This document shows, piece after piece, positions 1-64,000 of a DNA stretch of 64,000 nt (position 1 is the first letter of the stretch; each line of letters begins with the position of its first letter). This DNA comes from Methanosphaera sp. ISO3-F5 (lineage in GTDB: Archaea > Methanobacteriota > Methanobacteria > Methanobacteriales > Methanobacteriaceae). The notes beneath the pieces are model-generated. The model did no database searches. It was not told the origin of the DNA and saw only the letters and a list, made by a program, of their open reading frames with translations. Location: NCBI RefSeq assembly GCF_034480035.2, contig NZ_CP118753.2, positions 767,001-831,000 on the forward strand. Direction: 5' to 3'. The position numbers were made by a program, and so were the translations under genes.

Positions 1-1
1 C

Positions 2-1864
2 TACATACAAGACATACTTAAAATACCTGATTTAGATTTTCTGGATAAAGAAGAAAAAAATAGTTTGTTTGAAGAAATTAGGAGTATTATTGGTATTCTT
101 GATGATGATATGATTTATGATAATGAGAATATTGATTATGCTTTGAGGGGTTTCTTTATTTATCTTAAAAAGGGTGTATATTCTATTGTTGGTGAGGATG
201 ATAATGTTGTGATGCGGTCTGGTGATTATTATATTGATGATCTTAAGAAACATAGGATATGGTTGGATATTGTTGATATTAAGGATGATTGCTTGGTAAT
301 CTCTGGGGTATATACTACAAACTTTGATAATGATTCACTTAGAATAAATCTGATTAAAGAAGATGCAGGAAATAATGGGGAAACTTTTTCATGTGATTAT
401 TTTACTTATCCTCAAAGGGATAGAAGCAATGTTGAATATTTGGGCATTCCATGGAAGTTTGTTTATAATTTTGAAGTGTCATTAGAATTAAAAGATGTAA
501 TTCATAATAGATATACTTTTGAAGTATTATTTGAAGAAAATAATATTCAAATGGACTATACTCCTCGGATAGAGTTCAGGATATCTTCCTATTTTTCTAG
601 TGTATCAATTTATGCGGTTATTGGGGAGTATATTTTATTTAAGGATAGTTCTTCTATTTCGGTTATTCCTTATTCGTTTAGGAAACTTTTTAACTTTGAA
701 GTTAAGAATATTTTTAAAATCATTAAAAGTTCTGAAAAAGGTAAGGTGGGAGCTGCATTTATGCATTTGCTCTACCTCATATTATATAGGTATATGGATA
801 ATAAGAGGATTTGGTTATTGAATGATAGACTGGACATGGTTGATGATAATGCAAAACATTTATTTGAGTATGCACTTAAACAAGATGATGGTATAAATAA
901 GTATCTTATCGTAGACAAAAATTCTGAAGATTATAAGGAACTTAAAAAGAATTATAAGAACATCATAACTTATGGATCATTCAAACATAAAATATTATAC
1001 CTATTCTGTGAGAAAAGAATATCTTCATTTTTGAATGAAAATTTTTTCAATCCCTTCTATAATGACGAAGAAGATAAACGTAAATTCTATTGTAATTTAG
1101 TAACAGCACCAAGATATTTCCTCCAACATGGAGTAATATCCTGTGATTTAACAGAACAAATCAGACGATATGATCATAATTTATCTTTAATACTCACATC
1201 ATCAGATCTTGAATGCCAATCATTCTTTGACTTGGACTATAATTTTCCGAGGCAATCTATTCAGGTATTAGGACTTCCAAGATATGATAAATTAACAAAT
1301 AAGGAAAAAAGGAAACAAATATTATTTATACCTTCCTGGAGATCATACCTTGATAATGATGGGGAACTTTTAAAACAATCTGATTATTATAAGTCAATTG
1401 AAAGCTTAATTAATAATAATAAACTAGCAAAATTATTAGATTCTGCTGGTTATCAATTAATATTTAAGCCACATCCTGAACTAATTAAACATACCGAAAA
1501 GTTCAACATAGGTAGTAATGTAAAGTTATCAATTAATAATTCATTCCAGGAATTATTTAACAATTCTTCATTATTAATCACAGATTTCTCATCAGTAATA
1601 TTTGATTTTTCTTATCTGAAAAAGCCTGTAATATACTATCAACCAAATGATGATTACCATTACAAAGAAGGCTACTTTAACTATGAAGATATGGGATTTG
1701 GTGAAGTAATTAGGAATGAAGAAGATTTAATACTGAAAATAAGGGAATACATCGAAAACAATTGTATTATGGAAGAAAAATACCAAGAAAGAGTAACTTC
1801 CTTTTTTAAGTATCATGATAAAAATAATTCAAAAAGAGTTTATGATTGGATTAAAAAAAATTAG
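2..1864 (+). CDS. CDP-glycerol glycerophosphotransferase-like protein (5' partial)
   Basis: The frame is open from base 2 to the stop at 1864, so the gene begins upstream of the window. The internal TTG at 65 is not a convincing start. The C-terminal ~300 residues resemble the TagF/CDP-glycerol glycerophosphotransferase family (Pfam Glyphos_transf): an LQHG motif, a LGLPRYDKL segment, FIPSWR, FKPHPEL and ITDFSSVIFDF followed by KKPVIYY. Family members transfer glycerol-phosphate (or another polyol phosphate) from a CDP donor to a growing wall or capsule polymer at the cytoplasmic membrane. The ~260 residues before it are Asp- and Tyr-rich and I do not recognise them. The family-2 glycosyltransferases that follow point to a phosphate-containing surface glycan. 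Codons are T/G-ending in the first third and A/C-ending after that. Confidence 0.8.
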   Translation, partial: YIQDILKIPDLDFLDKEEKNSLFEEIRSIIGILDDDMIYDNENIDYALRGFFIYLKKGVYSIVGEDDNVVMRSGDYYIDDLKKHRIWLDIVDIKDDCLVISGVYTTNFDNDSLRINLIKEDAGNNGETFSCDYFTYPQRDRSNVEYLGIPWKFVYNFEVSLELKDVIHNRYTFEVLFEENNIQMDYTPRIEFRISSYFSSVSIYAVIGEYILFKDSSSISVIPYSFRKLFNFEVKNIFKIIKSSEKGKVGAAFMHLLYLILYRYMDNKRIWLLNDRLDMVDDNAKHLFEYALKQDDGINKYLIVDKNSEDYKELKKNYKNIITYGSFKHKILYLFCEKRISSFLNENFFNPFYNDEEDKRKFYCNLVTAPRYFLQHGVISCDLTEQIRRYDHNLSLILTSSDLECQSFFDLDYNFPRQSIQVLGLPRYDKLTNKEKRKQILFIPSWRSYLDNDGELLKQSDYYKSIESLINNNKLAKLLDSAGYQLIFKPHPELIKHTEKFNIGSNVKLSINNSFQELFNNSSLLITDFSSVIFDFSYLKKPVIYYQPNDDYHYKEGYFNYEDMGFGEVIRNEEDLILKIREYIENNCIMEEKYQERVTSFFKYHDKNNSKRVYDWIKKN

Positions 1865-2026
1865 TAACACATTACTTCCATAAAAAATCTATTTAATGTC
1901 TTTATCATATAATTTAAGCATTAATCAATAAAATATAACTAAAAACTATATACTAAGTTAATCAAATAATTATTTAATTAAAACTGGGATAAAATATCAG
2001 TTTAATATTTTATGGGGATTAAAAAA

Positions 2027-3259
2027 ATGAAGAAAATATCTGTAATAATACCTGTCTATAATGCATCAGATTCTATTGAAACAACATTAAATAGTGTTAT
2101 AAATCAAAATATTGATAAAATGGAAGTAATATGTATAAATGATGGGTCAACTGATAAATCCTCAGAAATATTGAACAAATATTCATCAAAACATGATTTT
2201 ATAAAAATAATTAATCAAAAAAACATGGGACCAGCCGGAGCAAGAAATAACGGAATACTTGAAGCTGAAGGAGAATACATAGCATTTCTAGATGCAGATG
2301 ACATATACCTTGACAATGAAGCTCTAGATAAGATGCATAAAATAGCTGTCAAAAATGATGCTGACATGGTATCAGCAAATCTAAGAAAAATTAAACAGAA
2401 TGGCGAATTAGAAGAAAGTTATGACTATAAAAATGCACAGTTTACTTATTTTACAAAAGAAACTATTATTAAAGCACCAGAATATGGAATACCATGGGCT
2501 TTCTATAAAAACATATATAAGAAAGAATTTTTAATCAAAAATAATATAACTTTTCCTGATTTACTAAGAGGACAGGATCCCGTCTTTTTGGCAGAAGTAT
2601 TAACTCATATAGAACAGATTTACACAGTACCCCTAGATTTTTATGGATATAACTATTCTATTGGTGGCGGATTAAACATAAAATTAGACACACACGCTAA
2701 AATAAAGGATTACATATCACATTATAAAGAAGTATTTAACATATTAAAAGATGAAGAATTCCAGGACACAGTATACAATTATAAAAAAGAATTCATAGAC
2801 TACCTAAATTTCAGACAAAACATCAACAATGAAACTATTAAAGAGATATTGTCAGAAGAATTTGGTGACTATAAATACTTCCAAGAATCAGATTATGGTT
2901 ATTTAATCCTCAAGACATTAATAGATGATTATGATGAGAATGATGAAGAATACGATTTAATAAAATATTGTCTATTTGAAGAAAGTATGCTGGAAGACAC
3001 TTTCATAGACATTGAACGTTTACAAGATTTTGTAAAAATATCCAAAGATAATGATATAACAAAGAGGGAATCATCATTCAAACAACTAAAAAATATAGAC
3101 AATTACACATTTGAAGAAAAAAGAAAAATCAATGGAAAAGTGGATAAATTAAAGATAGATATTGCACGATTCATAAAATCAAATAATGATATATTAACAT
3201 CAAATAGTTGGAAAATAACAGGATTTTTACGATCTATAAAAAATAACTCTGGGGAATAA
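2027..3259 (+). CDS. Family 2 glycosyltransferase
   Basis: This 410-aa protein has an N-terminal GT-A fold: KISVIIPVYNAS at the start, ICINDGSTDKS for nucleotide binding, then FLDADD as the DxD metal site near residue 90. An inverting sugar transferase in surface-glycan assembly is the likely role; donor and acceptor are not readable. The start is ATG 2027, because GGGGAT lies just upstream and the in-frame ATG at 2012 would bury that site. The protein ends in the tail SNSWKITGFLR, shared with the products at 3264 and 13070. It is a clear paralogue of the N-terminal half of the 13070 protein (same GPAGARN/GPGIARN and GYNxSIGGG motifs). The next gene follows after 4 bases, so this looks like an operon. 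Confidence 0.85.
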   Translation: MKKISVIIPVYNASDSIETTLNSVINQNIDKMEVICINDGSTDKSSEILNKYSSKHDFIKIINQKNMGPAGARNNGILEAEGEYIAFLDADDIYLDNEALDKMHKIAVKNDADMVSANLRKIKQNGELEESYDYKNAQFTYFTKETIIKAPEYGIPWAFYKNIYKKEFLIKNNITFPDLLRGQDPVFLAEVLTHIEQIYTVPLDFYGYNYSIGGGLNIKLDTHAKIKDYISHYKEVFNILKDEEFQDTVYNYKKEFIDYLNFRQNINNETIKEILSEEFGDYKYFQESDYGYLILKTLIDDYDENDEEYDLIKYCLFEESMLEDTFIDIERLQDFVKISKDNDITKRESSFKQLKNIDNYTFEEKRKINGKVDKLKIDIARFIKSNNDILTSNSWKITGFLRSIKNNSGE

Positions 3260-3263
3260 TTAC

Positions 3264-4322
3264 ATGACAAAAGTAACATTAATAATGATAATAAACTCGG
3301 AAAATTATCACGAAAAAAAAATTCAAAACATATTAAAATACTCAGTATATGATTTTGAATTAATATGGATAAAAAATTATTCCAAACAAGGGGAAAACAT
3401 CGCAATCAATGATTCAAGGATAAAAATAAAAGAATCAGAAGAAAATAATCTGATGAAAACATTAAACATATCAATAAATGAAGCACAAGGAAAATACATA
3501 ATATTCACAAACACACTAAACATATTATTGGATGATACATTAAAAAGAGGATATAACAAATTGGAAGAAAATAATGCAGATATGATAATATTCTCAGGAA
3601 AAACAAAGGAATCAACATTAATATCCAGAATAACACAAGGAAAACCATTCAACATAGAAAAAATAAGAGAACATGTATTTTCAACAAACTTTCAATTACA
3701 AGATTGCCTGTACAACAAACAATTTCTATTGAACAAAAATATACAATTCAATACACATAATAACAATGACTCAGAAGTATTCACATTTAAAAGTCTCATA
3801 AAAGCAGATAAAATATTATTATACGAAAAAAAATTAAATAATCCCAACAAAGAACAAATAACAATACAAGAATATAAACAATACCTTGAAAATCTCGAAT
3901 ATATTAAAGAAATATTCTACCAAAAATATGATCATATAATAGAACAAGCAGTAAACAATTATGCAATCAATCAAGCAATCAAAGCATACAATAAAATAGG
4001 AATAAAAAATAAAAAAGCAGCATATAATTTACTTAGAACAAATTTCATAGAAAAATTAAATACAAAAACAATAGAACAATACATAAAAACACTTACAAGC
4101 AGAAACAAGAAACAATTCGAACAAGTAATCATAACAGAAAGTGTAGAAGAATACGAACTACTAAAAAAAGTCTATGAAGATAAAAAGCATATAAACTACA
4201 TGAAAAGATACGAACAAATACTACAAACAGAATACAAGAAAATACGAGAATTTAATCATAGTTTAATATCATCAAACAGTTGGAAAATAACCAAATTTTT
4301 AAGAATAAGAAACAAGTTGTGA
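3264..4322 (+). CDS. GT2-like protein lacking a DxD motif
   Basis: The protein has 352 aa and starts at ATG 3264, preceded by GGGGAAT. Its overall layout is that of a family-2 glycosyltransferase: a TLIMIINSEN first strand, an AINDS-like segment, GKYIIFTNTLN where the acidic DxD should be, and a helical C-terminal half. The catalytic DxD is replaced by T-N-T, and the first loop lacks the usual PxYN. It ends with SSNSWKITKFLR, as its neighbours do. It may be an inactive GT fold acting as scaffold or acceptor binder, or an enzyme using other residues. The end overlaps the next gene by a few bases around 4320. Codons are strongly A-ending and Lys/Asn/Ile content is high. A DxD-less protein also occupies the same slot in the second cassette (15293). 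Confidence 0.65.
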   Translation: MTKVTLIMIINSENYHEKKIQNILKYSVYDFELIWIKNYSKQGENIAINDSRIKIKESEENNLMKTLNISINEAQGKYIIFTNTLNILLDDTLKRGYNKLEENNADMIIFSGKTKESTLISRITQGKPFNIEKIREHVFSTNFQLQDCLYNKQFLLNKNIQFNTHNNNDSEVFTFKSLIKADKILLYEKKLNNPNKEQITIQEYKQYLENLEYIKEIFYQKYDHIIEQAVNNYAINQAIKAYNKIGIKNKKAAYNLLRTNFIEKLNTKTIEQYIKTLTSRNKKQFEQVIITESVEEYELLKKVYEDKKHINYMKRYEQILQTEYKKIREFNHSLISSNSWKITKFLRIRNKL

Positions 4323-4324
4323 TA

Positions 4325-5344
4325 ATGATGGTAAAAGTATCTGTTGTAATACCAGTATACAATGTTGAAAAATATTTGGATGAAAGTTTAAAATCTATAA
4401 TAAACCAAACATTAACTGATATTGAAATTATATGCATAAATGATGGATCAACCGATAACTCATTGGACATCCTACAAAAATACGGAAAACAAGATAACAG
4501 GATAAAAATAATCAACCAAGAAAATCAGGGACACGCAGTAGCAACAAACATTGGAATGTCACAAGCAATCGGAGAATACTTATTTTTAATGGATTCTGAT
4601 GATATCTTAGAACATAAAGCACTAGAACTCACATACAACAGAGCAAAAGAAACCAATGTGGACTTTGTAATATTTAAGGCATTAAACTATAATCACGACC
4701 AACAAAAATACTACGAAACACCATCATACAGTATGAACGAAATATATGGAAGAGTACAAGAAAACATATTCAGTTACAAAGACGTACAAGATTTAATATT
4801 TACCATGTCAGTAACACCATGGAGTAAACTATACAACAGACAATTCATCCAAGACAACAACATAATATTTCCTGAAGGATTAATATTTGATGACAACATA
4901 TTCTTTTGGGAAGTACTCTTCAATGCCAAAAAAATAGTATTCCTAAATGAATTCCTATTTATCAGAAGATTTTACTCCACATCATCAACAAATAATGGAG
5001 ACCTAAGATTTCTAGATTCAATAGAAATAAATAACATGATATGGGAAACATTCAAGAAACATAACCATTTCAAAACACACAAAAAAGAATTATATAATAA
5101 TAAAGTACTGTCAGCATACAATAGATTCACAAAAATTAAGGAAATCCACAAAGAAACATTTTTCCAAGAAATGAAAAAATCATACATGAAAATACTCGAA
5201 GATGAAGAACTATTTGATGACTTCATAAAAAATTTGAATGAAAACAATAAACAGATATTCATACAAGTATTAAGCACACAAAACAGCAACGACTTTGAAC
5301 TTCTAAGACTAACTTACAGCTCAATAATAAAAAACACTAAATAA
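4325..5344 (+). CDS. Family 2 glycosyltransferase
   Basis: A 339-aa GT-A protein. VKVSVVIPVYNVEKYLDE begins the fold, ICINDGSTDNSLDIL follows near residue 40, and FLMDSDDILE carries the DxD near residue 92. The frame is open from 4280, but homology to other family members begins at MVKVSVV, so I take ATG 4325 (4328 is an equally good alternative). The gene starts 3 bases after the stop of the previous gene, consistent with translational coupling. The C-terminal half is helical, contains FDDNIFFWEVL and lacks the SWKIT tail. The likely job is adding one sugar of the polymer made by this cluster; specificity is unknown. Confidence 0.82.
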   Translation: MMVKVSVVIPVYNVEKYLDESLKSIINQTLTDIEIICINDGSTDNSLDILQKYGKQDNRIKIINQENQGHAVATNIGMSQAIGEYLFLMDSDDILEHKALELTYNRAKETNVDFVIFKALNYNHDQQKYYETPSYSMNEIYGRVQENIFSYKDVQDLIFTMSVTPWSKLYNRQFIQDNNIIFPEGLIFDDNIFFWEVLFNAKKIVFLNEFLFIRRFYSTSSTNNGDLRFLDSIEINNMIWETFKKHNHFKTHKKELYNNKVLSAYNRFTKIKEIHKETFFQEMKKSYMKILEDEELFDDFIKNLNENNKQIFIQVLSTQNSNDFELLRLTYSSIIKNTK

Positions 5345-5362
5345 AGGGTGGTGAATAATAAA

Positions 5363-6346
5363 ATGGAAAAAAAACAACCAAAAGTATCTGTAATAATGCC
5401 ATCATTAAACATGAAAAAATACATAACACAATCAATAGAAAGCGTAATCAACCAAACACTAACAGATATAGAAATTTTATGTATAGATGCGGGCAGTGAT
5501 GATGGAACACTAGAAATACTGAAAAAATATGCAGAAGAAGATGAAAGAGTACATGTATTCTTATCAAACAAGAAAAGTTATGGAGCACAAGTAAACCAAG
5601 GATTAAACAATGCAAAAGGAGAATATGTTTCAATAATTGAAACAGATGACTACATCCAAGAAAACATGCTGGAATCATTATATAACTTGACACAAATAGG
5701 ATATATTGACATAGTAAAAGGAAACTTCTACCATGTATATGATAATGTAGAAAACATCATTAAAGCAGACACTGCAAAAAGGTCTCTAGCAAACCTGGAT
5801 AAAGCATTCAAAATAAACAATCAACCAATATTTCTCGAAGGACATCCATCAATATGGTCAGCAATATACAAGAGAAGTTTCCTATTAAACAATGAAATCA
5901 TGTTCCTGGAAGAAGAAGGAGGAGCATGGGTAGATAACCCATTTTTCTATGAAACTGCATTAAAAGCACAAACAATAAGATATACGGACACTCCCTACTA
6001 TTATTATAGAGAATCCAATGAAAATTCATCAACAAACAACTTAACAAACTTAAGCATACCAGCAAAAAGAATAAAAGACATATTTGAAGTATTAAAAGAT
6101 AATGAATGGGACAACCCAGAAATAAAAATATTATTTTATAACAGGATATTTCGATACATAGAAATCATAATAGAAAACCAAGAAAAAAGTGGAGAAGAAC
6201 TAGACTATGAAGCAACAAAAGATGTACATGAAATACTAAGAAATGTTGATATAACTTATGTACAAGAAAATTTATCCACCAAAAATAAAAGAATCTACTA
6301 TAAATTCGCCTCCCCATTAATCTTAGCAAAATTTGAAAATAATTAA
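5363..6346 (+). CDS. Family 2 glycosyltransferase
   Basis: A 327-aa GT-A protein that opens VSVIMPSLNMKKYI and continues LCIDAGSDDGT and IIETDDYI, where ETDD takes the DxD position. A region with EGHPSIWSAIYKR and GAWVDNPFFYETAL is shared almost motif for motif with the 16365 product, so the two are paralogues occupying the last position of each cassette. GGTGGTGA lies directly upstream of ATG 5363, which argues against the GTG codons at 5348/5351. This is the last gene of the first glycosyltransferase run; about 190 AT-rich bases separate it from valS. Confidence 0.82.
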   Translation: MEKKQPKVSVIMPSLNMKKYITQSIESVINQTLTDIEILCIDAGSDDGTLEILKKYAEEDERVHVFLSNKKSYGAQVNQGLNNAKGEYVSIIETDDYIQENMLESLYNLTQIGYIDIVKGNFYHVYDNVENIIKADTAKRSLANLDKAFKINNQPIFLEGHPSIWSAIYKRSFLLNNEIMFLEEEGGAWVDNPFFYETALKAQTIRYTDTPYYYYRESNENSSTNNLTNLSIPAKRIKDIFEVLKDNEWDNPEIKILFYNRIFRYIEIIIENQEKSGEELDYEATKDVHEILRNVDITYVQENLSTKNKRIYYKFASPLILAKFENN

Positions 6347-6535
6347 GCTAAGAAAACTACATTTTTCCACACTTTTTGAAATGAAATTAATTAAAAATAT
6401 ATTCTATTTCTTACATATATTATATTATTATCGAGAATTACTGAGAAAAATAGATAAAAAAATTTTTTATCAACACAATCAATAATTCAAGGAAAAAAAT
6501 AATTATAATCATGAATTATGGGAGATATTTTTTAA

Positions 6536-9172
6536 ATGAGTAGTAATGAAATTCCAAAAGATTATGATCATACAAAAGAAGAAGAATTACAAACACTATG
6601 GCAGAACGATAACACTTACCGGTTCATAGGTGATGGAACAAGACCAACATACATCATAGACACACCACCACCATACCCAACAGGAAAATTACACATGGGA
6701 CACGTATTAAACTGGGTGTACATGGATATAATTGCCAGATACAAACGTATGAACAATTTTGACGTATTGTTCCCACAAGGATGGGACTGTCATGGACTAC
6801 CAACAGAAGTAAAAGTAGAAGAAATCCATGAAATCAAGAAAAACGATGTACCAAGAGAAACATTCCGTGATTATTGTATAGACCTAACCCATGAAAACAT
6901 AGAAAAAATGAGAAAACAAATGCGTAGCATGGGATACTCACAGGACTGGGACCATGAATACATTACAATGCTACCAGAAAACAAGAAAAGAACACAATTA
7001 TCATTCCTCAAACTATACAATGATGACATGATCTATCAGGACATTCACCCTATAAACTGGTGTCCACGTTGTGAAACAGCAATTGCGTTTGCAGAAGTAG
7101 AATACAAGGATAACACAACAAAACTAAACTATGTGAACTTCCCTGCAACAGATGGTTCAGGAAATGCAACAATCGCAACCACCAGGCCAGAATTATTATG
7201 TGCATGTGTAGCAGTAGTAGTACACCCAGAAGATGAAAGATACACAAATCTACATGGAAAAACAGTAACACTACCAATATACAACAGAGAAGTAACAATC
7301 ATAACCGATGAATCAGTAGACCCAGAATATGGTACCGGGGTCGTAATGATCTGTACCTTCGGGGATAAAACAGACGTTGAATGGGTAACCAAATACGATC
7401 TTGATGTAATCGATGCAATAAGTGAGAATGGGTTAATGCTACCAGTAGCAGGAAAATATGAAGGAATGCAAATAAAAGAATGCAGAAAAGCAATCATCGA
7501 TGACCTAAAAAATGAAGGATTCCTCATAAAACAAGAAGATGTAGAACAGAATGTGGGACTCTGCTGGAGATGTAAAACACCAATAGAAATCATGACAAAA
7601 AAACAATGGTTCGTAGCAGTAAATAAAATGCAGGAAGAAATTATTGAACAAGCAAAAAATATGAGATGGATACCAGGACACATGTACCAGAGACTAGAAA
7701 ACTGGGCAAACAGTATGGACTGGGACTGGTGTATCTCAAGACAAAGACTATTTGCAACACCAATACCAGTATGGTACTGTGATGAATGCCATGAAGTAGT
7801 ACTTCCAAGTGAAGAACAATTACCTGTAGATCCAACACTAGATAAGCCAGACCATGCATGTAAATGTGGATGCGAATCATTCACACCTGAAGAGGATGTG
7901 CTGGACACATGGATGGACAGTTCAATAACACCCCTAACAATAGCTGACTGGCCAAATCCTGGATGGGAAAAAGTATATCCATCAACACTAAGACCACAGG
8001 GACATGACATCATCAGAACATGGGCATACTACACAATAATGCGTTGCTATGCACTAACAGGAGAAAAACCATTCGATGAACTAGTTATCAATGGTATGGT
8101 ATTTGGTGAAGACGGACATAAAATGAGTAAATCCTTAGGTAATGTTATAGCACCTGAAGAAGTCATCTCAGAATATGGGGCAGATGCACTAAGATTATGG
8201 AGTGCAAACAGTGTACCTGGATCTGATGTGCCATTCGGATGGAAAGACATAAAACATGCATATAAATTCCTACGAAAATTCTGGAACGCTTTCAGATTCA
8301 TTAACATGCACCTTGATGAAAACATACCTGATCAATTAACAGAAAATAATATTATAGACCAGTGGATATTATCAAAACTTAACAGACTAAATCAGACAGT
8401 TACCGAAGCATTTGAGGAATACAACTTTGCAAATGCAGAACAAGCAATCTATGACTTTGTATGGCATGATTTCTGTGATGAATACATTGAAGCAGTTAAA
8501 TACAGGTTATATGAAGACACAACATCCACGCAGGATGCAAAGTTCACACTTAAGAAAGTTATAGAAACAGTACTAAAACTAATGGCACCTATCACACCAT
8601 TCTTTGCTGACCAGGTAAATAGTTATCTTGGAAACAAATCATATGACTTACATAATGGTGGATGGCCTGAAATAGAGGAAGAATTAATAAGTGATGAAAT
8701 AGAATTAACAGGTAGTTATGCAATTGATGTAATAGATGAGCTACGAAGATACAAGTCATCACATGGAATACCATTAAATCAACTACTTAACACGGTGAAC
8801 ATATACACTGAGGATGTTGAAAAAGTCAACTCCACAATAGATGATATTAAAAACACAAACAAGGTTGATAATATCACAGTTCAAAATGGAAAACCTGACT
8901 TACATGAAAAGGTAAATAAAGTAGAACCAATCATGAGTAAAATAGGACCAGTTTTCAAACAAAATGCAAAGAAAATCATAGACTACATAGCAAACACTGA
9001 CCCACAAGAAATCATGAAAGAACTAGAAGAAAACGGAGAAGTAAAAGTAGAAGATGTAGCATTCACAAAAGAACACATAACAACAGAATCAGACCTTGTA
9101 AGTAAAACAGGAGAAATAGTAGACATCATAAAAACCGAAAACTACGAAATATTACTAGAAGTACAACAATAA
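6536..9172 (+). CDS. valS: Valyl-tRNA synthetase
   Basis: This 878-aa class I aminoacyl-tRNA synthetase charges tRNA-Val. The HIGH signature appears as [14 protein letters not shown] near residue 47, and KMSKS as [11 protein letters not shown] near residue 530. Between them lie the CP1 editing domain ([13 protein letters not shown]) and Cys pairs of zinc ribbons (CPRC, CWRC, CDEC, CKCGC). The C-terminal ~230 residues are the anticodon-binding and tail region. The length suits archaeal ValRS. GGGAGAT lies upstream of ATG 6536. The gene stands alone after the first glycosyltransferase cluster and is followed by aroA. Confidence 0.97.
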
Positions 9173-9239
9173 AACAGTACTTCAAACACTACTCATTTTA
9201 AACAATTTTTTTTTAATAATTACATTGGAGACTCTTTTT

Positions 9240-10517
9240 ATGGACTTAAAAATAGAAAAAGTAGAAAAAATCACAGGAACAATAAAAGCACCCGCATCAA
9301 AAAGCTACTCACACAGAGCATTCATAGCAGCAGCACTAGCAGAAGGAGAATCAGTACTAAGAGACCCACTATACTCCGAAGACACACTAGCAACACTAGA
9401 AGCATGCGAACAATTAGGAGCACTATTCCAAAGATACCCCGATAAATGCATAGTACAAGGAACAGCAGGATACATAAGAACACCAGACAACATAATAGAC
9501 GTAAAAAACAGTGGAACAAGCGTCAGAATACTAAGCAGCATAGCAGCAATAGCACCAAGAGCAAACTACACAATATTCACAGGAGACGAATCACTACGAA
9601 AAAGACCAATGCAAGACCTGATAGATGCACTAGAAAACCTAGGAGTAAACATACACTCATCACAAAGCAACGGAACACCACCAATCATAGTAAAAGGAGG
9701 ATTTGATGGGGGAGAAACAGACATCAAAGGTGACGTAAGCAGTCAATTCATATCCTCAATCATAATGGCAGCACCATACTCCAAAAAACCAGTAACACTA
9801 AATGTAAGAGGAACATTCGTATCAAAACCATACGTAAACATGACACTATCAGTTATAAGCAAATTCGGAATAGAATTCGAATACGACACAACAAACCAGC
9901 CAGAATACTCATCATACTACATAGAACCACAAAAATATGAATGCACAGACTACACAATAGAAGGAGACTACTCATCAGCATCATACATCCTAGCCGTTGC
10001 AAGCATGATCCCATCAGACATAACAATCCAAAACCTCTACAAAGACTCAATGCAGGGAGACAAAATCATAGTAGATATAATACAAAAAATGGGAGCCAAC
10101 GTAACAATCAACGAAACAGACATACACATAAAAAGTGATGGAAAACTCAAAGCATTTGACATAGACTTATCAAACGCACCAGACCTTCTACCAACAGTAG
10201 CAGTACTAATGGCACAAGCAGAAGGAACATCCAAGATAACAGGAGTAGAACATGCACGATATAAAGAAACAGACAGAGTACATAACTGTGCAATAGAACT
10301 AGAAAACGTCGGAGTAGAAGTGGAAGAACTACGTGACGGACTAATAATCAAGGGAAAACCAACAGGTGGCCTAGTCGACTCACACATGGACCATCGTATG
10401 GTAATGGCATTCTATGTATTAGGACTGAAAATAGGAAACATCAGCATAAAAGACGCATCCTGTTATGACATATCATTCCCCAACTTTATAGATGTAATGA
10501 ACAAAATCTCAAACTAA
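9240..10517 (+). CDS. aroA: 3-phosphoshikimate 1-carboxyvinyltransferase (EPSP synthase)
   Basis: A 425-aa enzyme of the shikimate pathway that joins shikimate 3-phosphate and PEP. Family signatures include APASKSYSHRAFIAAALAEG at the N-terminus, NSGTSVRI near residue 88, GDESLRKRPM, the QFISSIIMAAPY segment and, near the end, the conserved KETDRVH and MDHRMVMAF. The upstream TTG at 9225 is part of the ribosome-binding site (TTGGAG), so ATG 9240 is the start. Codon use is extremely A/C-ending. The endonuclease III gene follows 12 bases later and may be cotranscribed. Confidence 0.96.
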   Translation: MDLKIEKVEKITGTIKAPASKSYSHRAFIAAALAEGESVLRDPLYSEDTLATLEACEQLGALFQRYPDKCIVQGTAGYIRTPDNIIDVKNSGTSVRILSSIAAIAPRANYTIFTGDESLRKRPMQDLIDALENLGVNIHSSQSNGTPPIIVKGGFDGGETDIKGDVSSQFISSIIMAAPYSKKPVTLNVRGTFVSKPYVNMTLSVISKFGIEFEYDTTNQPEYSSYYIEPQKYECTDYTIEGDYSSASYILAVASMIPSDITIQNLYKDSMQGDKIIVDIIQKMGANVTINETDIHIKSDGKLKAFDIDLSNAPDLLPTVAVLMAQAEGTSKITGVEHARYKETDRVHNCAIELENVGVEVEELRDGLIIKGKPTGGLVDSHMDHRMVMAFYVLGLKIGNISIKDASCYDISFPNFIDVMNKISN

Positions 10518-10529
10518 GGAATCAAGAAA

Positions 10530-11183
10530 ATGGACGAAAATATGAAAGGAAACTTCTCAACAGATGAAATAAAATTCATAGTTGACGAACTAGAATCAAT
10601 ATTTGAAAGAAGAACATTCGAAGACCAAACACCTTACCAGGTACTTATAAGAACAATACTATCCCAACGAACAAGGGACGAAAACACTGACAAAGCAACA
10701 GAAAGCCTATTTAAGGTATATCCCACGATGGAAGAAGTAGCAGAAGCACCAGTAGAAGAAATAGCACAACTAGTACGACAGGCAGGATTCTATAATGTGA
10801 AAGCAGCAAGAATAAAAGAAGTGTCAAACATACTACTCGATGAATATGGGGGAATCGTTCCGGATAATATTAAGGAACTAATGAAATTACCTGGTGTTGG
10901 CAGAAAAACTGCAAACTGCGTACTAGTATTTGGCTTCCAAAAGGATGCAATACCTGTAGATGTGCATGTTCACAGGATATCCAACCGTTTAGGACTTGTT
11001 CATACAAAAGAACCCGAGGAAACCGAAGATGTTCTACGTGAAATAGTGCCCCAGGAGTACTGGTTACCCATTAATGATTTAATGGTTCAGTTTGGTCAAA
11101 ACATATGTAAACCAATCAACCCACAACACATGGAATGCCCATTCACAGACTTATGTGAATTATACAATACAGAACTTGAATAA
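10530..11183 (+). CDS. nth: Endonuclease III-like DNA glycosylase/AP lyase
   Basis: A 217-aa HhH-GPD base-excision repair enzyme. The helix-hairpin-helix reads [13 protein letters not shown] (it includes the catalytic Lys), and the catalytic Asp lies in [14 protein letters not shown]. The C-terminal iron-sulfur loop should be C-x6-C-x2-C-x5-C but reads [17 protein letters not shown]: the second ligand is His, confirmed by the CAC codon. The cluster may be His-ligated or lost. The protein should still remove oxidised pyrimidines, because the catalytic Lys and Asp are intact. AAGGA lies upstream of the ATG. Confidence 0.93.
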
Positions 11184-11193
11184 ATGAAGACTG

Positions 11194-11217
11194 TATTTTT
11201 TTTCATTTTATTTTTAA
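11194..11217 (+). terminator. T-rich stretch after nth
   Basis: Two T runs (eight and five T) lie within 35 bases of the nth stop codon. Archaeal RNA polymerase terminates at oligo-T tracts without needing a hairpin. The assignment rests on position and composition only. Confidence 0.45.
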
Positions 11218-11386
11218 TAAAGTGTTAAAATCTAATATGCTCTGATGGATATTATTGTTTTTCTTATATCTTTTTTCAATTCAAAAAAGTAATATTCTAA
11301 TGGACATATTTTTAATATAAAGAATTAAATTTAAATAATATTAAAATTAAACTTTTAAACATAATAATTTGTAGGGGAATAATTTT

Positions 11387-12892
11387 TTGTCAAACAATTC
11401 TGAAAACAATATAAAAAAAGAAATGTTAACTGAATACGAAGAACAGTTAGACTTAATATTCAATAATTTTAAGGATAAAACGATTGATCAGGAACGCTTC
11501 AAAAACAGTTTGCATTGGTTAAAACAAGTTTGGAAATATTCACGTATAGATATAAAAAATAGGGGCAATGCTTCAAATGATATTAAATTCTTTGAAAGAG
11601 ATATAAGGTATGATAAGGATTTATCAATAGAAGCTCCAGACTGGTTCCAAAATGAAAATGGTAAAGGAGTAAAAATAGAATTTAAAGGTAGAAAAAAACA
11701 TTTACACTTCCAATGTAAAAATGATGGCCATTTGGAAATAGCAGTCAGGGGATTTGATTACAGAAACATACATGATGAAAGAAAACCGGTATACATAAAT
11801 TGTATAACTCTCATATTAAATGGTAAAAGTTTCATCTCTAAGGATATGTTAATAGATCATGATAATCCATTCTTATTCTCAAAGAGATGCCATAATCTTG
11901 AAAGAATAAATGTAGAAATAGAAACAAAAACTATTTACTATTATTATCCAGAATTGGATAACTTCTTTAATACGGATGATGTCAACATATTAACTAAAGA
12001 TTGTGAAGAAACCAAAAAATTTATTGACACACAAAAAACAGCATTAAACAACAACAGTAACATAATAAATTTTAATGTCACAAACAAAGAAGAAAAAGCA
12101 GAAACCACGAAAACTAATATCGCAATATTTGGTTCATGTGTTAGTGTTGATCCATTCAGAACCTGTTATAACAATTATAAAAAAGATTTTAACAAGATGT
12201 ATGAACATCAGAGAAGCACAATAATCAGTTTAATGAACCCAAAAATAAGTTATGCAGAAGAGGATATTAAGTACTTAATCAATGCTCCGGATAAACTATT
12301 CATAGATTCTGATATAAGAAGAGATTTTGAAAAAGAAATATTCAAACACCTTGATAACATAGATTATCTTGTAATCAATATGGTTCATGACATCCGGTGG
12401 GGAGTATTTGCATTTGAAGATACATATATTACGAGAAGTGACTATATCTATAAAACAAAATTCTATGAAAACAACCAATCAAAGCTACGACCTATCACCA
12501 TATTTGATAATGAACATGAATACTTTGAATTATGGAAAGACAATTGTGACAAATTCTTCGAATACTTATCCAAAAACTATCCGAAACTAAAAGTAATCCT
12601 ACAAAAAATAGAACTAAAAGATCAGTACATAAAATATGATGGAACTTATGGATATAGACAGGATTTCCATGAACAAGCACAAAAATTAAACCCTTATTTC
12701 AAAAAGTTAGAACAGTACATTGAAGATAATCATGATACAATAGTAATACCATTCCCATCAGATACATCGTTAGATGAAGGAAATATTTGGGGATTATATT
12801 CCACTCATTATTCTAGAAGTTATTATGAGAATGTTTTCAATAAAATTAAGATTCATGTTTTAGAAGATAAATTACATGATTCTAATAAATAA
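11387..12892 (+). CDS. SGNH-like (DUF6270-type) protein with N-terminal polysaccharide-associated module
   Basis: The 501-aa protein starts at TTG 11387 behind GGGGAAT. Residues ~55-185 form a module with IDIKNRG, APDWF, GKGVKIEF, FQCKNDGHLEI and GFDYRN; the same module occurs twice in the next gene (13070). Residues ~243-495 begin IAIFGSCVSVDPFR, the Gly-Ser-Cys opening of DUF6270/SGNH-like proteins found in polysaccharide loci, and include VINMVHDIRWG and a late STHYSRSYYENV. An esterase or acyltransferase acting on a glycan would fit SGNH folds, but this is inference; the family function is unproven. About 60 residues rich in Asn/Lys/Glu link the parts. The shared module ties the protein to the glycosyltransferase next door. 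Confidence 0.65.
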   Translation: MSNNSENNIKKEMLTEYEEQLDLIFNNFKDKTIDQERFKNSLHWLKQVWKYSRIDIKNRGNASNDIKFFERDIRYDKDLSIEAPDWFQNENGKGVKIEFKGRKKHLHFQCKNDGHLEIAVRGFDYRNIHDERKPVYINCITLILNGKSFISKDMLIDHDNPFLFSKRCHNLERINVEIETKTIYYYYPELDNFFNTDDVNILTKDCEETKKFIDTQKTALNNNSNIINFNVTNKEEKAETTKTNIAIFGSCVSVDPFRTCYNNYKKDFNKMYEHQRSTIISLMNPKISYAEEDIKYLINAPDKLFIDSDIRRDFEKEIFKHLDNIDYLVINMVHDIRWGVFAFEDTYITRSDYIYKTKFYENNQSKLRPITIFDNEHEYFELWKDNCDKFFEYLSKNYPKLKVILQKIELKDQYIKYDGTYGYRQDFHEQAQKLNPYFKKLEQYIEDNHDTIVIPFPSDTSLDEGNIWGLYSTHYSRSYYENVFNKIKIHVLEDKLHDSNK

Positions 12893-12894
12893 TA

Positions 12895-12920
12895 TTTTCT
12901 TTTTTTTTAAACTTTTTTTC
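12895..12920 (+). terminator. Double T-run after the SGNH-like gene
   Basis: Runs of nine and seven T follow the stop codon at 12892 within 30 bases. This fits an oligo-T archaeal terminator ahead of the next promoter, and the 177-base gap to the 13070 gene leaves room for one. Confidence 0.5.
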
Positions 12921-13069
12921 AGTCTTAAAAAATATATGGGTAAAATATAAACTTTTTAAATAACATACTAAATATATTAATGAATTTTTTTTTCATGATT
13001 CTATAATATTTTCAATAATAATAAATAACTAAGTTACTAGAATAAGTTACAGGTTAATGGGAGATTTTT

Positions 13070-15274
13070 ATGGTAGGAATATCAATAATAATGCCAGTTT
13101 ATGATGTATCTAATTATTTACAAAACGCTATCAACAGTATTGAAAATCAAACATTTGAAGATGTAGAAGTAATATGTGTAAATGATGGATCAACAGATAA
13201 TTCTCTAGAAGTATTAAATAAAATAAAAAAAGATTATGATAAACTAGTAATAGTAAACCAGGAAAATGCGGGTCCGGGAATAGCAAGAAACACTGGAATA
13301 GACTATGCTACTGGGGAATACATAGCATTTTTGGATTCTGATGACATCTTTCTTGACGAAGATGCATTAGAAAAAATGTACAATTCCGCTAAGGAAAACA
13401 ATGCCGACCTGGTCTGTGGAAATCTTAAATGGATAAACCAAGATTACACCGTAGACAAGTACTATGATTATGTGAACACAAAATATGCATATGCATTTAA
13501 AGAAGAAGAAAAAACTACACAGGAATATGGTATTCCTTTCGCATTCTATAAAAACATTTTTAAAAAAGAATTTTTAAATCAATATAATATTCGTTTTCCT
13601 AACATGCGTGCAGGTGAAGACCCTATATTCATGGCTAATGTATTAACCAACACAGATAAATGTTATATGGTGCCTGTAGACTTGTATGGATATAATCATT
13701 CCATTGGTGGAGGAGTTAACGAGAAAATTGACTCATATGAAAAAAAATATTCTTATATCATTCATTTCAAGGAAATTTTTGACATATTTAAGAAAAACAA
13801 TTTTAACTCAGCACTGTCATTATACAAGAACGAATTCATCCGTTATTATCTAATTTACTCTGATAATATGCAGGACCCTGAAATCATTGAAATAATAAGA
13901 AGTAACTTCAATAATTATGAAGATTACTTTAATAAGGAAGATTTCGGATACTTTATAATGGATTATATTGTTAATGAAGATATGGGTGCATCCTCTGATG
14001 AGTATAATTTAATCAAGAAATGTTTATTTGAAGAGGCATGCCTAAACAATAACTTCATTGAATTAGATGAACTGAAAGAATATGTTAAACTAATGGATGA
14101 GGACAAATATTCTTCTGATAAAAATAATCTGGCTAAATCTTCATATCATGAATTAAACACAATTAAAACAGTAACAGATAAGAATATTGACAGTGTAACT
14201 GAAGAATTACAAGGCTTAAAGGATGAATTAACTTCACAATACTATGATAATAATGCTGAATTCCTTAGAAAATACTATGAATCAAGATTTGACATTAAAA
14301 ATGTTGGAGAAGAAGATAATGACGTTACTTTACTTGAATGTGATGATGTTATGTGTATTCCATCCAAGCCATCATGGTTTACTGATGAGGAAGGAAAAGG
14401 TATGGTATTAAATAGTATTAAAGGTGACATAAACTTTACTTTCCAGTGTGTAAATGATGGTCTTCTAAGAATTAACTTTAAAGGATTAGATTATAGGGAT
14501 AAAAAAGACAACCGTATTCCAATATTCATAGATTTCTCTGAAGTAATAGTTGATGGGGTTAATTATGTGAATAGAAGTAGGGTAGCATGGCATGATAATC
14601 CAATCGTTGTCGAGAAAGAAGTGCGGGATGGTCAAACTGTTAATGTACGTGCAAAATGGTCTCCATTAAATTATAGTAGTAACTTAGAATTGTTCAGTAA
14701 CTATGATGAATTATCCTATCTTGTTTCAGAGGGCAGAATGGATATCAAGAACTTTGGAAGCAAGGATAATAATGTTAAAATATTGAATCAGGATGAGCTG
14801 GAATGTGAAATTACCCAACCTGAATGGTTTGTTGATGAAGAAGGTAAAGGATTAATAATAGAATCTAATGAGGGAAAAATTAACTTACAAGTTGAATGTG
14901 AGGGTGATGGTGATTTCCTCATAGAATTCCGTAGTATCGATTATAGGGATGATCAAGATAATAGGATTCCAGTTTTAATCAAGTATAATAGTATTATAGT
15001 TGATGGTGAAACGATATTGGATAAGGAAAGAGTGTCATGGCATGATGATCCTATACTTTTTGAGCAAAAAGTTAAAGATGGGCAGGTGCTGAATATTGAA
15101 GCAAAATGGTCCTTATTTAATGATAAGTATTATGAAGTCGAAGAGTTACTTGACTTAAAATATAGATTATATTATGAAAATATGGAATTAAGAAAGTTCA
15201 GAGACACAGTTATTAACTCAACTTCTTGGAAAATAACAAGTCCTTTACGTTTACTTAAAAGGATAATACGATAA
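13070..15274 (+). CDS. Family 2 glycosyltransferase with two C-terminal repeat modules
   Basis: A 734-aa protein. Residues 1-~230 are a GT-A domain: GISIIMPVYDVS, VCVNDGSTDNS, GPGIARNTGI and FLDSDDIFLD with an intact DxD. It is closely related to the 2027 protein. Residues ~405-525 and ~555-675 are two copies of a module with DIKN[VF]G, PxWFxDEEGKG, GLDYRD/SIDYRD, DNRIP and VxWHDxPI, probably a beta-sandwich, also present once in the 11387 protein. The C-terminus is STSWKITSPLR. GGGAGAT precedes ATG 13070. It probably extends or decorates the surface polymer, with the modules binding the glycan or a partner; that part is inferred. Confidence 0.82.
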   Translation: MVGISIIMPVYDVSNYLQNAINSIENQTFEDVEVICVNDGSTDNSLEVLNKIKKDYDKLVIVNQENAGPGIARNTGIDYATGEYIAFLDSDDIFLDEDALEKMYNSAKENNADLVCGNLKWINQDYTVDKYYDYVNTKYAYAFKEEEKTTQEYGIPFAFYKNIFKKEFLNQYNIRFPNMRAGEDPIFMANVLTNTDKCYMVPVDLYGYNHSIGGGVNEKIDSYEKKYSYIIHFKEIFDIFKKNNFNSALSLYKNEFIRYYLIYSDNMQDPEIIEIIRSNFNNYEDYFNKEDFGYFIMDYIVNEDMGASSDEYNLIKKCLFEEACLNNNFIELDELKEYVKLMDEDKYSSDKNNLAKSSYHELNTIKTVTDKNIDSVTEELQGLKDELTSQYYDNNAEFLRKYYESRFDIKNVGEEDNDVTLLECDDVMCIPSKPSWFTDEEGKGMVLNSIKGDINFTFQCVNDGLLRINFKGLDYRDKKDNRIPIFIDFSEVIVDGVNYVNRSRVAWHDNPIVVEKEVRDGQTVNVRAKWSPLNYSSNLELFSNYDELSYLVSEGRMDIKNFGSKDNNVKILNQDELECEITQPEWFVDEEGKGLIIESNEGKINLQVECEGDGDFLIEFRSIDYRDDQDNRIPVLIKYNSIIVDGETILDKERVSWHDDPILFEQKVKDGQVLNIEAKWSLFNDKYYEVEELLDLKYRLYYENMELRKFRDTVINSTSWKITSPLRLLKRIIR

Positions 15275-15292
15275 TGTGGGGGATTGATTACT

Positions 15293-16336
15293 ATGGTAGA
15301 AATTTCTGTAATAATGTATGTTTACAATAATCAAATCTTCTTAAATGAATCATTGGATAGCATAATAAATCAAACATTGGATGACATTGAAATAATATGT
15401 ATTGATGATGCATCAAGTGATGCTTCACTAGAAATACTCAGTGAATATCAGCAAAAATATGATAATTTAAAAATAGATTCCTATGAACATATTGGATTAG
15501 CTGATGCTTTAAACAGTACCTTAGATAAAATAAATGGAAAATATGTTTATATAACAAATCCGGGATGTATACTTAGTGAGGATGCTTTAAAAATATTATT
15601 TGAAAAATCTGAAGAAAATATTTCACAAGTAACAGTATCTAACAAGAAAATTTTAGATGAAACCGGTCATATTGAAGAAGAAAAAGCATTCAATAAAGTA
15701 GGTGGGCAGGTATTCAACTATGAATCTATTGATGATTTAACAAAAATGGATGTTTCAATAGAAAATAAATTATTCAATACCAATTTTATTAAAGAAAATA
15801 ATATTAAGTTTATGAATGATGATGTTAAATCATTTGTATATAATTCCATATTCCAGTCTGAAAGAATTTCATACATTAAAAAAGCATTATTCACAATTAA
15901 ACAGTATTATCAAAAATTAAATAAAATTAATGATAATCAGCTATTTAACACAATACCTATACAGAATAACATTATAGATATATTCAGGCAATTCAATAAA
16001 TTGGAAACTAATAATAATAAATTATATGATAATAAAATGTGGACAACCCTGGATGCATTGAATAAAATTTCTCCAGACTATAAAGAGAATTATTATAATG
16101 CTATTCGTGAAGATTTAAAACAAATATTATTAGATGATAATTTTTGCAACGAATTCTTGGATAATATATCATTACATTATAGGAAATTCTTTGAAATGAT
16201 TATAATCTCAGAGACTTACTATGAATATGAGTTATTGAAGAAAACATACTATAAAATGAATGATTACTATGGATTATTAATTGATAGAAATTATTATAGG
16301 AATGTTCAAGAAAAGAAAAAAGAGATGGAATCATAA
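15293..16336 (+). CDS. GT2-like protein lacking a DxD motif
   Basis: A 347-aa protein with GT2 order: ISVIMYVYNNQIF, ICIDDASSDAS, GLADALNSTLDK, then KYVYITNPGC where FLDxDD is expected. The metal-binding DxD is therefore missing, as in the 3264 protein, which holds the matching position in the first cassette. The start is ATG 15293, because the GGGGGA site just before TTG 15284 serves this ATG at normal spacing. The C-terminal half is helical and ends in a charged coil. It may be catalytically inactive and act as a partner of the two flanking enzymes, or may use another metal ligand. Confidence 0.65.
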   Translation: MVEISVIMYVYNNQIFLNESLDSIINQTLDDIEIICIDDASSDASLEILSEYQQKYDNLKIDSYEHIGLADALNSTLDKINGKYVYITNPGCILSEDALKILFEKSEENISQVTVSNKKILDETGHIEEEKAFNKVGGQVFNYESIDDLTKMDVSIENKLFNTNFIKENNIKFMNDDVKSFVYNSIFQSERISYIKKALFTIKQYYQKLNKINDNQLFNTIPIQNNIIDIFRQFNKLETNNNKLYDNKMWTTLDALNKISPDYKENYYNAIREDLKQILLDDNFCNEFLDNISLHYRKFFEMIIISETYYEYELLKKTYYKMNDYYGLLIDRNYYRNVQEKKKEMES

Positions 16337-16364
16337 AAAAAAATTTAATGTGGGGGATAAGATA

Positions 16365-17345
16365 ATGAATACATCACCAATAATTTCTGTAATAATGCCG
16401 TCATTAAATGTTGAAGATTATATGCAGCAGTGTTTAAAAAGTGTTCTTAATCAATCATTAACTGATATTGAAGTGATTTGTATAGATGCAGGATCCACAG
16501 ACAAAACAGTAGATATAATAAAGGAATGTCAAAAAGATGATGATAGGATAAAGTTTTTAACTTCTGATAAGAAAAGTTACGGATACCAAGTAAACATGGG
16601 ACTTAAGGAAGCCAAGGGAAAATATATTAGTATTATTGAAACTGATGATTATATCAGCAGTAACATGTTTGAAACATTGTATTCTCTTTCAGAAGATGAT
16701 ACTGTCGACATTATTAAAAGTAATTTCTTCTATCTGAATGATTATGATAAAAATGATGTGCAAATAAAAATTGATGTTGCTAAAAGAAATCTTGTTAATA
16801 ATGGTGTATTTACTTTAAAAGAAGAACCATTAATAGTGGAGGGCCATCCATCAATTTGGGCAGGTATTTATCGTAGGAACTTCTTAATTGATAATAATAT
16901 TAACTTCCTGGAAGTTCCTAAGGGTGGCTGGGTTGATAATCCATTTTTCTATGAAACTGCTATTAAGGCTGAAAAAATACGTTATATTAATGATGCATTT
17001 TATTATTATAGGATAACTAATCCTAACTCTTCTACTAATGATTTTGGTGATAATAAATTACCAATGCAGAGAATTCTGGATATTTATGATGTTTTTGAAC
17101 GATGTGGTGAGGATGATTTAAATGTTGTTTTAATGTTTTATATTCGTATTTTCAGGTATATAGAAATTATATTGGAGAATACTGATGGTGGTTTGGATAG
17201 TTTAGATTATGATACTTGTTCTATTATTCAAAAAGTATTATCTAAGGTGGATGAATCATTAGTTAAAGAATATATGAATAAGAATTTTAAGGCATTGTAT
17301 TATAAGTTTATGTCACCTCTCGTGTTACTAAAATTTAACACTTAA
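16365..17345 (+). CDS. Family 2 glycosyltransferase
   Basis: A 326-aa GT-A protein: ISVIMPSLNVEDYM, VICIDAGSTDKT and IIETDDYIS, with ETDD at the DxD position. EGHPSIWAGIYRR and GGWVDNPFFYETA mark it as the paralogue of the 5363 protein. The open frame extends back to 16281, but GTGGGGGAT immediately upstream fixes the start at ATG 16365. It is the last gene of the second cassette. Compared with its A/C-ending paralogue, this gene uses many T-ending codons. Confidence 0.82.
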   Translation: MNTSPIISVIMPSLNVEDYMQQCLKSVLNQSLTDIEVICIDAGSTDKTVDIIKECQKDDDRIKFLTSDKKSYGYQVNMGLKEAKGKYISIIETDDYISSNMFETLYSLSEDDTVDIIKSNFFYLNDYDKNDVQIKIDVAKRNLVNNGVFTLKEEPLIVEGHPSIWAGIYRRNFLIDNNINFLEVPKGGWVDNPFFYETAIKAEKIRYINDAFYYYRITNPNSSTNDFGDNKLPMQRILDIYDVFERCGEDDLNVVLMFYIRIFRYIEIILENTDGGLDSLDYDTCSIIQKVLSKVDESLVKEYMNKNFKALYYKFMSPLVLLKFNT

Positions 17346-17550
17346 TTATTAACTTCCATAAAAAGAATATAGATTATCTATATTCAAAAATTATTTTTAC
17401 TAATTTCATTGTTCTAATCATTTATCTAAAAGTTGTTACAAATAATTTATATGCTTATCGTTATCAACTGCATAATTCTCAATCACTTTTATTAAAATAT
17501 TCTTCATAATAATTAACTATTTTTATACCTGTTCATTAAATTTCAAAACA

Positions 17551-17560
17551 TTTATTAATA
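17551..17560 (+). promoter_or_regulatory. Putative TATA box of the SRP RNA gene
   Basis: TTTATTAATA lies about 25 bases before the first recognisable SRP RNA bases, the normal archaeal TATA spacing. No mapped start supports it. Confidence 0.4.
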
Positions 17561-17580
17561 CCTTTAAACTTAAATTATAA

Positions 17581-17900
17581 TAGGCTAGGTTGGGAGGTTA
17601 GTGGTCTCTTGTAAGCTCAAATCCTCTATATGGAGCAACCGAAGTTTTTGGAGAGGCATATTAAATATTAATAAGCCTATTTCTGTGATGTCGAAGTCTC
17701 GTCCCATAGGATTAGCGGTAATAGGGGTTCAACTGGAGGGTTGGATTAAACTATTTTAATTAATTGAATGGGTCAGGTCTGGAAAGAAGCAGCTCTGTTT
17801 TAGACAACTGATGTTTATGGATCAGCGGGGTGGAGTTACGGAATTAGATCACTTATTTCTATGAGGTATGTCCATCCAATTACATGCCGCTCTGAAACAA
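17581..17900 (+). ncRNA. ffs: Archaeal signal recognition particle (7S) RNA
   Basis: The diagnostic helix-8 region occurs at about 17770-17798: GGGTCAGGTCTGGAAAGAAG followed by CAGC, with the GGAA-type tetraloop and the asymmetric loop that bind SRP54. The block before it, starting GGCTAGGTTGGGAGG, resembles the archaeal 5' domain. GGTTGGAT (about 17740) can pair with ATCCAATT (about 17875) as part of the long helix 5. Roughly 320 nt is the expected archaeal length. The region is more GC-rich than its surroundings, as stable RNAs are in AT-rich genomes. The ends are estimated to within about 15 bases. The RNA pairs with SRP54 and SRP19 to target membrane and secreted proteins. Confidence 0.88.
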
Positions 17901-17942
17901 TAACATTAAAATCGTAAACTATAAATGTAACAAATAACATAC

Positions 17943-17950
17943 TTTTATAC
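17943..17950 (+). promoter_or_regulatory. Putative TATA box of tRNA-Ser
   Basis: TTTTATAC lies 17-24 bases before the mature tRNA 5' end, as expected for a short-leader archaeal tRNA promoter. Confidence 0.4.
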
Positions 17951-17966
17951 AGTCTTATTTTAACAA

Positions 17967-18050
17967 GTCGAGATGGCCCAGCCTGGTACGGCGGTGGCCT
18001 GCTAAGCCACTGGACAGATGTCCACCCGGGTTCGAATCCCGGTCTCGGCG
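17967..18050 (+). tRNA. tRNA-Ser (anticodon GCT)
   Basis: An 84-nt cloverleaf. The acceptor stem pairs GTCGAGA with TCTCGGC (one G-T pair), the discriminator is G, and CCA is not encoded. The anticodon loop CTGCTAA gives GCT, reading AGC/AGT serine codons. The extra arm after the anticodon stem is long (type II, TGGACAGATGTCCA), as required for tRNA-Ser. The T arm is CCGGGTTCGAATCCCGG. Confidence 0.96.
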
Positions 18051-18152
18051 CTTACTTATTTTTAACAAAATTTTACAATTAAATCTAGAAATAATATTAT
18101 AACCTATTTTTAATAAATATAATAAACAATTAACATAATAGGTGGTAATTCT

Positions 18153-18671
18153 ATGACAAACAATGCTCAAAACGAATTTATTTCTAAAGCAAAAAAAGAA
18201 ATAGAACAAAGAATCAAAACAGAAACCAAAACATTAAAACTATTAAACACAGAAAAAAAAGAATTAATAAATGCAATACAAGGATACAAAAATTACCATC
18301 ACGAACTCGAACATTTCATAGAAGACAATGCAAAAGACTTCAAAACAACACCAGAAGAATTACCAGAATACTTTAAAAGCAACATAAATGATGTATATCA
18401 AAGCTATGTGCAAATAAAACAAGACGCAAAAGAAGAAATACAAACACTACAAAAATACATCACGCACTGCAAAAAAGAAACAAATACAAACCAACGAACA
18501 CTAAAATTCTACCGATCACAATACATGGACAGTGACTTCTTCGATGAATGCTTACCACTAGTACAAATATACCAAGAAAAAATAGAAATATACCAAGAAA
18601 ACATAACACTAACAGAAAAAACAATAAAAGAATTAGAAAAAATAGAAAAAGAACTAGAAAAATGGAAATAA
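18153..18671 (+). CDS. Coiled-coil hypothetical protein
   Basis: The 172-aa protein is almost entirely charged helix: long Lys/Glu/Gln stretches with heptad-like Leu/Ile spacing, a short break near residues 65-80 (around EELPEYF), and a final coil ending in KELEKWK. I see no signal peptide, membrane segment or catalytic motif. GGTGGT precedes ATG 18153, so translation is likely. It sits between tRNA-Ser and a convergent aminotransferase gene, 4 bases from that gene's stop. I do not recognise the family. Confidence 0.7.
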   Translation: MTNNAQNEFISKAKKEIEQRIKTETKTLKLLNTEKKELINAIQGYKNYHHELEHFIEDNAKDFKTTPEELPEYFKSNINDVYQSYVQIKQDAKEEIQTLQKYITHCKKETNTNQRTLKFYRSQYMDSDFFDECLPLVQIYQEKIEIYQENITLTEKTIKELEKIEKELEKWK

Positions 18672-18675
18672 AATA

Positions 18676-19788
18676 TTAAACAATTTTTTCCAACCTTCTC
18701 ATAGCCTCCTCAAGATTCTCATAACTCTGAGCATAAGACAACCTAATAAATTCCTCACCCATACTACCAAAAGCACCACCAGGAACCATAATAACATCTT
18801 CTTTTACAGCCTTCTGAACAAAATCAACTGGATTATCATGATGGAAGAACACATAAAAAGCACCATCAGGCATTACACAATCAAGACCCATATCATTAAG
18901 ACTACCAACAACAAGATCCCTTCTTCTTCTAAACTCACTTGTCATCTCACTCACACAATCCTGACTACCAGTTAAAGCAGTATTACAGGCAACCTGAGTA
19001 GCAGTATCAATACAAGCAACATTATACTGATGAACCTTAAGAATTTCCTCAATAATCTCAGGACTAGAAGCACAATAACCAACACGTAAACCAGTCATAG
19101 CATAAGCCTTACTAAAACCATTTATCGTCACAGCATTATCAGTAAAACTCTGGAAACTATAATGTTTCTTACCATAAATAATCTTCTCATAGATTTCATC
19201 AGAAAAAATAATAAATTCCTTATCAGTAGCAAGATCACTAATAGCCTTAATATCCTCTTTTTCCATAACAGCACCAGTAGGATTACAAGGAGAATTAATT
19301 ACAATTGCCTTAGTGTCCGGAGTAAGAGCATCCTCAACATCAGATACTGTAGTTTTAAACCCATTTTTGCTACTTGACTTAACAGGAACACTATTTGCAC
19401 CAGCAAGACGTACACACTCAGCATAAGATAAAAAACCAGGATCTGGAATTAAAACATCATCACCCGGATTAACAAGTGCCTGAATACTAGAATATAAAGC
19501 TTCACTAGCACCAACAGTAACAATCACATCATCACTGGAAACTCTGATATCATTATCTTTATTTAATTTACGAGCAATACTTTCACGTAACTTTGGTTCA
19601 CCCTTATTCTGTGAATAATGAGTAAAATTATTATCCAATGCATTCTTCAATGATTCAATAATATGTTTTGGACAATCAAAATCAGGTTCACCAAGTGCTA
19701 GATTAATAGCAGTAGGACTAGCCTGTTCAAACATTTTACGTACCTGTGATAAATTAATATCTTTAACTCTATCTGCTCCAATATTCAT
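18676..19788 (-). CDS. Class I/II pyridoxal-phosphate aminotransferase
   Basis: A 370-aa fold-type I aminotransferase resembling archaeal aspartate/aromatic aminotransferases. Visible features: NLALGEPDFDCP near residue 35, TVGASEALYSS for PLP phosphate binding, NSPCNPTGAV, SDEIYEKIIY with the Asp that contacts the PLP ring, and the Schiff-base Lys in NGFSKAYAMTGLRVGY. The late FIRLSYA carries the substrate-carboxylate Arg. GAGGTAG precedes the ATG. It lies 29 bases downstream of the radical SAM gene on the same strand and may be cotranscribed with it. Substrate is uncertain. Confidence 0.9.
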   Translation of the reverse strand: MNIGADRVKDINLSQVRKMFEQASPTAINLALGEPDFDCPKHIIESLKNALDNNFTHYSQNKGEPKLRESIARKLNKDNDIRVSSDDVIVTVGASEALYSSIQALVNPGDDVLIPDPGFLSYAECVRLAGANSVPVKSSSKNGFKTTVSDVEDALTPDTKAIVINSPCNPTGAVMEKEDIKAISDLATDKEFIIFSDEIYEKIIYGKKHYSFQSFTDNAVTINGFSKAYAMTGLRVGYCASSPEIIEEILKVHQYNVACIDTATQVACNTALTGSQDCVSEMTSEFRRRRDLVVGSLNDMGLDCVMPDGAFYVFFHHDNPVDFVQKAVKEDVIMVPGGAFGSMGEEFIRLSYAQSYENLEEAMRRLEKIV

Positions 19789-19817
19789 AATAAACTACCT
19801 CAATTCAAATTAAAACT

Positions 19818-21377
19818 CTAATTACAACTTCCACAATTATAACAACCATCACTTTCACACCATGGAGTTACAATAGCATCATTTACTTTTTCATACTCTT
19901 TTACCAGGAATTTTTCATTAATACCAACATCAATTTCATGCCAAGGAACATGATAATCATCATTCAACTTAGCTTTATTAATACTATATGCAAGCTTGTA
20001 CCAATCCTTAAATGAAATTTTATCTCCCACTTTTAACAAATCATTTAATTCAACACCACTATTAGTAAGAACATACTGTATAGTAGCTTTTTTCAAGTTT
20101 TCTTGTTTATTTCTATGTCTTAGACGAACACTGTACTTCTTAAACCTATCAAACAGGGTATCATAATCAAAACCCATAAACTGTAAAGGAGTATGAGGTT
20201 TAGGAATCAGAGGATTAACACTAGTTGTAATGGCATTATAACGAACACCACGACTAGTTATTGCTCTAAGAAAATTAACTAACTCTAAAACGTCATCATT
20301 GGTTTCACCGGGAGTACCTAAAAGAAGATACATTTTCACTTTTAACTTCAAGTCAAGAGCCCGGTCAATAGTACTGACAATATCCTTATCAGTCATTGGC
20401 TTATTAAGCTTAAGACGTTGCTTATAAGTGGTTTCAGGTGCAATGGTAATAGTTTTCATACCACTTGTCTTAAAAATCTCTAAAAGTTCATCACTAACAG
20501 ATTCAACACGAAGTGATGGAGTAGCAATCTGAAAACCATCCTCATATAAATTCCAACATAACTCCTCAATCTTACTATAATCACTAACAGCCTCACCAAT
20601 AAGTGCAACCTTGTTATGACCAGTTGCATGACGAGTTTTAACAGCAGTGTCTAATAGAATATCTAGTGGCACTTCACGTCGGGGCCTGTACATACAACCA
20701 CTCATACAAAACCTACATCCACGGGTACAACCTCGTGAAACTTCCATAAGGAATGCATCAGTACCAAATGCAGGAACAAACTTCTTATTATCAGTTTTGG
20801 TTACAATCTGGTAAATAGGTCTCCAAGCATCCTTCATATTCTTAACTTGTTGTATTTTCACTGGTTCACCAGGTTTATAAACACCAGGTATGTCCAGGAA
20901 ATCATAAATGTCTTCACGGGGGTTATTTGTATCACTCCTGACATCAATGATATCATCAATAATCATCTCAGCATCACCTATTACAAACAAGTCAATAAAC
21001 TTGGAAATAGGAAGAGGATTGGATGCTGCACAAGGGCCCCCGGCAATTACTAAGGGGTCGTTTGGACGTCTGTTCTTGCTTTCTAATGGAATATTGCTAC
21101 GTTTTAACATGTCAATCATGTTAAAATAGTCCTGTTCAAATTGTAAAGTAAATCCCACAATATCAAAATCAGCAAGGTCACTTCTGGTTTCAATACTCTT
21201 GGTTTGTGGATAAATAACTCTTTCACAATAAATATCCTCACGAGCATTAAGATAATCATAGATAATCTGATAACCTAACGAAGTCATTGCAACCCTATAA
21301 ACATTAGGATAACATGAAGCAAAACGTGTTATCACTTTTCTAGGATTTTTAATTACTGTGTTATATTCTTCAATCAT
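19818..21377 (-). CDS. B12-binding-type radical SAM protein
   Basis: The 519-aa protein has an N-terminal B12-binding-like Rossmann region (DIVGFTLQFEQDYFNMIDML, then GGPCAASNPLPISKFIDLFVIGDAE) and a radical SAM core with the [4Fe-4S] motif CTRGCRFC near residue 215. APETTYKQRLKLNKP and a KMYLLLGTPGET segment are typical of MiaB/BchE-like enzymes. The C-terminus ends in a cysteine cluster, CESDGCYNCGSC, probably binding a second metal or cluster. The product and substrate are unknown; a modification or methylthiolation-type reaction is one possibility. Confidence 0.87.
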   Translation of the reverse strand: MIEEYNTVIKNPRKVITRFASCYPNVYRVAMTSLGYQIIYDYLNAREDIYCERVIYPQTKSIETRSDLADFDIVGFTLQFEQDYFNMIDMLKRSNIPLESKNRRPNDPLVIAGGPCAASNPLPISKFIDLFVIGDAEMIIDDIIDVRSDTNNPREDIYDFLDIPGVYKPGEPVKIQQVKNMKDAWRPIYQIVTKTDNKKFVPAFGTDAFLMEVSRGCTRGCRFCMSGCMYRPRREVPLDILLDTAVKTRHATGHNKVALIGEAVSDYSKIEELCWNLYEDGFQIATPSLRVESVSDELLEIFKTSGMKTITIAPETTYKQRLKLNKPMTDKDIVSTIDRALDLKLKVKMYLLLGTPGETNDDVLELVNFLRAITSRGVRYNAITTSVNPLIPKPHTPLQFMGFDYDTLFDRFKKYSVRLRHRNKQENLKKATIQYVLTNSGVELNDLLKVGDKISFKDWYKLAYSINKAKLNDDYHVPWHEIDVGINEKFLVKEYEKVNDAIVTPWCESDGCYNCGSCN

Positions 21378-21840
21378 TTTAATATTCCATTATAAACTAG
21401 TAAGTTATATTTATATAATTATAAATTATTATTTTTATTCATTATTATTAGTCAAATTATTTAAGATTAATCTTTAATTTGAAATATGATCATAAATTAA
21501 GAAAAACATGATGGATAAATGCAGGTATTAATGAACTAAAACTATTTTGCATTTTGTATGTAATGACATGAAAAATTTAAACTATATATTATGTTACACA
21601 ACTGATTGAATGAACCAATAATGGAATATGTAATTTTTAATGGAATTTATCAACTATTTATATGATTTAATTTATTGCTGAAATTAATATTAAATAAATT
21701 ATGAATTATAAAAGTTAATTTGAAAAGGAGAATTAATTTCGTGGTGCAAGATATTCTAAACTTATATTTAATGTATTTTTGGGGATAATATCTCTTAAAA
21801 TTCTAGATTTTAATTAAAAGAGTATTAGTAAGTTAACTGT
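21378..21840. other. Gene-free AT-rich region between radical SAM gene and toxin-antitoxin remnant
   Basis: I see no long frame. At 21726 an AAGGAGAAT ribosome-binding site is followed by GTG GTG and only about 14 codons before a stop at the GGGGATAATATC segment. This may be the remnant of a truncated gene. The rest is AT-rich spacer holding the radical SAM promoter at its left end. Confidence 0.4.
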
Positions 21841-22251
21841 CTATGATATTTTGGTTTTCACACATTTTATATTTATAGCAATTTTTTCTTTAATTCCTTG
21901 AGAATAGTTTCAAAGAATTCCTTTATTATGGGTTTCATTATTTAAAGTATTTCAAAGAATGACAAAATTTACTCTAAGATAATTATGAGCAAACTGATGT
22001 CTCATTCCAATCACATCAGGCCATGGAAAAAAATTATTATCATCTTTGATATATTTAGATAATTTTTCAGAATATTCTTCAATGTTAATAACAATCATCC
22101 CCGCTGAAAGAGAGTTTCTTTTATCATTAATAAATTCATTATAATCATAATTAATTTCATCTAATAAATATTCAACATCTGAACAGTTTTCCTAAATGAA
22201 CTCAAATTATTCAATATCTATTTGTATAGGATTTTTATCTTTTTTTTTCAT
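21841..22251 (-). pseudogene. Degraded HepT-like (HEPN) toxin gene
   Basis: Reading the minus strand from ATG 22251 gives about 137 codons of HepT/DUF86-like protein with four in-frame stops: TAA at 22209, TAG at 22194, TGA at 21954 and TGA at 21912. Between the stops the sequence keeps the family pattern: SDVEYLLDEINYDY, then AGMIVINIEEYSEKL, FPWPDVIGMRHQFAHNYLRVNF. The HEPN R-x4-H active site is present as RHQFAH (bases 21985-22002). The two TGA codons fall where Trp would suit the family (IVW-like after the catalytic motif). The frame ends at TAG 21841. HepT toxins are RNases paired with MNT antitoxins, and remnants of one lie directly upstream. Confidence 0.75.
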
Positions 22252-22648
22252 ATAATAATACTCCATATTTTTTTTAATCTTATTTAAAAATTTAGGGTTT
22301 TCAATATTTGTTGAAACTAAATTAACATGGCAACCAAAAAAGTGATTTTAATTTTCTTACTAATGAAGAATATTGAAGTAATCCCGTTAATTCACTATTA
22401 TATAAAAGATTAATATCACTATCTTCAGTTGCTTCACCTTTTGATATGATTCAAACAAGAATAAACTTATAAATTATACTCTTGGGTATTATGTACTGAT
22501 TTTTCTTTAATTTTATCAATACTGTATACCATTTTTTAATAGTCTCCTTCGTTTGACTAATAGTACTTTTTATATGCAGATAAATAATTTTTTGATTGAA
22601 ATACATTTCATTATAATTATTCATTTTTTGGTTTTTTAAAGTCAACAA
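22252..22648 (-). pseudogene. Degraded MNT-type nucleotidyltransferase antitoxin gene
   Basis: The minus strand carries pieces of a minimal nucleotidyltransferase in shifting frames. An N-terminal part (from ATG 22648) ends YKFILV and then hits TGA where LFGSYAKG is expected. A one-base shift restores GEATEDSDINLL (bases 22438-22403), the catalytic DxD-type motif of MNT proteins. A second shift in a T run near 22340 joins SSLVRKLKSLF to GCHVNLVS, followed by NPKFLNKIKKNMEYYY, the typical MNT C-terminus. At least two frameshifts and one lost Gly make it non-functional. Family members adenylylate HepT to block it. Confidence 0.72.
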
Positions 22649-22761
22649 GAATACTTTTATTTATCTCTTAAAAAAACTGATAAATATGATTTAATATTAT
22701 TTTAAATATTATATTAAACAAAGAGTTATAATAGTATTTAATTATTTTTGAGGATATTATT

Positions 22762-23220
22762 TTGAATAAAAAGTATAAAAAGATAGCAGTTGGTGGAACT
22801 TTTGATAAGTTCCATAGGGGTCATGAAAAACTACTTGGTACTGCTTTTGAATTGGGTGATGAAGTTTTAATTGGGGTTTCTTCTGATGTTTTTGCAAGTA
22901 GTAAAAGTCATGAAATTGAACCATTGGATAAGAGGGTTTGTAAAATTATTTCCTTCTTGGAACAATTTGATAATACTTATGAAATAAAGGAGATTTTTGA
23001 TTCTTGCGGTACTGCTGATGTTGACTCTGATCTTGATGCTATTGTTGTCAGTGAAGAAACTGAAAAGTCTGCTGAGTATATTAATAGTTTACGTTATGAA
23101 CGTAATCTTGAATTACTGGATATTATTGTTATTGAATGGATAATGGCTGATGATGGGACTCCTATTTCTTCTACACGTATACGTAAGGGGGAGATAAATA
23201 AGAAAGGTAAGTTATTATAA
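22762..23220 (+). CDS. coaD: Phosphopantetheine adenylyltransferase, archaeal type
   Basis: This 152-aa nucleotidyltransferase makes dephospho-CoA from 4'-phosphopantetheine and ATP in CoA biosynthesis. VGGTFDKFHRGHEKLL holds the (T/H)xGH-type ATP site, and ISSTRIRKGEI near the end is the second signature (the ISSTxIR motif). Length fits the archaeal family. The start is TTG 22762 behind GAGGAT. Codons are T/G-ending, in sharp contrast to the A/C-ending gene at 23764. Its last 6 bases overlap the 3' end of a pilin-like gene on the other strand. Confidence 0.93.
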   Translation: MNKKYKKIAVGGTFDKFHRGHEKLLGTAFELGDEVLIGVSSDVFASSKSHEIEPLDKRVCKIISFLEQFDNTYEIKEIFDSCGTADVDSDLDAIVVSEETEKSAEYINSLRYERNLELLDIIVIEWIMADDGTPISSTRIRKGEINKKGKLL

Positions 23221-23394
23221 TTTGTTAAGTATATTATCTCTTCCGGTTATTATTACTTCTTTTGTCTGGTTTGTTATCTCATGGAGTGTATTTGTTGTGT
23301 AGTATGCTGTTATCAGTACTATCATGCTCATTATTGAAAGAATTAATATTAGTTCTGCACTTACTTGTCCTTTGCTATCTAGTTTTATTTTCAT
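23215..23394 (-). CDS. Small class III signal-peptide (pilin-like) protein, 59 aa
   Basis: A 60-codon frame on the minus strand runs from ATG 23394 to TAA 23215. The protein begins MKIKLDSKGQVSAELILIL: a short charged leader ending KG, then Q and a Glu five residues later, then ~20 hydrophobic residues. This is the archaeal class III signal peptide (cleavage G|Q, with the Glu of mature pilins). The tail is a short hydrophilic helix. The gene follows the 23402 pilin by 7 bases and is probably translated from the same mRNA. Its stop overlaps the coaD stop by 6 bases. It is likely processed by an EppA-type peptidase and assembled into a pilus-like filament. Confidence 0.75.
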   Translation of the reverse strand: MKIKLDSKGQVSAELILILSIMSMIVLITAYYTTNTLHEITNQTKEVIITGRDNILNKL

Positions 23395-23401
23395 ATTTTT
23401 T

Positions 23402-23590
23402 CTAGGTTTTTGTTAGGTTTTGTCTTATTTGTTCGGCATCATCTTTGGCATTGAATGTTTCTCCGTTTGAGAAGTAGTTTGAATATATTTGTAGTGCTAC
23501 TAATGCTATTATTATCACTCCTCCGAAGAGTAGTATGTATTCTGCTGCTCCTTGTCCTTTTTCGTCTTTTATGATGTTTATTATGTTCAC
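23402..23590 (-). CDS. Class III signal-peptide (pilin-like) protein
   Basis: A 62-aa protein with KDEKGQGAAEYILLFGGVIIIALVAL: the KG|Q cleavage site, Glu at mature position 5 and a hydrophobic pilin helix, then a 30-residue polar tail. This matches the archaeal DUF361-type pilins. The start is unclear. The only in-frame standard start is GTG 23590, which lies inside a perfect AGGAGGTGA ribosome-binding site. An ATA at 23581 lies at ideal spacing and would give a 9-residue leader like that of the neighbouring pilin. The 59-aa gene follows directly. Confidence 0.8.
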   Translation of the reverse strand: MNIINIIKDEKGQGAAEYILLFGGVIIIALVALQIYSNYFSNGETFNAKDDAEQIRQNLTKT

Positions 23591-23600
23591 CTCCTAATGT

Positions 23601-23664
23601 ATTACTATTTACACTTTTTAGTAATAATATTATATAAGTATTACTATTACTCTAATAAAGTAAT
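23601..23664 (-). promoter_or_regulatory. Pilin promoter with five ATTACT/AGTAAT elements
   Basis: ATTACT or its complement occurs at 23601, 23620, 23640, 23646 and 23659; four of these are spaced 19, 20 and 19 bases apart. TAGTAATA (23619-23626) and TATTACTA (23639-23646) form an inverted repeat around a TATA-like ATATTATATAAG at 23627-23638. This lies 37-48 bases upstream of the pilin start codon on the minus strand, so it could be promoter plus operator. Confidence 0.5.
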
Positions 23665-23763
23665 AATTTTTAAGAAAAAAATATAACATATAACAAAAAA
23701 CATAATAATAACAAATAAAGCAAAAAACACACAAACAAAAAAACTTCAAAGGAAAAGAAAAAA

Positions 23764-24911
23764 ATGAAAATACTAATAACAACATGCGGAGTAGGAATAG
23801 GACACGCATCCAGAGACATAGCACTAGCACAATACCTGGAACAAAACCAACACCAAATAGAATTCGCAAGCTATGGATCAGGACTAAACTACCTAAAAAA
23901 ATACAAATACAAAACACACAACCTACCCCCAATGAACTTTGAAGGAAAAGAAGGAGAAATAAACATCGAAGAATCAATAAAACAATCCAAAGACATACCA
24001 TTCACATTCATAAAAAGCATGTACAAAGAATCAAGAATCATAAAAAAATCAAAACCAGACATAATAATATCAGACTCACACTACTCCATGCCAATAACAG
24101 CAAAATTCCTAAACATACCATGCTACATAATAACAAACGACCTAACATTCGGATTCTCAAAAAGCACAGAACTAAAAAGCATAAAATACTTCGAAAAAGG
24201 AATAAGAAAATTCATAATAGAAATAACAAAAGGATGCCAAAAAATACTCATACCAGACATACCAGGAAACATACAAATACCCGAAGAACTACAAAACAAA
24301 ACATCACACATCGGACCACTACTACACAACAACTACAAACAAATAGACACAAAAGAAAACCTAAGAAAAAAACACAAATTCACAAACAACGAAAAAATAA
24401 TAGTAGTAACCATAGGAGGAAGTGAATTCGGAAAAATCCTAATAAAAAACATCTGCACAATATCAGAACAAATAAAAGCAGATAAAATAATAATATTCAC
24501 AGGACTAGAAGTAAAATCAGAATCATTCCACAACTTCAACAAAGAAAAACTAATAATCAAAGACTTCACACACAACCTAGTAGAATGGATGAAACTATCG
24601 ACCTAACAATAACACTCGCAGGACACACAACAAGCATGGAACTAATATCAATACAAAAACCAAACATAATGATACCAATAACAAACCACATAGAACAAGA
24701 AAGAAACGCAAAACGAATGAAACAATGCGGAATAACAATAACAACAGAAATAAACAATCCACCAGAACTACTAAAACAAATAAACAAAACACTAGACAAC
24801 ATAGAAAACATAAAAATAAACAGAGAATACTACAATACATTCATAGAATATGATGGACGAAAGAATGCACATAACATAATAACAAATTTTAATCAAATAA
24901 AACAAATATAA
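23764..24911 (+). pseudogene. Glycosyltransferase (MurG/UGT-like, GT-B) interrupted by a frameshift
   Basis: Two overlapping frames encode one protein. The first (23764-24606, 280 aa) has CGVGIGHASRDIALA, SDSHYSMP, VVTIGGSEFGK and ends DFTHNLVEWMKLST-stop. The second continues DLTITLAGHTTSMELISIQKPNIMIPITNHIEQERNA from about 24597. The joined ~382-aa product is a normal archaeal GT-B glycosyltransferase with the UDP-sugar-binding AGHTTSMELI region in its C-terminal half. One missing base near 24598 (TCGACC) would restore the frame. This is either a true pseudogene, a programmed frameshift or a sequence error. Codons are extremely A/C-ending. The hydrolase gene at 24936 follows closely. Confidence 0.8.
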
Positions 24912-24935
24912 CAATAACAAATGAAGGTGATTAGA

Positions 24936-25640
24936 GTGAAAATAGAATACTTGGGACATTCAGCATTTGAAATAACAACAGAAGAAGGAATGAAAATATT
25001 AATAGACCCATTCATAAGTGCAAACCCATCATGCACAAAACCAGTCGAATTATTTAAACCAGACATAATACTAGTAACACACGGACACATGGACCACTTC
25101 GGAGACACACTAGAAATAGCAAACAATACAGGAGCAACAGTAATATCAACACATGAAATAGCAACATTCATACAAAAACAAGGACTAAACGCCATAGGCA
25201 TGAACATTGGAGGATCAATATCAGTAAACAACCTAATAAACATAACAATGACAGATGCAAGGCACTCATCCGGCCTAGACTTCCTAGAAAACATGGAAGA
25301 AGGAGGAGTATCCACAGGATTTGTAATAACCCTAGAAAACGGCAAAAAAATATACCATGCAGGAGACACAGGGCTCTTCGGAGACATGAAAATGGTCATA
25401 GGAGACATATACCAACCAGATATAGCACTATTGCCAATAGGTGACAAATTCACAATGGGAATCGAAGACGCAGCAATAGCAGCATCATGGCTACAATCCA
25501 GAATAGTAATACCAATGCACTATGATACATTCGAAGAAATAGAACAAGACACAAACCTCTTTGCAAAATATGTGGAAGAAGCAAGTCTTGGAACAATCAC
25601 AGTAGTACTTCAACCAGGAGAAAACTACCAAGAAGAATAA
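24936..25640 (+). CDS. UPF0173-type metal-dependent hydrolase (metallo-beta-lactamase fold)
   Basis: A 234-aa protein that begins MKIEYLGHSAFEI. The metal site reads THGHMDHFGD (HxHxDH) near residue 52, followed by HAGDTGLF and a late MPMHYDTF-like IPMHYDTF. This is the conserved UPF0173 hydrolase of archaea and bacteria; its physiological substrate is unknown. AGGTGAT immediately upstream makes GTG 24936 the likely start; ATG 24921 would place that site inside the gene. It follows the frameshifted glycosyltransferase by about 25 bases. Confidence 0.9.
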   Translation: MKIEYLGHSAFEITTEEGMKILIDPFISANPSCTKPVELFKPDIILVTHGHMDHFGDTLEIANNTGATVISTHEIATFIQKQGLNAIGMNIGGSISVNNLINITMTDARHSSGLDFLENMEEGGVSTGFVITLENGKKIYHAGDTGLFGDMKMVIGDIYQPDIALLPIGDKFTMGIEDAAIAASWLQSRIVIPMHYDTFEEIEQDTNLFAKYVEEASLGTITVVLQPGENYQEE

Positions 25641-25747
25641 ATTATAATAAATAACATAAAAAATAAAAATAGAACTAGGAAAGATTAAACAAAAAAACTA
25701 AAATTATATCCTAAAAAAAATAATACATAAGAAAATAATCATTTTTC

Positions 25748-27754
25748 TTATAAAATCTTTCCATATTTTTGTTTATACTCACGTACATCAAGTAAATCAC
25801 ATTTACCGCTAGGTAAACTACGTACGATATCATCAACACCAAACATTTTTTCTGAATCAATCTTACTCAAAATTTCCTTACTTATACGCTCTTTTTTAGT
25901 AAAACCTGGCTTGACAATAACAAAATTATCAGTTAAACGTTCAACACACTGAACAGGACCAGCCATAACACGTTTATCACCATCATAATCAACTATGCCA
26001 ATAGCAATCAATACAGGAACATTACGAATAAAATTCTTACGACCACGAATAACAAAAGCACCCTTCTTCAAGAACTCACCAGACTGAGGAGTCTTAGAAA
26101 CCTGATCCAAATTAACCCAATAACTATCATAACTACTAAAACCCTCACTCCAAGCACTACTATAACTACTAGCAAAACAAGCAGCATCATAAAGAGTACT
26201 TTCAGGAATTACTTCATCACCATCATTCTGGACAATAGTGGAAGGAGCACCATGAATATCACAATGTAAATAAATATCATTATTCTTAGAGTATTTCTTC
26301 ACAACCTGTTCATTACTATTTGCATCACGACCACCAATGACAAGAAAACCGTCACGACTAATAAACCATCTGAGTTTCTCATACCATTTAAGTTCACGTT
26401 TAACCTTAGGCTTCTGCTTCTCTTTAAGCTCCGCGATAGCAACTTCCTTCTTATCCTGTAAACGTTTAATCTCTTTCTTAGTATTTTCAATAGCTTCCTT
26501 CACACCACTAATCTTTCGTTTAGCCTTCTTACCCTTATTATAATATTTTTCAGTACTCTCAGGAATACCAATATTACTATCAACCTGAACAACAACATCA
26601 TCCAATTTCAATGTAAGAACACCCATCTTATCAACAGATTCAATCATACTAAGCTCAGGAATATTACCTTCCTTCTTAGATTTCTTAATAATCGATGAAA
26701 TTTCCTTCCAGGAATATTTAAGCCGAGCATTACTTATAACATCAAGTATCTGCTGGATTTCATTATAATGGGCATAAATTGTATCTCCCTTATGTTGTGT
26801 ATCATCAATAGTTTTATAAAATCCTTTCAGTGATTCTTCCTGCATATGTAAACGTTTTTCAAACTTACCTATACGTTTACTCCATGCATCTTCCTCCTGG
26901 TTTTTAATTTCGTTAACTATTTTTTTACTATAAAAATCATCAGCAGCTTTATTAAATGTTTCAAAAGTTTTACTTTCAAAACCTTCATAATTATTTAAGT
27001 TAATAGGAACCAAATCCTTATTTTTAGAATTATCCTCCTTATCAAGTATTATCTGAGGATTAGGTTCATTCTCTACTCTATAAAATAATTTCTTAATAGC
27101 TTCATCCAATTCATATACTTCATCATCACTTATTTCACCAGCAGGAGTAGACTTGTCAATATTTGTATATCCTATAACTTCTTCAGCATATAACCCGCCA
27201 AGACCATTTGTAGCAATAGTACGAGTAATATCAGCATCAGAACTTTCAAGAACACTTCTTATCTCTGAGGGATTAGTATTATTAATATTAATGCCCTTCT
27301 CTGGAGGATACTTGTACTCTTCATGAGAAGTAACCTTACGGTCCTGCCATTTCCTATGCTTTAATGGAGAAATAATATTCTTATTCTCATCAAGTAGAAT
27401 AACATTACCTTTACTAAATAATTCCACGACAAGAGTATACTCCACATTCTTCTGAACAGTAATTTCTATGATTCTATCAAAATTATGTTGCTTAACACTG
27501 GTAATACTACCTCCAGCCAAATGTTTTCTAAGAAGCATAGGAAAATTTGGTGGAATGGTTGGATTAGGTTGTGGATAATCGGTTAAATGAATACGAACAC
27601 CTGCCTGCATAACCAAATCCTTACGTCCCTCACCAGCCTTTCTTAATTTAATTCTAATAGTATCATATGTAGGCTGATATGACTTATCAATACGGGCACC
27701 AATAAGTTCATCATTCAATTCCTTCACAATTCTGTAAACATCTACATTAGACAT
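25748..27754 (-). CDS. rqcH: Ribosome quality-control protein, NFACT/RqcH (Rqc2-like)
   Basis: A 668-aa NFACT protein. The N-terminal NFACT-N region (MSNVDVYRIVKELNDELIGARIDKSYQP, then RIHLTDYPQPNPTIPPNFPMLLRKHL) is followed by a long charged coiled coil (about residues 290-450) and the NFACT-R domain (WYEKLRWFISRDGFLVIGGRDANSNEQVVKKY, then DIYLHCDIHGAPSTIV). Family members bind split 60S/50S subunits carrying peptidyl-tRNA and recruit tRNA-Ala to add C-terminal Ala tails. The archaeal protein usually lacks a long C-terminal extension, as here. It stands alone, convergent with the upstream hydrolase gene. Confidence 0.92.
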   Translation of the reverse strand: MSNVDVYRIVKELNDELIGARIDKSYQPTYDTIRIKLRKAGEGRKDLVMQAGVRIHLTDYPQPNPTIPPNFPMLLRKHLAGGSITSVKQHNFDRIIEITVQKNVEYTLVVELFSKGNVILLDENKNIISPLKHRKWQDRKVTSHEEYKYPPEKGININNTNPSEIRSVLESSDADITRTIATNGLGGLYAEEVIGYTNIDKSTPAGEISDDEVYELDEAIKKLFYRVENEPNPQIILDKEDNSKNKDLVPINLNNYEGFESKTFETFNKAADDFYSKKIVNEIKNQEEDAWSKRIGKFEKRLHMQEESLKGFYKTIDDTQHKGDTIYAHYNEIQQILDVISNARLKYSWKEISSIIKKSKKEGNIPELSMIESVDKMGVLTLKLDDVVVQVDSNIGIPESTEKYYNKGKKAKRKISGVKEAIENTKKEIKRLQDKKEVAIAELKEKQKPKVKRELKWYEKLRWFISRDGFLVIGGRDANSNEQVVKKYSKNNDIYLHCDIHGAPSTIVQNDGDEVIPESTLYDAACFASSYSSAWSEGFSSYDSYWVNLDQVSKTPQSGEFLKKGAFVIRGRKNFIRNVPVLIAIGIVDYDGDKRVMAGPVQCVERLTDNFVIVKPGFTKKERISKEILSKIDSEKMFGVDDIVRSLPSGKCDLLDVREYKQKYGKIL

Positions 27755-27913
27755 TGATTTAATAATAACACTCTCAAAATAATTTTCTATATAATTCTAT
27801 AACTCTCATCTTAATTAAAATTTCCATTATGATTTATAAGTAATATTTTTAATCTAAAAACTATAAAATAATATATAAAAATGATTATTTTTTCATGTTG
27901 AGAAGTGTGTAAT

Positions 27914-30154
27914 ATGGGATCAAATGTAGTATTAATCGGAAAAATAGCAGATTACCAATCTAATTTTAATTTAATCAATATGCAAATTCAAAAAGGAATA
28001 TTAAACATTCTAGGATGGGTATTAGAAGAATCAAATTATGAAACAATAGATGATATTCCAGTTTACTCCTCATATTCAGAGATTAAAGATTTGGACTTTG
28101 ATTATTTTATCTTATTAACCGAAAATAAGGAATATTATAATAGTATATCAGTCGAAAATAATTTTAAACAAAAAATTATACCAATAAGAGTATTTAATTT
28201 ACCATTTTTTGATTTTGAAAAGTATCAAAAATTACTTGAAAATCCTCCATCAATTATAAGCAGACATTGTTGGGGTGGAATTGTTTATCATAGTTTAGGA
28301 TTACAATTCAGGTCACCATTCGTGAATTTATTTTTACACGAGACCGATTTTAATAAATTAGCTAAAAATTTTTCTTATTACATGAACAAAGAACTGGAAT
28401 ATATTCAGGAAGGTTTTGATCCAATTCTTAAAACAAATTATCCAATAGTACGACTTGGAGACTTAACATTATACTTTAATCATTATTCTACATTTGAAGA
28501 AGCCAAGACTAAATGGGATGAACGAAAAAAGAGAATAAATTATGATAATTTGTTCTTTGAAACAACAACTGAACTAAAAAGTGTAGCACTACAATTCAAA
28601 TCATTAGATTTAGAACGAAAAATTTGTTTCTGTGTTGATGATATTGAAGGAAAAGGAATGATAAACTGTGTAGACACAATTCCCGAATTTAGAAGAGGAA
28701 AATTAGGCATGTTTGTTAATGGAACAGCAACTGGCGAAATACCTTACTTTGATCTGATAGATTTATTATTAAATTATAATTATACTTCCAGAATTAAAGT
28801 TCCACAAAGATCAGATAAAGAAAGAGCATACTCATACTATAAGACAACAAACCTATATGAACTAGAATATACCAGATTCTTTGGTTTAGATGAACAAGTA
28901 CCATGGGAATTAAATGATAACATACAGCTATCAAATTTTATAGAAAACTTAGGTATTAATCATCCTAAAATATACTATAAACTAGATAATATATCCGATT
29001 TAAAGAAAATAGAAAATAATTTACCAACAAAGTTTTTCCTCAAAAGCTCTTACAAAACATCAAGTAACATGATGCTGCTTAAAAAATTCGATGACAATCA
29101 TTTTGTTGATGAATTTTCATCAAAAAAATATACAATTGATGAAATAATTAATGAAAATATTAATAAATTCAATTCAGTAAAAGAAATAAATCCTTATTTT
29201 GTTGTAGAGGAGTATATAGGTAATTTCCTACCAAATCTTAAGGTTCCTTTAGAATATAAAATATTCTGTTTTAATGGAATTCCAAAGATAATTTTACAAA
29301 CTAATAAAAACAATCAGACATATAGCTTTTCATTATTTGACGGAACTTTTATTCCATTACATGAAGGAAGAGATTGGTTTATTGATAAAACTTTAGCAGA
29401 AGTGGGAATTCCAATCATACCACCAAATGCATATAAAATATTAGCTCAATCAATTAAAATATCCCAATCAATAGGTGACAAACTAGTTATAATTGACTGG
29501 TTTGATAATGCTGAAGAACCAGTATTTAAAGGATTAACTTTTGCGAGTAAGGAATTATTCACTGGAATGTTTTCATTATCAAGGGAAATAATATTAAATC
29601 TAAATACTTCCCTGGATAAACAATATCCTATGGCTTATATTGAGAAAGGATACAGAGTTGATGAAACTAAATTATATAATTGTCTCAGTCAAGAATTAAA
29701 TTTCTATACTCAAGAATATAATGATTTACTAAATAGTTGGGCAGAGGGTAATATGGAATCATTAGAAAAAATAAGTTCCTACTTTAAAAAAGTAGCTTCT
29801 TCAGAAAGTGATGAGATTAAAAAAAGACTTTATCAACATTTAGAAATTGCATGGCTAGAAACTTTATTATTATATGATGAATTGTTAACAGAAAACCTAT
29901 GTCGACAAATAAGGGCAGGATGGGGCTTCGTATTTTTAAAAACAATATATCATAATCAAAGAATAAATGAAGCAAATGAAATATTATATCATAACGCAAA
30001 AGAAAGTGATTGGTATAAAATTAGGTGGGCACAATTCATATTAGATTTAAGTGATAATGAAGCAGAAATAAGTCAAGCAAAAGAATATGTGAATACTTAT
30101 TCAGAAAAAGGAATGGATTATGCATTAAGTGTGAAAGAAAAATATGCTTTATGA
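27914..30154 (+). CDS. DUF1919 + TupA-like ATP-grasp protein
   Basis: A 746-aa multidomain protein. Residues ~90-240 look like DUF1919 (ISRHCWGGIVYHSLGLQFRSPFVNLF, then PIVRLGDLTLYFNHYSTFEEAKTKWDERKKRIN), found in exopolysaccharide loci. Residues ~290-570 look like a TupA-like ATP-grasp (FFLKSSYKTSS, VVEEYIG, PLEYKIFCFNG, LVIIDWFD). TupA-type proteins are thought to ligate glutamate or similar groups to glycans. The last ~150 residues are helical. ATG 27914 is the likely start; GTG 27905 is possible. It opens the third polysaccharide island. Fusion of the two domains in one chain is less usual. Confidence 0.72.
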   Translation: MGSNVVLIGKIADYQSNFNLINMQIQKGILNILGWVLEESNYETIDDIPVYSSYSEIKDLDFDYFILLTENKEYYNSISVENNFKQKIIPIRVFNLPFFDFEKYQKLLENPPSIISRHCWGGIVYHSLGLQFRSPFVNLFLHETDFNKLAKNFSYYMNKELEYIQEGFDPILKTNYPIVRLGDLTLYFNHYSTFEEAKTKWDERKKRINYDNLFFETTTELKSVALQFKSLDLERKICFCVDDIEGKGMINCVDTIPEFRRGKLGMFVNGTATGEIPYFDLIDLLLNYNYTSRIKVPQRSDKERAYSYYKTTNLYELEYTRFFGLDEQVPWELNDNIQLSNFIENLGINHPKIYYKLDNISDLKKIENNLPTKFFLKSSYKTSSNMMLLKKFDDNHFVDEFSSKKYTIDEIINENINKFNSVKEINPYFVVEEYIGNFLPNLKVPLEYKIFCFNGIPKIILQTNKNNQTYSFSLFDGTFIPLHEGRDWFIDKTLAEVGIPIIPPNAYKILAQSIKISQSIGDKLVIIDWFDNAEEPVFKGLTFASKELFTGMFSLSREIILNLNTSLDKQYPMAYIEKGYRVDETKLYNCLSQELNFYTQEYNDLLNSWAEGNMESLEKISSYFKKVASSESDEIKKRLYQHLEIAWLETLLLYDELLTENLCRQIRAGWGFVFLKTIYHNQRINEANEILYHNAKESDWYKIRWAQFILDLSDNEAEISQAKEYVNTYSEKGMDYALSVKEKYAL

Positions 30155-30162
30155 GTAGACTA

Positions 30163-33100
30163 TTAGTCTACATCCCATTTAGCAGTTTTAAACCCATACT
30201 TCTTCTGTTCTTCTGGCGACCATCTGTTTTGAACATATAAAAGATTATGTTCCTTCTCAGATTTTTTTCTAAGCGTACTGGTTGCTTGTTGTAATTTATG
30301 ATACACTCTTGCCTCAGATACATGATATATCTTCTGATTAAGAATGCTACGAATATAATTGCAATATATCATATCTGATCTGAAATGTCTTCCTAGTTCA
30401 GCATCTAATCCTAATGATTTATTGTATGTGTCACGTTTAATGTATACGCAGAAAAATGCTGCGAAACTAATTTCAGTATATTCACCATTATGGAATAATG
30501 GAACATTAATAATATTCTTATGATGGTTTGATAAATTCACATCACATTCAATATTTTTTTGAGCAAATGGTACATGAACATTAATTGTTTTAGTATTTGC
30601 AGGCAATACTTGTTGTGGAACAGTTATTCCACAATCTTTTAATTCATAAGCTGCTTTTTGTAGTAATGGTATTGCATTTTTAGTTACAACAGCATCATTA
30701 TTTAGTAAAAGAATATCATTTCTTATATCTGAAATTTCAATTCCTTGATTAACTGCATAAGTAAATCCAAGATTTTCATTGTTTAATATTAATTTAATTT
30801 TATGTTTATCTTTTAAATCAATCAGATATTTTATTACATCTTCACTAGAATTATTATCTATAACAATAATTTCGAGCCAAGAAGCTTTTAATTCAAATAG
30901 TGAGTTCAAACATTCTTTTAAATCTTTTAAAGATTCATAACTTGGAATGATTACACTCACGCCATGTTTCATGTTAAAATCATATTTTTTGGACTCTAAT
31001 CTCTTTTTTTGATTTTCAATCACTATTTCGGATTGGTTTAATAATTTAACATCATTTGATATGGAATTTTCTGCAATATTAAAATAATAGTTAGATAATA
31101 TGACTGGTATTGAATATATTTTCCCGTAGGTCATATATTTTAATATTAAATCCCAATCTACAAAACGTTTTAAACCTTCATCAAAACCGCCATTTTCTTC
31201 ATATATCTCACGGGTATGACAAAAACTATTTAAGTCAACATAGTTCCTGTTCATTAATAACCCTTTGTTTATGGTACCATATCGTATATATTTAAGGTTG
31301 TTCTTTTCTTTTTCATACACGTATTGTCCTGAATATAATGCATCAGCATCTTCAAGTACATTGAATGCTCCAATCATAGTTTTAACATAATCTTTTTCCC
31401 AATTGTTATCTGAGTCCAAGTACATTATGTATTTTCCTCTGGATTCTTTTAAACCAATGTTTCTGGACTTGGAAACTCCATAATTTTCTGGATTATTTAT
31501 TAATTTTATACGATTGTCATCAAAACTATTTATCTTGTCAAGAGTGTTGTCCGTACTATTATCATTAATGATTATTAACTCTAAATTCTTATAACTTTGA
31601 GTTAAAACAGATGTAATTGCATTTTCTATTAAATCTTCCCTATTATAGACTGGCATTATCACAGTAACTAGGGGGTTATCATTTACATTTCCACATAAAT
31701 ATTTGGCAATATTATTCATTACGGCAAGTATTTTCTTTCTAGGTTCATTTAATGGTAAAATCATTTCTGGTGATGTCATACTATGGGAAAAGAATCTTTC
31801 TATATTATTTTCAAAGTCATACTTGACAAATGAATGACTTATCTCGCTAATTACTTTGTTTTCTGCTATTAATTGTATTTTATGTTCTTTTCCGTCAATA
31901 AAGTCATCGGGAATGCTGAATTCAAAGCCATGTTTTCCTTGATTTATATGTTTTAGTTTAAGGTCTTCCCTGTATATGTCGGCTATTATTGGATAGGATT
32001 TGTTTTCAATCTTTATTTTTGCAGGTACTGGTTCATTATTTCCAATTTCTGCCACCCATCCTTTAATCAAAGTATCCTTTATGCTGCTCTGAAAAGCTCC
32101 TTTCACTGGTTTTTTGGAGCTACGATCATTTTTCTTGGAATTGTAGGTAATTTCATCAATTTTGAAAGTATCAAAGTATATTAATTCAATTTTGTGGTCA
32201 TTGTTGTCTTTGTATTCTTCTGGGATAATAAATTCAAATCCGTGTTCGCCGTGATTTATATGTTTTTTTTCTAAATCTTCCCGGTAAATGTTAGCGTTTA
32301 GGGGATATATTTTATTATCAATTTTAAGTTTAGCATCTATTGGGTAATTGTTTCCAATTTCAGCTATCCAACCTCTCAGAACATTATCCAGTACTGTTTC
32401 TTGTACTGTTCCTCTGATATGTAAATTTATGTCTCGTTCTTCTTTTCTTCCGTACAATAAGTAATGTAATGCTGGATTGATACTTATATTATTCAAGTCT
32501 GGATTTGCTTCGATATATCTATGATAATTAAATTCTTCATTAGGTTTTTGATTTTTATTAAGACAGTTATACAAGTAATGTAAATACACGTTATTACAAT
32601 TTTTAATCTTGTATGTTCGAAGGTAATATCCAATATTTAAAAAGTTACTTTCATCTAATTGCTTGTATGATTTAATATTAAGTGGCAGGTTTTTAATTCC
32701 ACCTATCTGTTTTGAATGAATTAATAAACTTAAAGGGTATATGGTGGATGATATTTTATTTTTTAAATTTTTATTTTTATTATATTCGTTTAAATATATT
32801 TGATTTAAAATGTTGTTTAACATTGGATTAAATTTATAACTGTTATTTAATTTCTTATCCAGATTATCAAATAAGTATATGAGATCATAATTTTCTGAAA
32901 GAGATATTGTTGTTAAGTTGTATTCGTTTAAGTCTTCATTAATTTTCTTATCTGATTTAATAATTAATAATGGAATTTCATCAGTTTCTTTCTTAATTAT
33001 TTTAAGATAGTTTTCTGATGAAAAATCAGTGTTATCAATAATTAGATCATAACTGTTTTTTGAAAAACTTTTTTTAAAGTTTTGTATGAAATCATTTTCA

Positions 33101-33237
33101 TTAACAGAAAGGGTTACGCCTTTTTTATCATTAAATGCATTATTTAAAAATATGTTTTCATTTATACTTGTGTCCTTAATGAATAAAATATTATCAATAT
33201 CAATATTTTTTATAAAATCATAAATTATCTCTTCCAC
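30163..33237 (-). CDS. Double family 2 glycosyltransferase with N-terminal glycan-locus modules
   Basis: A 1024-aa protein. Residues 1-~200 are unrecognised. Residues ~205-275 hold one copy of the NPDxxxxxxNPxxHYxxYGRxEER motif that is repeated in the 33593 protein. Residues ~275-372 and ~383-470 are two similar modules (RGWIAEIGNN / KGWVAEIGNN, then IYREDL, HGFEF and IP), probably beta-sandwiches. Two GT-A domains follow: one from ~524 (VTVIMPVYNREDL, IINDNSTDNTL, MYLDSDN) and one from ~755 (VSVIIPSYESL, IVIDNNSSE, LLNNDAVV with the GT2 NxD-type site). A large polymer-building enzyme is likely. It is divergent from the giant gene at 33593, across a shared 355-base promoter region. Confidence 0.78.
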   Translation of the reverse strand: MEEIIYDFIKNIDIDNILFIKDTSINENIFLNNAFNDKKGVTLSVNENDFIQNFKKSFSKNSYDLIIDNTDFSSENYLKIIKKETDEIPLLIIKSDKKINEDLNEYNLTTISLSENYDLIYLFDNLDKKLNNSYKFNPMLNNILNQIYLNEYNKNKNLKNKISSTIYPLSLLIHSKQIGGIKNLPLNIKSYKQLDESNFLNIGYYLRTYKIKNCNNVYLHYLYNCLNKNQKPNEEFNYHRYIEANPDLNNISINPALHYLLYGRKEERDINLHIRGTVQETVLDNVLRGWIAEIGNNYPIDAKLKIDNKIYPLNANIYREDLEKKHINHGEHGFEFIIPEEYKDNNDHKIELIYFDTFKIDEITYNSKKNDRSSKKPVKGAFQSSIKDTLIKGWVAEIGNNEPVPAKIKIENKSYPIIADIYREDLKLKHINQGKHGFEFSIPDDFIDGKEHKIQLIAENKVISEISHSFVKYDFENNIERFFSHSMTSPEMILPLNEPRKKILAVMNNIAKYLCGNVNDNPLVTVIMPVYNREDLIENAITSVLTQSYKNLELIIINDNSTDNTLDKINSFDDNRIKLINNPENYGVSKSRNIGLKESRGKYIMYLDSDNNWEKDYVKTMIGAFNVLEDADALYSGQYVYEKEKNNLKYIRYGTINKGLLMNRNYVDLNSFCHTREIYEENGGFDEGLKRFVDWDLILKYMTYGKIYSIPVILSNYYFNIAENSISNDVKLLNQSEIVIENQKKRLESKKYDFNMKHGVSVIIPSYESLKDLKECLNSLFELKASWLEIIVIDNNSSEDVIKYLIDLKDKHKIKLILNNENLGFTYAVNQGIEISDIRNDILLLNNDAVVTKNAIPLLQKAAYELKDCGITVPQQVLPANTKTINVHVPFAQKNIECDVNLSNHHKNIINVPLFHNGEYTEISFAAFFCVYIKRDTYNKSLGLDAELGRHFRSDMIYCNYIRSILNQKIYHVSEARVYHKLQQATSTLRKKSEKEHNLLYVQNRWSPEEQKKYGFKTAKWDVD

Positions 33238-33592
33238 AAAATCCCTTCATTAATTATTATATTTTAATTTATACCTTTTGTTTCTTAAATAATTTTATAT
33301 AGATTTAAATTTTGTTATCATTTAAATTAGCTATGAATTAACATCAGAGTTGTTTATAAATTAAATAAAAACCTTATTTTAGTCAATCAAATAATTATCT
33401 TAATTATAATATAATTAAACTAATATCTTGTTAATAAGAGTTGATAATAACGATGTAACCTATTAAAACAGGTATTTATTCAAATTTTTAATTCAAGAAA
33501 AATTAATTAATTATCAGATATATAATTAGATGTATTATAAAATATGTTCTAAGAATAAAATGGAATGTTTAAAAAAATAGAAGGTAATTATA
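33238..33592. promoter_or_regulatory. Divergent promoter region between the two large glycosyltransferase genes
   Basis: 355 AT-rich bases with no frame. TATA-like ATTTATTTAA-type stretches face both ways. At 33382-33406 the sequence GTCAATCAAATAATTAT recurs, nearly identical, at 1957-1973 ahead of the 2027 glycosyltransferase. AAGGTAAT just before ATG 33593 is its ribosome-binding site. Confidence 0.45.
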
Positions 33593-36500
33593 ATGGCTTA
33601 TGGGATTAAATCAATGAGTGCAAATGCGATTAAAACTAAAATTATCAGAAACAAACTTTTTGATGAAGAATATTATTTATCATTTATCAAAGAGGAAAAT
33701 ATAGATGATGCATTAGAACATTATTTGAACATAGGATATAAAATGGGATTAAATCCTTCACCTTTTTTTGATACAAAATATTACTTAGAACATAATCCTG
33801 ATGTTAAAAATACAAATATGAACCCATTAGCTCATTATGCAATATATGAATTAGGCAGTGACAAGAAAATTAAATTTGATCTAAGTTTATCTGAATATAA
33901 AAAATTCATTGAATTGGTCTATGCAGAGAAACTTTTTGATGAAGAATACTACCGAAAACAATGTAAAGATGAAAAAATAACTGATCTAATGGACCATTAC
34001 ATATATATTGGAAGTAAAAATGGTTTAAATCCATCAATATTATTTGATACAAATAATTATTTAAAAAATAATCATGATGTATCAGAAAAAAAAATTAATC
34101 CATTAATTCATTACGTACTTTATGCATTAAATAGTGAACGTAAGGTAAAACATGATTTATCCATTCAGGAGTGGAAAAACTTTAGAAAAAAAGTTTACAG
34201 GGAATACTTATTTAATGATTCATATTATCTATCAAACCTAAAAGAAACACAGGTAACAGACCCTCTGGATCATTATCTGAGTATAGGATATCATAATGGA
34301 TTAAATCCATCAGAATATTTTGAAACAACAACTTACCTGGAAAATAATCCTGATGTAAAAAAATTGGATATTAATCCATTAATACATTATGTTCTATATT
34401 CATTTAACAGTAATCGTAAAGTAAAAATAAATCTAAGCTTGTCAAATTATAAAAAATTTAAAGAAACAGCATATAAAGAAAAATTATTTATAGACGAATA
34501 CTATTTAAATCAATTTTCTGAAAAAATAAACAATCCATTCGATCATTATTTAACAATAGGCTGGAAAGAAAACAAAAATCCATCCTATCGTTTTAACACA
34601 CAATATTATCTTCAAAAAAATAGGGATGTTAAAGAATCAGGAATTAATCCATTATTCCATTTAATAAATTATTCTTTAGAAAGTAATAGAAAATTCAATT
34701 TTGATATATCCTATCCAGAATTTAAAAAATTTGAAAAAGAAGTTATCGAAGAAGGATTTTTTGAAGAGGAATATTATACTAGTCAATTAAATGAATATAC
34801 GCAGGACCCATTAGGACATTACTTGGAAATTGGATGGAAAGAAAATAAAAATCCTTCTTATATATTTGATACAAATGAATTCTTAAAATATAATAGTGAC
34901 AGTATTAAAGGAAACAATAATCCATTAATCTATTTTATGTTAAATGATAGGGATAAGAACCATAAAATAAATTACGGTTTCTCTTATAAAGAATTCTGTG
35001 GATTTGAGAAAAAAGTTAAACAATTAGGTTTATTTGATGAAGAGTATTATCGTGTAACTAATCCTGATGTTCATGCTCATAATCTTTTATCTCACTATTT
35101 AACCATTGGATTTAAAGAGGGAAGAAATCCATCCGGATTATTTGACACTAACTGTTATTTAAAAAACAGTCGTGATATAGTTAAATTAGGATTAAATCCT
35201 TTGATTCATTATGCTAATCATGCATATAATGGGAATAGAAAAATTAAATGTGACTTAAGTTTATCTAAATTTAATGAATTTAAAGATTTTATAATAAATG
35301 AAGGATTTTATGATGAAGAATACTATTTAGAACAATGTAACACTACTATAATTGATCCATTGGATCATTATTTAACAGTAGGTTGGAAAAAAAATAAAAA
35401 TCCTTCACCATTGTTTAATACAAAAGAATATTTACGATTTAATGAGGATATTCGTGAATCAGGAATGAATCCATTACTCCATTATGTGAAATATGGAATG
35501 AATCAATCAAGAATCTTTAATTTCGGATTAACATATGAAGAATTCAAAAACTTCCAAAAAGTTATAATGGAAGAAGAATTATTTGATGAAGAATACTACT
35601 TAAATCAATTAAAAAATCAAGAAATAAAATATCCATTATACCATTATTTAACAGAAGGATACAAATTAGGGCTTGATCCATCAGTCAACTTCAGCACATC
35701 TGGTTATCTAAGCCAATATACCGATATTGCTAATGATGGAAGAAATCCGTTAGTACATTTCTGTCAATACGGTATGGACGAGGACAGGATAGCTAAATAT
35801 AATATCACATTACCGGAACTTAAAGAATTTAGAAAAAAAGTTGTTGAAGAAGAATTATTTGATGAAGAATACTATCTCAGTCAATGTAATGAAAAGAATA
35901 TTAGAAATCCATTAGACCATTATGTGGAAATTGGAAGCAAAAAAGGATTAAATCCATCAATCTTATTCAACACAAACAATTACATAAAAAACAATCCTAA
36001 TGTCAAATATTTAAATAAAAATCCATTAGTACACTATACAATGTATGCATATGATTCTAATAGGAAAGTAAATCATGATTTAAGTTTAAAGCAATATAAA
36101 AAATTCAGGAACTTTGTAATTAAAGAAAAATATTTTGATGAAAAATATTACTTATCAAATCTTCAGGATACAAGAGAAGTAAATGATGCATTAGAACATT
36201 ACTTGAACATAGGATATGAAGAAGGGTATGATCCTTCCGAGAAATTCAATACAAGCGAATATCTTGAAGAATATCCGGGTATTGGGGATAAAAACCCATT
36301 AATTCATTACATAATGAATCTGTTAAATGCATATGATACTCTATCCGATTCTGAATTATTTGATGAAGAATTCTATTTAACACATTTAGATGACTATTTA
36401 ATCACTGAAGAAGACGAAAAATTAATGAGAAACGAATCAGATGAGTTCGAAAAAAAGAGCAAATATGATCCCGAAGAAATAGACGATCCAGTAATGCATT

Positions 36501-39500
36501 ATCTTACCATAGGAGTTAAAGATGGTTTAAACCCAAATCCATATTTTTCATCATTAAAATACTTGGAATGGAACCAGGATGTCAAAGATGCAGGATTGGA
36601 TCCATTATACCATTATATTATTCACGGAAAAAGACAAACCAGGGATAGTTACATGGTATTAAGTAATCACTTAAAAAAATTCGATAAAAGATACAAGATA
36701 CATTCAACATCTAACATGCTAAAAGCATTAAAAAACAAAGTATCCATCATAATACCAATATATAATGCTTACGAAGAAACAAAAGAATGTATTACAAGTG
36801 TGCTACGAAATACACATATAAACTATGAGTTAATCTTAATAAATGATTGCAGTACCGATAAAAGAATAGATGAATTACTAGACTCATTAAGATACGTTCC
36901 ACAAATCAGGATAATAAGAAATAAAGAAAATCAAGGATTTATCCGAAATGTAAACATGGGTATGAACTCTACCAAAAACGATGTAGTACTATTAAATAGC
37001 GATACAATAGTCACACCACACTGGCTAAGTCATCTAGTATACTGTGCATACTCAAGTAACGAGATAGGTACTGTAACACCATTTTCCAATGCATCAGATA
37101 TTTCCATACAAGAATTTGATAATAAAAACTTCGATGAAATAAACAAAAATGCTTACCGATTAGATAAGTTATCATATAACCTAAATATTGAAGCACCCAC
37201 AGGTAACGGTTTTTGCATGTTCATCAAACGAGCCTGTATAGAAGAAGTAGGTCTTTTTGATGAAACCTTCGGAAAAGGTTATGGTGAAGAAACAGATTTC
37301 ACTTACAGAGCATTAAATAATGGATGGTTAAATATAAGAAATGATTCAGTATTCATATATCATAGAAGACATGCCTCATTTAAAAAAGAAAACACTAATA
37401 ATTTAAAAGCAAGAAACAAGAAAATACTAGAAAAAAGATATCCTAGTTTATACGATGATTGGAATGAATTCGTACAATCAAAATCATTACAAGACTCACT
37501 AGAAAGAATACGATTACATCATGATGATATTAAAAATCCTGAAAGAATATTATACGTAACTGGAATAGAAAAGAATACACCAATCCTTGATGAAGATTAT
37601 CATAAAATTGCAGATTATTACGATACATATATCCTAACACTACACAGTAAACAGATCAAATTAGGAGTTATAAGGGAAGGTAGATTCGTATTATACGAAA
37701 AATGGGATATAACATCAAAATGGGATCAGAACACATATGTCTCATTATATACAAATATCCTACTAAATTTAAAAATTGACCTGGTCTATGTAAAATACCT
37801 ATACTCATACTATAATCCAAATAATCAGGATTTATCATTATTCATACGATTATTATCACGATTTGAAATTCAAGCATTATATGAGGCAACATGCAACAAG
37901 GAAAACATACATGAAACAATACACAACCTATTAAATCCACATGAATCACTCAAGGAATTAATAAACAAGAAAACACATGAAATTGACTTTAACAATTCAA
38001 AATTAGTAGTTTACACAGCATTAACTGGAAACTATGATGAATTAGTTACTCCACTAGTCATAAACCCTAAATTCGATTACATCTGTTTCACAGACAATCC
38101 AAACCTAAAATCAGATTTCTGGACAATCAAGTACATGGAAGAAGAACACATAGACAAGATACGAAAAGCCAGAAAATATAAGATATTACCACATAAATAC
38201 CTAAAAGAATACGATTATTCATTATGGATAGATGCAAACTTTGACATAATAGGAGATATTGAAGAATACATTCACAAATATTCATCAAACAATAAACTAT
38301 TAGTAATAAAACACGATATCCGGGATGACATATACGATGAAGCAGAAGAATGCATACGACTAGAAAAAGACACACCAGAACTAATACACAAACAAATAGC
38401 AAGATATGCAGAAGACAATTATCCAAGACACAACGGATTAATAGCAAGTGGAATAATATTCAGAAATCATAATAATCAAGAAGTAAAAGCATTAATGAAC
38501 GAATGGTACCGAGAAGTACAAGATTATAGTAGACGAGACCAATTAAGTTTTAACTATGTATGCTGGAAAAACAACTTCGAATACGATGAAAGTCCAATAT
38601 TCTATTTCAAAAACCAGTACTTCCAAAGATTATTACACGTCGGAGACAATAATATCAACTTAAAATATGATGAAGAAAGTATTAACAGAATATTAGAATC
38701 ATTTAATCAGAAAACATCAATCATAATACCAATATACAACGCTTATGAAGAAACAAAAGCATGCATAGAAAGCGTACTAAAATACACTACAACACCATAC
38801 GAATTACTATTAATCAATGACTGCAGTACCGACAAACGGATAGAAGAATTATTATCTAAATACCAAGATTATCTAAATATAACAGTAATAAATAATGAAC
38901 AAAACCAGGGATTTGTAAGAAATATTAATCTAGGCTTTGAAAAAACAAGTGACGATGTAATAATACTCAACAGTGACACGGAAGTCACACCAAAATGGTT
39001 GCAAAAACTAAAAATAGCAGCATATTCCAAAGAAAACATAGCCACAGTAACCCCACTATCAAACAATGCCGGAGCATTTTCAGTTCCAATAGTAGATGAG
39101 GACAATGAATTACAACCAGAATTAGGAGTTACAGGAACAAGTAATTTAATCGAAAAAATATCAAAAAACATCAAATTATATGTTCCGACAGGAAACGGCT
39201 TCTGCATGTATATCAAACGAGAAGCAATCTACTCCGTAGGCTTCTTTGACCAAATATTTGGTAAAGGATACTGTGAAGAAAATGATTTCTGTATGAGACT
39301 GCTTGAAAAAGGATGGTTAAACGTTATAGAACCTTCAACATACATCTATCATAAACATAACGTATCCTTCGCATCATTAAAAGACGAATTATACCTGAAA
39401 AATCGTCAATTGTTGGAAGAAAAATATCCTGATTACAGTTTAAAACTATTAGATATGCTACGATCATACAATTTAAGAGATATAAGAAAAAGAATAGCAG

Positions 39501-40792
39501 TAATGCTAGAATCTGAGAATAACTATAAATTCAATGTCCAAAGAATACTATACTTAATTCATGAAGGAACAGGTGGAACATTACATACAAGCATAGAACT
39601 AATGGGAAATTTACCAGATAACATAGAATCATACATATTAACCGCAGGAAAAGAAGAAATAAAATTATATAAATACACAAAGTCAGTAAATGATTCACAA
39701 AGTAGTGAAGAGGATGATGATGAATTTTTACAACATTTAACATTATTATCCACATGGACTATAAAAAATGAATACTCCATAAAAGACGTATTCAATAATG
39801 AATTTAGAAGAATTTACTTCAACATACTATGTTCATTAAAGATAGACTTAGTTCATATTAGACATTTAATCAGACATTCATTTGACATGCCATACATAGC
39901 AAAACAGATCGGAATACCAGTAATATTATCATTCCACGACTTTTACTACGTCTGTCCATCACACAATTTAATAGATGATACCGAAAAATATTGTGGAGGG
40001 CACTGTAGTCCAATCAAAAATAATCAGGGGCAATGTGATATTACTGGAGGATTAAATGCACCACTATTAAAAACATACATCACACAATGGAGAAAAGAAG
40101 TTTCACAAATGCTTGACAATTGTGATGCATTCGTAACAACATCACAATCAGCGTATGATATTTACACAGAATTTTATCCAAAACTATCTGAAAAAACTTT
40201 TATGATAATTGAACATGGAAGAGATATTTCCACACCGGATAAAATAAACCAGAAGCTTCCAACATTCAAAGATCAACCAATAAGGATATTATTCCCTGGA
40301 CATATTAATGTAAATAAAGGTGGTTGGCTAATCAAAGCAATAAAAGAGTATGATACAGAAAATAGGTTAGAATTCCATTATATGGGAAATATTCATTCAA
40401 AATTCCATCTTGAAGATATTGGAATACATCATGGTTACTATAAACGCAGTGAATTTTGTAAAGAAGTAGAAAAAATTAAACCACACTTCATAGGATTATT
40501 CTCTATATGGCCTGAAACATACTGTCATACATTAACCGAAAGTTGGGGATGTGGAATACCAGTAATCACCCTGGATATGGGAGCGCTTGGTGAACGTGTA
40601 AAAAGACATGGTGGAGGATACTTTATAGAAAATAATCCTAAAAAAGCATATGATAAAATAATTGAAATTTCAGAAAATGATTCTCAATATGATGAGATTA
40701 TCAATCAAATAACCAAAATCAACTTTAAATCTACTAAACAAATGGCAGATGAGTATATGGAGTTATATAAAAATTTTTTAGACTTTAATTAA
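33593..40792 (+). CDS. Giant repeat-containing multi-glycosyltransferase, 2399 aa
   Basis: Residues ~20-1035 contain eleven tandem units of ~92-95 aa. Each has LFDEEYY, PLDHYLxIG, NPS, F(D/N)TxxYL, NPDVK, NPLxHYxxY and a linker like DLSLxxYKKF. Each unit is itself two related half-units. Then come a GT2 domain (~1048-1300; VSIIIPIYNAYEET, LINDCSTDKR, LLNSDT, PTGNGFCMFIKR, GYGEETDF), a DUF616-like domain (~1469-1690; VVYTALTGNYDEL, YSLWIDANF, IASGIIFRN), a second GT2 (~1706-1950; same motifs as the first) and a GT4-like domain (~1981-2399; HDFYYVCPS, LFPGHINVNKGG, ESWGCGIPVI). Similar NPDV/HY half-repeats are known next to bacterial glycosyltransferases. No signal peptide or membrane span, so it is cytoplasmic, probably assembling a complex surface glycan. 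Confidence 0.85.
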   Translation: MAYGIKSMSANAIKTKIIRNKLFDEEYYLSFIKEENIDDALEHYLNIGYKMGLNPSPFFDTKYYLEHNPDVKNTNMNPLAHYAIYELGSDKKIKFDLSLSEYKKFIELVYAEKLFDEEYYRKQCKDEKITDLMDHYIYIGSKNGLNPSILFDTNNYLKNNHDVSEKKINPLIHYVLYALNSERKVKHDLSIQEWKNFRKKVYREYLFNDSYYLSNLKETQVTDPLDHYLSIGYHNGLNPSEYFETTTYLENNPDVKKLDINPLIHYVLYSFNSNRKVKINLSLSNYKKFKETAYKEKLFIDEYYLNQFSEKINNPFDHYLTIGWKENKNPSYRFNTQYYLQKNRDVKESGINPLFHLINYSLESNRKFNFDISYPEFKKFEKEVIEEGFFEEEYYTSQLNEYTQDPLGHYLEIGWKENKNPSYIFDTNEFLKYNSDSIKGNNNPLIYFMLNDRDKNHKINYGFSYKEFCGFEKKVKQLGLFDEEYYRVTNPDVHAHNLLSHYLTIGFKEGRNPSGLFDTNCYLKNSRDIVKLGLNPLIHYANHAYNGNRKIKCDLSLSKFNEFKDFIINEGFYDEEYYLEQCNTTIIDPLDHYLTVGWKKNKNPSPLFNTKEYLRFNEDIRESGMNPLLHYVKYGMNQSRIFNFGLTYEEFKNFQKVIMEEELFDEEYYLNQLKNQEIKYPLYHYLTEGYKLGLDPSVNFSTSGYLSQYTDIANDGRNPLVHFCQYGMDEDRIAKYNITLPELKEFRKKVVEEELFDEEYYLSQCNEKNIRNPLDHYVEIGSKKGLNPSILFNTNNYIKNNPNVKYLNKNPLVHYTMYAYDSNRKVNHDLSLKQYKKFRNFVIKEKYFDEKYYLSNLQDTREVNDALEHYLNIGYEEGYDPSEKFNTSEYLEEYPGIGDKNPLIHYIMNLLNAYDTLSDSELFDEEFYLTHLDDYLITEEDEKLMRNESDEFEKKSKYDPEEIDDPVMHYLTIGVKDGLNPNPYFSSLKYLEWNQDVKDAGLDPLYHYIIHGKRQTRDSYMVLSNHLKKFDKRYKIHSTSNMLKALKNKVSIIIPIYNAYEETKECITSVLRNTHINYELILINDCSTDKRIDELLDSLRYVPQIRIIRNKENQGFIRNVNMGMNSTKNDVVLLNSDTIVTPHWLSHLVYCAYSSNEIGTVTPFSNASDISIQEFDNKNFDEINKNAYRLDKLSYNLNIEAPTGNGFCMFIKRACIEEVGLFDETFGKGYGEETDFTYRALNNGWLNIRNDSVFIYHRRHASFKKENTNNLKARNKKILEKRYPSLYDDWNEFVQSKSLQDSLERIRLHHDDIKNPERILYVTGIEKNTPILDEDYHKIADYYDTYILTLHSKQIKLGVIREGRFVLYEKWDITSKWDQNTYVSLYTNILLNLKIDLVYVKYLYSYYNPNNQDLSLFIRLLSRFEIQALYEATCNKENIHETIHNLLNPHESLKELINKKTHEIDFNNSKLVVYTALTGNYDELVTPLVINPKFDYICFTDNPNLKSDFWTIKYMEEEHIDKIRKARKYKILPHKYLKEYDYSLWIDANFDIIGDIEEYIHKYSSNNKLLVIKHDIRDDIYDEAEECIRLEKDTPELIHKQIARYAEDNYPRHNGLIASGIIFRNHNNQEVKALMNEWYREVQDYSRRDQLSFNYVCWKNNFEYDESPIFYFKNQYFQRLLHVGDNNINLKYDEESINRILESFNQKTSIIIPIYNAYEETKACIESVLKYTTTPYELLLINDCSTDKRIEELLSKYQDYLNITVINNEQNQGFVRNINLGFEKTSDDVIILNSDTEVTPKWLQKLKIAAYSKENIATVTPLSNNAGAFSVPIVDEDNELQPELGVTGTSNLIEKISKNIKLYVPTGNGFCMYIKREAIYSVGFFDQIFGKGYCEENDFCMRLLEKGWLNVIEPSTYIYHKHNVSFASLKDELYLKNRQLLEEKYPDYSLKLLDMLRSYNLRDIRKRIAVMLESENNYKFNVQRILYLIHEGTGGTLHTSIELMGNLPDNIESYILTAGKEEIKLYKYTKSVNDSQSSEEDDDEFLQHLTLLSTWTIKNEYSIKDVFNNEFRRIYFNILCSLKIDLVHIRHLIRHSFDMPYIAKQIGIPVILSFHDFYYVCPSHNLIDDTEKYCGGHCSPIKNNQGQCDITGGLNAPLLKTYITQWRKEVSQMLDNCDAFVTTSQSAYDIYTEFYPKLSEKTFMIIEHGRDISTPDKINQKLPTFKDQPIRILFPGHINVNKGGWLIKAIKEYDTENRLEFHYMGNIHSKFHLEDIGIHHGYYKRSEFCKEVEKIKPHFIGLFSIWPETYCHTLTESWGCGIPVITLDMGALGERVKRHGGGYFIENNPKKAYDKIIEISENDSQYDEIINQITKINFKSTKQMADEYMELYKNFLDFN

Positions 40793-41130
40793 CTTATATA
40801 TGAATACCGTTTCTATGTATCTATAATATTTTGAAGGTAGATTACCTATTAGAATTAGTATATTACATAATTACTAATTATTTTTAATTTTTTAGGAATA
40901 TTCTGAGACTTTTTATTAATTAAATTTTCATTTTTTTATTAAAGTAATAATCATTAACTAAAATAAATATATTTAATTATATTCTATCTTGTTTTAAGGT
41001 ATAACATTAAAAAACAAAAACATTGAATAGATATAAAATACTTTTTTTACATTAATATTATTAATGATTATAAACAAACATTGAATCATCCAATAAGGAT
41101 ATAAAAAATTAATATTATTGGGATGATTTG
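40793..41130. other. Spacer upstream of the adhesin-like gene
   Basis: 338 AT-rich bases without a frame. It probably holds the terminator of the giant gene (T-rich at 40930-40940) and the adhesin promoter. GGGATGAT at 41120-41127 is the ribosome-binding site. No repeats or palindromes stood out. Confidence 0.4.
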
Positions 41131-43341
41131 ATGAAGAATAACATTAAATATTTTGTAGTGTTATTTGTTTTATTAATCTTCGGTATATCTTGTGCATATG
41201 CTGCCAATGAAACATCAGATTCAACTGTTTCTGATGATACGGTAACAGCACAACCTTCTGAAGTTAATAAAGTTATAACAAAAACAAATACTAAAGACAA
41301 AACAGTTAAAACTGGATATAATGAAGTAACATCATATAATCAATTAGCTGATGAATTAACGGAAAAAACTACCGAAAAAACAGTTTATCTTAAAAAAGGA
41401 ACATACAAAGCAACAAAAACTATTAATCTTTGGGATAGTCCAACACTTAAAAAGGTTGAAATTTTCGGTAATGGAGCAGTAATAGATGGTTCAAACTCAA
41501 AACAATTCTTAAAAATATTTAAAAATGTTAAAGTTACAGTTCATGATTTAACCATTAAAAATACTAAAGGGGGAGAACGATCTGGAGCTATTGATGTAAA
41601 TGCTAAAGGAATGTTAGTAGCTGATAACTGTACCTTCATCAATGCTGTTTCAACAGGTAAAGGTGGAGCTATAACAGACTCAGGATCATCAACCATACAA
41701 AACTGTAAATTTATAGGATGTACATCAGGTCATGGTGGAGCTATATGGAGTACTGGTGAAAATGGAGGAACATTTAAACTAGAAAACTCTGTATTCACTA
41801 AAAACAAGGCAAGTGTTAAAAATAATAACGACAGAACAGCAGTAGTTTACTATTTACATCTAAAAAATGTAAAAATAAGCAACAATGTATTTGATAACAA
41901 CATAGGCAGACCACTCCATTCATTTAAATCTGTTTCAGATGTAACCGGTAACACCTTCAAAAACATAGTATTAAATGCTCCAAAAGATACAATAAGAGGA
42001 GCAGTAATTGATAACTATGAAGCAAACATTAACATAATCAACAATGAATTCAATAACATTAAAATATCTGCAAAAAGTGTTAAAGGTGGACTATTATACA
42101 ACGAAATAGGAACATCCTCATTTGAAGATAACAAAATCACAGGCTTAAAAATTTCCTCAACAGAAAGAACTGACAGTTTAAATGGTGGAATATTATTCAA
42201 CAGACATTCAACATTATCAGTAGCATATAACACTATAAGCAACACCAACAATGGATATAAAGTTCATGGTGGATCATTATATAACAATGGTGGAAAATTA
42301 TCTGTTTTCACAAACACCTTCAAAACAACAAGCACTGCTTCAAATGAAATAAGAGGTGGGGCAATGTATAACGATCCAAGTGGAACATTAGTTCAGGGTG
42401 GAAATGATTTCAGTGGAATTAAAAACATTGGAAAAGAAAACAAAAGAGAAATCTATGGATCAAGTTCAGTAAAAACCGCTCCTAAAAAATCAACAAAAGT
42501 CACCTTAAACAAAGTAACAGGAGTAGTTGGTGACACTGTAAACATAGAAGCTACCGTTAAAGATAATAGAGGAATAGGAGTAACAAGTGGAAACTTAGCA
42601 TTTAATGTAAATGGTAAAAAAACAACAATAAAAACCAACAAGGATGGAGTATTCACATACAAATACAAAACTACAAAAGTAGGATCCAACACAGTAACAG
42701 CAACATTTGCAGCAAATAACAAATACACAGCAAGTTCTGCTAAAAAAACATTCACTATAACTAAAAAAACTAGTAAACTCACAGTAACCAAAGTAGCTAA
42801 CAAAATATATAATGATAAAGTTACAATAACTGGTAAATTAGTTGATAATTCAGGTGCAGTAATTAAAAATGCAAATGTTAAAGTGAAATTTAACACTCAA
42901 ACAGTCACTGTAAAAACTAATACTAAAGGAGTATACACAACTAAAGTAACTGCTAATAAAGTTGGTAAAAACAATGTTACAGTAGCTTTTGCAGGTAATA
43001 CCAATACTAAAGCATCCAGTGTTAAAACAACTTTTTATGTAGGTAAAAAAGCAACAAAAGTTACTCTCAATAAAATAGCAGATGTAACCGTGGGAGATGA
43101 AGTAACAGTAACAGGTAAATTAACTGATGTTTCTGGTGTTGTAATTAAAAATGCTAACTTAAGAGTAAGAATTAGTGGTCAACTTCAAAATGTAAAAACA
43201 AATAGTAACGGTATATTCACAGCTAAAGCAACTACTAAAAAGGTAGGTGCTAATAAAATAGCCGTACTTTACGAAGCTACTACTAATTATAAGCTTTCTA
43301 GTCTTGAATCTACATTTAACGTAGTTAAAGCAACAGACTAA
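41131..43341 (+). CDS. Adhesin-like protein: beta-helix plus three Ig-like repeats
   Basis: A 736-aa exported protein. The N-terminal signal peptide is NNIKYFVVLFVLLIFGISCAYA. Residues ~70-450 form a right-handed beta-helix of the pectate-lyase/POMP type (repeated N-x-F, GGAI, SxFxxN, NNGGKL motifs). Three Ig-like modules of ~90 aa follow at ~455-550, 550-640 and 640-736 (VTLNKVxxVxGDxVxxxxxVxDxxG, KTNxxGxFT, VGxNxVxVxFAxNxxY). This is the 'adhesin-like protein' architecture typical of gut Methanobacteriales. There is no C-terminal membrane anchor, so attachment must be through the repeats or another partner. The start follows GGGATGAT; the TTG one codon earlier is not needed. Confidence 0.88.
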   Translation: MKNNIKYFVVLFVLLIFGISCAYAANETSDSTVSDDTVTAQPSEVNKVITKTNTKDKTVKTGYNEVTSYNQLADELTEKTTEKTVYLKKGTYKATKTINLWDSPTLKKVEIFGNGAVIDGSNSKQFLKIFKNVKVTVHDLTIKNTKGGERSGAIDVNAKGMLVADNCTFINAVSTGKGGAITDSGSSTIQNCKFIGCTSGHGGAIWSTGENGGTFKLENSVFTKNKASVKNNNDRTAVVYYLHLKNVKISNNVFDNNIGRPLHSFKSVSDVTGNTFKNIVLNAPKDTIRGAVIDNYEANINIINNEFNNIKISAKSVKGGLLYNEIGTSSFEDNKITGLKISSTERTDSLNGGILFNRHSTLSVAYNTISNTNNGYKVHGGSLYNNGGKLSVFTNTFKTTSTASNEIRGGAMYNDPSGTLVQGGNDFSGIKNIGKENKREIYGSSSVKTAPKKSTKVTLNKVTGVVGDTVNIEATVKDNRGIGVTSGNLAFNVNGKKTTIKTNKDGVFTYKYKTTKVGSNTVTATFAANNKYTASSAKKTFTITKKTSKLTVTKVANKIYNDKVTITGKLVDNSGAVIKNANVKVKFNTQTVTVKTNTKGVYTTKVTANKVGKNNVTVAFAGNTNTKASSVKTTFYVGKKATKVTLNKIADVTVGDEVTVTGKLTDVSGVVIKNANLRVRISGQLQNVKTNSNGIFTAKATTKKVGANKIAVLYEATTNYKLSSLESTFNVVKATD

Positions 43342-43562
43342 TCAGATTTATCATTTATTGTTAAATTTTAATTAATTATGAGGATATTTATCCTTGTTTT
43401 TAATTATTCTCTCTTATTTTTATTTTTTTAATCTATTTATTCGGAACTTATTTTTTTTGATAATTAATTATTTCAATTATAACAAACTTTTATTAATATC
43501 ATTATACATATATTATTATAATATAAACAGTAGGGACAAATAATATAGTAACGGTAGATATA

Positions 43563-43844
43563 ATGGATGAAGTTAGTATAATGTCCTATACACATATTAT
43601 TGGAGGAATTATTGCAGGAATCATATCATTCCTGTTTACAGTAAAAGGTTTACTTCCTGTTACAAATGAAATGATAGGAGTTTTAATCTCATTAATAATT
43701 GTGTATGGACTTGGAAAATTTGCAGAAAAGAAATATGGAAGAGAAAAAATTGGTTTAGGATCATGGTTTACTAATGGAGTATTACCATACTACTTCATGT
43801 GGATGACAGTATGGATACTGTTACTAAACTATGTAAAATTCTAA
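43563..43844 (+). CDS. EMC6-like small membrane protein
   Basis: A 93-aa membrane protein with three predicted helices: GGIIAGIISFLFTVKGL, GVLISLIIVYGLGKF and a final YYFMWMTVWILLLNYV. A charged loop (AEKKYGREKIGLGSW) joins helices 2 and 3. The layout matches archaeal EMC6/Rab5IP-like proteins, relatives of the eukaryotic membrane-insertase subunit; this is inferred from layout only. It lies just upstream of asnB, 67 bases away. The ATG at 43581 is an alternative start. Confidence 0.6.
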   Translation: MDEVSIMSYTHIIGGIIAGIISFLFTVKGLLPVTNEMIGVLISLIIVYGLGKFAEKKYGREKIGLGSWFTNGVLPYYFMWMTVWILLLNYVKF

Positions 43845-43911
43845 TAAAATTCTTAAACTCCCCCCAATAAAACTTTAAATTCACACTTTTTTTTAATTAG
43901 AGGAATAATTA

Positions 43912-45348
43912 ATGTGTTCAATAATAGGCATAAACGGAATTAATGTAAAAAATCACTTATTTACCATGATTGAAGTTCTAAAACATAGAGGTCCTGATGC
44001 TACAGGAGTATATTCTAACAATAAAATATACCTTAATGAAAATGTTCATCAAGCAGAAAACTCAAATTTCATGTTAGCACATAACTTGTTATCAATAATA
44101 GGAAACAATGAACTTCAGCCATTACAAAGTAATAATTTAACATTAATTGCTAATGCTGAAATATACAATTATGAAACATTAATAAAAAAGTATAATATCA
44201 CATCTTTACAAACACAATCAGATTGCGAAATAATTTTAAAGCTAATCGAAAAACATTATGATAACAATTTAAAAGAAGCCGTGTTGAATGTAATATCAGA
44301 ACTTGATGGAGATTATGCTTTTTGTATAACTGATGGTGAAGATTACATGGTCCTACGTGATGAAGTAGGGGTAAAACCAGTATATTATGGTAGTACTGAT
44401 AATTATTTTGCATTTGCATCAGAAAGCAAAGCTTTAAAACAGATTAATATTGAAAACATACACTCATTAAAACCAACACAAGCAATATACAATAATAAAA
44501 TAATCAGTATACGGCAGGAGTTCATACGAGTCGAAGATAATACTGAATATTCTTTGTTAAAAGAGGAATTGAAGAACAATATTATAAATGCGGTGCATAA
44601 ACGTGTAAACAGGTTAGATGAGGTTGCAGTACTATTTTCTGCAGGAGTTGACAGTACACTGCTAGCAGTACTTCTTAAAAAGTTTGGTATAAAAACAACA
44701 TTATACACAGTAGGTACCAAAAACAGTCAAGACCTAAAATTTGCTAAAAAAGTATCAGAAGATATACAGTTACCACTAAAAACCAGGATAATTAATGAAG
44801 AAATAATAGAAAATAATTTCATACCTACACTAAACATAATAGAAGATACAAACCTGATGAAATTAGGAGTGGGAATGACAATAAATCTCACAAGCAAACT
44901 TGCAAATAAAGATGGTCATAAAGTAATCCTATCAGGACAAGGTGCAGATGAACTATTCACAGGATACAACAGATACAAAAGAAAATACAAAAACAAAACC
45001 AAACTACTTGATGAACTAACACACGACCTAAACAACATGTACCATGTAAACCTGGAAAGAGACGATAAAGCCACAATGGCCAACTCAATAGAACTAAGAG
45101 TACCATACATGGACAAACAAATAATAAAAACAGCAATAAAAATCCCAATAAACTACATGCTACACTCAGAAGAAGACAACATACGAAAACACATACTACG
45201 AGATATAGCACAAGAACTAGGAGTACCAGAATACATAGCATACAGACCAAAAAAAGCAGCACAATACGGCACAGGAATAGATAAAATAATCAAAAAGAAA
45301 ATAATCAAAAAAGAAAAATACCAAAAAATACTCGAAAACTATCACTAA
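43912..45348 (+). CDS. asnB: Asparagine synthetase (glutamine-hydrolysing)
   Basis: A 478-aa protein that makes asparagine from aspartate, ATP and glutamine. Cys2 of MCSIIGING is the class II glutaminase nucleophile; LKHRGPD and an NAEIYN-type segment follow. The synthetase half starts near residue 230, with the PP-loop FSAGVDSTLLA (Ala replaces the second Gly of SGGxDS) and GQGADELFTGYNRY. RVPYMDKQI and RPKKAAQYGTG are also typical. GAGGAAT precedes the ATG. It is the first gene of the asnB-gatC-ACT-hom block. Confidence 0.92.
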   Translation: MCSIIGINGINVKNHLFTMIEVLKHRGPDATGVYSNNKIYLNENVHQAENSNFMLAHNLLSIIGNNELQPLQSNNLTLIANAEIYNYETLIKKYNITSLQTQSDCEIILKLIEKHYDNNLKEAVLNVISELDGDYAFCITDGEDYMVLRDEVGVKPVYYGSTDNYFAFASESKALKQINIENIHSLKPTQAIYNNKIISIRQEFIRVEDNTEYSLLKEELKNNIINAVHKRVNRLDEVAVLFSAGVDSTLLAVLLKKFGIKTTLYTVGTKNSQDLKFAKKVSEDIQLPLKTRIINEEIIENNFIPTLNIIEDTNLMKLGVGMTINLTSKLANKDGHKVILSGQGADELFTGYNRYKRKYKNKTKLLDELTHDLNNMYHVNLERDDKATMANSIELRVPYMDKQIIKTAIKIPINYMLHSEEDNIRKHILRDIAQELGVPEYIAYRPKKAAQYGTGIDKIIKKKIIKKEKYQKILENYH

Positions 45349-45488
45349 CAAAAAAAGTCACACATATAAATCTAAACATTTTTAAAATAAAATAAACATA
45401 ATAAATAACATAACTAGGATAAAAAAACCTTAAAAAATAAAAGATTAATCTTATAAAATAATAACAAAATAATTAGGAGCAAAATAAA

Positions 45489-45704
45489 ATGGAAATAGAA
45501 AAAGAAGCAGAAAACATATTAAATAAATTTTCTGAAGCACTAGACCAAATACCAGACTCAGAAGAAACAAGATACATCGTAGACAACCTCAACAGAACAA
45601 GAGAAGATGTAATGGAAAAGAAAAATCCAGAAAAAATATTAAGAAATGCACGTGTCGATAAAAACGGCAGTGTTGTAGCAGAAAAAGGGAAATGGACGAA
45701 ATGA
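45489..45704 (+). CDS. gatC: GatC-like small protein
   Basis: A 71-aa acidic helical protein (ENILNKFSEALDQIPD, then EETRYIVDNLNRTRED, RNARVDKNGSVVAEKGKW). Position and size match the protein annotated as GatC in Methanothermobacter, next to asnB and an ACT-domain gene. GatC is the small stabilising subunit of the GatCAB amidotransferase that converts Asp-tRNA-Asn or Glu-tRNA-Gln. The assignment rests on synteny and general form, since GatC is poorly conserved. The stop overlaps the next start codon (ATGA), so the two are coupled. Confidence 0.6.
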   Translation: MEIEKEAENILNKFSEALDQIPDSEETRYIVDNLNRTREDVMEKKNPEKILRNARVDKNGSVVAEKGKWTK

Positions 45705-46189
45705 GACTAAAATTATTAATAGAAATACCAGACACCCCTGGACAATTAGTAAACATACTCCAACCATTATCAAACTTTGGAGCTAACATATCAACAATCA
45801 TACACGAACACGACAACAGAACAGCAGACGGAAAAATACCAGTACACTTCACAATAGACGCATCAAAAGAAATACTAGAAAAAGCAGTAGATTTCATAAG
45901 AAAAGAAGGAGTAGACATAGTAGAAGTAGATGGAGTACTACAAAAAGATACACAAACATTCCTTTTACTAGGTAATATGCCAACAAGTGACCTAATGCAA
46001 ACAGTTCATAAAATTGATGAAATTAATATAATAAAAATAAACAGTGTAGACTTAAACATAGGAAACAACCTACAAGAATCAGTATGTAAAATGGTCATTG
46101 AAACAAAAGAAGACAACCGAACAGAAGCAATACAATCAGTACAAGAAATCGCAGATAATGATGGATTAGTCTTAATAAAGGAAATATAA
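45701..46189 (+). CDS. ACT-domain regulatory protein
   Basis: A 162-aa protein that starts MRLKLLIEIPDTPGQLVNILQPLSNFGANI: an ACT domain with the DxPGxL amino-acid-binding turn. A second, degenerate ACT-like half (LLGNMPTSDLMQTVHKIDEINIIKI) follows. The start ATG 45701 overlaps the upstream stop (ATGA); ATG 45692 is possible but less coupled. The gene for homoserine dehydrogenase follows within 20 bases, so it probably senses threonine or another amino acid and regulates that enzyme, supplying the ACT domain that this short Hom lacks. That role is inferred. Confidence 0.85.
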   Translation: MRLKLLIEIPDTPGQLVNILQPLSNFGANISTIIHEHDNRTADGKIPVHFTIDASKEILEKAVDFIRKEGVDIVEVDGVLQKDTQTFLLLGNMPTSDLMQTVHKIDEINIIKINSVDLNIGNNLQESVCKMVIETKEDNRTEAIQSVQEIADNDGLVLIKEI

Positions 46190-46206
46190 CATAAGGGGTA
46201 GAATCA

Positions 46207-47238
46207 ATGGCTGTAAATAAAATGAAATTATGCGTTCTTGGTTTCGGAGCAGTAGGTCAAGGAGTAGCAAATGTCATACTACAAAAACATGACGAACTAA
46301 TTGACAAATACGGATTAGATATAGAAATCACAGCAATAGCAGACAGATCTGGTGCTGCAATAAATGCTGAAGGATTAGACCTACAATTAGCATTAGATAC
46401 CAAAAACGAAACTGGAAAAATAAAAGATTACCCAGAATATGGGGTAAGTGATGTGGATGGACTAGAAGTAATGGACTTAGCAGAATATGACTGTCTGGTA
46501 GAAGCAACACCAACAAACATAGATGATGGTGAACCAACACAATCAAACATTCTAAAAGCATTCAATGACAAAAAAGATGTAGTAACATCAAATAAAGGAC
46601 CATTAGCACTAAACTTCAAAACACTAATAGATGCAGCACAAGAAAATGGAGTAAAATTCAGATTTGAAGCATCAGTTGGGGGAGCAATGCCCGTAATTAA
46701 TACTGCACGCCAATCATTAGCAGGAAATCAAATACAATCAGTACAAGGAATACTAAATGGAACAACCAATTATATCCTATCACGAATGGCTAATGAAGGA
46801 ACAGATTATGAACCAACATTAAAAGAAGCTCAAGAATTAGGAATTGCAGAAACAAATCCTTACCAAGATGTAGAAGGATTAGACGCTGCATGTAAAATAG
46901 TAATAATAGCAAACTCACTGATGGGATGGGATGTAACCCTTAAAGATGTAGCATTACATGGAATATCTGACATAACATCAAACGCTGTTAAACTAGCACT
47001 TAAAGATGGTTACCTTATAAAATTAGTAGCAGAAGCTAAAGATGGGAAACTTACAGTTGGACCAATGCTAGTAAAACAAGGCTCACCATTTGCAGTAAAT
47101 GGCACATTAAATGTAATTAATTTCAAAACAGACTTATCAGATGATGTGACAGTAGTAGGTGTAGGAGCTGGATCAATTGAAACAGCATCAGCAATACTTA
47201 GTGACATAATCAGTATAGGAAAATCTAATGCTAATTAA
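46207..47238 (+). CDS. hom: Homoserine dehydrogenase
   Basis: A 343-aa NAD(P)-dependent enzyme reducing aspartate semialdehyde to homoserine for threonine and methionine synthesis. The Rossmann motif is [15 protein letters not shown] near residue 10. VTSNKGPLA near residue 122 is the conserved lysine region, followed by [13 protein letters not shown] and [14 protein letters not shown], a family signature. [27 protein letters not shown] completes the substrate site. The protein has no C-terminal ACT domain; the preceding gene may supply it. AAGGGG precedes the ATG. Confidence 0.95.
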
Positions 47239-47291
47239 GCATTACTTTTTATTCCACTCCTCTTTTTATGTAAAATAATTTAGTGATTACT

Positions 47292-48044
47292 ATGACAAAT
47301 GAAAAATACTTAGCACCTCCATGGATAAAATATCCAACATATCCCGAAAAATCATCATTCTGGAAGACAGGAAGCGGTGCAGAATATTTAATAAAATATA
47401 ATGAAACAATAAACGATAAAGAAGAATATCTTAAAATATTTCCTAAAGCTCCATCATTTAAAGAAAGTGCAGTACCTAGTGAATCAGTAAGTGATGAAGT
47501 AAAAGAATATCTTCTATCACCAGAAAAAGCTTTAATCATAAATTTATGGCAAAAGGATGCAAAACCAAAATATGACAAGATTACTGCAGAAAAGAAGAAT
47601 GTAATCTTTATGTTTGACACATTATTTTTTGATCAATCAGCACACATACATGTTGGAACAAAAACATACGATTCTGCTAATGAAATAGTAGAACTATTAG
47701 AAAAAGAATTACAAAGCAAATCCCCAGATTTATGGGAAGAATTAAAATATACAGTTATAATTAACGCATTATATTATAAACTTGCTACAGATATCACATT
47801 CACTAAACAAGTAATAAGAACAGACGGTCAAGATATTATCTTCAAAAGTGATAACCTGGAATTAGGAGTTCAAGAAGATGACGAAGGAAATTACATCGGT
47901 AAAAATTTATTAGGTTTTGCAGTTATGGAAATAAGAGATGTTCTTAAGGAAGTTTATGCAAACTATGATTTGATAGATTGGGATATTTCAGGAGATCCTT
48001 ATAGTATTGAACGATGTACCTGTGGACACGTACACATGAAGTAA
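47292..48044 (+). CDS. Conserved hypothetical protein (250 aa)
   Basis: The protein opens NEKYLAPPWIKYPTYPEKSSFWKTGSGAEYLIKY. It has a middle helical region and ends with CTCGHVHMK, a possible metal-binding tail, with other acidic stretches (IDWDISGDPYSIERCTC). I see no signal peptide or membrane segment, and I do not recognise the family. The start is set at ATG 47292, since AGTGAT lies just upstream; GTG 47283 overlaps that site. It lies between hom and apgM on the same strand, spaced 53 and 73 bases, so a role in amino-acid or central metabolism is only a guess. Confidence 0.75.
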   Translation: MTNEKYLAPPWIKYPTYPEKSSFWKTGSGAEYLIKYNETINDKEEYLKIFPKAPSFKESAVPSESVSDEVKEYLLSPEKALIINLWQKDAKPKYDKITAEKKNVIFMFDTLFFDQSAHIHVGTKTYDSANEIVELLEKELQSKSPDLWEELKYTVIINALYYKLATDITFTKQVIRTDGQDIIFKSDNLELGVQEDDEGNYIGKNLLGFAVMEIRDVLKEVYANYDLIDWDISGDPYSIERCTCGHVHMK

Positions 48045-48117
48045 TAAAAATAGTTAATAAGTTAATAGTACAACATTATAATTAATAACCAAAATTTTTT
48101 TATAAACAGTGATTAAA

Positions 48118-49317
48118 ATGAAATATGTTATCGTAATAGCAGATGGTATGGCTGATGAGCCACTAGAACAACTTAACGGAAAAACGCCAGTAGTCGAAGC
48201 AAACACTCCTAACATGGATTTCATTGCAAAAAATGGGTATACTGGTTTAACAAAGAATGTTCCTGATGGAATGACTCCAGGTTCAGACGTAGCAAACACT
48301 TCTATCATGGGATTTAATCCATCAATGTTAAAAGGTAGAGGACCATTAGAAGCACCTAGTGTTGGAGTATCATTAGGAGATACTGATGTAGCATTTAGAT
48401 TAAACTTTATCAATGTAAAAGATGGTAAAATTAATGATTTTACAGCGGATCATATTTCAACAGAAGAAGCAGCACAGCTTATTGAAGCATTAAATGATAA
48501 TTTCAGTGAAATAGGAGTATTTTATCCTGGAGTTAGTTATAGAAACTTGTTCGTGATTGATGATATTGAAATGGAAGATTTAACTTCTACACCTCCACAT
48601 GATGTTGTAGGTCAACCATTTGAGGATAACTTACTAAAACCAGATAATGAAAAAGCACGATTAATCAATCAATTGATGAGAGATTCTGTAGAAGTATTAG
48701 AAAATCATCCTGTTAACAAAAAAAGAGTTAGTGAAGGAAAATTGCCTGCTAATATGATTTGGTTATGGGGTCAAGGTGCTAAACCAGTTATAGGAAACTT
48801 CCCTGAAAGATATAATATGTCTGGTGCAACTATTACTGGTGTTGATTTATTAAAAGGAATCAGTAATTATATTGGATTGGATGTTATTGAAGTACCTGGA
48901 GCAACTGCTTATTTCGATACTAACTATGAAAATAAGGTTAATTATGCATTAGAATCATTGAAGACTCATGATGTTCAATATATTCATATTGAAGCACCTG
49001 ATGAAGCAGGTCATGAAGGAAACTTGCCTGAAAAATTAAGGGCTATAGAAAATATAGATAGTATTATTCTAGGAAAATTATTAAAAGAATTACCGGGTAT
49101 TGATGAAGAGTTTACTATTGCTGTTTTACCAGATCATCCAACACCTATTGATATTAAAACTCATACAATGACACCAGTTCCATTTGCTATATATAGTACT
49201 AGCATTAAAGAACCTGATGCCACTGAAGTATTTTCTGAAGATATGTCACAGGGTAAGTATGATACGATTATTGGTCATACTTTATTGGATGAAATGATTA
49301 AGATTAGTAAGGAATAA
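48118..49317 (+). CDS. apgM: Cofactor-independent phosphoglycerate mutase, archaeal type
   Basis: A 399-aa alkaline-phosphatase-superfamily enzyme interconverting 3- and 2-phosphoglycerate. KYVIVIADGMADEP opens with the first metal Asp. PGSDVANTSIMGF near residue 60 holds the nucleophile Ser region. RGPLEAPSVGV follows. The late HIEAPDEAGHEG and VLPDHPTPIDIKTHT supply the other metal ligands. GTGATT precedes ATG 48118, so the GTG at 48109 belongs to the ribosome-binding site. Codons become T/G-rich towards the 3' end. Confidence 0.93.
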   Translation: MKYVIVIADGMADEPLEQLNGKTPVVEANTPNMDFIAKNGYTGLTKNVPDGMTPGSDVANTSIMGFNPSMLKGRGPLEAPSVGVSLGDTDVAFRLNFINVKDGKINDFTADHISTEEAAQLIEALNDNFSEIGVFYPGVSYRNLFVIDDIEMEDLTSTPPHDVVGQPFEDNLLKPDNEKARLINQLMRDSVEVLENHPVNKKRVSEGKLPANMIWLWGQGAKPVIGNFPERYNMSGATITGVDLLKGISNYIGLDVIEVPGATAYFDTNYENKVNYALESLKTHDVQYIHIEAPDEAGHEGNLPEKLRAIENIDSIILGKLLKELPGIDEEFTIAVLPDHPTPIDIKTHTMTPVPFAIYSTSIKEPDATEVFSEDMSQGKYDTIIGHTLLDEMIKISKE

Positions 49318-49332
49318 TTACTATTTTTTTTA
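49318..49332. terminator. Convergent intergenic T/A tract
   Basis: Only about 15 bases separate the convergent apgM and PadR stops, including a run of eight T on the + strand. It may terminate apgM transcription. Confidence 0.4.
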
Positions 49333-49761
49333 CTATTCTTTGATTAAATCATTTATTAATTCTTTCCATATTTTTCTTTGCGTGTTTTGTCGATAGGCTG
49401 TTTTTATTAGTTTTAATGTTTTTTCGCCTTCTTCTGTTAGGCGGTATATTTTCACATCTTTCTTTTTATGAATTCCAGGGTAGAATTCTATTAATTTGTG
49501 TTCTGTCAGGGTCTTTAAAAGAGGATATATTTTGTTTGCTTTTGTTTCTTTCATTAATCCTACTTCTATTTGTGGCATAAAGAATTCATCAATCTTCTTC
49601 ATTATTAAATAGCCATGCATATTTCTTTTAGATAGAAACCATAATATTAGAAATATTGTAAAAGCTTTACTGGCTCCTTTTACAAAAATGTTGTATTCGA
49701 TGAGTTTATTCAATATATCTTCATCATATATTATATTATTATCTTTATCATTTTTTTCCAT
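49333..49761 (-). CDS. PadR-family transcriptional regulator
   Basis: A 142-aa protein with the PadR winged-helix layout: FTIFLILWFLSKRNMHGYLIMKKIDEFF for the first helices, GLMKETKANKIYPLLKTLTEHKLIEFYPGIHKKKDVKIYRLTEEGEKTLKLI for the recognition helix and wing. The N-terminal ~25 residues are a polar extension. PadR proteins are usually dimeric repressors responding to small molecules or stress. Its target is not evident; it is convergent with apgM and divergent from pyrG across 325 bases. Confidence 0.88.
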   Translation of the reverse strand: MEKNDKDNNIIYDEDILNKLIEYNIFVKGASKAFTIFLILWFLSKRNMHGYLIMKKIDEFFMPQIEVGLMKETKANKIYPLLKTLTEHKLIEFYPGIHKKKDVKIYRLTEEGEKTLKLIKTAYRQNTQRKIWKELINDLIKE

Positions 49762-50086
49762 ATTTTTTAATATATTTTTTTGTATATATAAAAATATTGA
49801 TATTATTGTTATTTTTTTATTAATTTATTATATTTTTATTTATTTTTAACTTGTTTTATACTATATATTTTTATTCATTAAAATGTGATTTCCTAAATTT
49901 TTCATACTGGTAAATGTGATAAATCTAAATAGTATCAAATACAAACATTTTATTATAATTAATTTTTTTTTTAAAAAAATTACAAATATTTATATTAAAA
50001 AATAAACAAAGTATTAATTAATAATTATTATATTATTTAATAATATAGTAATTATATTGATAATTTTATAACATTTTAAGGGAAGA
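49762..50086. other. Divergent spacer between padR-like gene and pyrG
   Basis: 325 very AT-rich bases with no frame. It must hold both promoters. TATA-like stretches (TATTATATTATTTAATAATATAG at 50029-50051) lie about 40 bases before pyrG. AAGGGAAG precedes its ATG. Confidence 0.4.
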
Positions 50087-51697
50087 ATGGTAAACTTGTC
50101 AAAATATATTGTAGTAACTGGTGGAGTAGTAAGTTCCATAGGAAAAGGAATAACTTCAGCATCAATAGGTAGAATATTAAGGTCTTATGGAGTAAATGTA
50201 ACCGCAATAAAAATAGACCCATACCTAAACTGGGACTCCGGAACATTAAATCCATACCAACACGGAGAAGTATACGTAACAGATGACGGAATGGAATGTG
50301 ACCTAGACTTAGGACATTACGAAAGGTTTCTAGACACAGAACTATCCGGAAAAGCAAACATCACAACAGGAAAAGTATACTCATCCGTCATAGAAAAAGA
50401 AAGAAAAGGAGAATATTTAGGATCCTGTGTACAAATAATACCACACATCACAGAAGAAATCAAAATAATGATACGTGATGTAGCCAAAAAAACAAAAGCA
50501 GAAGTAGTAATGGTTGAAGTTGGAGGAACCGTAGGAGACATAGAAAGTCAACCATTCATTGAAGCTGTAAGACAACTAAAAAACGAAGAAGGACATGAAA
50601 ACTGTATGTTTGTACATGTAACCTATGTACCTTACCTAAAAGCAGCTAAAGAATTTAAAACAAAACCAACACAACACAGTACAAAAGAACTAAGAGGATT
50701 AGGAATAAACCCTGACATGATAGTATGCAGATCAGAACTATTACTAGATGACAACTTAAAAGAAAAAATAGCACACTTCTGTGACGTACCAAAAAATGCA
50801 GTCATAAATACACCTGATGCACATTCAATCTACGAAGTACCATTAACAATGTACTCCGAAAACGTTGGAAACATAGTTCTAGACCGCTTAGGAATGGAAA
50901 AACCAAACAAAGCAGACTTATATGAATGGAGCCAAATTGTAGAAGACTTAAAAATAGAATCACCAAAAGTAAAAATAGGTGTTGTAGGTAAATACATTGA
51001 ACTAGAAGACGCATACATAAGTATCAGAGAAGCTCTAAAACATGCAGGTGCTGCAAACAAAGTTAAAGTTGAAATTGATTGGATAAAAGCAGATAATGAT
51101 TTCAACATAGATTCTCTATCAAAATATGATGGATTATTAATTCCTGGAGGATTTGGAGAAAGAGGAATATCCGGAAAAATAGAATCTGTTAAATACGCAA
51201 TAAACAATAAAATCCCAATCTTTGGTATATGCTTAGGATTACATGCAATGTCAATAGCAATAGCTCAACTAAATGGACATCCTGAAGCAAATAGTACCGA
51301 GTTTGATGAAGATTGTTCCTGTCCTGTGATTGATATGATGGAAGAACAGAAGAAAATTAACAACATGGGTGGAACTATGAGATTAGGAGCATATCCATGT
51401 AAAGTTAAAGAAGGAACTATTGCATATGAAGCATATAAAGATTCACAGGTATCTGAAAGACATAGACATAGATACGAAGTTAATAATGAGTATCGTGATT
51501 TATTAACTGATTTTGGTGCAGTAATTTCAGGAACTTCTCCTGATGATTTCTTAGTTGAAATGATTGAACTTAAAGATCATCCATGGTTCTTAGGATGTCA
51601 ATTCCATCCAGAATTTAAATCAAGACCTAATGCTCCTCATCCAATATTCAAATCTTTCATTAAAGCAGCTAAAGACAATAAACAAGGCAAGTTTTAA
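50087..51697 (+). CDS. pyrG: CTP synthase
   Basis: A 536-aa protein making CTP from UTP with glutamine. The synthetase half begins KYIVVTGGVVSSIGKGITSASIGRIL (P-loop-like), followed by IDPYLNWDSGTLNPYQHGEV and EVGGTVGDIES. The glutamine amidotransferase half has GGFGERGISGKI, the nucleophile Cys in FGICLGLHAM, and the triad His/Glu in GCQFHPEFKSRP. ATG 50087 follows AAGGGAAG; TTG 50096 would give MSKYIVV and is an alternative. Early codons are A/C-ending and late codons are T-rich. Confidence 0.96.
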   Translation: MVNLSKYIVVTGGVVSSIGKGITSASIGRILRSYGVNVTAIKIDPYLNWDSGTLNPYQHGEVYVTDDGMECDLDLGHYERFLDTELSGKANITTGKVYSSVIEKERKGEYLGSCVQIIPHITEEIKIMIRDVAKKTKAEVVMVEVGGTVGDIESQPFIEAVRQLKNEEGHENCMFVHVTYVPYLKAAKEFKTKPTQHSTKELRGLGINPDMIVCRSELLLDDNLKEKIAHFCDVPKNAVINTPDAHSIYEVPLTMYSENVGNIVLDRLGMEKPNKADLYEWSQIVEDLKIESPKVKIGVVGKYIELEDAYISIREALKHAGAANKVKVEIDWIKADNDFNIDSLSKYDGLLIPGGFGERGISGKIESVKYAINNKIPIFGICLGLHAMSIAIAQLNGHPEANSTEFDEDCSCPVIDMMEEQKKINNMGGTMRLGAYPCKVKEGTIAYEAYKDSQVSERHRHRYEVNNEYRDLLTDFGAVISGTSPDDFLVEMIELKDHPWFLGCQFHPEFKSRPNAPHPIFKSFIKAAKDNKQGKF

Positions 51698-51700
51698 TTC

Positions 51701-51720
51701 TTTTCTTCCCTATTTTTTTT
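51701..51720 (+). terminator. Pyrimidine-rich tract after pyrG
   Basis: A T-run of eight at 51713-51720 directly follows the pyrG stop and a TTCTTTTCTTCCC tract. It is a likely oligo-T terminator, ending 11 bases before the next ATG. Confidence 0.45.
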
Positions 51721-51731
51721 AGAAAGACATT

Positions 51732-52826
51732 ATGAATTTGTATATAATTAAAATATTTGGAATAATTTTAGTAACTATGTGTTGTTTAATCGCAACATAT
51801 ACTGATGTCAAATATCAAATAATACCTAATAAATTAACATTTACAACAATCATTCTTGGTATTAGTTTAGTAAGTATTTATTTTTCTTTAGTTGGACATT
51901 TTAATCTTTTTTATTACATTTCAATATGTGCAGTATTTGTATTCTCATATATCTTATGGAAACTTGGAGTATGGGCTGGTGGTGATGTTAAATTATTTAC
52001 TGCAGTATCTACATTGCTCATACCAGATTTTATGAATATATTGCCTAGTTATGTCATAAATGGTATTTCTTTACCGTTTAATATATTTTCTTTGAGAGTA
52101 CCTGCGTTTTATGTAATGTTTAATAGTATACTGTCCATAATACCTGTTGTTCTAATATATGTGTCAATAATAATTATGAAAGATAAACCTTATTTAAAAG
52201 AAAAGTTCATCCAATCTTTTAATTTTAAAGATGTTTTATTAACAGTAAATTCATTAATCATATCTTATATGATAATTTCAGAATTAAATGTATATCATAC
52301 TTTAATAAAAATAATATTTTTACTAATATTGTCTTATATCCTGTCAAAAATATTGAAATATAAAATAATACTGATAATATCCACAATATTAGTAATATCT
52401 CAGCAGATATTAACAGCTAATCTGATATTCTACTTAACTGAATTTATTATAATCACAGTATTAATTACGGTTAAAAATATTTATCATAAGAGCATAATAC
52501 AGGATGCATTAACACAAAATATAGATATGAATTTATTAGAAGAAGGAATGATACTTCAATATCCATTATACTATAAAAATCAACAATATTACTTTGATAA
52601 AAGTAATTGGTATGATTTCAAAGATAAAGGAGAGTTAATATGTTCAAACAATGCATGTGGCTTAACAAATGTTGAAATAAAAAAATTAAAAAAGGTATAT
52701 GTCAATTCAACAATATCTATAAAAAAAGGATTATCTTTTGCTCCATTTATATTAGCAGGATTAATAATTACATTATTGCTGGGAAATACGTATCAGCTTT
52801 CAATTTATTTGGTGGGGTTGATATAA
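51732..52826 (+). CDS. Archaeal prepilin peptidase (EppA/FlaK-like, A24 family)
   Basis: A 364-aa membrane aspartyl peptidase. It has at least eight hydrophobic segments. The active-site Asp lie in TDVKYQIIPNKL (first Asp, residue ~29) and GVWAGGDVKLFTAV (second, the GxGD-like motif GGD, near residue 85). Such enzymes cleave class III signal peptides of pilins before Gln. The stop touches the start of the next gene, which encodes such a substrate, so the two are an operon. The C-terminal ~90 residues hold a soluble region with YYKNQQYYFDKSNWYDF and a last membrane helix, larger than in FlaK. Confidence 0.85.
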   Translation: MNLYIIKIFGIILVTMCCLIATYTDVKYQIIPNKLTFTTIILGISLVSIYFSLVGHFNLFYYISICAVFVFSYILWKLGVWAGGDVKLFTAVSTLLIPDFMNILPSYVINGISLPFNIFSLRVPAFYVMFNSILSIIPVVLIYVSIIIMKDKPYLKEKFIQSFNFKDVLLTVNSLIISYMIISELNVYHTLIKIIFLLILSYILSKILKYKIILIISTILVISQQILTANLIFYLTEFIIITVLITVKNIYHKSIIQDALTQNIDMNLLEEGMILQYPLYYKNQQYYFDKSNWYDFKDKGELICSNNACGLTNVEIKKLKKVYVNSTISIKKGLSFAPFILAGLIITLLLGNTYQLSIYLVGLI

Positions 52827-53291
52827 TTGGATAATAAAGGCCAAATAGCTTTGGAATATTTGTTAATATTTTTTATTTTATTGATTATATTGTCAATAAT
52901 AACTATTCCCCTTTTATATGATGGTATTGAAGCTACAAATGATGTGACAAAGACGGTTAAGGTTAAAAGTTTTTTAACAGAACTTCAAAAGAATGTTAAA
53001 TTAATATATTCATTGGGTGCTGGTTCCAAGAGAACTATAGGTGTTTATGTTCCAGCAGATATGGTTATTTATTATACTCTTCGTAGTGGAAGACATTATG
53101 TTTATACTAATTTGATGTTATCTGATGGTTCTAATAAGAGGGTAGAGTTAGAAATGCCGTGTAAAGTTTCGTTTAATAATAATAGTAATCATTATTATTC
53201 GAGTTTAAGAAAGCGTTGGTATTATAATGTGGAGGTTAGATGGATTGAATCAGCAAATGGTGAGAGGAGTATTAATATAATTTTTAAATGA
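52827..53291 (+). CDS. Class III signal-peptide (pilin-like) protein
   Basis: A 154-aa protein starting at TTG 52827, directly after the peptidase stop. It begins MDNKGQIALEYLLIFFILLIILSIITIPLL: the leader MDNKG, cleavage before Q, Glu at mature position 5, and a long hydrophobic helix. The remaining ~115 residues are a beta-rich soluble head with GAGSKRTIGVYVPADMVIYY and an exposed C-terminal part ending SINIIFK. It is probably a pilin or minor pilin processed by the enzyme encoded upstream. Confidence 0.85.
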   Translation: MDNKGQIALEYLLIFFILLIILSIITIPLLYDGIEATNDVTKTVKVKSFLTELQKNVKLIYSLGAGSKRTIGVYVPADMVIYYTLRSGRHYVYTNLMLSDGSNKRVELEMPCKVSFNNNSNHYYSSLRKRWYYNVEVRWIESANGERSINIIFK

Positions 53292-53298
53292 ATAAATT

Positions 53299-54003
53299 TT
53301 ATTCTTCTTTTTTATTTGCTAATTCTTTTAATTCTTTGTACATAATTTTTCTGTCTTCTTCTGATCTGTTTTCATGGTATACTATTTCTTCTAATTCTTC
53401 TTGTCTTCTTATTATAGTGTTTAATATTTCGGTTATAGGGTCTGGTATTTTTCCGTGTTCTAAGTCACGTTTATGTTGGCTTTGTTTACGTATTGATTCT
53501 AATGTTCTTCCTGGTATACCTACTATTGTTGAATCTGGTGGTGCTGGTTTTGTTACTACTGATCCTGCGCCTATTTTACAGTCATCTCCTATTTCTATGT
53601 CTCCAAGTACTATTGCGTTGGTACCGATTACTACTCTGTCACCTATTGTTGGATGTCTTTTTTTTGCTTCTAGGCTTGTTCCTCCGAGTACTACTCCTTT
53701 GTATAGTAGAACATCATCTCCTACGATTGTTGTTTCTCCGATTACTACTCCCATTCCATGGTCTATGAAGAATCTTCTTCCGATTGTTGCTCCGGGGTGT
53801 ATTTCTATTCCTGTGAGGAATCGGTTTATGTGGGAGATAAATCTTCCGATTAGTTTGTGATTTTTTTTCCAGAACCAGTGTGCGATTTTATGTAGCCATA
53901 GGGCGTGTAGGCCTGGATAGCAGAGTATGACTTCTATTGTGCTTTTTGCTGCAGGATCATTTGAGAAAACAGTGTTTATGTCTTCTTTTATTGTCTCAAA
54001 CAT
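53299..54003 (-). CDS. cysE: Serine O-acetyltransferase
   Basis: A 234-aa left-handed beta-helix acyltransferase making O-acetylserine for cysteine synthesis. The N-terminal helical part ([22 protein letters not shown]) is followed by hexapeptide repeats ([24 protein letters not shown] and [17 protein letters not shown]). [22 protein letters not shown] and a helical tail complete it. The catalytic His and Asp sit in IDHGMGV. It is divergent from cysK, with two related palindromes between them. Convergent with the pilin gene by 7 bases. Confidence 0.93.
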
Positions 54004-54413
54004 TGTTTCAGTTCCTTTTTTGGTTTATGTTTTTTCTTTTTTCTTTATATACTTTTATTGTTCTTTTTATTTATTTTTTCTTGACAATATAATTATATAA
54101 CTATAGTTATATTTATATATAATTATAACATATATTAATTTGTAGTCAAGAATATGATAAATTTATAATTTAACATTGTTATTTTATAAATCATTAAAAA
54201 ATTATATCTAAAAATTTTAATATTATTATATTTCAAAATTTTAGAAAAATAAATAATTAAGTAAATAATTTCAAATTATAATAATCATTTATGATACAAT
54301 AAAATATAACAATTGTTATACTTAATTTAATATCAAAACCCAATAAAATAAAAAAATCAAAAAAAATAAAAATAATAATAACAAAAACAAAAAAAGATAG
54401 GACGTGAAAAAAC
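54004..54413. promoter_or_regulatory. cysE-cysK divergent regulatory region
   Basis: 410 AT-rich bases. Two 16-base palindromes share the form TATAAC-N4-GTTATA: TATAACTATAGTTATA at 54096-54111 and TATAACAATTGTTATA at 54305-54320. An 8-base inverted repeat TTCTTGAC (54078-54085) / GTCAAGAA (54145-54152) brackets the first palindrome. The sites are about 90 bases before each start codon, so they may bind a regulator of cysteine synthesis. Confidence 0.6.
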
Positions 54414-55385
54414 ATGACAATAGAAAATATACCAATATTAAAAAAACCAATAGCAAACGACATAACAGAAACAATAGGAAACACACCACTAGTAAAAATA
54501 AACAAACTAACTGAAGGAATCGACGCAACAGTACTAGTAAAAGTAGAATCATTCAATCCAGTAAGCAGTGTAAAAGACAGAGTAGCAGTATCATTAATAG
54601 AAGACGCAGAAAAACAAGGAAAAATAAACAAAGATACAACAATCATCGAACCAACAAGTGGAAACACAGGAGTAGCACTAGCATTCGCAGCAGCAGCCAA
54701 AGGATACAAACTCAAAATAATACTACCAGAATCATTCTCAATAGAAAGAAGAAAACTAGTAAAAATATTCGGAGCAGACCTAGTACTAACACCAGCATCC
54801 GAAGGAATACCAGGAGCAATCAAAGAAGCAGAAAGACTAAACAAAGAAATAGAAAACTCAATAATACTACAACAATTCGAAAACCCAGCAAACCCAAAAA
54901 TACATGAAATACTAACAGGAGAAGAAATCTACACAGACACAGACGGAAAAGTAGACATAGTAGTATCCGCAGCAGGAACAGGAGGAACAGCAACAGGAAT
55001 AGCAAGAGCAATAAAACCAAAAAAAGAAAACTTCCAACTAATAGTAGTAGAAGCAGCATCATCACCAATAATCTCCAAAGGAGAAAAAGGACCACATAAA
55101 ATACAAGGAATCAGCCCAGGATTTGTAGCAGACACATTAGACCTCGATGTAATAGATGAAGTAATAACAGTAGAAGACGAAGATGCAGGTAAAGGAACAA
55201 TCAACTTAGCACAAAAAGAAGGAATCCTCGCAGGAATATCATCAGGAGCAGCAATACACGCAGCAATAGAAGTAGCAAAAAGACCAGAAAACAAAGGAAA
55301 AACTATAGTAGCAATATTACCAGATACTGGAGAAAGATATTTAAGCGTAGACTGGTTATCTGAAATATATTACGATTTAGATTAA
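54414..55385 (+). CDS. cysK: Cysteine synthase A (O-acetylserine sulfhydrylase)
   Basis: A 323-aa PLP enzyme joining O-acetylserine and sulfide. IGNTPLVKINKL lies near the N-terminus, and the PLP Lys in NPVSSVKDRVA near residue 53. EPTSGNTGVALA contacts the substrate. GTGGTATGIARAIK binds the PLP phosphate. ISSGAAIHAA and LPDTGERYLS end the chain. Length is that of CysK/CysM (no CBS domain). Its partner CysE is divergent next door. Codon use is extremely A/C-ending. Confidence 0.95.
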   Translation: MTIENIPILKKPIANDITETIGNTPLVKINKLTEGIDATVLVKVESFNPVSSVKDRVAVSLIEDAEKQGKINKDTTIIEPTSGNTGVALAFAAAAKGYKLKIILPESFSIERRKLVKIFGADLVLTPASEGIPGAIKEAERLNKEIENSIILQQFENPANPKIHEILTGEEIYTDTDGKVDIVVSAAGTGGTATGIARAIKPKKENFQLIVVEAASSPIISKGEKGPHKIQGISPGFVADTLDLDVIDEVITVEDEDAGKGTINLAQKEGILAGISSGAAIHAAIEVAKRPENKGKTIVAILPDTGERYLSVDWLSEIYYDLD

Positions 55386-55566
55386 TAAATCTAAATTATT
55401 CCTCCTTTTTATTAAATTTAATATTAAATTTTCAAACATAATCACAAAAAACAACCATCACTACAAATTTATATAATAACTAATTTTTACATAAAAACCT
55501 ATACAACTTTTTTAATATTTGAAAAAACAAACATATTAATATCTGAAATTCTTGAAGGATAAAAAT

Positions 55567-57036
55567 ATGATAAATGTAACAACTTTTTTAGATGCTAACG
55601 CTTGTAGATTAGATAAGCCAGTATATTATTCCATAGACAAAAACAAGAAATATACATCACGAGATATCTTAGGAATAATATCACACTTGGGAAGAACATT
55701 AAAAAAATTAGGAATAAAAAAACAAGACAGAGTAGTAATATACCTAGAAAACTCTCCAGAATACTTATTCTCCTTCTTAGCATTATGGAGAATAGGTGCA
55801 GTAGCAGTACCAACAAACAGAATATACACAATACCCGAACTAAAATATTACATAAAAGACTCAGGTGCAAAACTAATCATAACCGACCATGAAATAAATG
55901 AAATAGACATTCCATGTTACCAAATACCATTATTAGATGAATATACAAATGAAAAAATATTGGAAGCAGAAAACACATCATGGGACGATTTATGTCAATT
56001 ACAATATACAAGCGGAACAACAGGCAAACCAAAAGGAGCAATGTTAACCCATGGAAACTGGTTTAGTGCAATACACAATGAATGTGACGTGCTAAAAATG
56101 AATCAGGACAGTGTCATGTTCTGCATTTACCCTATGGCACATGTCGGAATCTCATGGGCAATTTCAGCACTAAGAGCAGCAGCATTATGCATAACCAAAA
56201 ACAGATACACATTCGAAGAATACCTTGACATTATATATGAAAACAGTGTAACTCATGCAACAGGAATGCCACCAGTAATACATTCAATAGTATCAAACCC
56301 AGAACTAGTATCTAACAAACTATACACAGTAAAATGCATAATATCTGGTGGAGGACCATTACACCAAGACACGTGGAAAAAATTCTATAAAAAATACGGA
56401 ATACCCGTACTAAATGCTTATGGATCATCAGAAACAATAGTCATAGGAACAGGAACAGTCATACGACCAGAAGATTATGCCTCAGCAGATAAATATGAAA
56501 GTGTAGGACACCCCGTATGTTTCACAGAAATAAAAATTGTTGACACTGAAGATCCATCAAAAACATTAAAACAAAAAGAAACAGGAGAAATAGCACTACG
56601 TGGACCTTCCACCACAATCGGATACTGGAATAACCCACAAGCCAATAAGGAAACATTCACAGAAGACGGCTGGTACCTGTCCGGTGATATAGGATACATT
56701 GATGATGATCAAAGACTATTCATAACCGACCGTAAAAAAGACATGATAATAATGTCTGGATGGAAAATATACCCTACCGAAGTTGAAGAAGTATTAATAG
56801 CACATGACTCAGTAGATGAAATAGCAATATTCAGCATACCTCACGAACATCGCGGAGAAATACCAGCTGCTGCCGTAATATGGAAAGAAGAACCTGATGA
56901 AGAAGGATTACTAGAATATGCCCGACAAAACCTGGCAAGATATAAAATTCCTAGAAAAATTTTCACAGTAACAGAATTACCTCGAGTAAATAATTGGAAA
57001 CTGCTAAGAAAAGACTTAAAAGAAAAATTATTATAA
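55567..57036 (+). CDS. AMP-binding acyl-CoA synthetase/ligase
   Basis: A 489-aa ANL-superfamily enzyme. The ATP site is LQYTSGTTGKPKGAMLTHGN near residue 145, followed by ISGGGPLHQDTWKKF and NAYGSSE (the A5 motif). GWYLSGDIGYIDDDQRLFITDRKKDMIIMSGWKIYPTEVEEVL is the A7/A8 hinge. The C-terminal Lys lies near NNWKLLRKDL. It activates a carboxylic acid as an acyl-AMP and probably transfers it to CoA. GAAGGAT precedes ATG 55567. Slightly short for acetyl-CoA synthetases; closer to medium or long-chain ligases. Substrate is unknown. Confidence 0.9.
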   Translation: MINVTTFLDANACRLDKPVYYSIDKNKKYTSRDILGIISHLGRTLKKLGIKKQDRVVIYLENSPEYLFSFLALWRIGAVAVPTNRIYTIPELKYYIKDSGAKLIITDHEINEIDIPCYQIPLLDEYTNEKILEAENTSWDDLCQLQYTSGTTGKPKGAMLTHGNWFSAIHNECDVLKMNQDSVMFCIYPMAHVGISWAISALRAAALCITKNRYTFEEYLDIIYENSVTHATGMPPVIHSIVSNPELVSNKLYTVKCIISGGGPLHQDTWKKFYKKYGIPVLNAYGSSETIVIGTGTVIRPEDYASADKYESVGHPVCFTEIKIVDTEDPSKTLKQKETGEIALRGPSTTIGYWNNPQANKETFTEDGWYLSGDIGYIDDDQRLFITDRKKDMIIMSGWKIYPTEVEEVLIAHDSVDEIAIFSIPHEHRGEIPAAAVIWKEEPDEEGLLEYARQNLARYKIPRKIFTVTELPRVNNWKLLRKDLKEKLL

Positions 57037-57143
57037 CATTTAATAAAATTCTCCCCAAAAAAATATTTTGTTAAGATTAATATATTTAAATTATAAAAAC
57101 TATAATAACTATTAGATATAACTAATTAATCAGAGTGTTTAAT

Positions 57144-57860
57144 ATGCATGGAAAGAATATAAGTGAGAATGTAGAAGAATATTTAGAAACCATTTACAAA
57201 AAAAGTCTCACAGATAACATGGCAAAGACAACAGAGATTTCAAAAGATTTAGGAATCGCTCCCGGCAGTGTAACACAAATGCTTAAGAAATTAGAAGAAG
57301 AAGGTTACGTAAATTACTACCAATACAAAGGAGTAAAATTAACAGATAAAGGTTATAAAATTGCAGAAAGTATAGTTCGTAAACATAGATTACTGGAAAC
57401 ATTCTTATACAACACATTAGGTATTGAAATGGAAGACCTACATGAACAAGCATGTGCAATGGAACATTCATTATCTGATGAAGCCGAAAGAAAATTATGC
57501 CAACTATTAGAATACCCAAATCAATGCCCAGATGATCATAATGTTATCCCAGTATGTGACTTGGACATAGCCACATGTTATGAATGTTCAAAAATGCAAA
57601 GCATTAAAGATATACCTAAAAGAATAGAAAACCTAATATCTGTAGGAAACATGGCTCCAAAAGAAGTTGGTACAATAAAATTTATCCGAGGAGACAATGA
57701 CCAACTCAAGGAATTGCTCGATATAGGAATAACATTAGAAACTAAAATAACATTAATTAGTGCTGCACCATTAAATGGACCTGTAAAAATATTAGTTGAA
57801 GATAAAGAAGTACAAATTGATAAAGATGTATCCTATAATTTATTTGTAGTAATCGAATAA
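57144..57860 (+). CDS. DtxR-family metal-dependent regulator
   Basis: A 238-aa regulator. The N-terminal winged helix (SENVEEYLETIYKKS, AKTTEISKDLGIAPGSVTQMLKKLEEEGYVNY) binds DNA. The dimerisation/metal domain has VRKHRLLETFL, EQACAMEHSLSDEAERKL and a CYECSKM segment with extra Cys. A C-terminal FeoA/SH3-like domain follows from ~residue 165. It probably senses Fe(II) or Mn(II). It sits directly before rubredoxin, which suggests iron-linked control of that gene or of itself. GAGTG precedes ATG 57144. Confidence 0.9.
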   Translation: MHGKNISENVEEYLETIYKKSLTDNMAKTTEISKDLGIAPGSVTQMLKKLEEEGYVNYYQYKGVKLTDKGYKIAESIVRKHRLLETFLYNTLGIEMEDLHEQACAMEHSLSDEAERKLCQLLEYPNQCPDDHNVIPVCDLDIATCYECSKMQSIKDIPKRIENLISVGNMAPKEVGTIKFIRGDNDQLKELLDIGITLETKITLISAAPLNGPVKILVEDKEVQIDKDVSYNLFVVIE

Positions 57861-57913
57861 TATATTAATTAAAAAAATAAAATATTAAAACAATAAATTA
57901 TGGAGTGATATAT

Positions 57914-58072
57914 ATGGCAAAATATAAATGTATGTTATGTGGATGGGTATACGACTCAGAAAAAGGAGACGAAGCACACGGAATAGCACCAGGCACATCA
58001 TTTGAAGATTTACCTGATGACTGGAAATGCCCATTATGTGGTGCAGGAAAAGACATGTTCCAAGCACAATAA
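57914..58072 (+). CDS. Rubredoxin
   Basis: A 52-aa electron carrier. The Fe(Cys)4 site is formed by CMLCGWVYD and [11 protein letters not shown] (two CxxC pairs), with the usual [18 protein letters not shown] between them. ATG 57914 follows GGAGTGAT. It lies 53 bases after the DtxR-type gene. It can serve as an electron donor to rubrerythrin and superoxide reductase, both encoded 3 kb away, or to flavin diiron oxygen reductases. Confidence 0.96.
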
Positions 58073-58093
58073 GTTAAGTAATATAATTACTAA

Positions 58094-58110
58094 CTTCCTT
58101 TTTTTTCTTA
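58094..58110 (+). terminator. T-run after rubredoxin
   Basis: CTTCC followed by eight T and TCTTA lies about 25 bases after the rubredoxin stop, a probable oligo-T terminator ahead of the next gene's promoter. Confidence 0.45.
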
Positions 58111-58281
58111 AAATAATCTTTCTAACACTATTTTTAATAAAATTTATCATTTTATAAAGTATTTTATTCTCAAATATTATTTTTTCTAAAAAATATAACT
58201 ATTATATAACTTAGATTACATATAAGTAATTAATTATGATTTAATCATAAAATTTTGAAAAAAGTATAAGGTGGTGAAAAC

Positions 58282-59196
58282 ATGTTACTAGTTGAAGGAG
58301 TAGTTGGTGGAAAAAAATACAGAGAACCATTCTCAAAAGGAATCCTTTCAAAATCATTAGTAAGATCAGAAGTTGATCCAGACAAAGCATATGAAATAGC
58401 TTCTGAAGTAGAAGAATCAATCACAAACGATGGGACAACAGTAATTTCAGTTACTGATTTAATAAAAATAGTTAAAGAAAAACTAAAAGAAGACGACCCA
58501 GTATTAGCAAAAAAATATATAATATGGAAAGAAATAAGAAGATCTAAAGATCCATTAATAATACTTATAGGTGGAGCATCAGGGATAGGAACATCATCAA
58601 TTTCTTTCGAATTAGCAAATAGGCTGGGAATAAAAAGTTTACTAAGTACTGATATGATACGTGAAGTAATGAGAAAAATGGTATCAAAACAGTTATGTCC
58701 AACACTATTTGAATCAAGTTACACAGCAGAAGAAGCATTAAAAACACCCGCACCACCAGAATTTGATAAAACATTACTCGGATTTAAAGATCATGTAGAA
58801 ACAGTAAGTGTAGGATTAACCGGCGTAATAGAACGTTCAATAAAAGAAGGTATAAGCATAGTAATAGAAGGAGTGCATATAGTACCAGGATTTATTGATG
58901 AAGAACTATTAAACACACCAAACGTTTACATGTTTGTATTAGCATTATCCGATGAAGAAATACATAGAGGAAGATTCTACTCAAGATGTCGTCAATTATG
59001 GGCAAGAAGACCATTAAAAAGATACCTTAAAAACTTCACATCAATTAGAAAAACACATAATTACATAGTAAATGTTGCAGATAAACATGATGTACCAGTA
59101 ATAGAAAATATTGATGTAACAACAACTATAGATGAAATAATAGAACACATCTTAGAAGTAAAACAACAAGAAAGATTAGAGAAAAAACAAAAATAA
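58282..59196 (+). CDS. pgk2: 2-phosphoglycerate kinase
   Basis: A 304-aa enzyme that makes 2,3-bisphosphoglycerate, the precursor of cyclic 2,3-diphosphoglycerate, a solute of Methanobacteriales. The N-terminal ~90 residues form an ATP-cone ([36 protein letters not shown]). The P-loop is [14 protein letters not shown] near residue 95. It continues with [14 protein letters not shown] and [21 protein letters not shown] precedes the ATG. The cluster contains no cyclase (cpgS) next to it. Confidence 0.9.
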
Positions 59197-59525
59197 TCTA
59201 ATCCACATTTTTTTTAAATATATGTGCTGTGTGAAAACTAATTTTGCTATGCTAATTGCAAATAGTTTTATATGATGCATTGAACATAATCTCCTACAAT
59301 ATTCCATAGTTATGAACATGATTATAATAACTTTTTCTTAAAAACTTTAAAAAAGAATTCTTTGCACGCTTCAATAACACCTATTATTAATATAACAATT
59401 AAATTACATATAATCTCTTTTTCCAATATTTTTTAATTATTCGTTTATTAAATCTAATAAAGTATTTAAATATTAATTAATAATAAATATAAATTACTAA
59501 ACGATTAACAATGGTGATGTAATTA
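59197..59525. other. Spacer upstream of the secreted Ig-like gene
   Basis: 329 AT-rich bases without a frame. TATTTAAATATTAATTAAT near 59462 is a likely TATA region. GGTGATG at 59513 is the ribosome-binding site of the next gene. Nothing else stands out. Confidence 0.4.
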
Positions 59526-60512
59526 ATGATAAACAATAATTTAAAAAAGATTATATTACTACTATCACTCTGTTTTCTATTAATAGGAATAGTAAGTGCT
59601 ACCAGTACCAATGACACTACAACAAAAACAAGTAATATGATTAAAGAGGAAAAAAATGTTGATACAAGCATAGCAAAAACAAATATCATCAATAAAAATG
59701 TGAACAAAGAAGTCAAAAAAGCACCTAAAAAAAATAATACAAAATTATCTATAAGTTTAAACCAATCAAAAGCAATATTGAATGATAAAGTCAAAGTAAC
59801 AGTAACCTTAAAAGATAACAAGAACAAACCAATAAAAAATCAAAATATTTCAGTAAAAATTGGTACAAAAATATATACAAAAGTAACAAACAAGAACGGT
59901 AAAATAGTACTAAACTATAAAATAACAGATAATAATGTACTTGGAAAGAATATCACAGCAAAATATAAAGGAAACACAGTTTACATATCATCAAAAGCAA
60001 CTAAACTACTAAAATCAAACGAAGCAACAATCTACAATAAAAAAATGAAACAAATAGCCACATATATTGACAAAATAGAAAAACTAGAAGATGCCATAGA
60101 TATGGTGGAAGATCGGTTAGATGATAAACATATCTCATTTAACACAGCATATAAACAAATAAATTCTTATATTACAAGTTCAATAAATTATCTGAATAAA
60201 GCAATAACAACTTCAAACGATTTATACAAATATTTAACAGATAAAAACAGAAAAACATTCATAAACTTGAATAAAAATGAATTAAAAACAGTAAAATCAA
60301 TAATGTTAGAACATCAGAAAATCTGGAAACAAACAAAATTATTTGTTGATGGAAAAATATCAGAAAAAACATTTAATTCACGATTATTCTCTTTGGATAA
60401 TAAAATTGAGAATTATGATGATGCTCTTGATATCATCGAGTTTAAAATAAAAAATTTGTATCTTAAATATCCTAGTTTAATTAAAGGTGTTGAAAAATAT
60501 TTTATTGATTAA
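59526..60512 (+). CDS. Secreted protein with one Ig-like domain and helical tail
   Basis: The 328-aa protein has an N-terminal signal peptide (LKKIILLLSLCFLLIGIVSA, then TSTND). Residues ~75-165 form one Ig-like module (KLSISLNQSKAILNDKVKVTVTLKD, VTNKNGKIVLNYKI, KNITAKYKGNTVYISS), like the repeats in the adhesin-like protein at 41131. Residues ~170-328 are helical and Lys-rich, with no membrane anchor. It is probably exported and cell-wall associated. GGTGATG precedes ATG 59526. The helical half is unrecognised. Confidence 0.75.
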   Translation: MINNNLKKIILLLSLCFLLIGIVSATSTNDTTTKTSNMIKEEKNVDTSIAKTNIINKNVNKEVKKAPKKNNTKLSISLNQSKAILNDKVKVTVTLKDNKNKPIKNQNISVKIGTKIYTKVTNKNGKIVLNYKITDNNVLGKNITAKYKGNTVYISSKATKLLKSNEATIYNKKMKQIATYIDKIEKLEDAIDMVEDRLDDKHISFNTAYKQINSYITSSINYLNKAITTSNDLYKYLTDKNRKTFINLNKNELKTVKSIMLEHQKIWKQTKLFVDGKISEKTFNSRLFSLDNKIENYDDALDIIEFKIKNLYLKYPSLIKGVEKYFID

Positions 60513-60525
60513 ATATAATATTTAA

Positions 60526-60540
60526 TCTTTTCTTTTTTTT
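60526..60540 (+). terminator. T-run after the Ig-like gene
   Basis: CTTTTCTTTTTTTT lies 14-28 bases after the stop at 60512, in the convergent gap before superoxide reductase. Assigned by position and composition. Confidence 0.45.
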
Positions 60541-60654
60541 ATTTATTAAATTATTATGTCTATTTTTTTGCTCTGAATTACTAGTTAACATTTCTAGTAA
60601 TCTATCATTATTATTAAGTTTTTTTTAGAAAAAGAAAAAAATTATGGGAAAGAT

Positions 60655-61029
60655 TTAAGCTTTCCATAATCCGTGAAGAGTACAGAATTCTCTTGCTTCT
60701 ACTGAATCTGCTTCAGGGATTTTGAATGTTGCTTCAGGTTTGTCACCAGGATTTAAGTACTGTTTGTGGATTTGTCCATCAGCAATTAATTCTATCATTG
60801 CAATGTAATGGTCTTCATCCATTGGGTGTTCTACTTCTCCTACTTTAACATGGTATCCATCTTCAATTCTTGTTACGATTGGAACGTGTTTTGGAGATCC
60901 TTCACCTTCAGTTTTTGCTTCTATAACATTTAATTGTGCTACATCAACATCTTGTCCTGGTTTAATTATTTCAATAATATTTCCACTATTTTTACATAAA
61001 ACTATGCTTGTTTTATCAAAATCTGCCAT
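60655..61029 (-). CDS. Superoxide reductase (neelaredoxin/desulfoferrodoxin-like)
   Basis: A 124-aa protein that reduces superoxide to peroxide. The Fe(His)4Cys centre is visible: SPKHVPIV (His with the neighbouring Lys), VEHPMDEDHYI (two His) and FCTLHGLW (Cys and His). The N-terminus keeps a remnant of the desulforedoxin domain (VLCKNSGNIIE) but has only one of the four Cys, so the second iron site is lost. GGAG precedes the ATG. It lies 68 bases downstream of rubrerythrin on the same strand and may be cotranscribed. Confidence 0.92.
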   Translation of the reverse strand: MADFDKTSIVLCKNSGNIIEIIKPGQDVDVAQLNVIEAKTEGEGSPKHVPIVTRIEDGYHVKVGEVEHPMDEDHYIAMIELIADGQIHKQYLNPGDKPEATFKIPEADSVEAREFCTLHGLWKA

Positions 61030-61097
61030 GATATTTAACTCCTAATCATTTTCTATAAAAAAATGGTTTGGGTGGTGAGGTGTAAGCTTCTATATAC

Positions 61098-61670
61098 TTA
61101 GAAGTCTTCTTGTGATAATTCGAAGTATGCGGATGGGTGTTCACATATTGGACATACTTCTGGTGGTTTTTCTCCTTTGTATACGAAACCACATTTTCTG
61201 CATACCCATGTAATTTCTTCGTCTCTGTTGAAGAATGTTTCTCCTTCTACCATTGCTAGTAATTTTCGGTATCTTTCTTCGTGGTGTGCTTCTACTAGAC
61301 CGATGTTTCTTAATCTTGCTGCTATTGTGGAAAATCCTTCTTCTTCTGCTACATCAGCAAATTCTGGGTACATGGATGTAGCTTCTTCGTTTTCTCCTTC
61401 TGCTGCTGCTTTAAGGTTTTCGGCTGTGGTTCCGTATGTGAATCCTACACTTGTTGGGATGTCGATACAATCTGCATCTTCTTTTAATTCTTGTATCATT
61501 TTAAATAATACTTTTGCGTGTTGGAATTCGTTATCTGCTGTTAATAGGAATATTTCAGCGATTTTTTCGAATCCTTCTTTTTTTGCAATTTTAGAGTACA
61601 TTGTGTATCTGTTTCTTGCTTGACTTTCTCCAACGAATGCTTTGGATAAATTTTCTAATGTTTTTACCAT
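61098..61670 (-). CDS. rbr: Rubrerythrin
   Basis: A 190-aa peroxidase. The N-terminal four-helix diiron domain carries Glu/His ligands in FVGESQARNRYTMYSKIA, DNEFQHAKVLF and EAHHEERYRKL. The C-terminal rubredoxin-like domain has WVCRKCGFVYKG and CPICEHPSAYFEL. It reduces peroxide using electrons from rubredoxin, removing the product of superoxide reductase. AGGTGAT precedes the ATG. Typical length. Confidence 0.96.
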   Translation of the reverse strand: MVKTLENLSKAFVGESQARNRYTMYSKIAKKEGFEKIAEIFLLTADNEFQHAKVLFKMIQELKEDADCIDIPTSVGFTYGTTAENLKAAAEGENEEATSMYPEFADVAEEEGFSTIAARLRNIGLVEAHHEERYRKLLAMVEGETFFNRDEEITWVCRKCGFVYKGEKPPEVCPICEHPSAYFELSQEDF

Positions 61671-61808
61671 ATTAAATCACCTTTTTTTATAACAAAACTT
61701 ATTAAAATTTATTTATTTATTGTTTTATTATAAAGGTATTTATCTGTTTTTTAAGTATATATAAATTATTATTTTTAATAAAAAAAGTAAAAACGAGGGG
61801 GAGGATTA

Positions 61809-63611
61809 TTAGAATATCCATATAATTGTTGTTATTGCTGCAATTATGAATACTAGTGGTGCTAATAGTTTACTAACGCTGACTACGGAGGATATTGTTG
61901 TTACTAATTCGGTTGAGTTGTTTGGACCTAATGTTTTAATGTTTACTCTTGCTGTGGATGAGGCAACACTTACCTGTTCAAGGTCGTTTAATGCTTCTGG
62001 AATTAGGTCTAGTATTGCTTGTATTAATTTTTCTTCATGTTTAAATCCTACTGTTAATCCTCCACCGGATATTGTGTTTACCATGTGTGTATCTGTTGTC
62101 ATGGTTTCCATCATATCTATTTCTGGGTATTTGTTTTTTATTGCTTCAAACATTTTTTCTCTGAAGCCTGTTTGCATATTGTTTCCATCAAATACGATGT
62201 ATAACATTTTTTGATTGTTTACTTCTGTAATCATCAATTTTACTCCACTTTCACCGATTCCATCTTTAATAGGTATTTCGTCTAGTGGATTATATGCGTA
62301 TCCCATTTTTATTGGATACATTTCTGGTTTTGTTATTTTATCTATTGCTTTTTCGATTTGGTATACTCTGTTATGTCCTGGAAGTAAGCGTTCATAGTTT
62401 CCGTTTAGGCAGTTATGACAATCTACTAGTACAACGTCTTTAATGTTTGTCATATACTTTGTTTGGTAGATCATGGATAATCCTACTCCATAATCTATGT
62501 CATCTCCAGGGTTTGGGGCGAATGTGCTTAGTAGTATGGCACCTTCATCAAAGAATTGTACTCCTATTTTTGCGTCATTAAATTGTACTCTCTGGAATTC
62601 TGTTGCTTTATCTGTGTATGTTAATTCTGGTAGTACATTGTTTATTGCATCTGTTATTTTGGATACTTCTTTTGATGCTACTGGATTAAAGTCATGTGTA
62701 GCTGCTCCATGGGCTACTATTGCAAAGTCTTCTAATTGGTTTGATAGGATGGTGGGCATGTTTCCTCCACCGATATTACCAACAGGTCCTGGGTGTATGC
62801 ATGGTGATATAAAGTTTGCTTTTATTCCATTTTTTGTTTTGAAACTTATTAATGATACTATTGTGTCAATGTCTTCTCCCATTTCACTAAATACTTCTTC
62901 CATTGCTATTGATCCTTCAGTCACTTGTGCAATGAATAAACTTAGTAATTCCAGTCCACCTACTCCTAAGTTACTTTTTATTGGTGATTCTATCACAGAT
63001 ACAAAGGCGTATACTGCTATTGCCAGAACTAATGCTCCAATTATCGCCTTTAAGTATAATGAGTAAATATTTGCTGTTGTAGCGGCTGTTAAATTGTTGA
63101 TTAGTACCCACATACTTATTGTTAGTATGGGTTGTATTGCTGAAATTATTACTCCTTGGAAGTATCTGATGTTTGATGTTGCCCATAGTACTAATGTTTC
63201 TATTGCGAAACCAAATAATAATCCTAGTAGTAAAGTGTTTGATGTAATGTCTATATGTATTATTAATGTTATTATTGCTCCTAACAGGTAAAAGAAACAT
63301 GTTATAAGCATATACACGAATGCGAGGAACATTGCTTGTTTAAGTTTGACATGTCTTCCATTAAGTTTGTTTACTATTGAATGTATTAATCCTCCTGATG
63401 CTATGGTTGTCAGACCTAGTAGGAAGAAAGTTGTTGCAGCACCATCTAGGAATGAGTAAACAACTGAGTTCGTGCTTAATCCTGGTGTTAAACATTCAAC
63501 AATTCCTCCAGTCAGTATACTGATGATTAATATTAGGAAAACAGATATTTTAGTTTTTGGAAGGGTTACCATATATTTTGTTAATCCAATTATTCTCTCT
63601 GATAATCCCAT
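61809..63611 (-). CDS. DUF2070 family membrane protein
   Basis: A 600-aa protein. The N-terminal ~210 residues have about seven hydrophobic helices. The soluble part has FISPCIHPGPVGNIGGGNMPTIL (His-Pro-Gly-Pro), HGAATHDFNP, DCHNCLNGNYE and a late TTDTHMVNTISGGGLTVGFKHEE, all rich in His/Asp like a metal hydrolase site. It ends in a C-terminal hydrophobic segment (APLVFIIAAITTIIWIF). This matches the archaeal DUF2070 family, whose function is unknown. It is divergent from the fumarase gene across 125 bases. Confidence 0.85.
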   Translation of the reverse strand: MGLSERIIGLTKYMVTLPKTKISVFLILIISILTGGIVECLTPGLSTNSVVYSFLDGAATTFFLLGLTTIASGGLIHSIVNKLNGRHVKLKQAMFLAFVYMLITCFFYLLGAIITLIIHIDITSNTLLLGLLFGFAIETLVLWATSNIRYFQGVIISAIQPILTISMWVLINNLTAATTANIYSLYLKAIIGALVLAIAVYAFVSVIESPIKSNLGVGGLELLSLFIAQVTEGSIAMEEVFSEMGEDIDTIVSLISFKTKNGIKANFISPCIHPGPVGNIGGGNMPTILSNQLEDFAIVAHGAATHDFNPVASKEVSKITDAINNVLPELTYTDKATEFQRVQFNDAKIGVQFFDEGAILLSTFAPNPGDDIDYGVGLSMIYQTKYMTNIKDVVLVDCHNCLNGNYERLLPGHNRVYQIEKAIDKITKPEMYPIKMGYAYNPLDEIPIKDGIGESGVKLMITEVNNQKMLYIVFDGNNMQTGFREKMFEAIKNKYPEIDMMETMTTDTHMVNTISGGGLTVGFKHEEKLIQAILDLIPEALNDLEQVSVASSTARVNIKTLGPNNSTELVTTISSVVSVSKLLAPLVFIIAAITTIIWIF

Positions 63612-63736
63612 AGCCTACCTCCATGGATTTATATAAAATACTATATGTTATATATTATATTAAATTTAATGATTGTATTAAGTATTTAATTAATAAAAAA
63701 CAGAAGTAATATATAGTAATTATATGGGGTATAATT

Positions 63737-64000
63737 TTGGAATATGAATTAAACACACCATTAAAAGATGTAGACATAAATAAATTAAAAGCAGGAGATA
63801 CTGTTTATTTGACGGGTAAAATTTTCACTGCTCGTGATAGTGCACATAAAAGAATTATTGAATCTGGCGCGCCAATGGATCTGGAAGGCGTTGTATTGTT
63901 TCATGCAGGTCCTATTATACGTCAACAAGATGATGAGTATAAAATTGTTGCAGTAGGTCCTACCACTAGTATGCGTATGAACCCTTATGAGGCCGATGTT
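63737..64000 (+). CDS. Fumarate hydratase class I, beta subunit (3' partial)
   Basis: 88 codons of a fumarase/tartrate-dehydratase beta subunit (Fumerase_C) run off the window end. The start is TTG 63737 behind [47 protein letters not shown] and [15 protein letters not shown] are typical. The alpha subunit is not adjacent upstream. It hydrates fumarate in the incomplete reductive TCA path of methanogens. Confidence 0.93.

Follow-up and report, generated by a model that had tools for sequence, protein, structure and literature searches.

One gene of Methanosphaera sp. ISO3-F5, a methanogenic archaeon of the gut, encodes a single 2399-aa chain in which eleven tandem units of a two-part repeat, here termed the AB unit, precede a catalytic part made of several glycosyltransferase domains. 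The gene was identified in the window analyzed here, a stretch of 64,000 nucleotides at contig positions 767001–831000 of the 2.68-Mb genome. We read the protein, with a probability of about 0.5, as a cytosolic surface-polysaccharide synthase whose repeat array would act as a rigid scaffold for the growing glycan and/or for partner proteins. Its orthologues in other Methanosphaera carry the same core behind arrays of very different length.

Integrity of the Giant Gene

The gene occupies positions 33593–40792 of the window (plus strand) as 2399 codons in one open frame, with no interruption and no frameshift. The same frame, with 2403 aa and 98.6–100% identity per region, is present in an independently assembled metagenome-assembled genome (MAG) from goat jejunum (G117), which indicates that the giant ORF is neither an assembly artefact nor a fused frameshift. 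The closest named relatives are MAGs of the same genus, Methanosphaera. The protein is predicted to be cytosolic; no transmembrane segment is evident in it, and its best 19-residue Kyte–Doolittle mean is only 1.09. An even longer open frame of 11,995 aa in another genome (G108) was rejected as a stretch of masked N.

Organization of the Repeat Array

The array covers aa 22–1042, and its units start at aa 22, 114, 206, 298, 389, 480, 572, 663, 755, 847, and 922. Units 1–9 (33656–36130, plus strand; aa 22–846), defined by the unit alignment, the profile, and an AlphaFold2 (AF2) model of units 1–4, stand head to tail with 91–92 aa each, divided into an A half and a B half. Unit 10 (36131–36355, plus strand; aa 847–921) is shortened in its B half to a total of 75 aa, and unit 11 (36356–36718, plus strand; aa 922–1042), which is recognized by the profile and the unit tree and adjoins the first GT2 domain, carries an acidic insertion of ~26 aa in its A half. 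Identity to unit 1 is 37–57% for units 2–10, and the positions Y, HY, G, PS, F, and NPL are invariant across units 1–10. Against a family profile built from 28 archaeal and bacterial units, with three window units among the training rows, the scores are 53–90 bits for units 1–10 (E = 1e-18 to 6e-30) and 60 bits for unit 11; because all eleven fall within 53–90 bits, a chance origin of the repeats is excluded.

The A half measures ~37 aa; the B half, which has an additional helix at its C-terminal end, measures ~54 aa. The two halves are themselves related, the A half being homologous to the first 34 aa of the B half (hhalign E = 9e-7), so that 22 is the correct count of half-units. Both half-unit signatures of the AB family, ~36 aa each (FDxxYY..HYxxxG..NPS and FxTxxYL..DV..NPLxHY), are present in the window array. 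A sequence-only reading of this DNA had described eleven two-half-unit repeats in one open frame, and this is confirmed by the profile, hhalign, the ORF, and the second MAG. Its numbers of eleven units and 22 half-units also stand; its sizes (~92–95 aa per unit, residues ~20–1035) are corrected by the boundaries given above.

The Catalytic Part

Five domains or remnants follow the array, all on the plus strand. GT2-a (36728–37528; aa 1046–1312; PF00535/PF13641) has intact NSD and GYGEETD motifs and is followed by a remnant of a GT4 N-terminal domain (37529–37912; aa 1313–1440), identified by hhalign against the N-domain of the C-terminal GT4 (E = 4e-6). A TOD1/MUCI70 (former DUF616) glycosyltransferase-like domain (38000–38692; aa ~1470–1700; PF04765, E = 4.5e-16) with the motifs WIDAN and RDQLSFNY comes next, and then GT2-b (38705–39517; aa 1705–1975; PF00535), with NSD and GYCEEND intact. 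The chain ends in a GT4 (GT-B) domain (39530–40789; aa 1980–2399; PF00534/PF13692/PF13439) whose EX7E motif, PETYCHTLTE, is intact. PF00535, PF13641, PF04765, PF00534, and PF13692 score above the Pfam gathering score in the giant protein, and the TagF-like domain PF04464 has no Pfam match in it.

Over 405 aa, the stretch of aa 1033–1433, which comprises the first GT2 and the region behind it, shares 41% identity with the second GT2 and the N-domain of the GT4 taken together (hhalign E = 1.5e-72; BLASTP E = 9e-86). This identity indicates that the core was formed by internal duplication, one module holding GT2, GT4-N remnant, and TOD1 and the other GT2 and a complete GT4. The Gly-rich loop is missing from the remnant in 16 of 16 family members compared and is kept in the second copy. 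In the 16-member motif alignment, the NSD, EETD/EEND, WIDAN, and EX7E motifs of the window protein are all intact. The order GT2–DUF616–GT2–GT4 proposed from the letters alone agrees with the Pfam matches but is better described as these two related modules, the remnant and the internal duplication having been missed. As judged from these motifs and from the lack of an evident transmembrane segment, the protein holds at least two intact glycosyltransferase sites in one predicted cytosolic chain, which is the working principle of a capsule-type polymerase.

Relationships and Fold of the AB Repeat

No model for the repeat was found by Pfam and NCBIfam searches of the giant protein or by Pfam and PHROGs searches of unit alignments, and PDB sequence profiles contained no sequence relative of it. 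The TPR/Sel1 Pfam models matched none of 10 window units and 28 family members at an E limit of 10 (HMMER filters discard most matches above ~0.1), and literature searches by motif or description did not find the repeat. The repeat belongs to no family tested, and the enzyme would work like known multi-transferase polymer synthases with a helical accessory domain. Neither a well-described domain behind the repeats nor a frameshift joining several genes, both considered in the sequence-only reading, was encountered. PHROG "pilot protein" and microvirus matches appear to stem from a short motif resembling AAGLNPMLAY: a microvirus DNA pilot protein (locus L128, 2438–3196, plus strand) has this motif, which resembles one half-unit, and no repeat. 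Since it shares only the short motif, the phage matches are treated as motif-level coincidence.

With a 13-row alignment, AF2 predicted that units 1–4 form a single rigid all-helical rod (pLDDT 92.6, pTM 0.84), in which each half consists of short helices and a longer helix ending each B half links successive units. Foldseek found no match for this model in the PDB (best E = 5.6, probability 0.01; search without a positive control) and nothing significant among viral models. Giant-virus glycan enzymes were at the top of the viral search at E = 0.3 or worse, and this link is unproven. A four-unit array from a Rhodobacteraceae bacterium (pLDDT 84.0, pTM 0.35, some linkers below 50) was modeled confidently within units and not between them, and it had no PDB match by Foldseek either; no TPR-like superhelix was matched in the PDB below E = 5 for the window or the bacterial model, again without a positive control.

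From these models, we read the AB unit as an independently folding module of two halves, joined to its neighbors by flexible linkers in the Rhodobacteraceae bacterium and held within a rigid rod in Methanosphaera; in the predicted structures, the Methanosphaera B-half helix occupies the place of the bacterial flexible linker. The AB repeat appears, as far as the models can be taken, to be an uncatalogued repeat fold. The suggestion that the repeat has its own fold gains support from the confident AF2 model and from the lack of a PDB match for either array.

Distribution and Domain Partners

The profile search identified the unit in 73 of 152 Methanobacteriota genomes, and a narrower profile recovered it from 70 of 139 genomes of the host's family. 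The unit is also present in contigs titled Sphingomonas, Methylobacterium, Nocardioides, Bacteroidales, Desulfobacterales, Myxococcota, Microcoleus, Oscillatoria, and Clostridiales, and on 79 plasmids. The rarity of a 22-half-unit array in an archaeon had been overstated, because bacteria too have multi-unit arrays and a sister archaeon has twelve units. Among 34 repeat-bearing proteins from hand-picked loci (not a random sample), a Pfam scan identified a glycan-building or glycan-modifying transferase domain in 28, with GT2, GT4, GT8, WsaF, RgpF, TagF, and sulfo-, pyruvyl-, glycerophospho-, and methyltransferase domains as partners; the other six comprise one cadherin-like surface adhesin and five proteins with no informative Pfam match. 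The earlier statement that bacterial relatives of the repeat precede glycosyltransferases is supported. In Azospirillum, a repeat protein is located among rfb genes and an ABC transporter, which is an O-polysaccharide context.

Several individual loci are worth recording. Candidatus Methanoflexus mossambicus encodes a 2907-aa chain (L068, 400–9120, plus strand) in which AB units accompany three GT2 domains, a GT4, and a TagF-like glycerophosphotransferase. A Microcoleus surface protein with cadherin-like domains (L070, 1–7251, plus strand) shows seven to eight matches to AB-type units at the C-terminal end and has no transferase, and the module is thus not exclusive to synthesis. On Enterobacteriaceae plasmids, a GT2–GT2 protein (L113, 8268–10478, plus strand) lies between IS26/IS1 copies near resistance genes, and the repeat match there straddles the start of this protein and the preceding ORF.

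Array Length in Methanosphaera

Orthologues of the giant gene were recovered at the same locus in other genomes, with numbers of units from 1–2 up to 12, a variation that the sequence-only reading had missed. The window and G117 have 11 units and G114 has 12; G116 has at least 7 (its contig ends there), and G115 and G124 have ~6–7. Two units are found in six genomes (G108–G111, G119, and G123), and one unit stands directly ahead of a complete core in G126. Most species thus have 1–2 units, and the catalytic core is conserved throughout. As sister species run the same core with 1–2 units, a long array is not essential. In G126, the unit–GT2–remnant–TOD1 block is itself duplicated in one 2259-aa chain (L079, 3025–9801, minus strand). 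Tandem paralogues of the giant enzyme occur in G115 and G124 (L075, 10981–17550, and L120, 8160–14672, both minus strand), in which NSD and EETD/EEND are gone from both GT2 domains and the TOD1 and GT4 motifs are kept; judged by these motifs, the paralogues are possibly partly non-catalytic partners.

The core tree places the long arrays in two separate clades; its G113b row, labeled short, is a partial stretch. In the unit tree, units 6–11 of the window pair with units 7–12 of G114 and units 2–7 of G116, several of these pairings having at least 95% support and others being weaker. Unit 10 clusters with unit 11 of G114 and unit 6 of G116, whereas unit 11 shares a clade of its own with units 12 and 7 of these two genomes, respectively (support 100/99). 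Exactly one G114 unit is missing from the window array, as a clean one-unit indel, and the tree gives no sign of homogenization among units. This pairing by position across the three genomes implies that the long array is older than the clade and that each unit has kept its own identity. A comparison of the two strains of the species to which the window belongs, with few substitutions, gives dN/dS values of 0.19 (array) and 0.22 (catalytic part); purifying selection acts on the array at a level similar to that seen for the catalytic part. Identity to G114 is 54% in the array versus 64–75% in the catalytic part, and the array evolves faster.

Genes at the Locus

The locus is syntenic across Methanosphaera. 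On one side are a gene for a small membrane protein of the EMC6-arch type (43563–43844, plus strand; PF19094), which follows the giant gene in most of the Methanosphaera loci, and a syntenic gene for an asparagine-synthase-like amidotransferase (43912–45348, plus strand; PF00733). A 668-aa neighbor on the other side of the syntenic locus is presumably an NFACT-family gene. The divergent neighbor in the window (30163–33237, minus strand; 1024 aa) has one repeat unit ahead of two GT2 domains, and a 65% identical orthologue lies beside the giant gene in G114. Directly downstream of the giant gene, at 41128–43341, the window encodes an adhesin-like secreted protein with Big_1/Big_3_5 Ig-like domains, which is also present in G117; in the other loci compared, no such protein was found next to the giant gene. 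The window genes examined include no recognizable flippase or ABC exporter. At 65–6346 and 11387–17345, the window encodes additional GT2 proteins, a DUF6270 protein, and a protein resembling CDP-glycerol glycerophosphotransferase, which suggests that the GT2 and glycerophosphotransferase-like genes of the window are part of a larger surface-polymer region.

Possible Function of the Array

The closest functional parallel is found in the TagF-like capsule polymerases Cps3D, Cps7D, and Cps1B, which likewise combine several transferases in a single polymer-synthesizing chain and carry a large domain of helical repeats at one terminus. Partial removal of the TPRs makes Cps3D/Cps7D less processive and abolishes their extension of poly(glycerol phosphate) (PMC11666461), and TPR removal from Cps1B abolishes oligomerization and not catalysis (PMC5974469). 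The window protein differs from them in that its repeat has no TPR similarity in family and fold searches, its catalytic domains are of GT2/TOD1/GT4 rather than TagF/GT type, and it is archaeal, with arrays of 1–12 units in its family. The Methanoflexus combination of AB units with a TagF-like domain and a GT4 represents the setting in which TPR domains act. By analogy, we propose that the GT2, TOD1-type, GT2, and GT4 sites of one chain would assemble a surface polysaccharide, that the eleven AB units ahead of them would form a continuous rigid all-helical rod, as modeled for units 1–4, and that this rod might keep partner enzymes and/or the growing glycan close to the catalytic sites, allowing processive synthesis. 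The abundant and often laterally acquired glycosyltransferases of Methanosphaera have been linked to surface structures (PMC3445992), with which a surface-glycan role fits. The earlier idea that a repeat scaffold precedes a set of glycosyltransferase domains is supported.

The array might instead be a molecular ruler that sets glycan chain length, as the coiled coils of WbdD/WbbB set O-antigen length (PMC11231755). WbdD/WbbB resemble the window protein in having a long helical element on a polysaccharide-assembly enzyme, so that length differences could matter, and a ruler would suit both the spread in array length, from 1–2 to 12 units while the locus stays syntenic and the core conserved, and the one-unit indel between the window protein and G114. 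However, known rulers carry a distal chain terminator, whereas only 21 residues precede unit 1 here and no terminator domain is present at this end; the modeled element consists of short-helix repeats rather than a coiled coil, and the positional correspondence of units indicates that length is fairly stable within the clade. We therefore regard a ruler as unlikely. Somewhat less doubtful is a docking or oligomerization scaffold, in which each unit would bind a partner (other GT2s, the EMC6-like protein, or the amidotransferase) with no glycan contact; conservation of units position by position, the divergently encoded single-unit neighbor, the conserved neighbor genes, and the oligomerization role of the Cps1B TPRs (PMC5974469) are all consistent with it, yet a glycan-related role better suits a repeat found in many phyla with unrelated partners and in a surface adhesin. 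Very improbable, in our opinion, is a passive spacer multiplied by unequal crossing-over with no functional consequence: two separate long-array clades and the faster evolution of the array speak for such neutral expansion, but the purifying selection on the array and the positional identity of its units without homogenization argue against it. A rigid scaffold is favored because the TPR parallel is the strongest and the coiled-coil rulers have a far-end terminator that is absent here.

Helical elements on capsule and O-antigen synthases decide the length of sugar polymers and the processivity of their synthesis, the examples in the cited literature being TPRs and coiled coils. The AB repeat would add another, uncatalogued helical type, shared by archaea and many bacterial phyla, whose predicted structure matches nothing in the PDB. 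A speculative extension, which we hold to be rather unlikely, is that the repeat serves bacteria and archaea alike as a glycan-handling track and that its copy number in Methanosphaera (1–12) is an evolvable setting of chain length or processivity. The syntenic series with 1, 2, ~7, 11, and 12 units on the same core represents a natural experiment on array length, in an organism group relevant to the gut and to ruminant methane.

Other AB-unit glycosyltransferases of Methanobacteriaceae and bacteria (WsaF, RgpF, GT8, and GT2 types) have the homologous unit N-terminal to or between glycosyltransferase domains; unlike the window protein, they mostly have fewer units and other catalytic combinations, and the one bacterial array modeled is predicted to be flexibly linked. 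Plant Golgi TOD1/MUCI70 proteins, which are stand-alone, share the single Pfam domain PF04765 with the window protein, whereas in the archaeal chain this domain is embedded between two GT2 domains.
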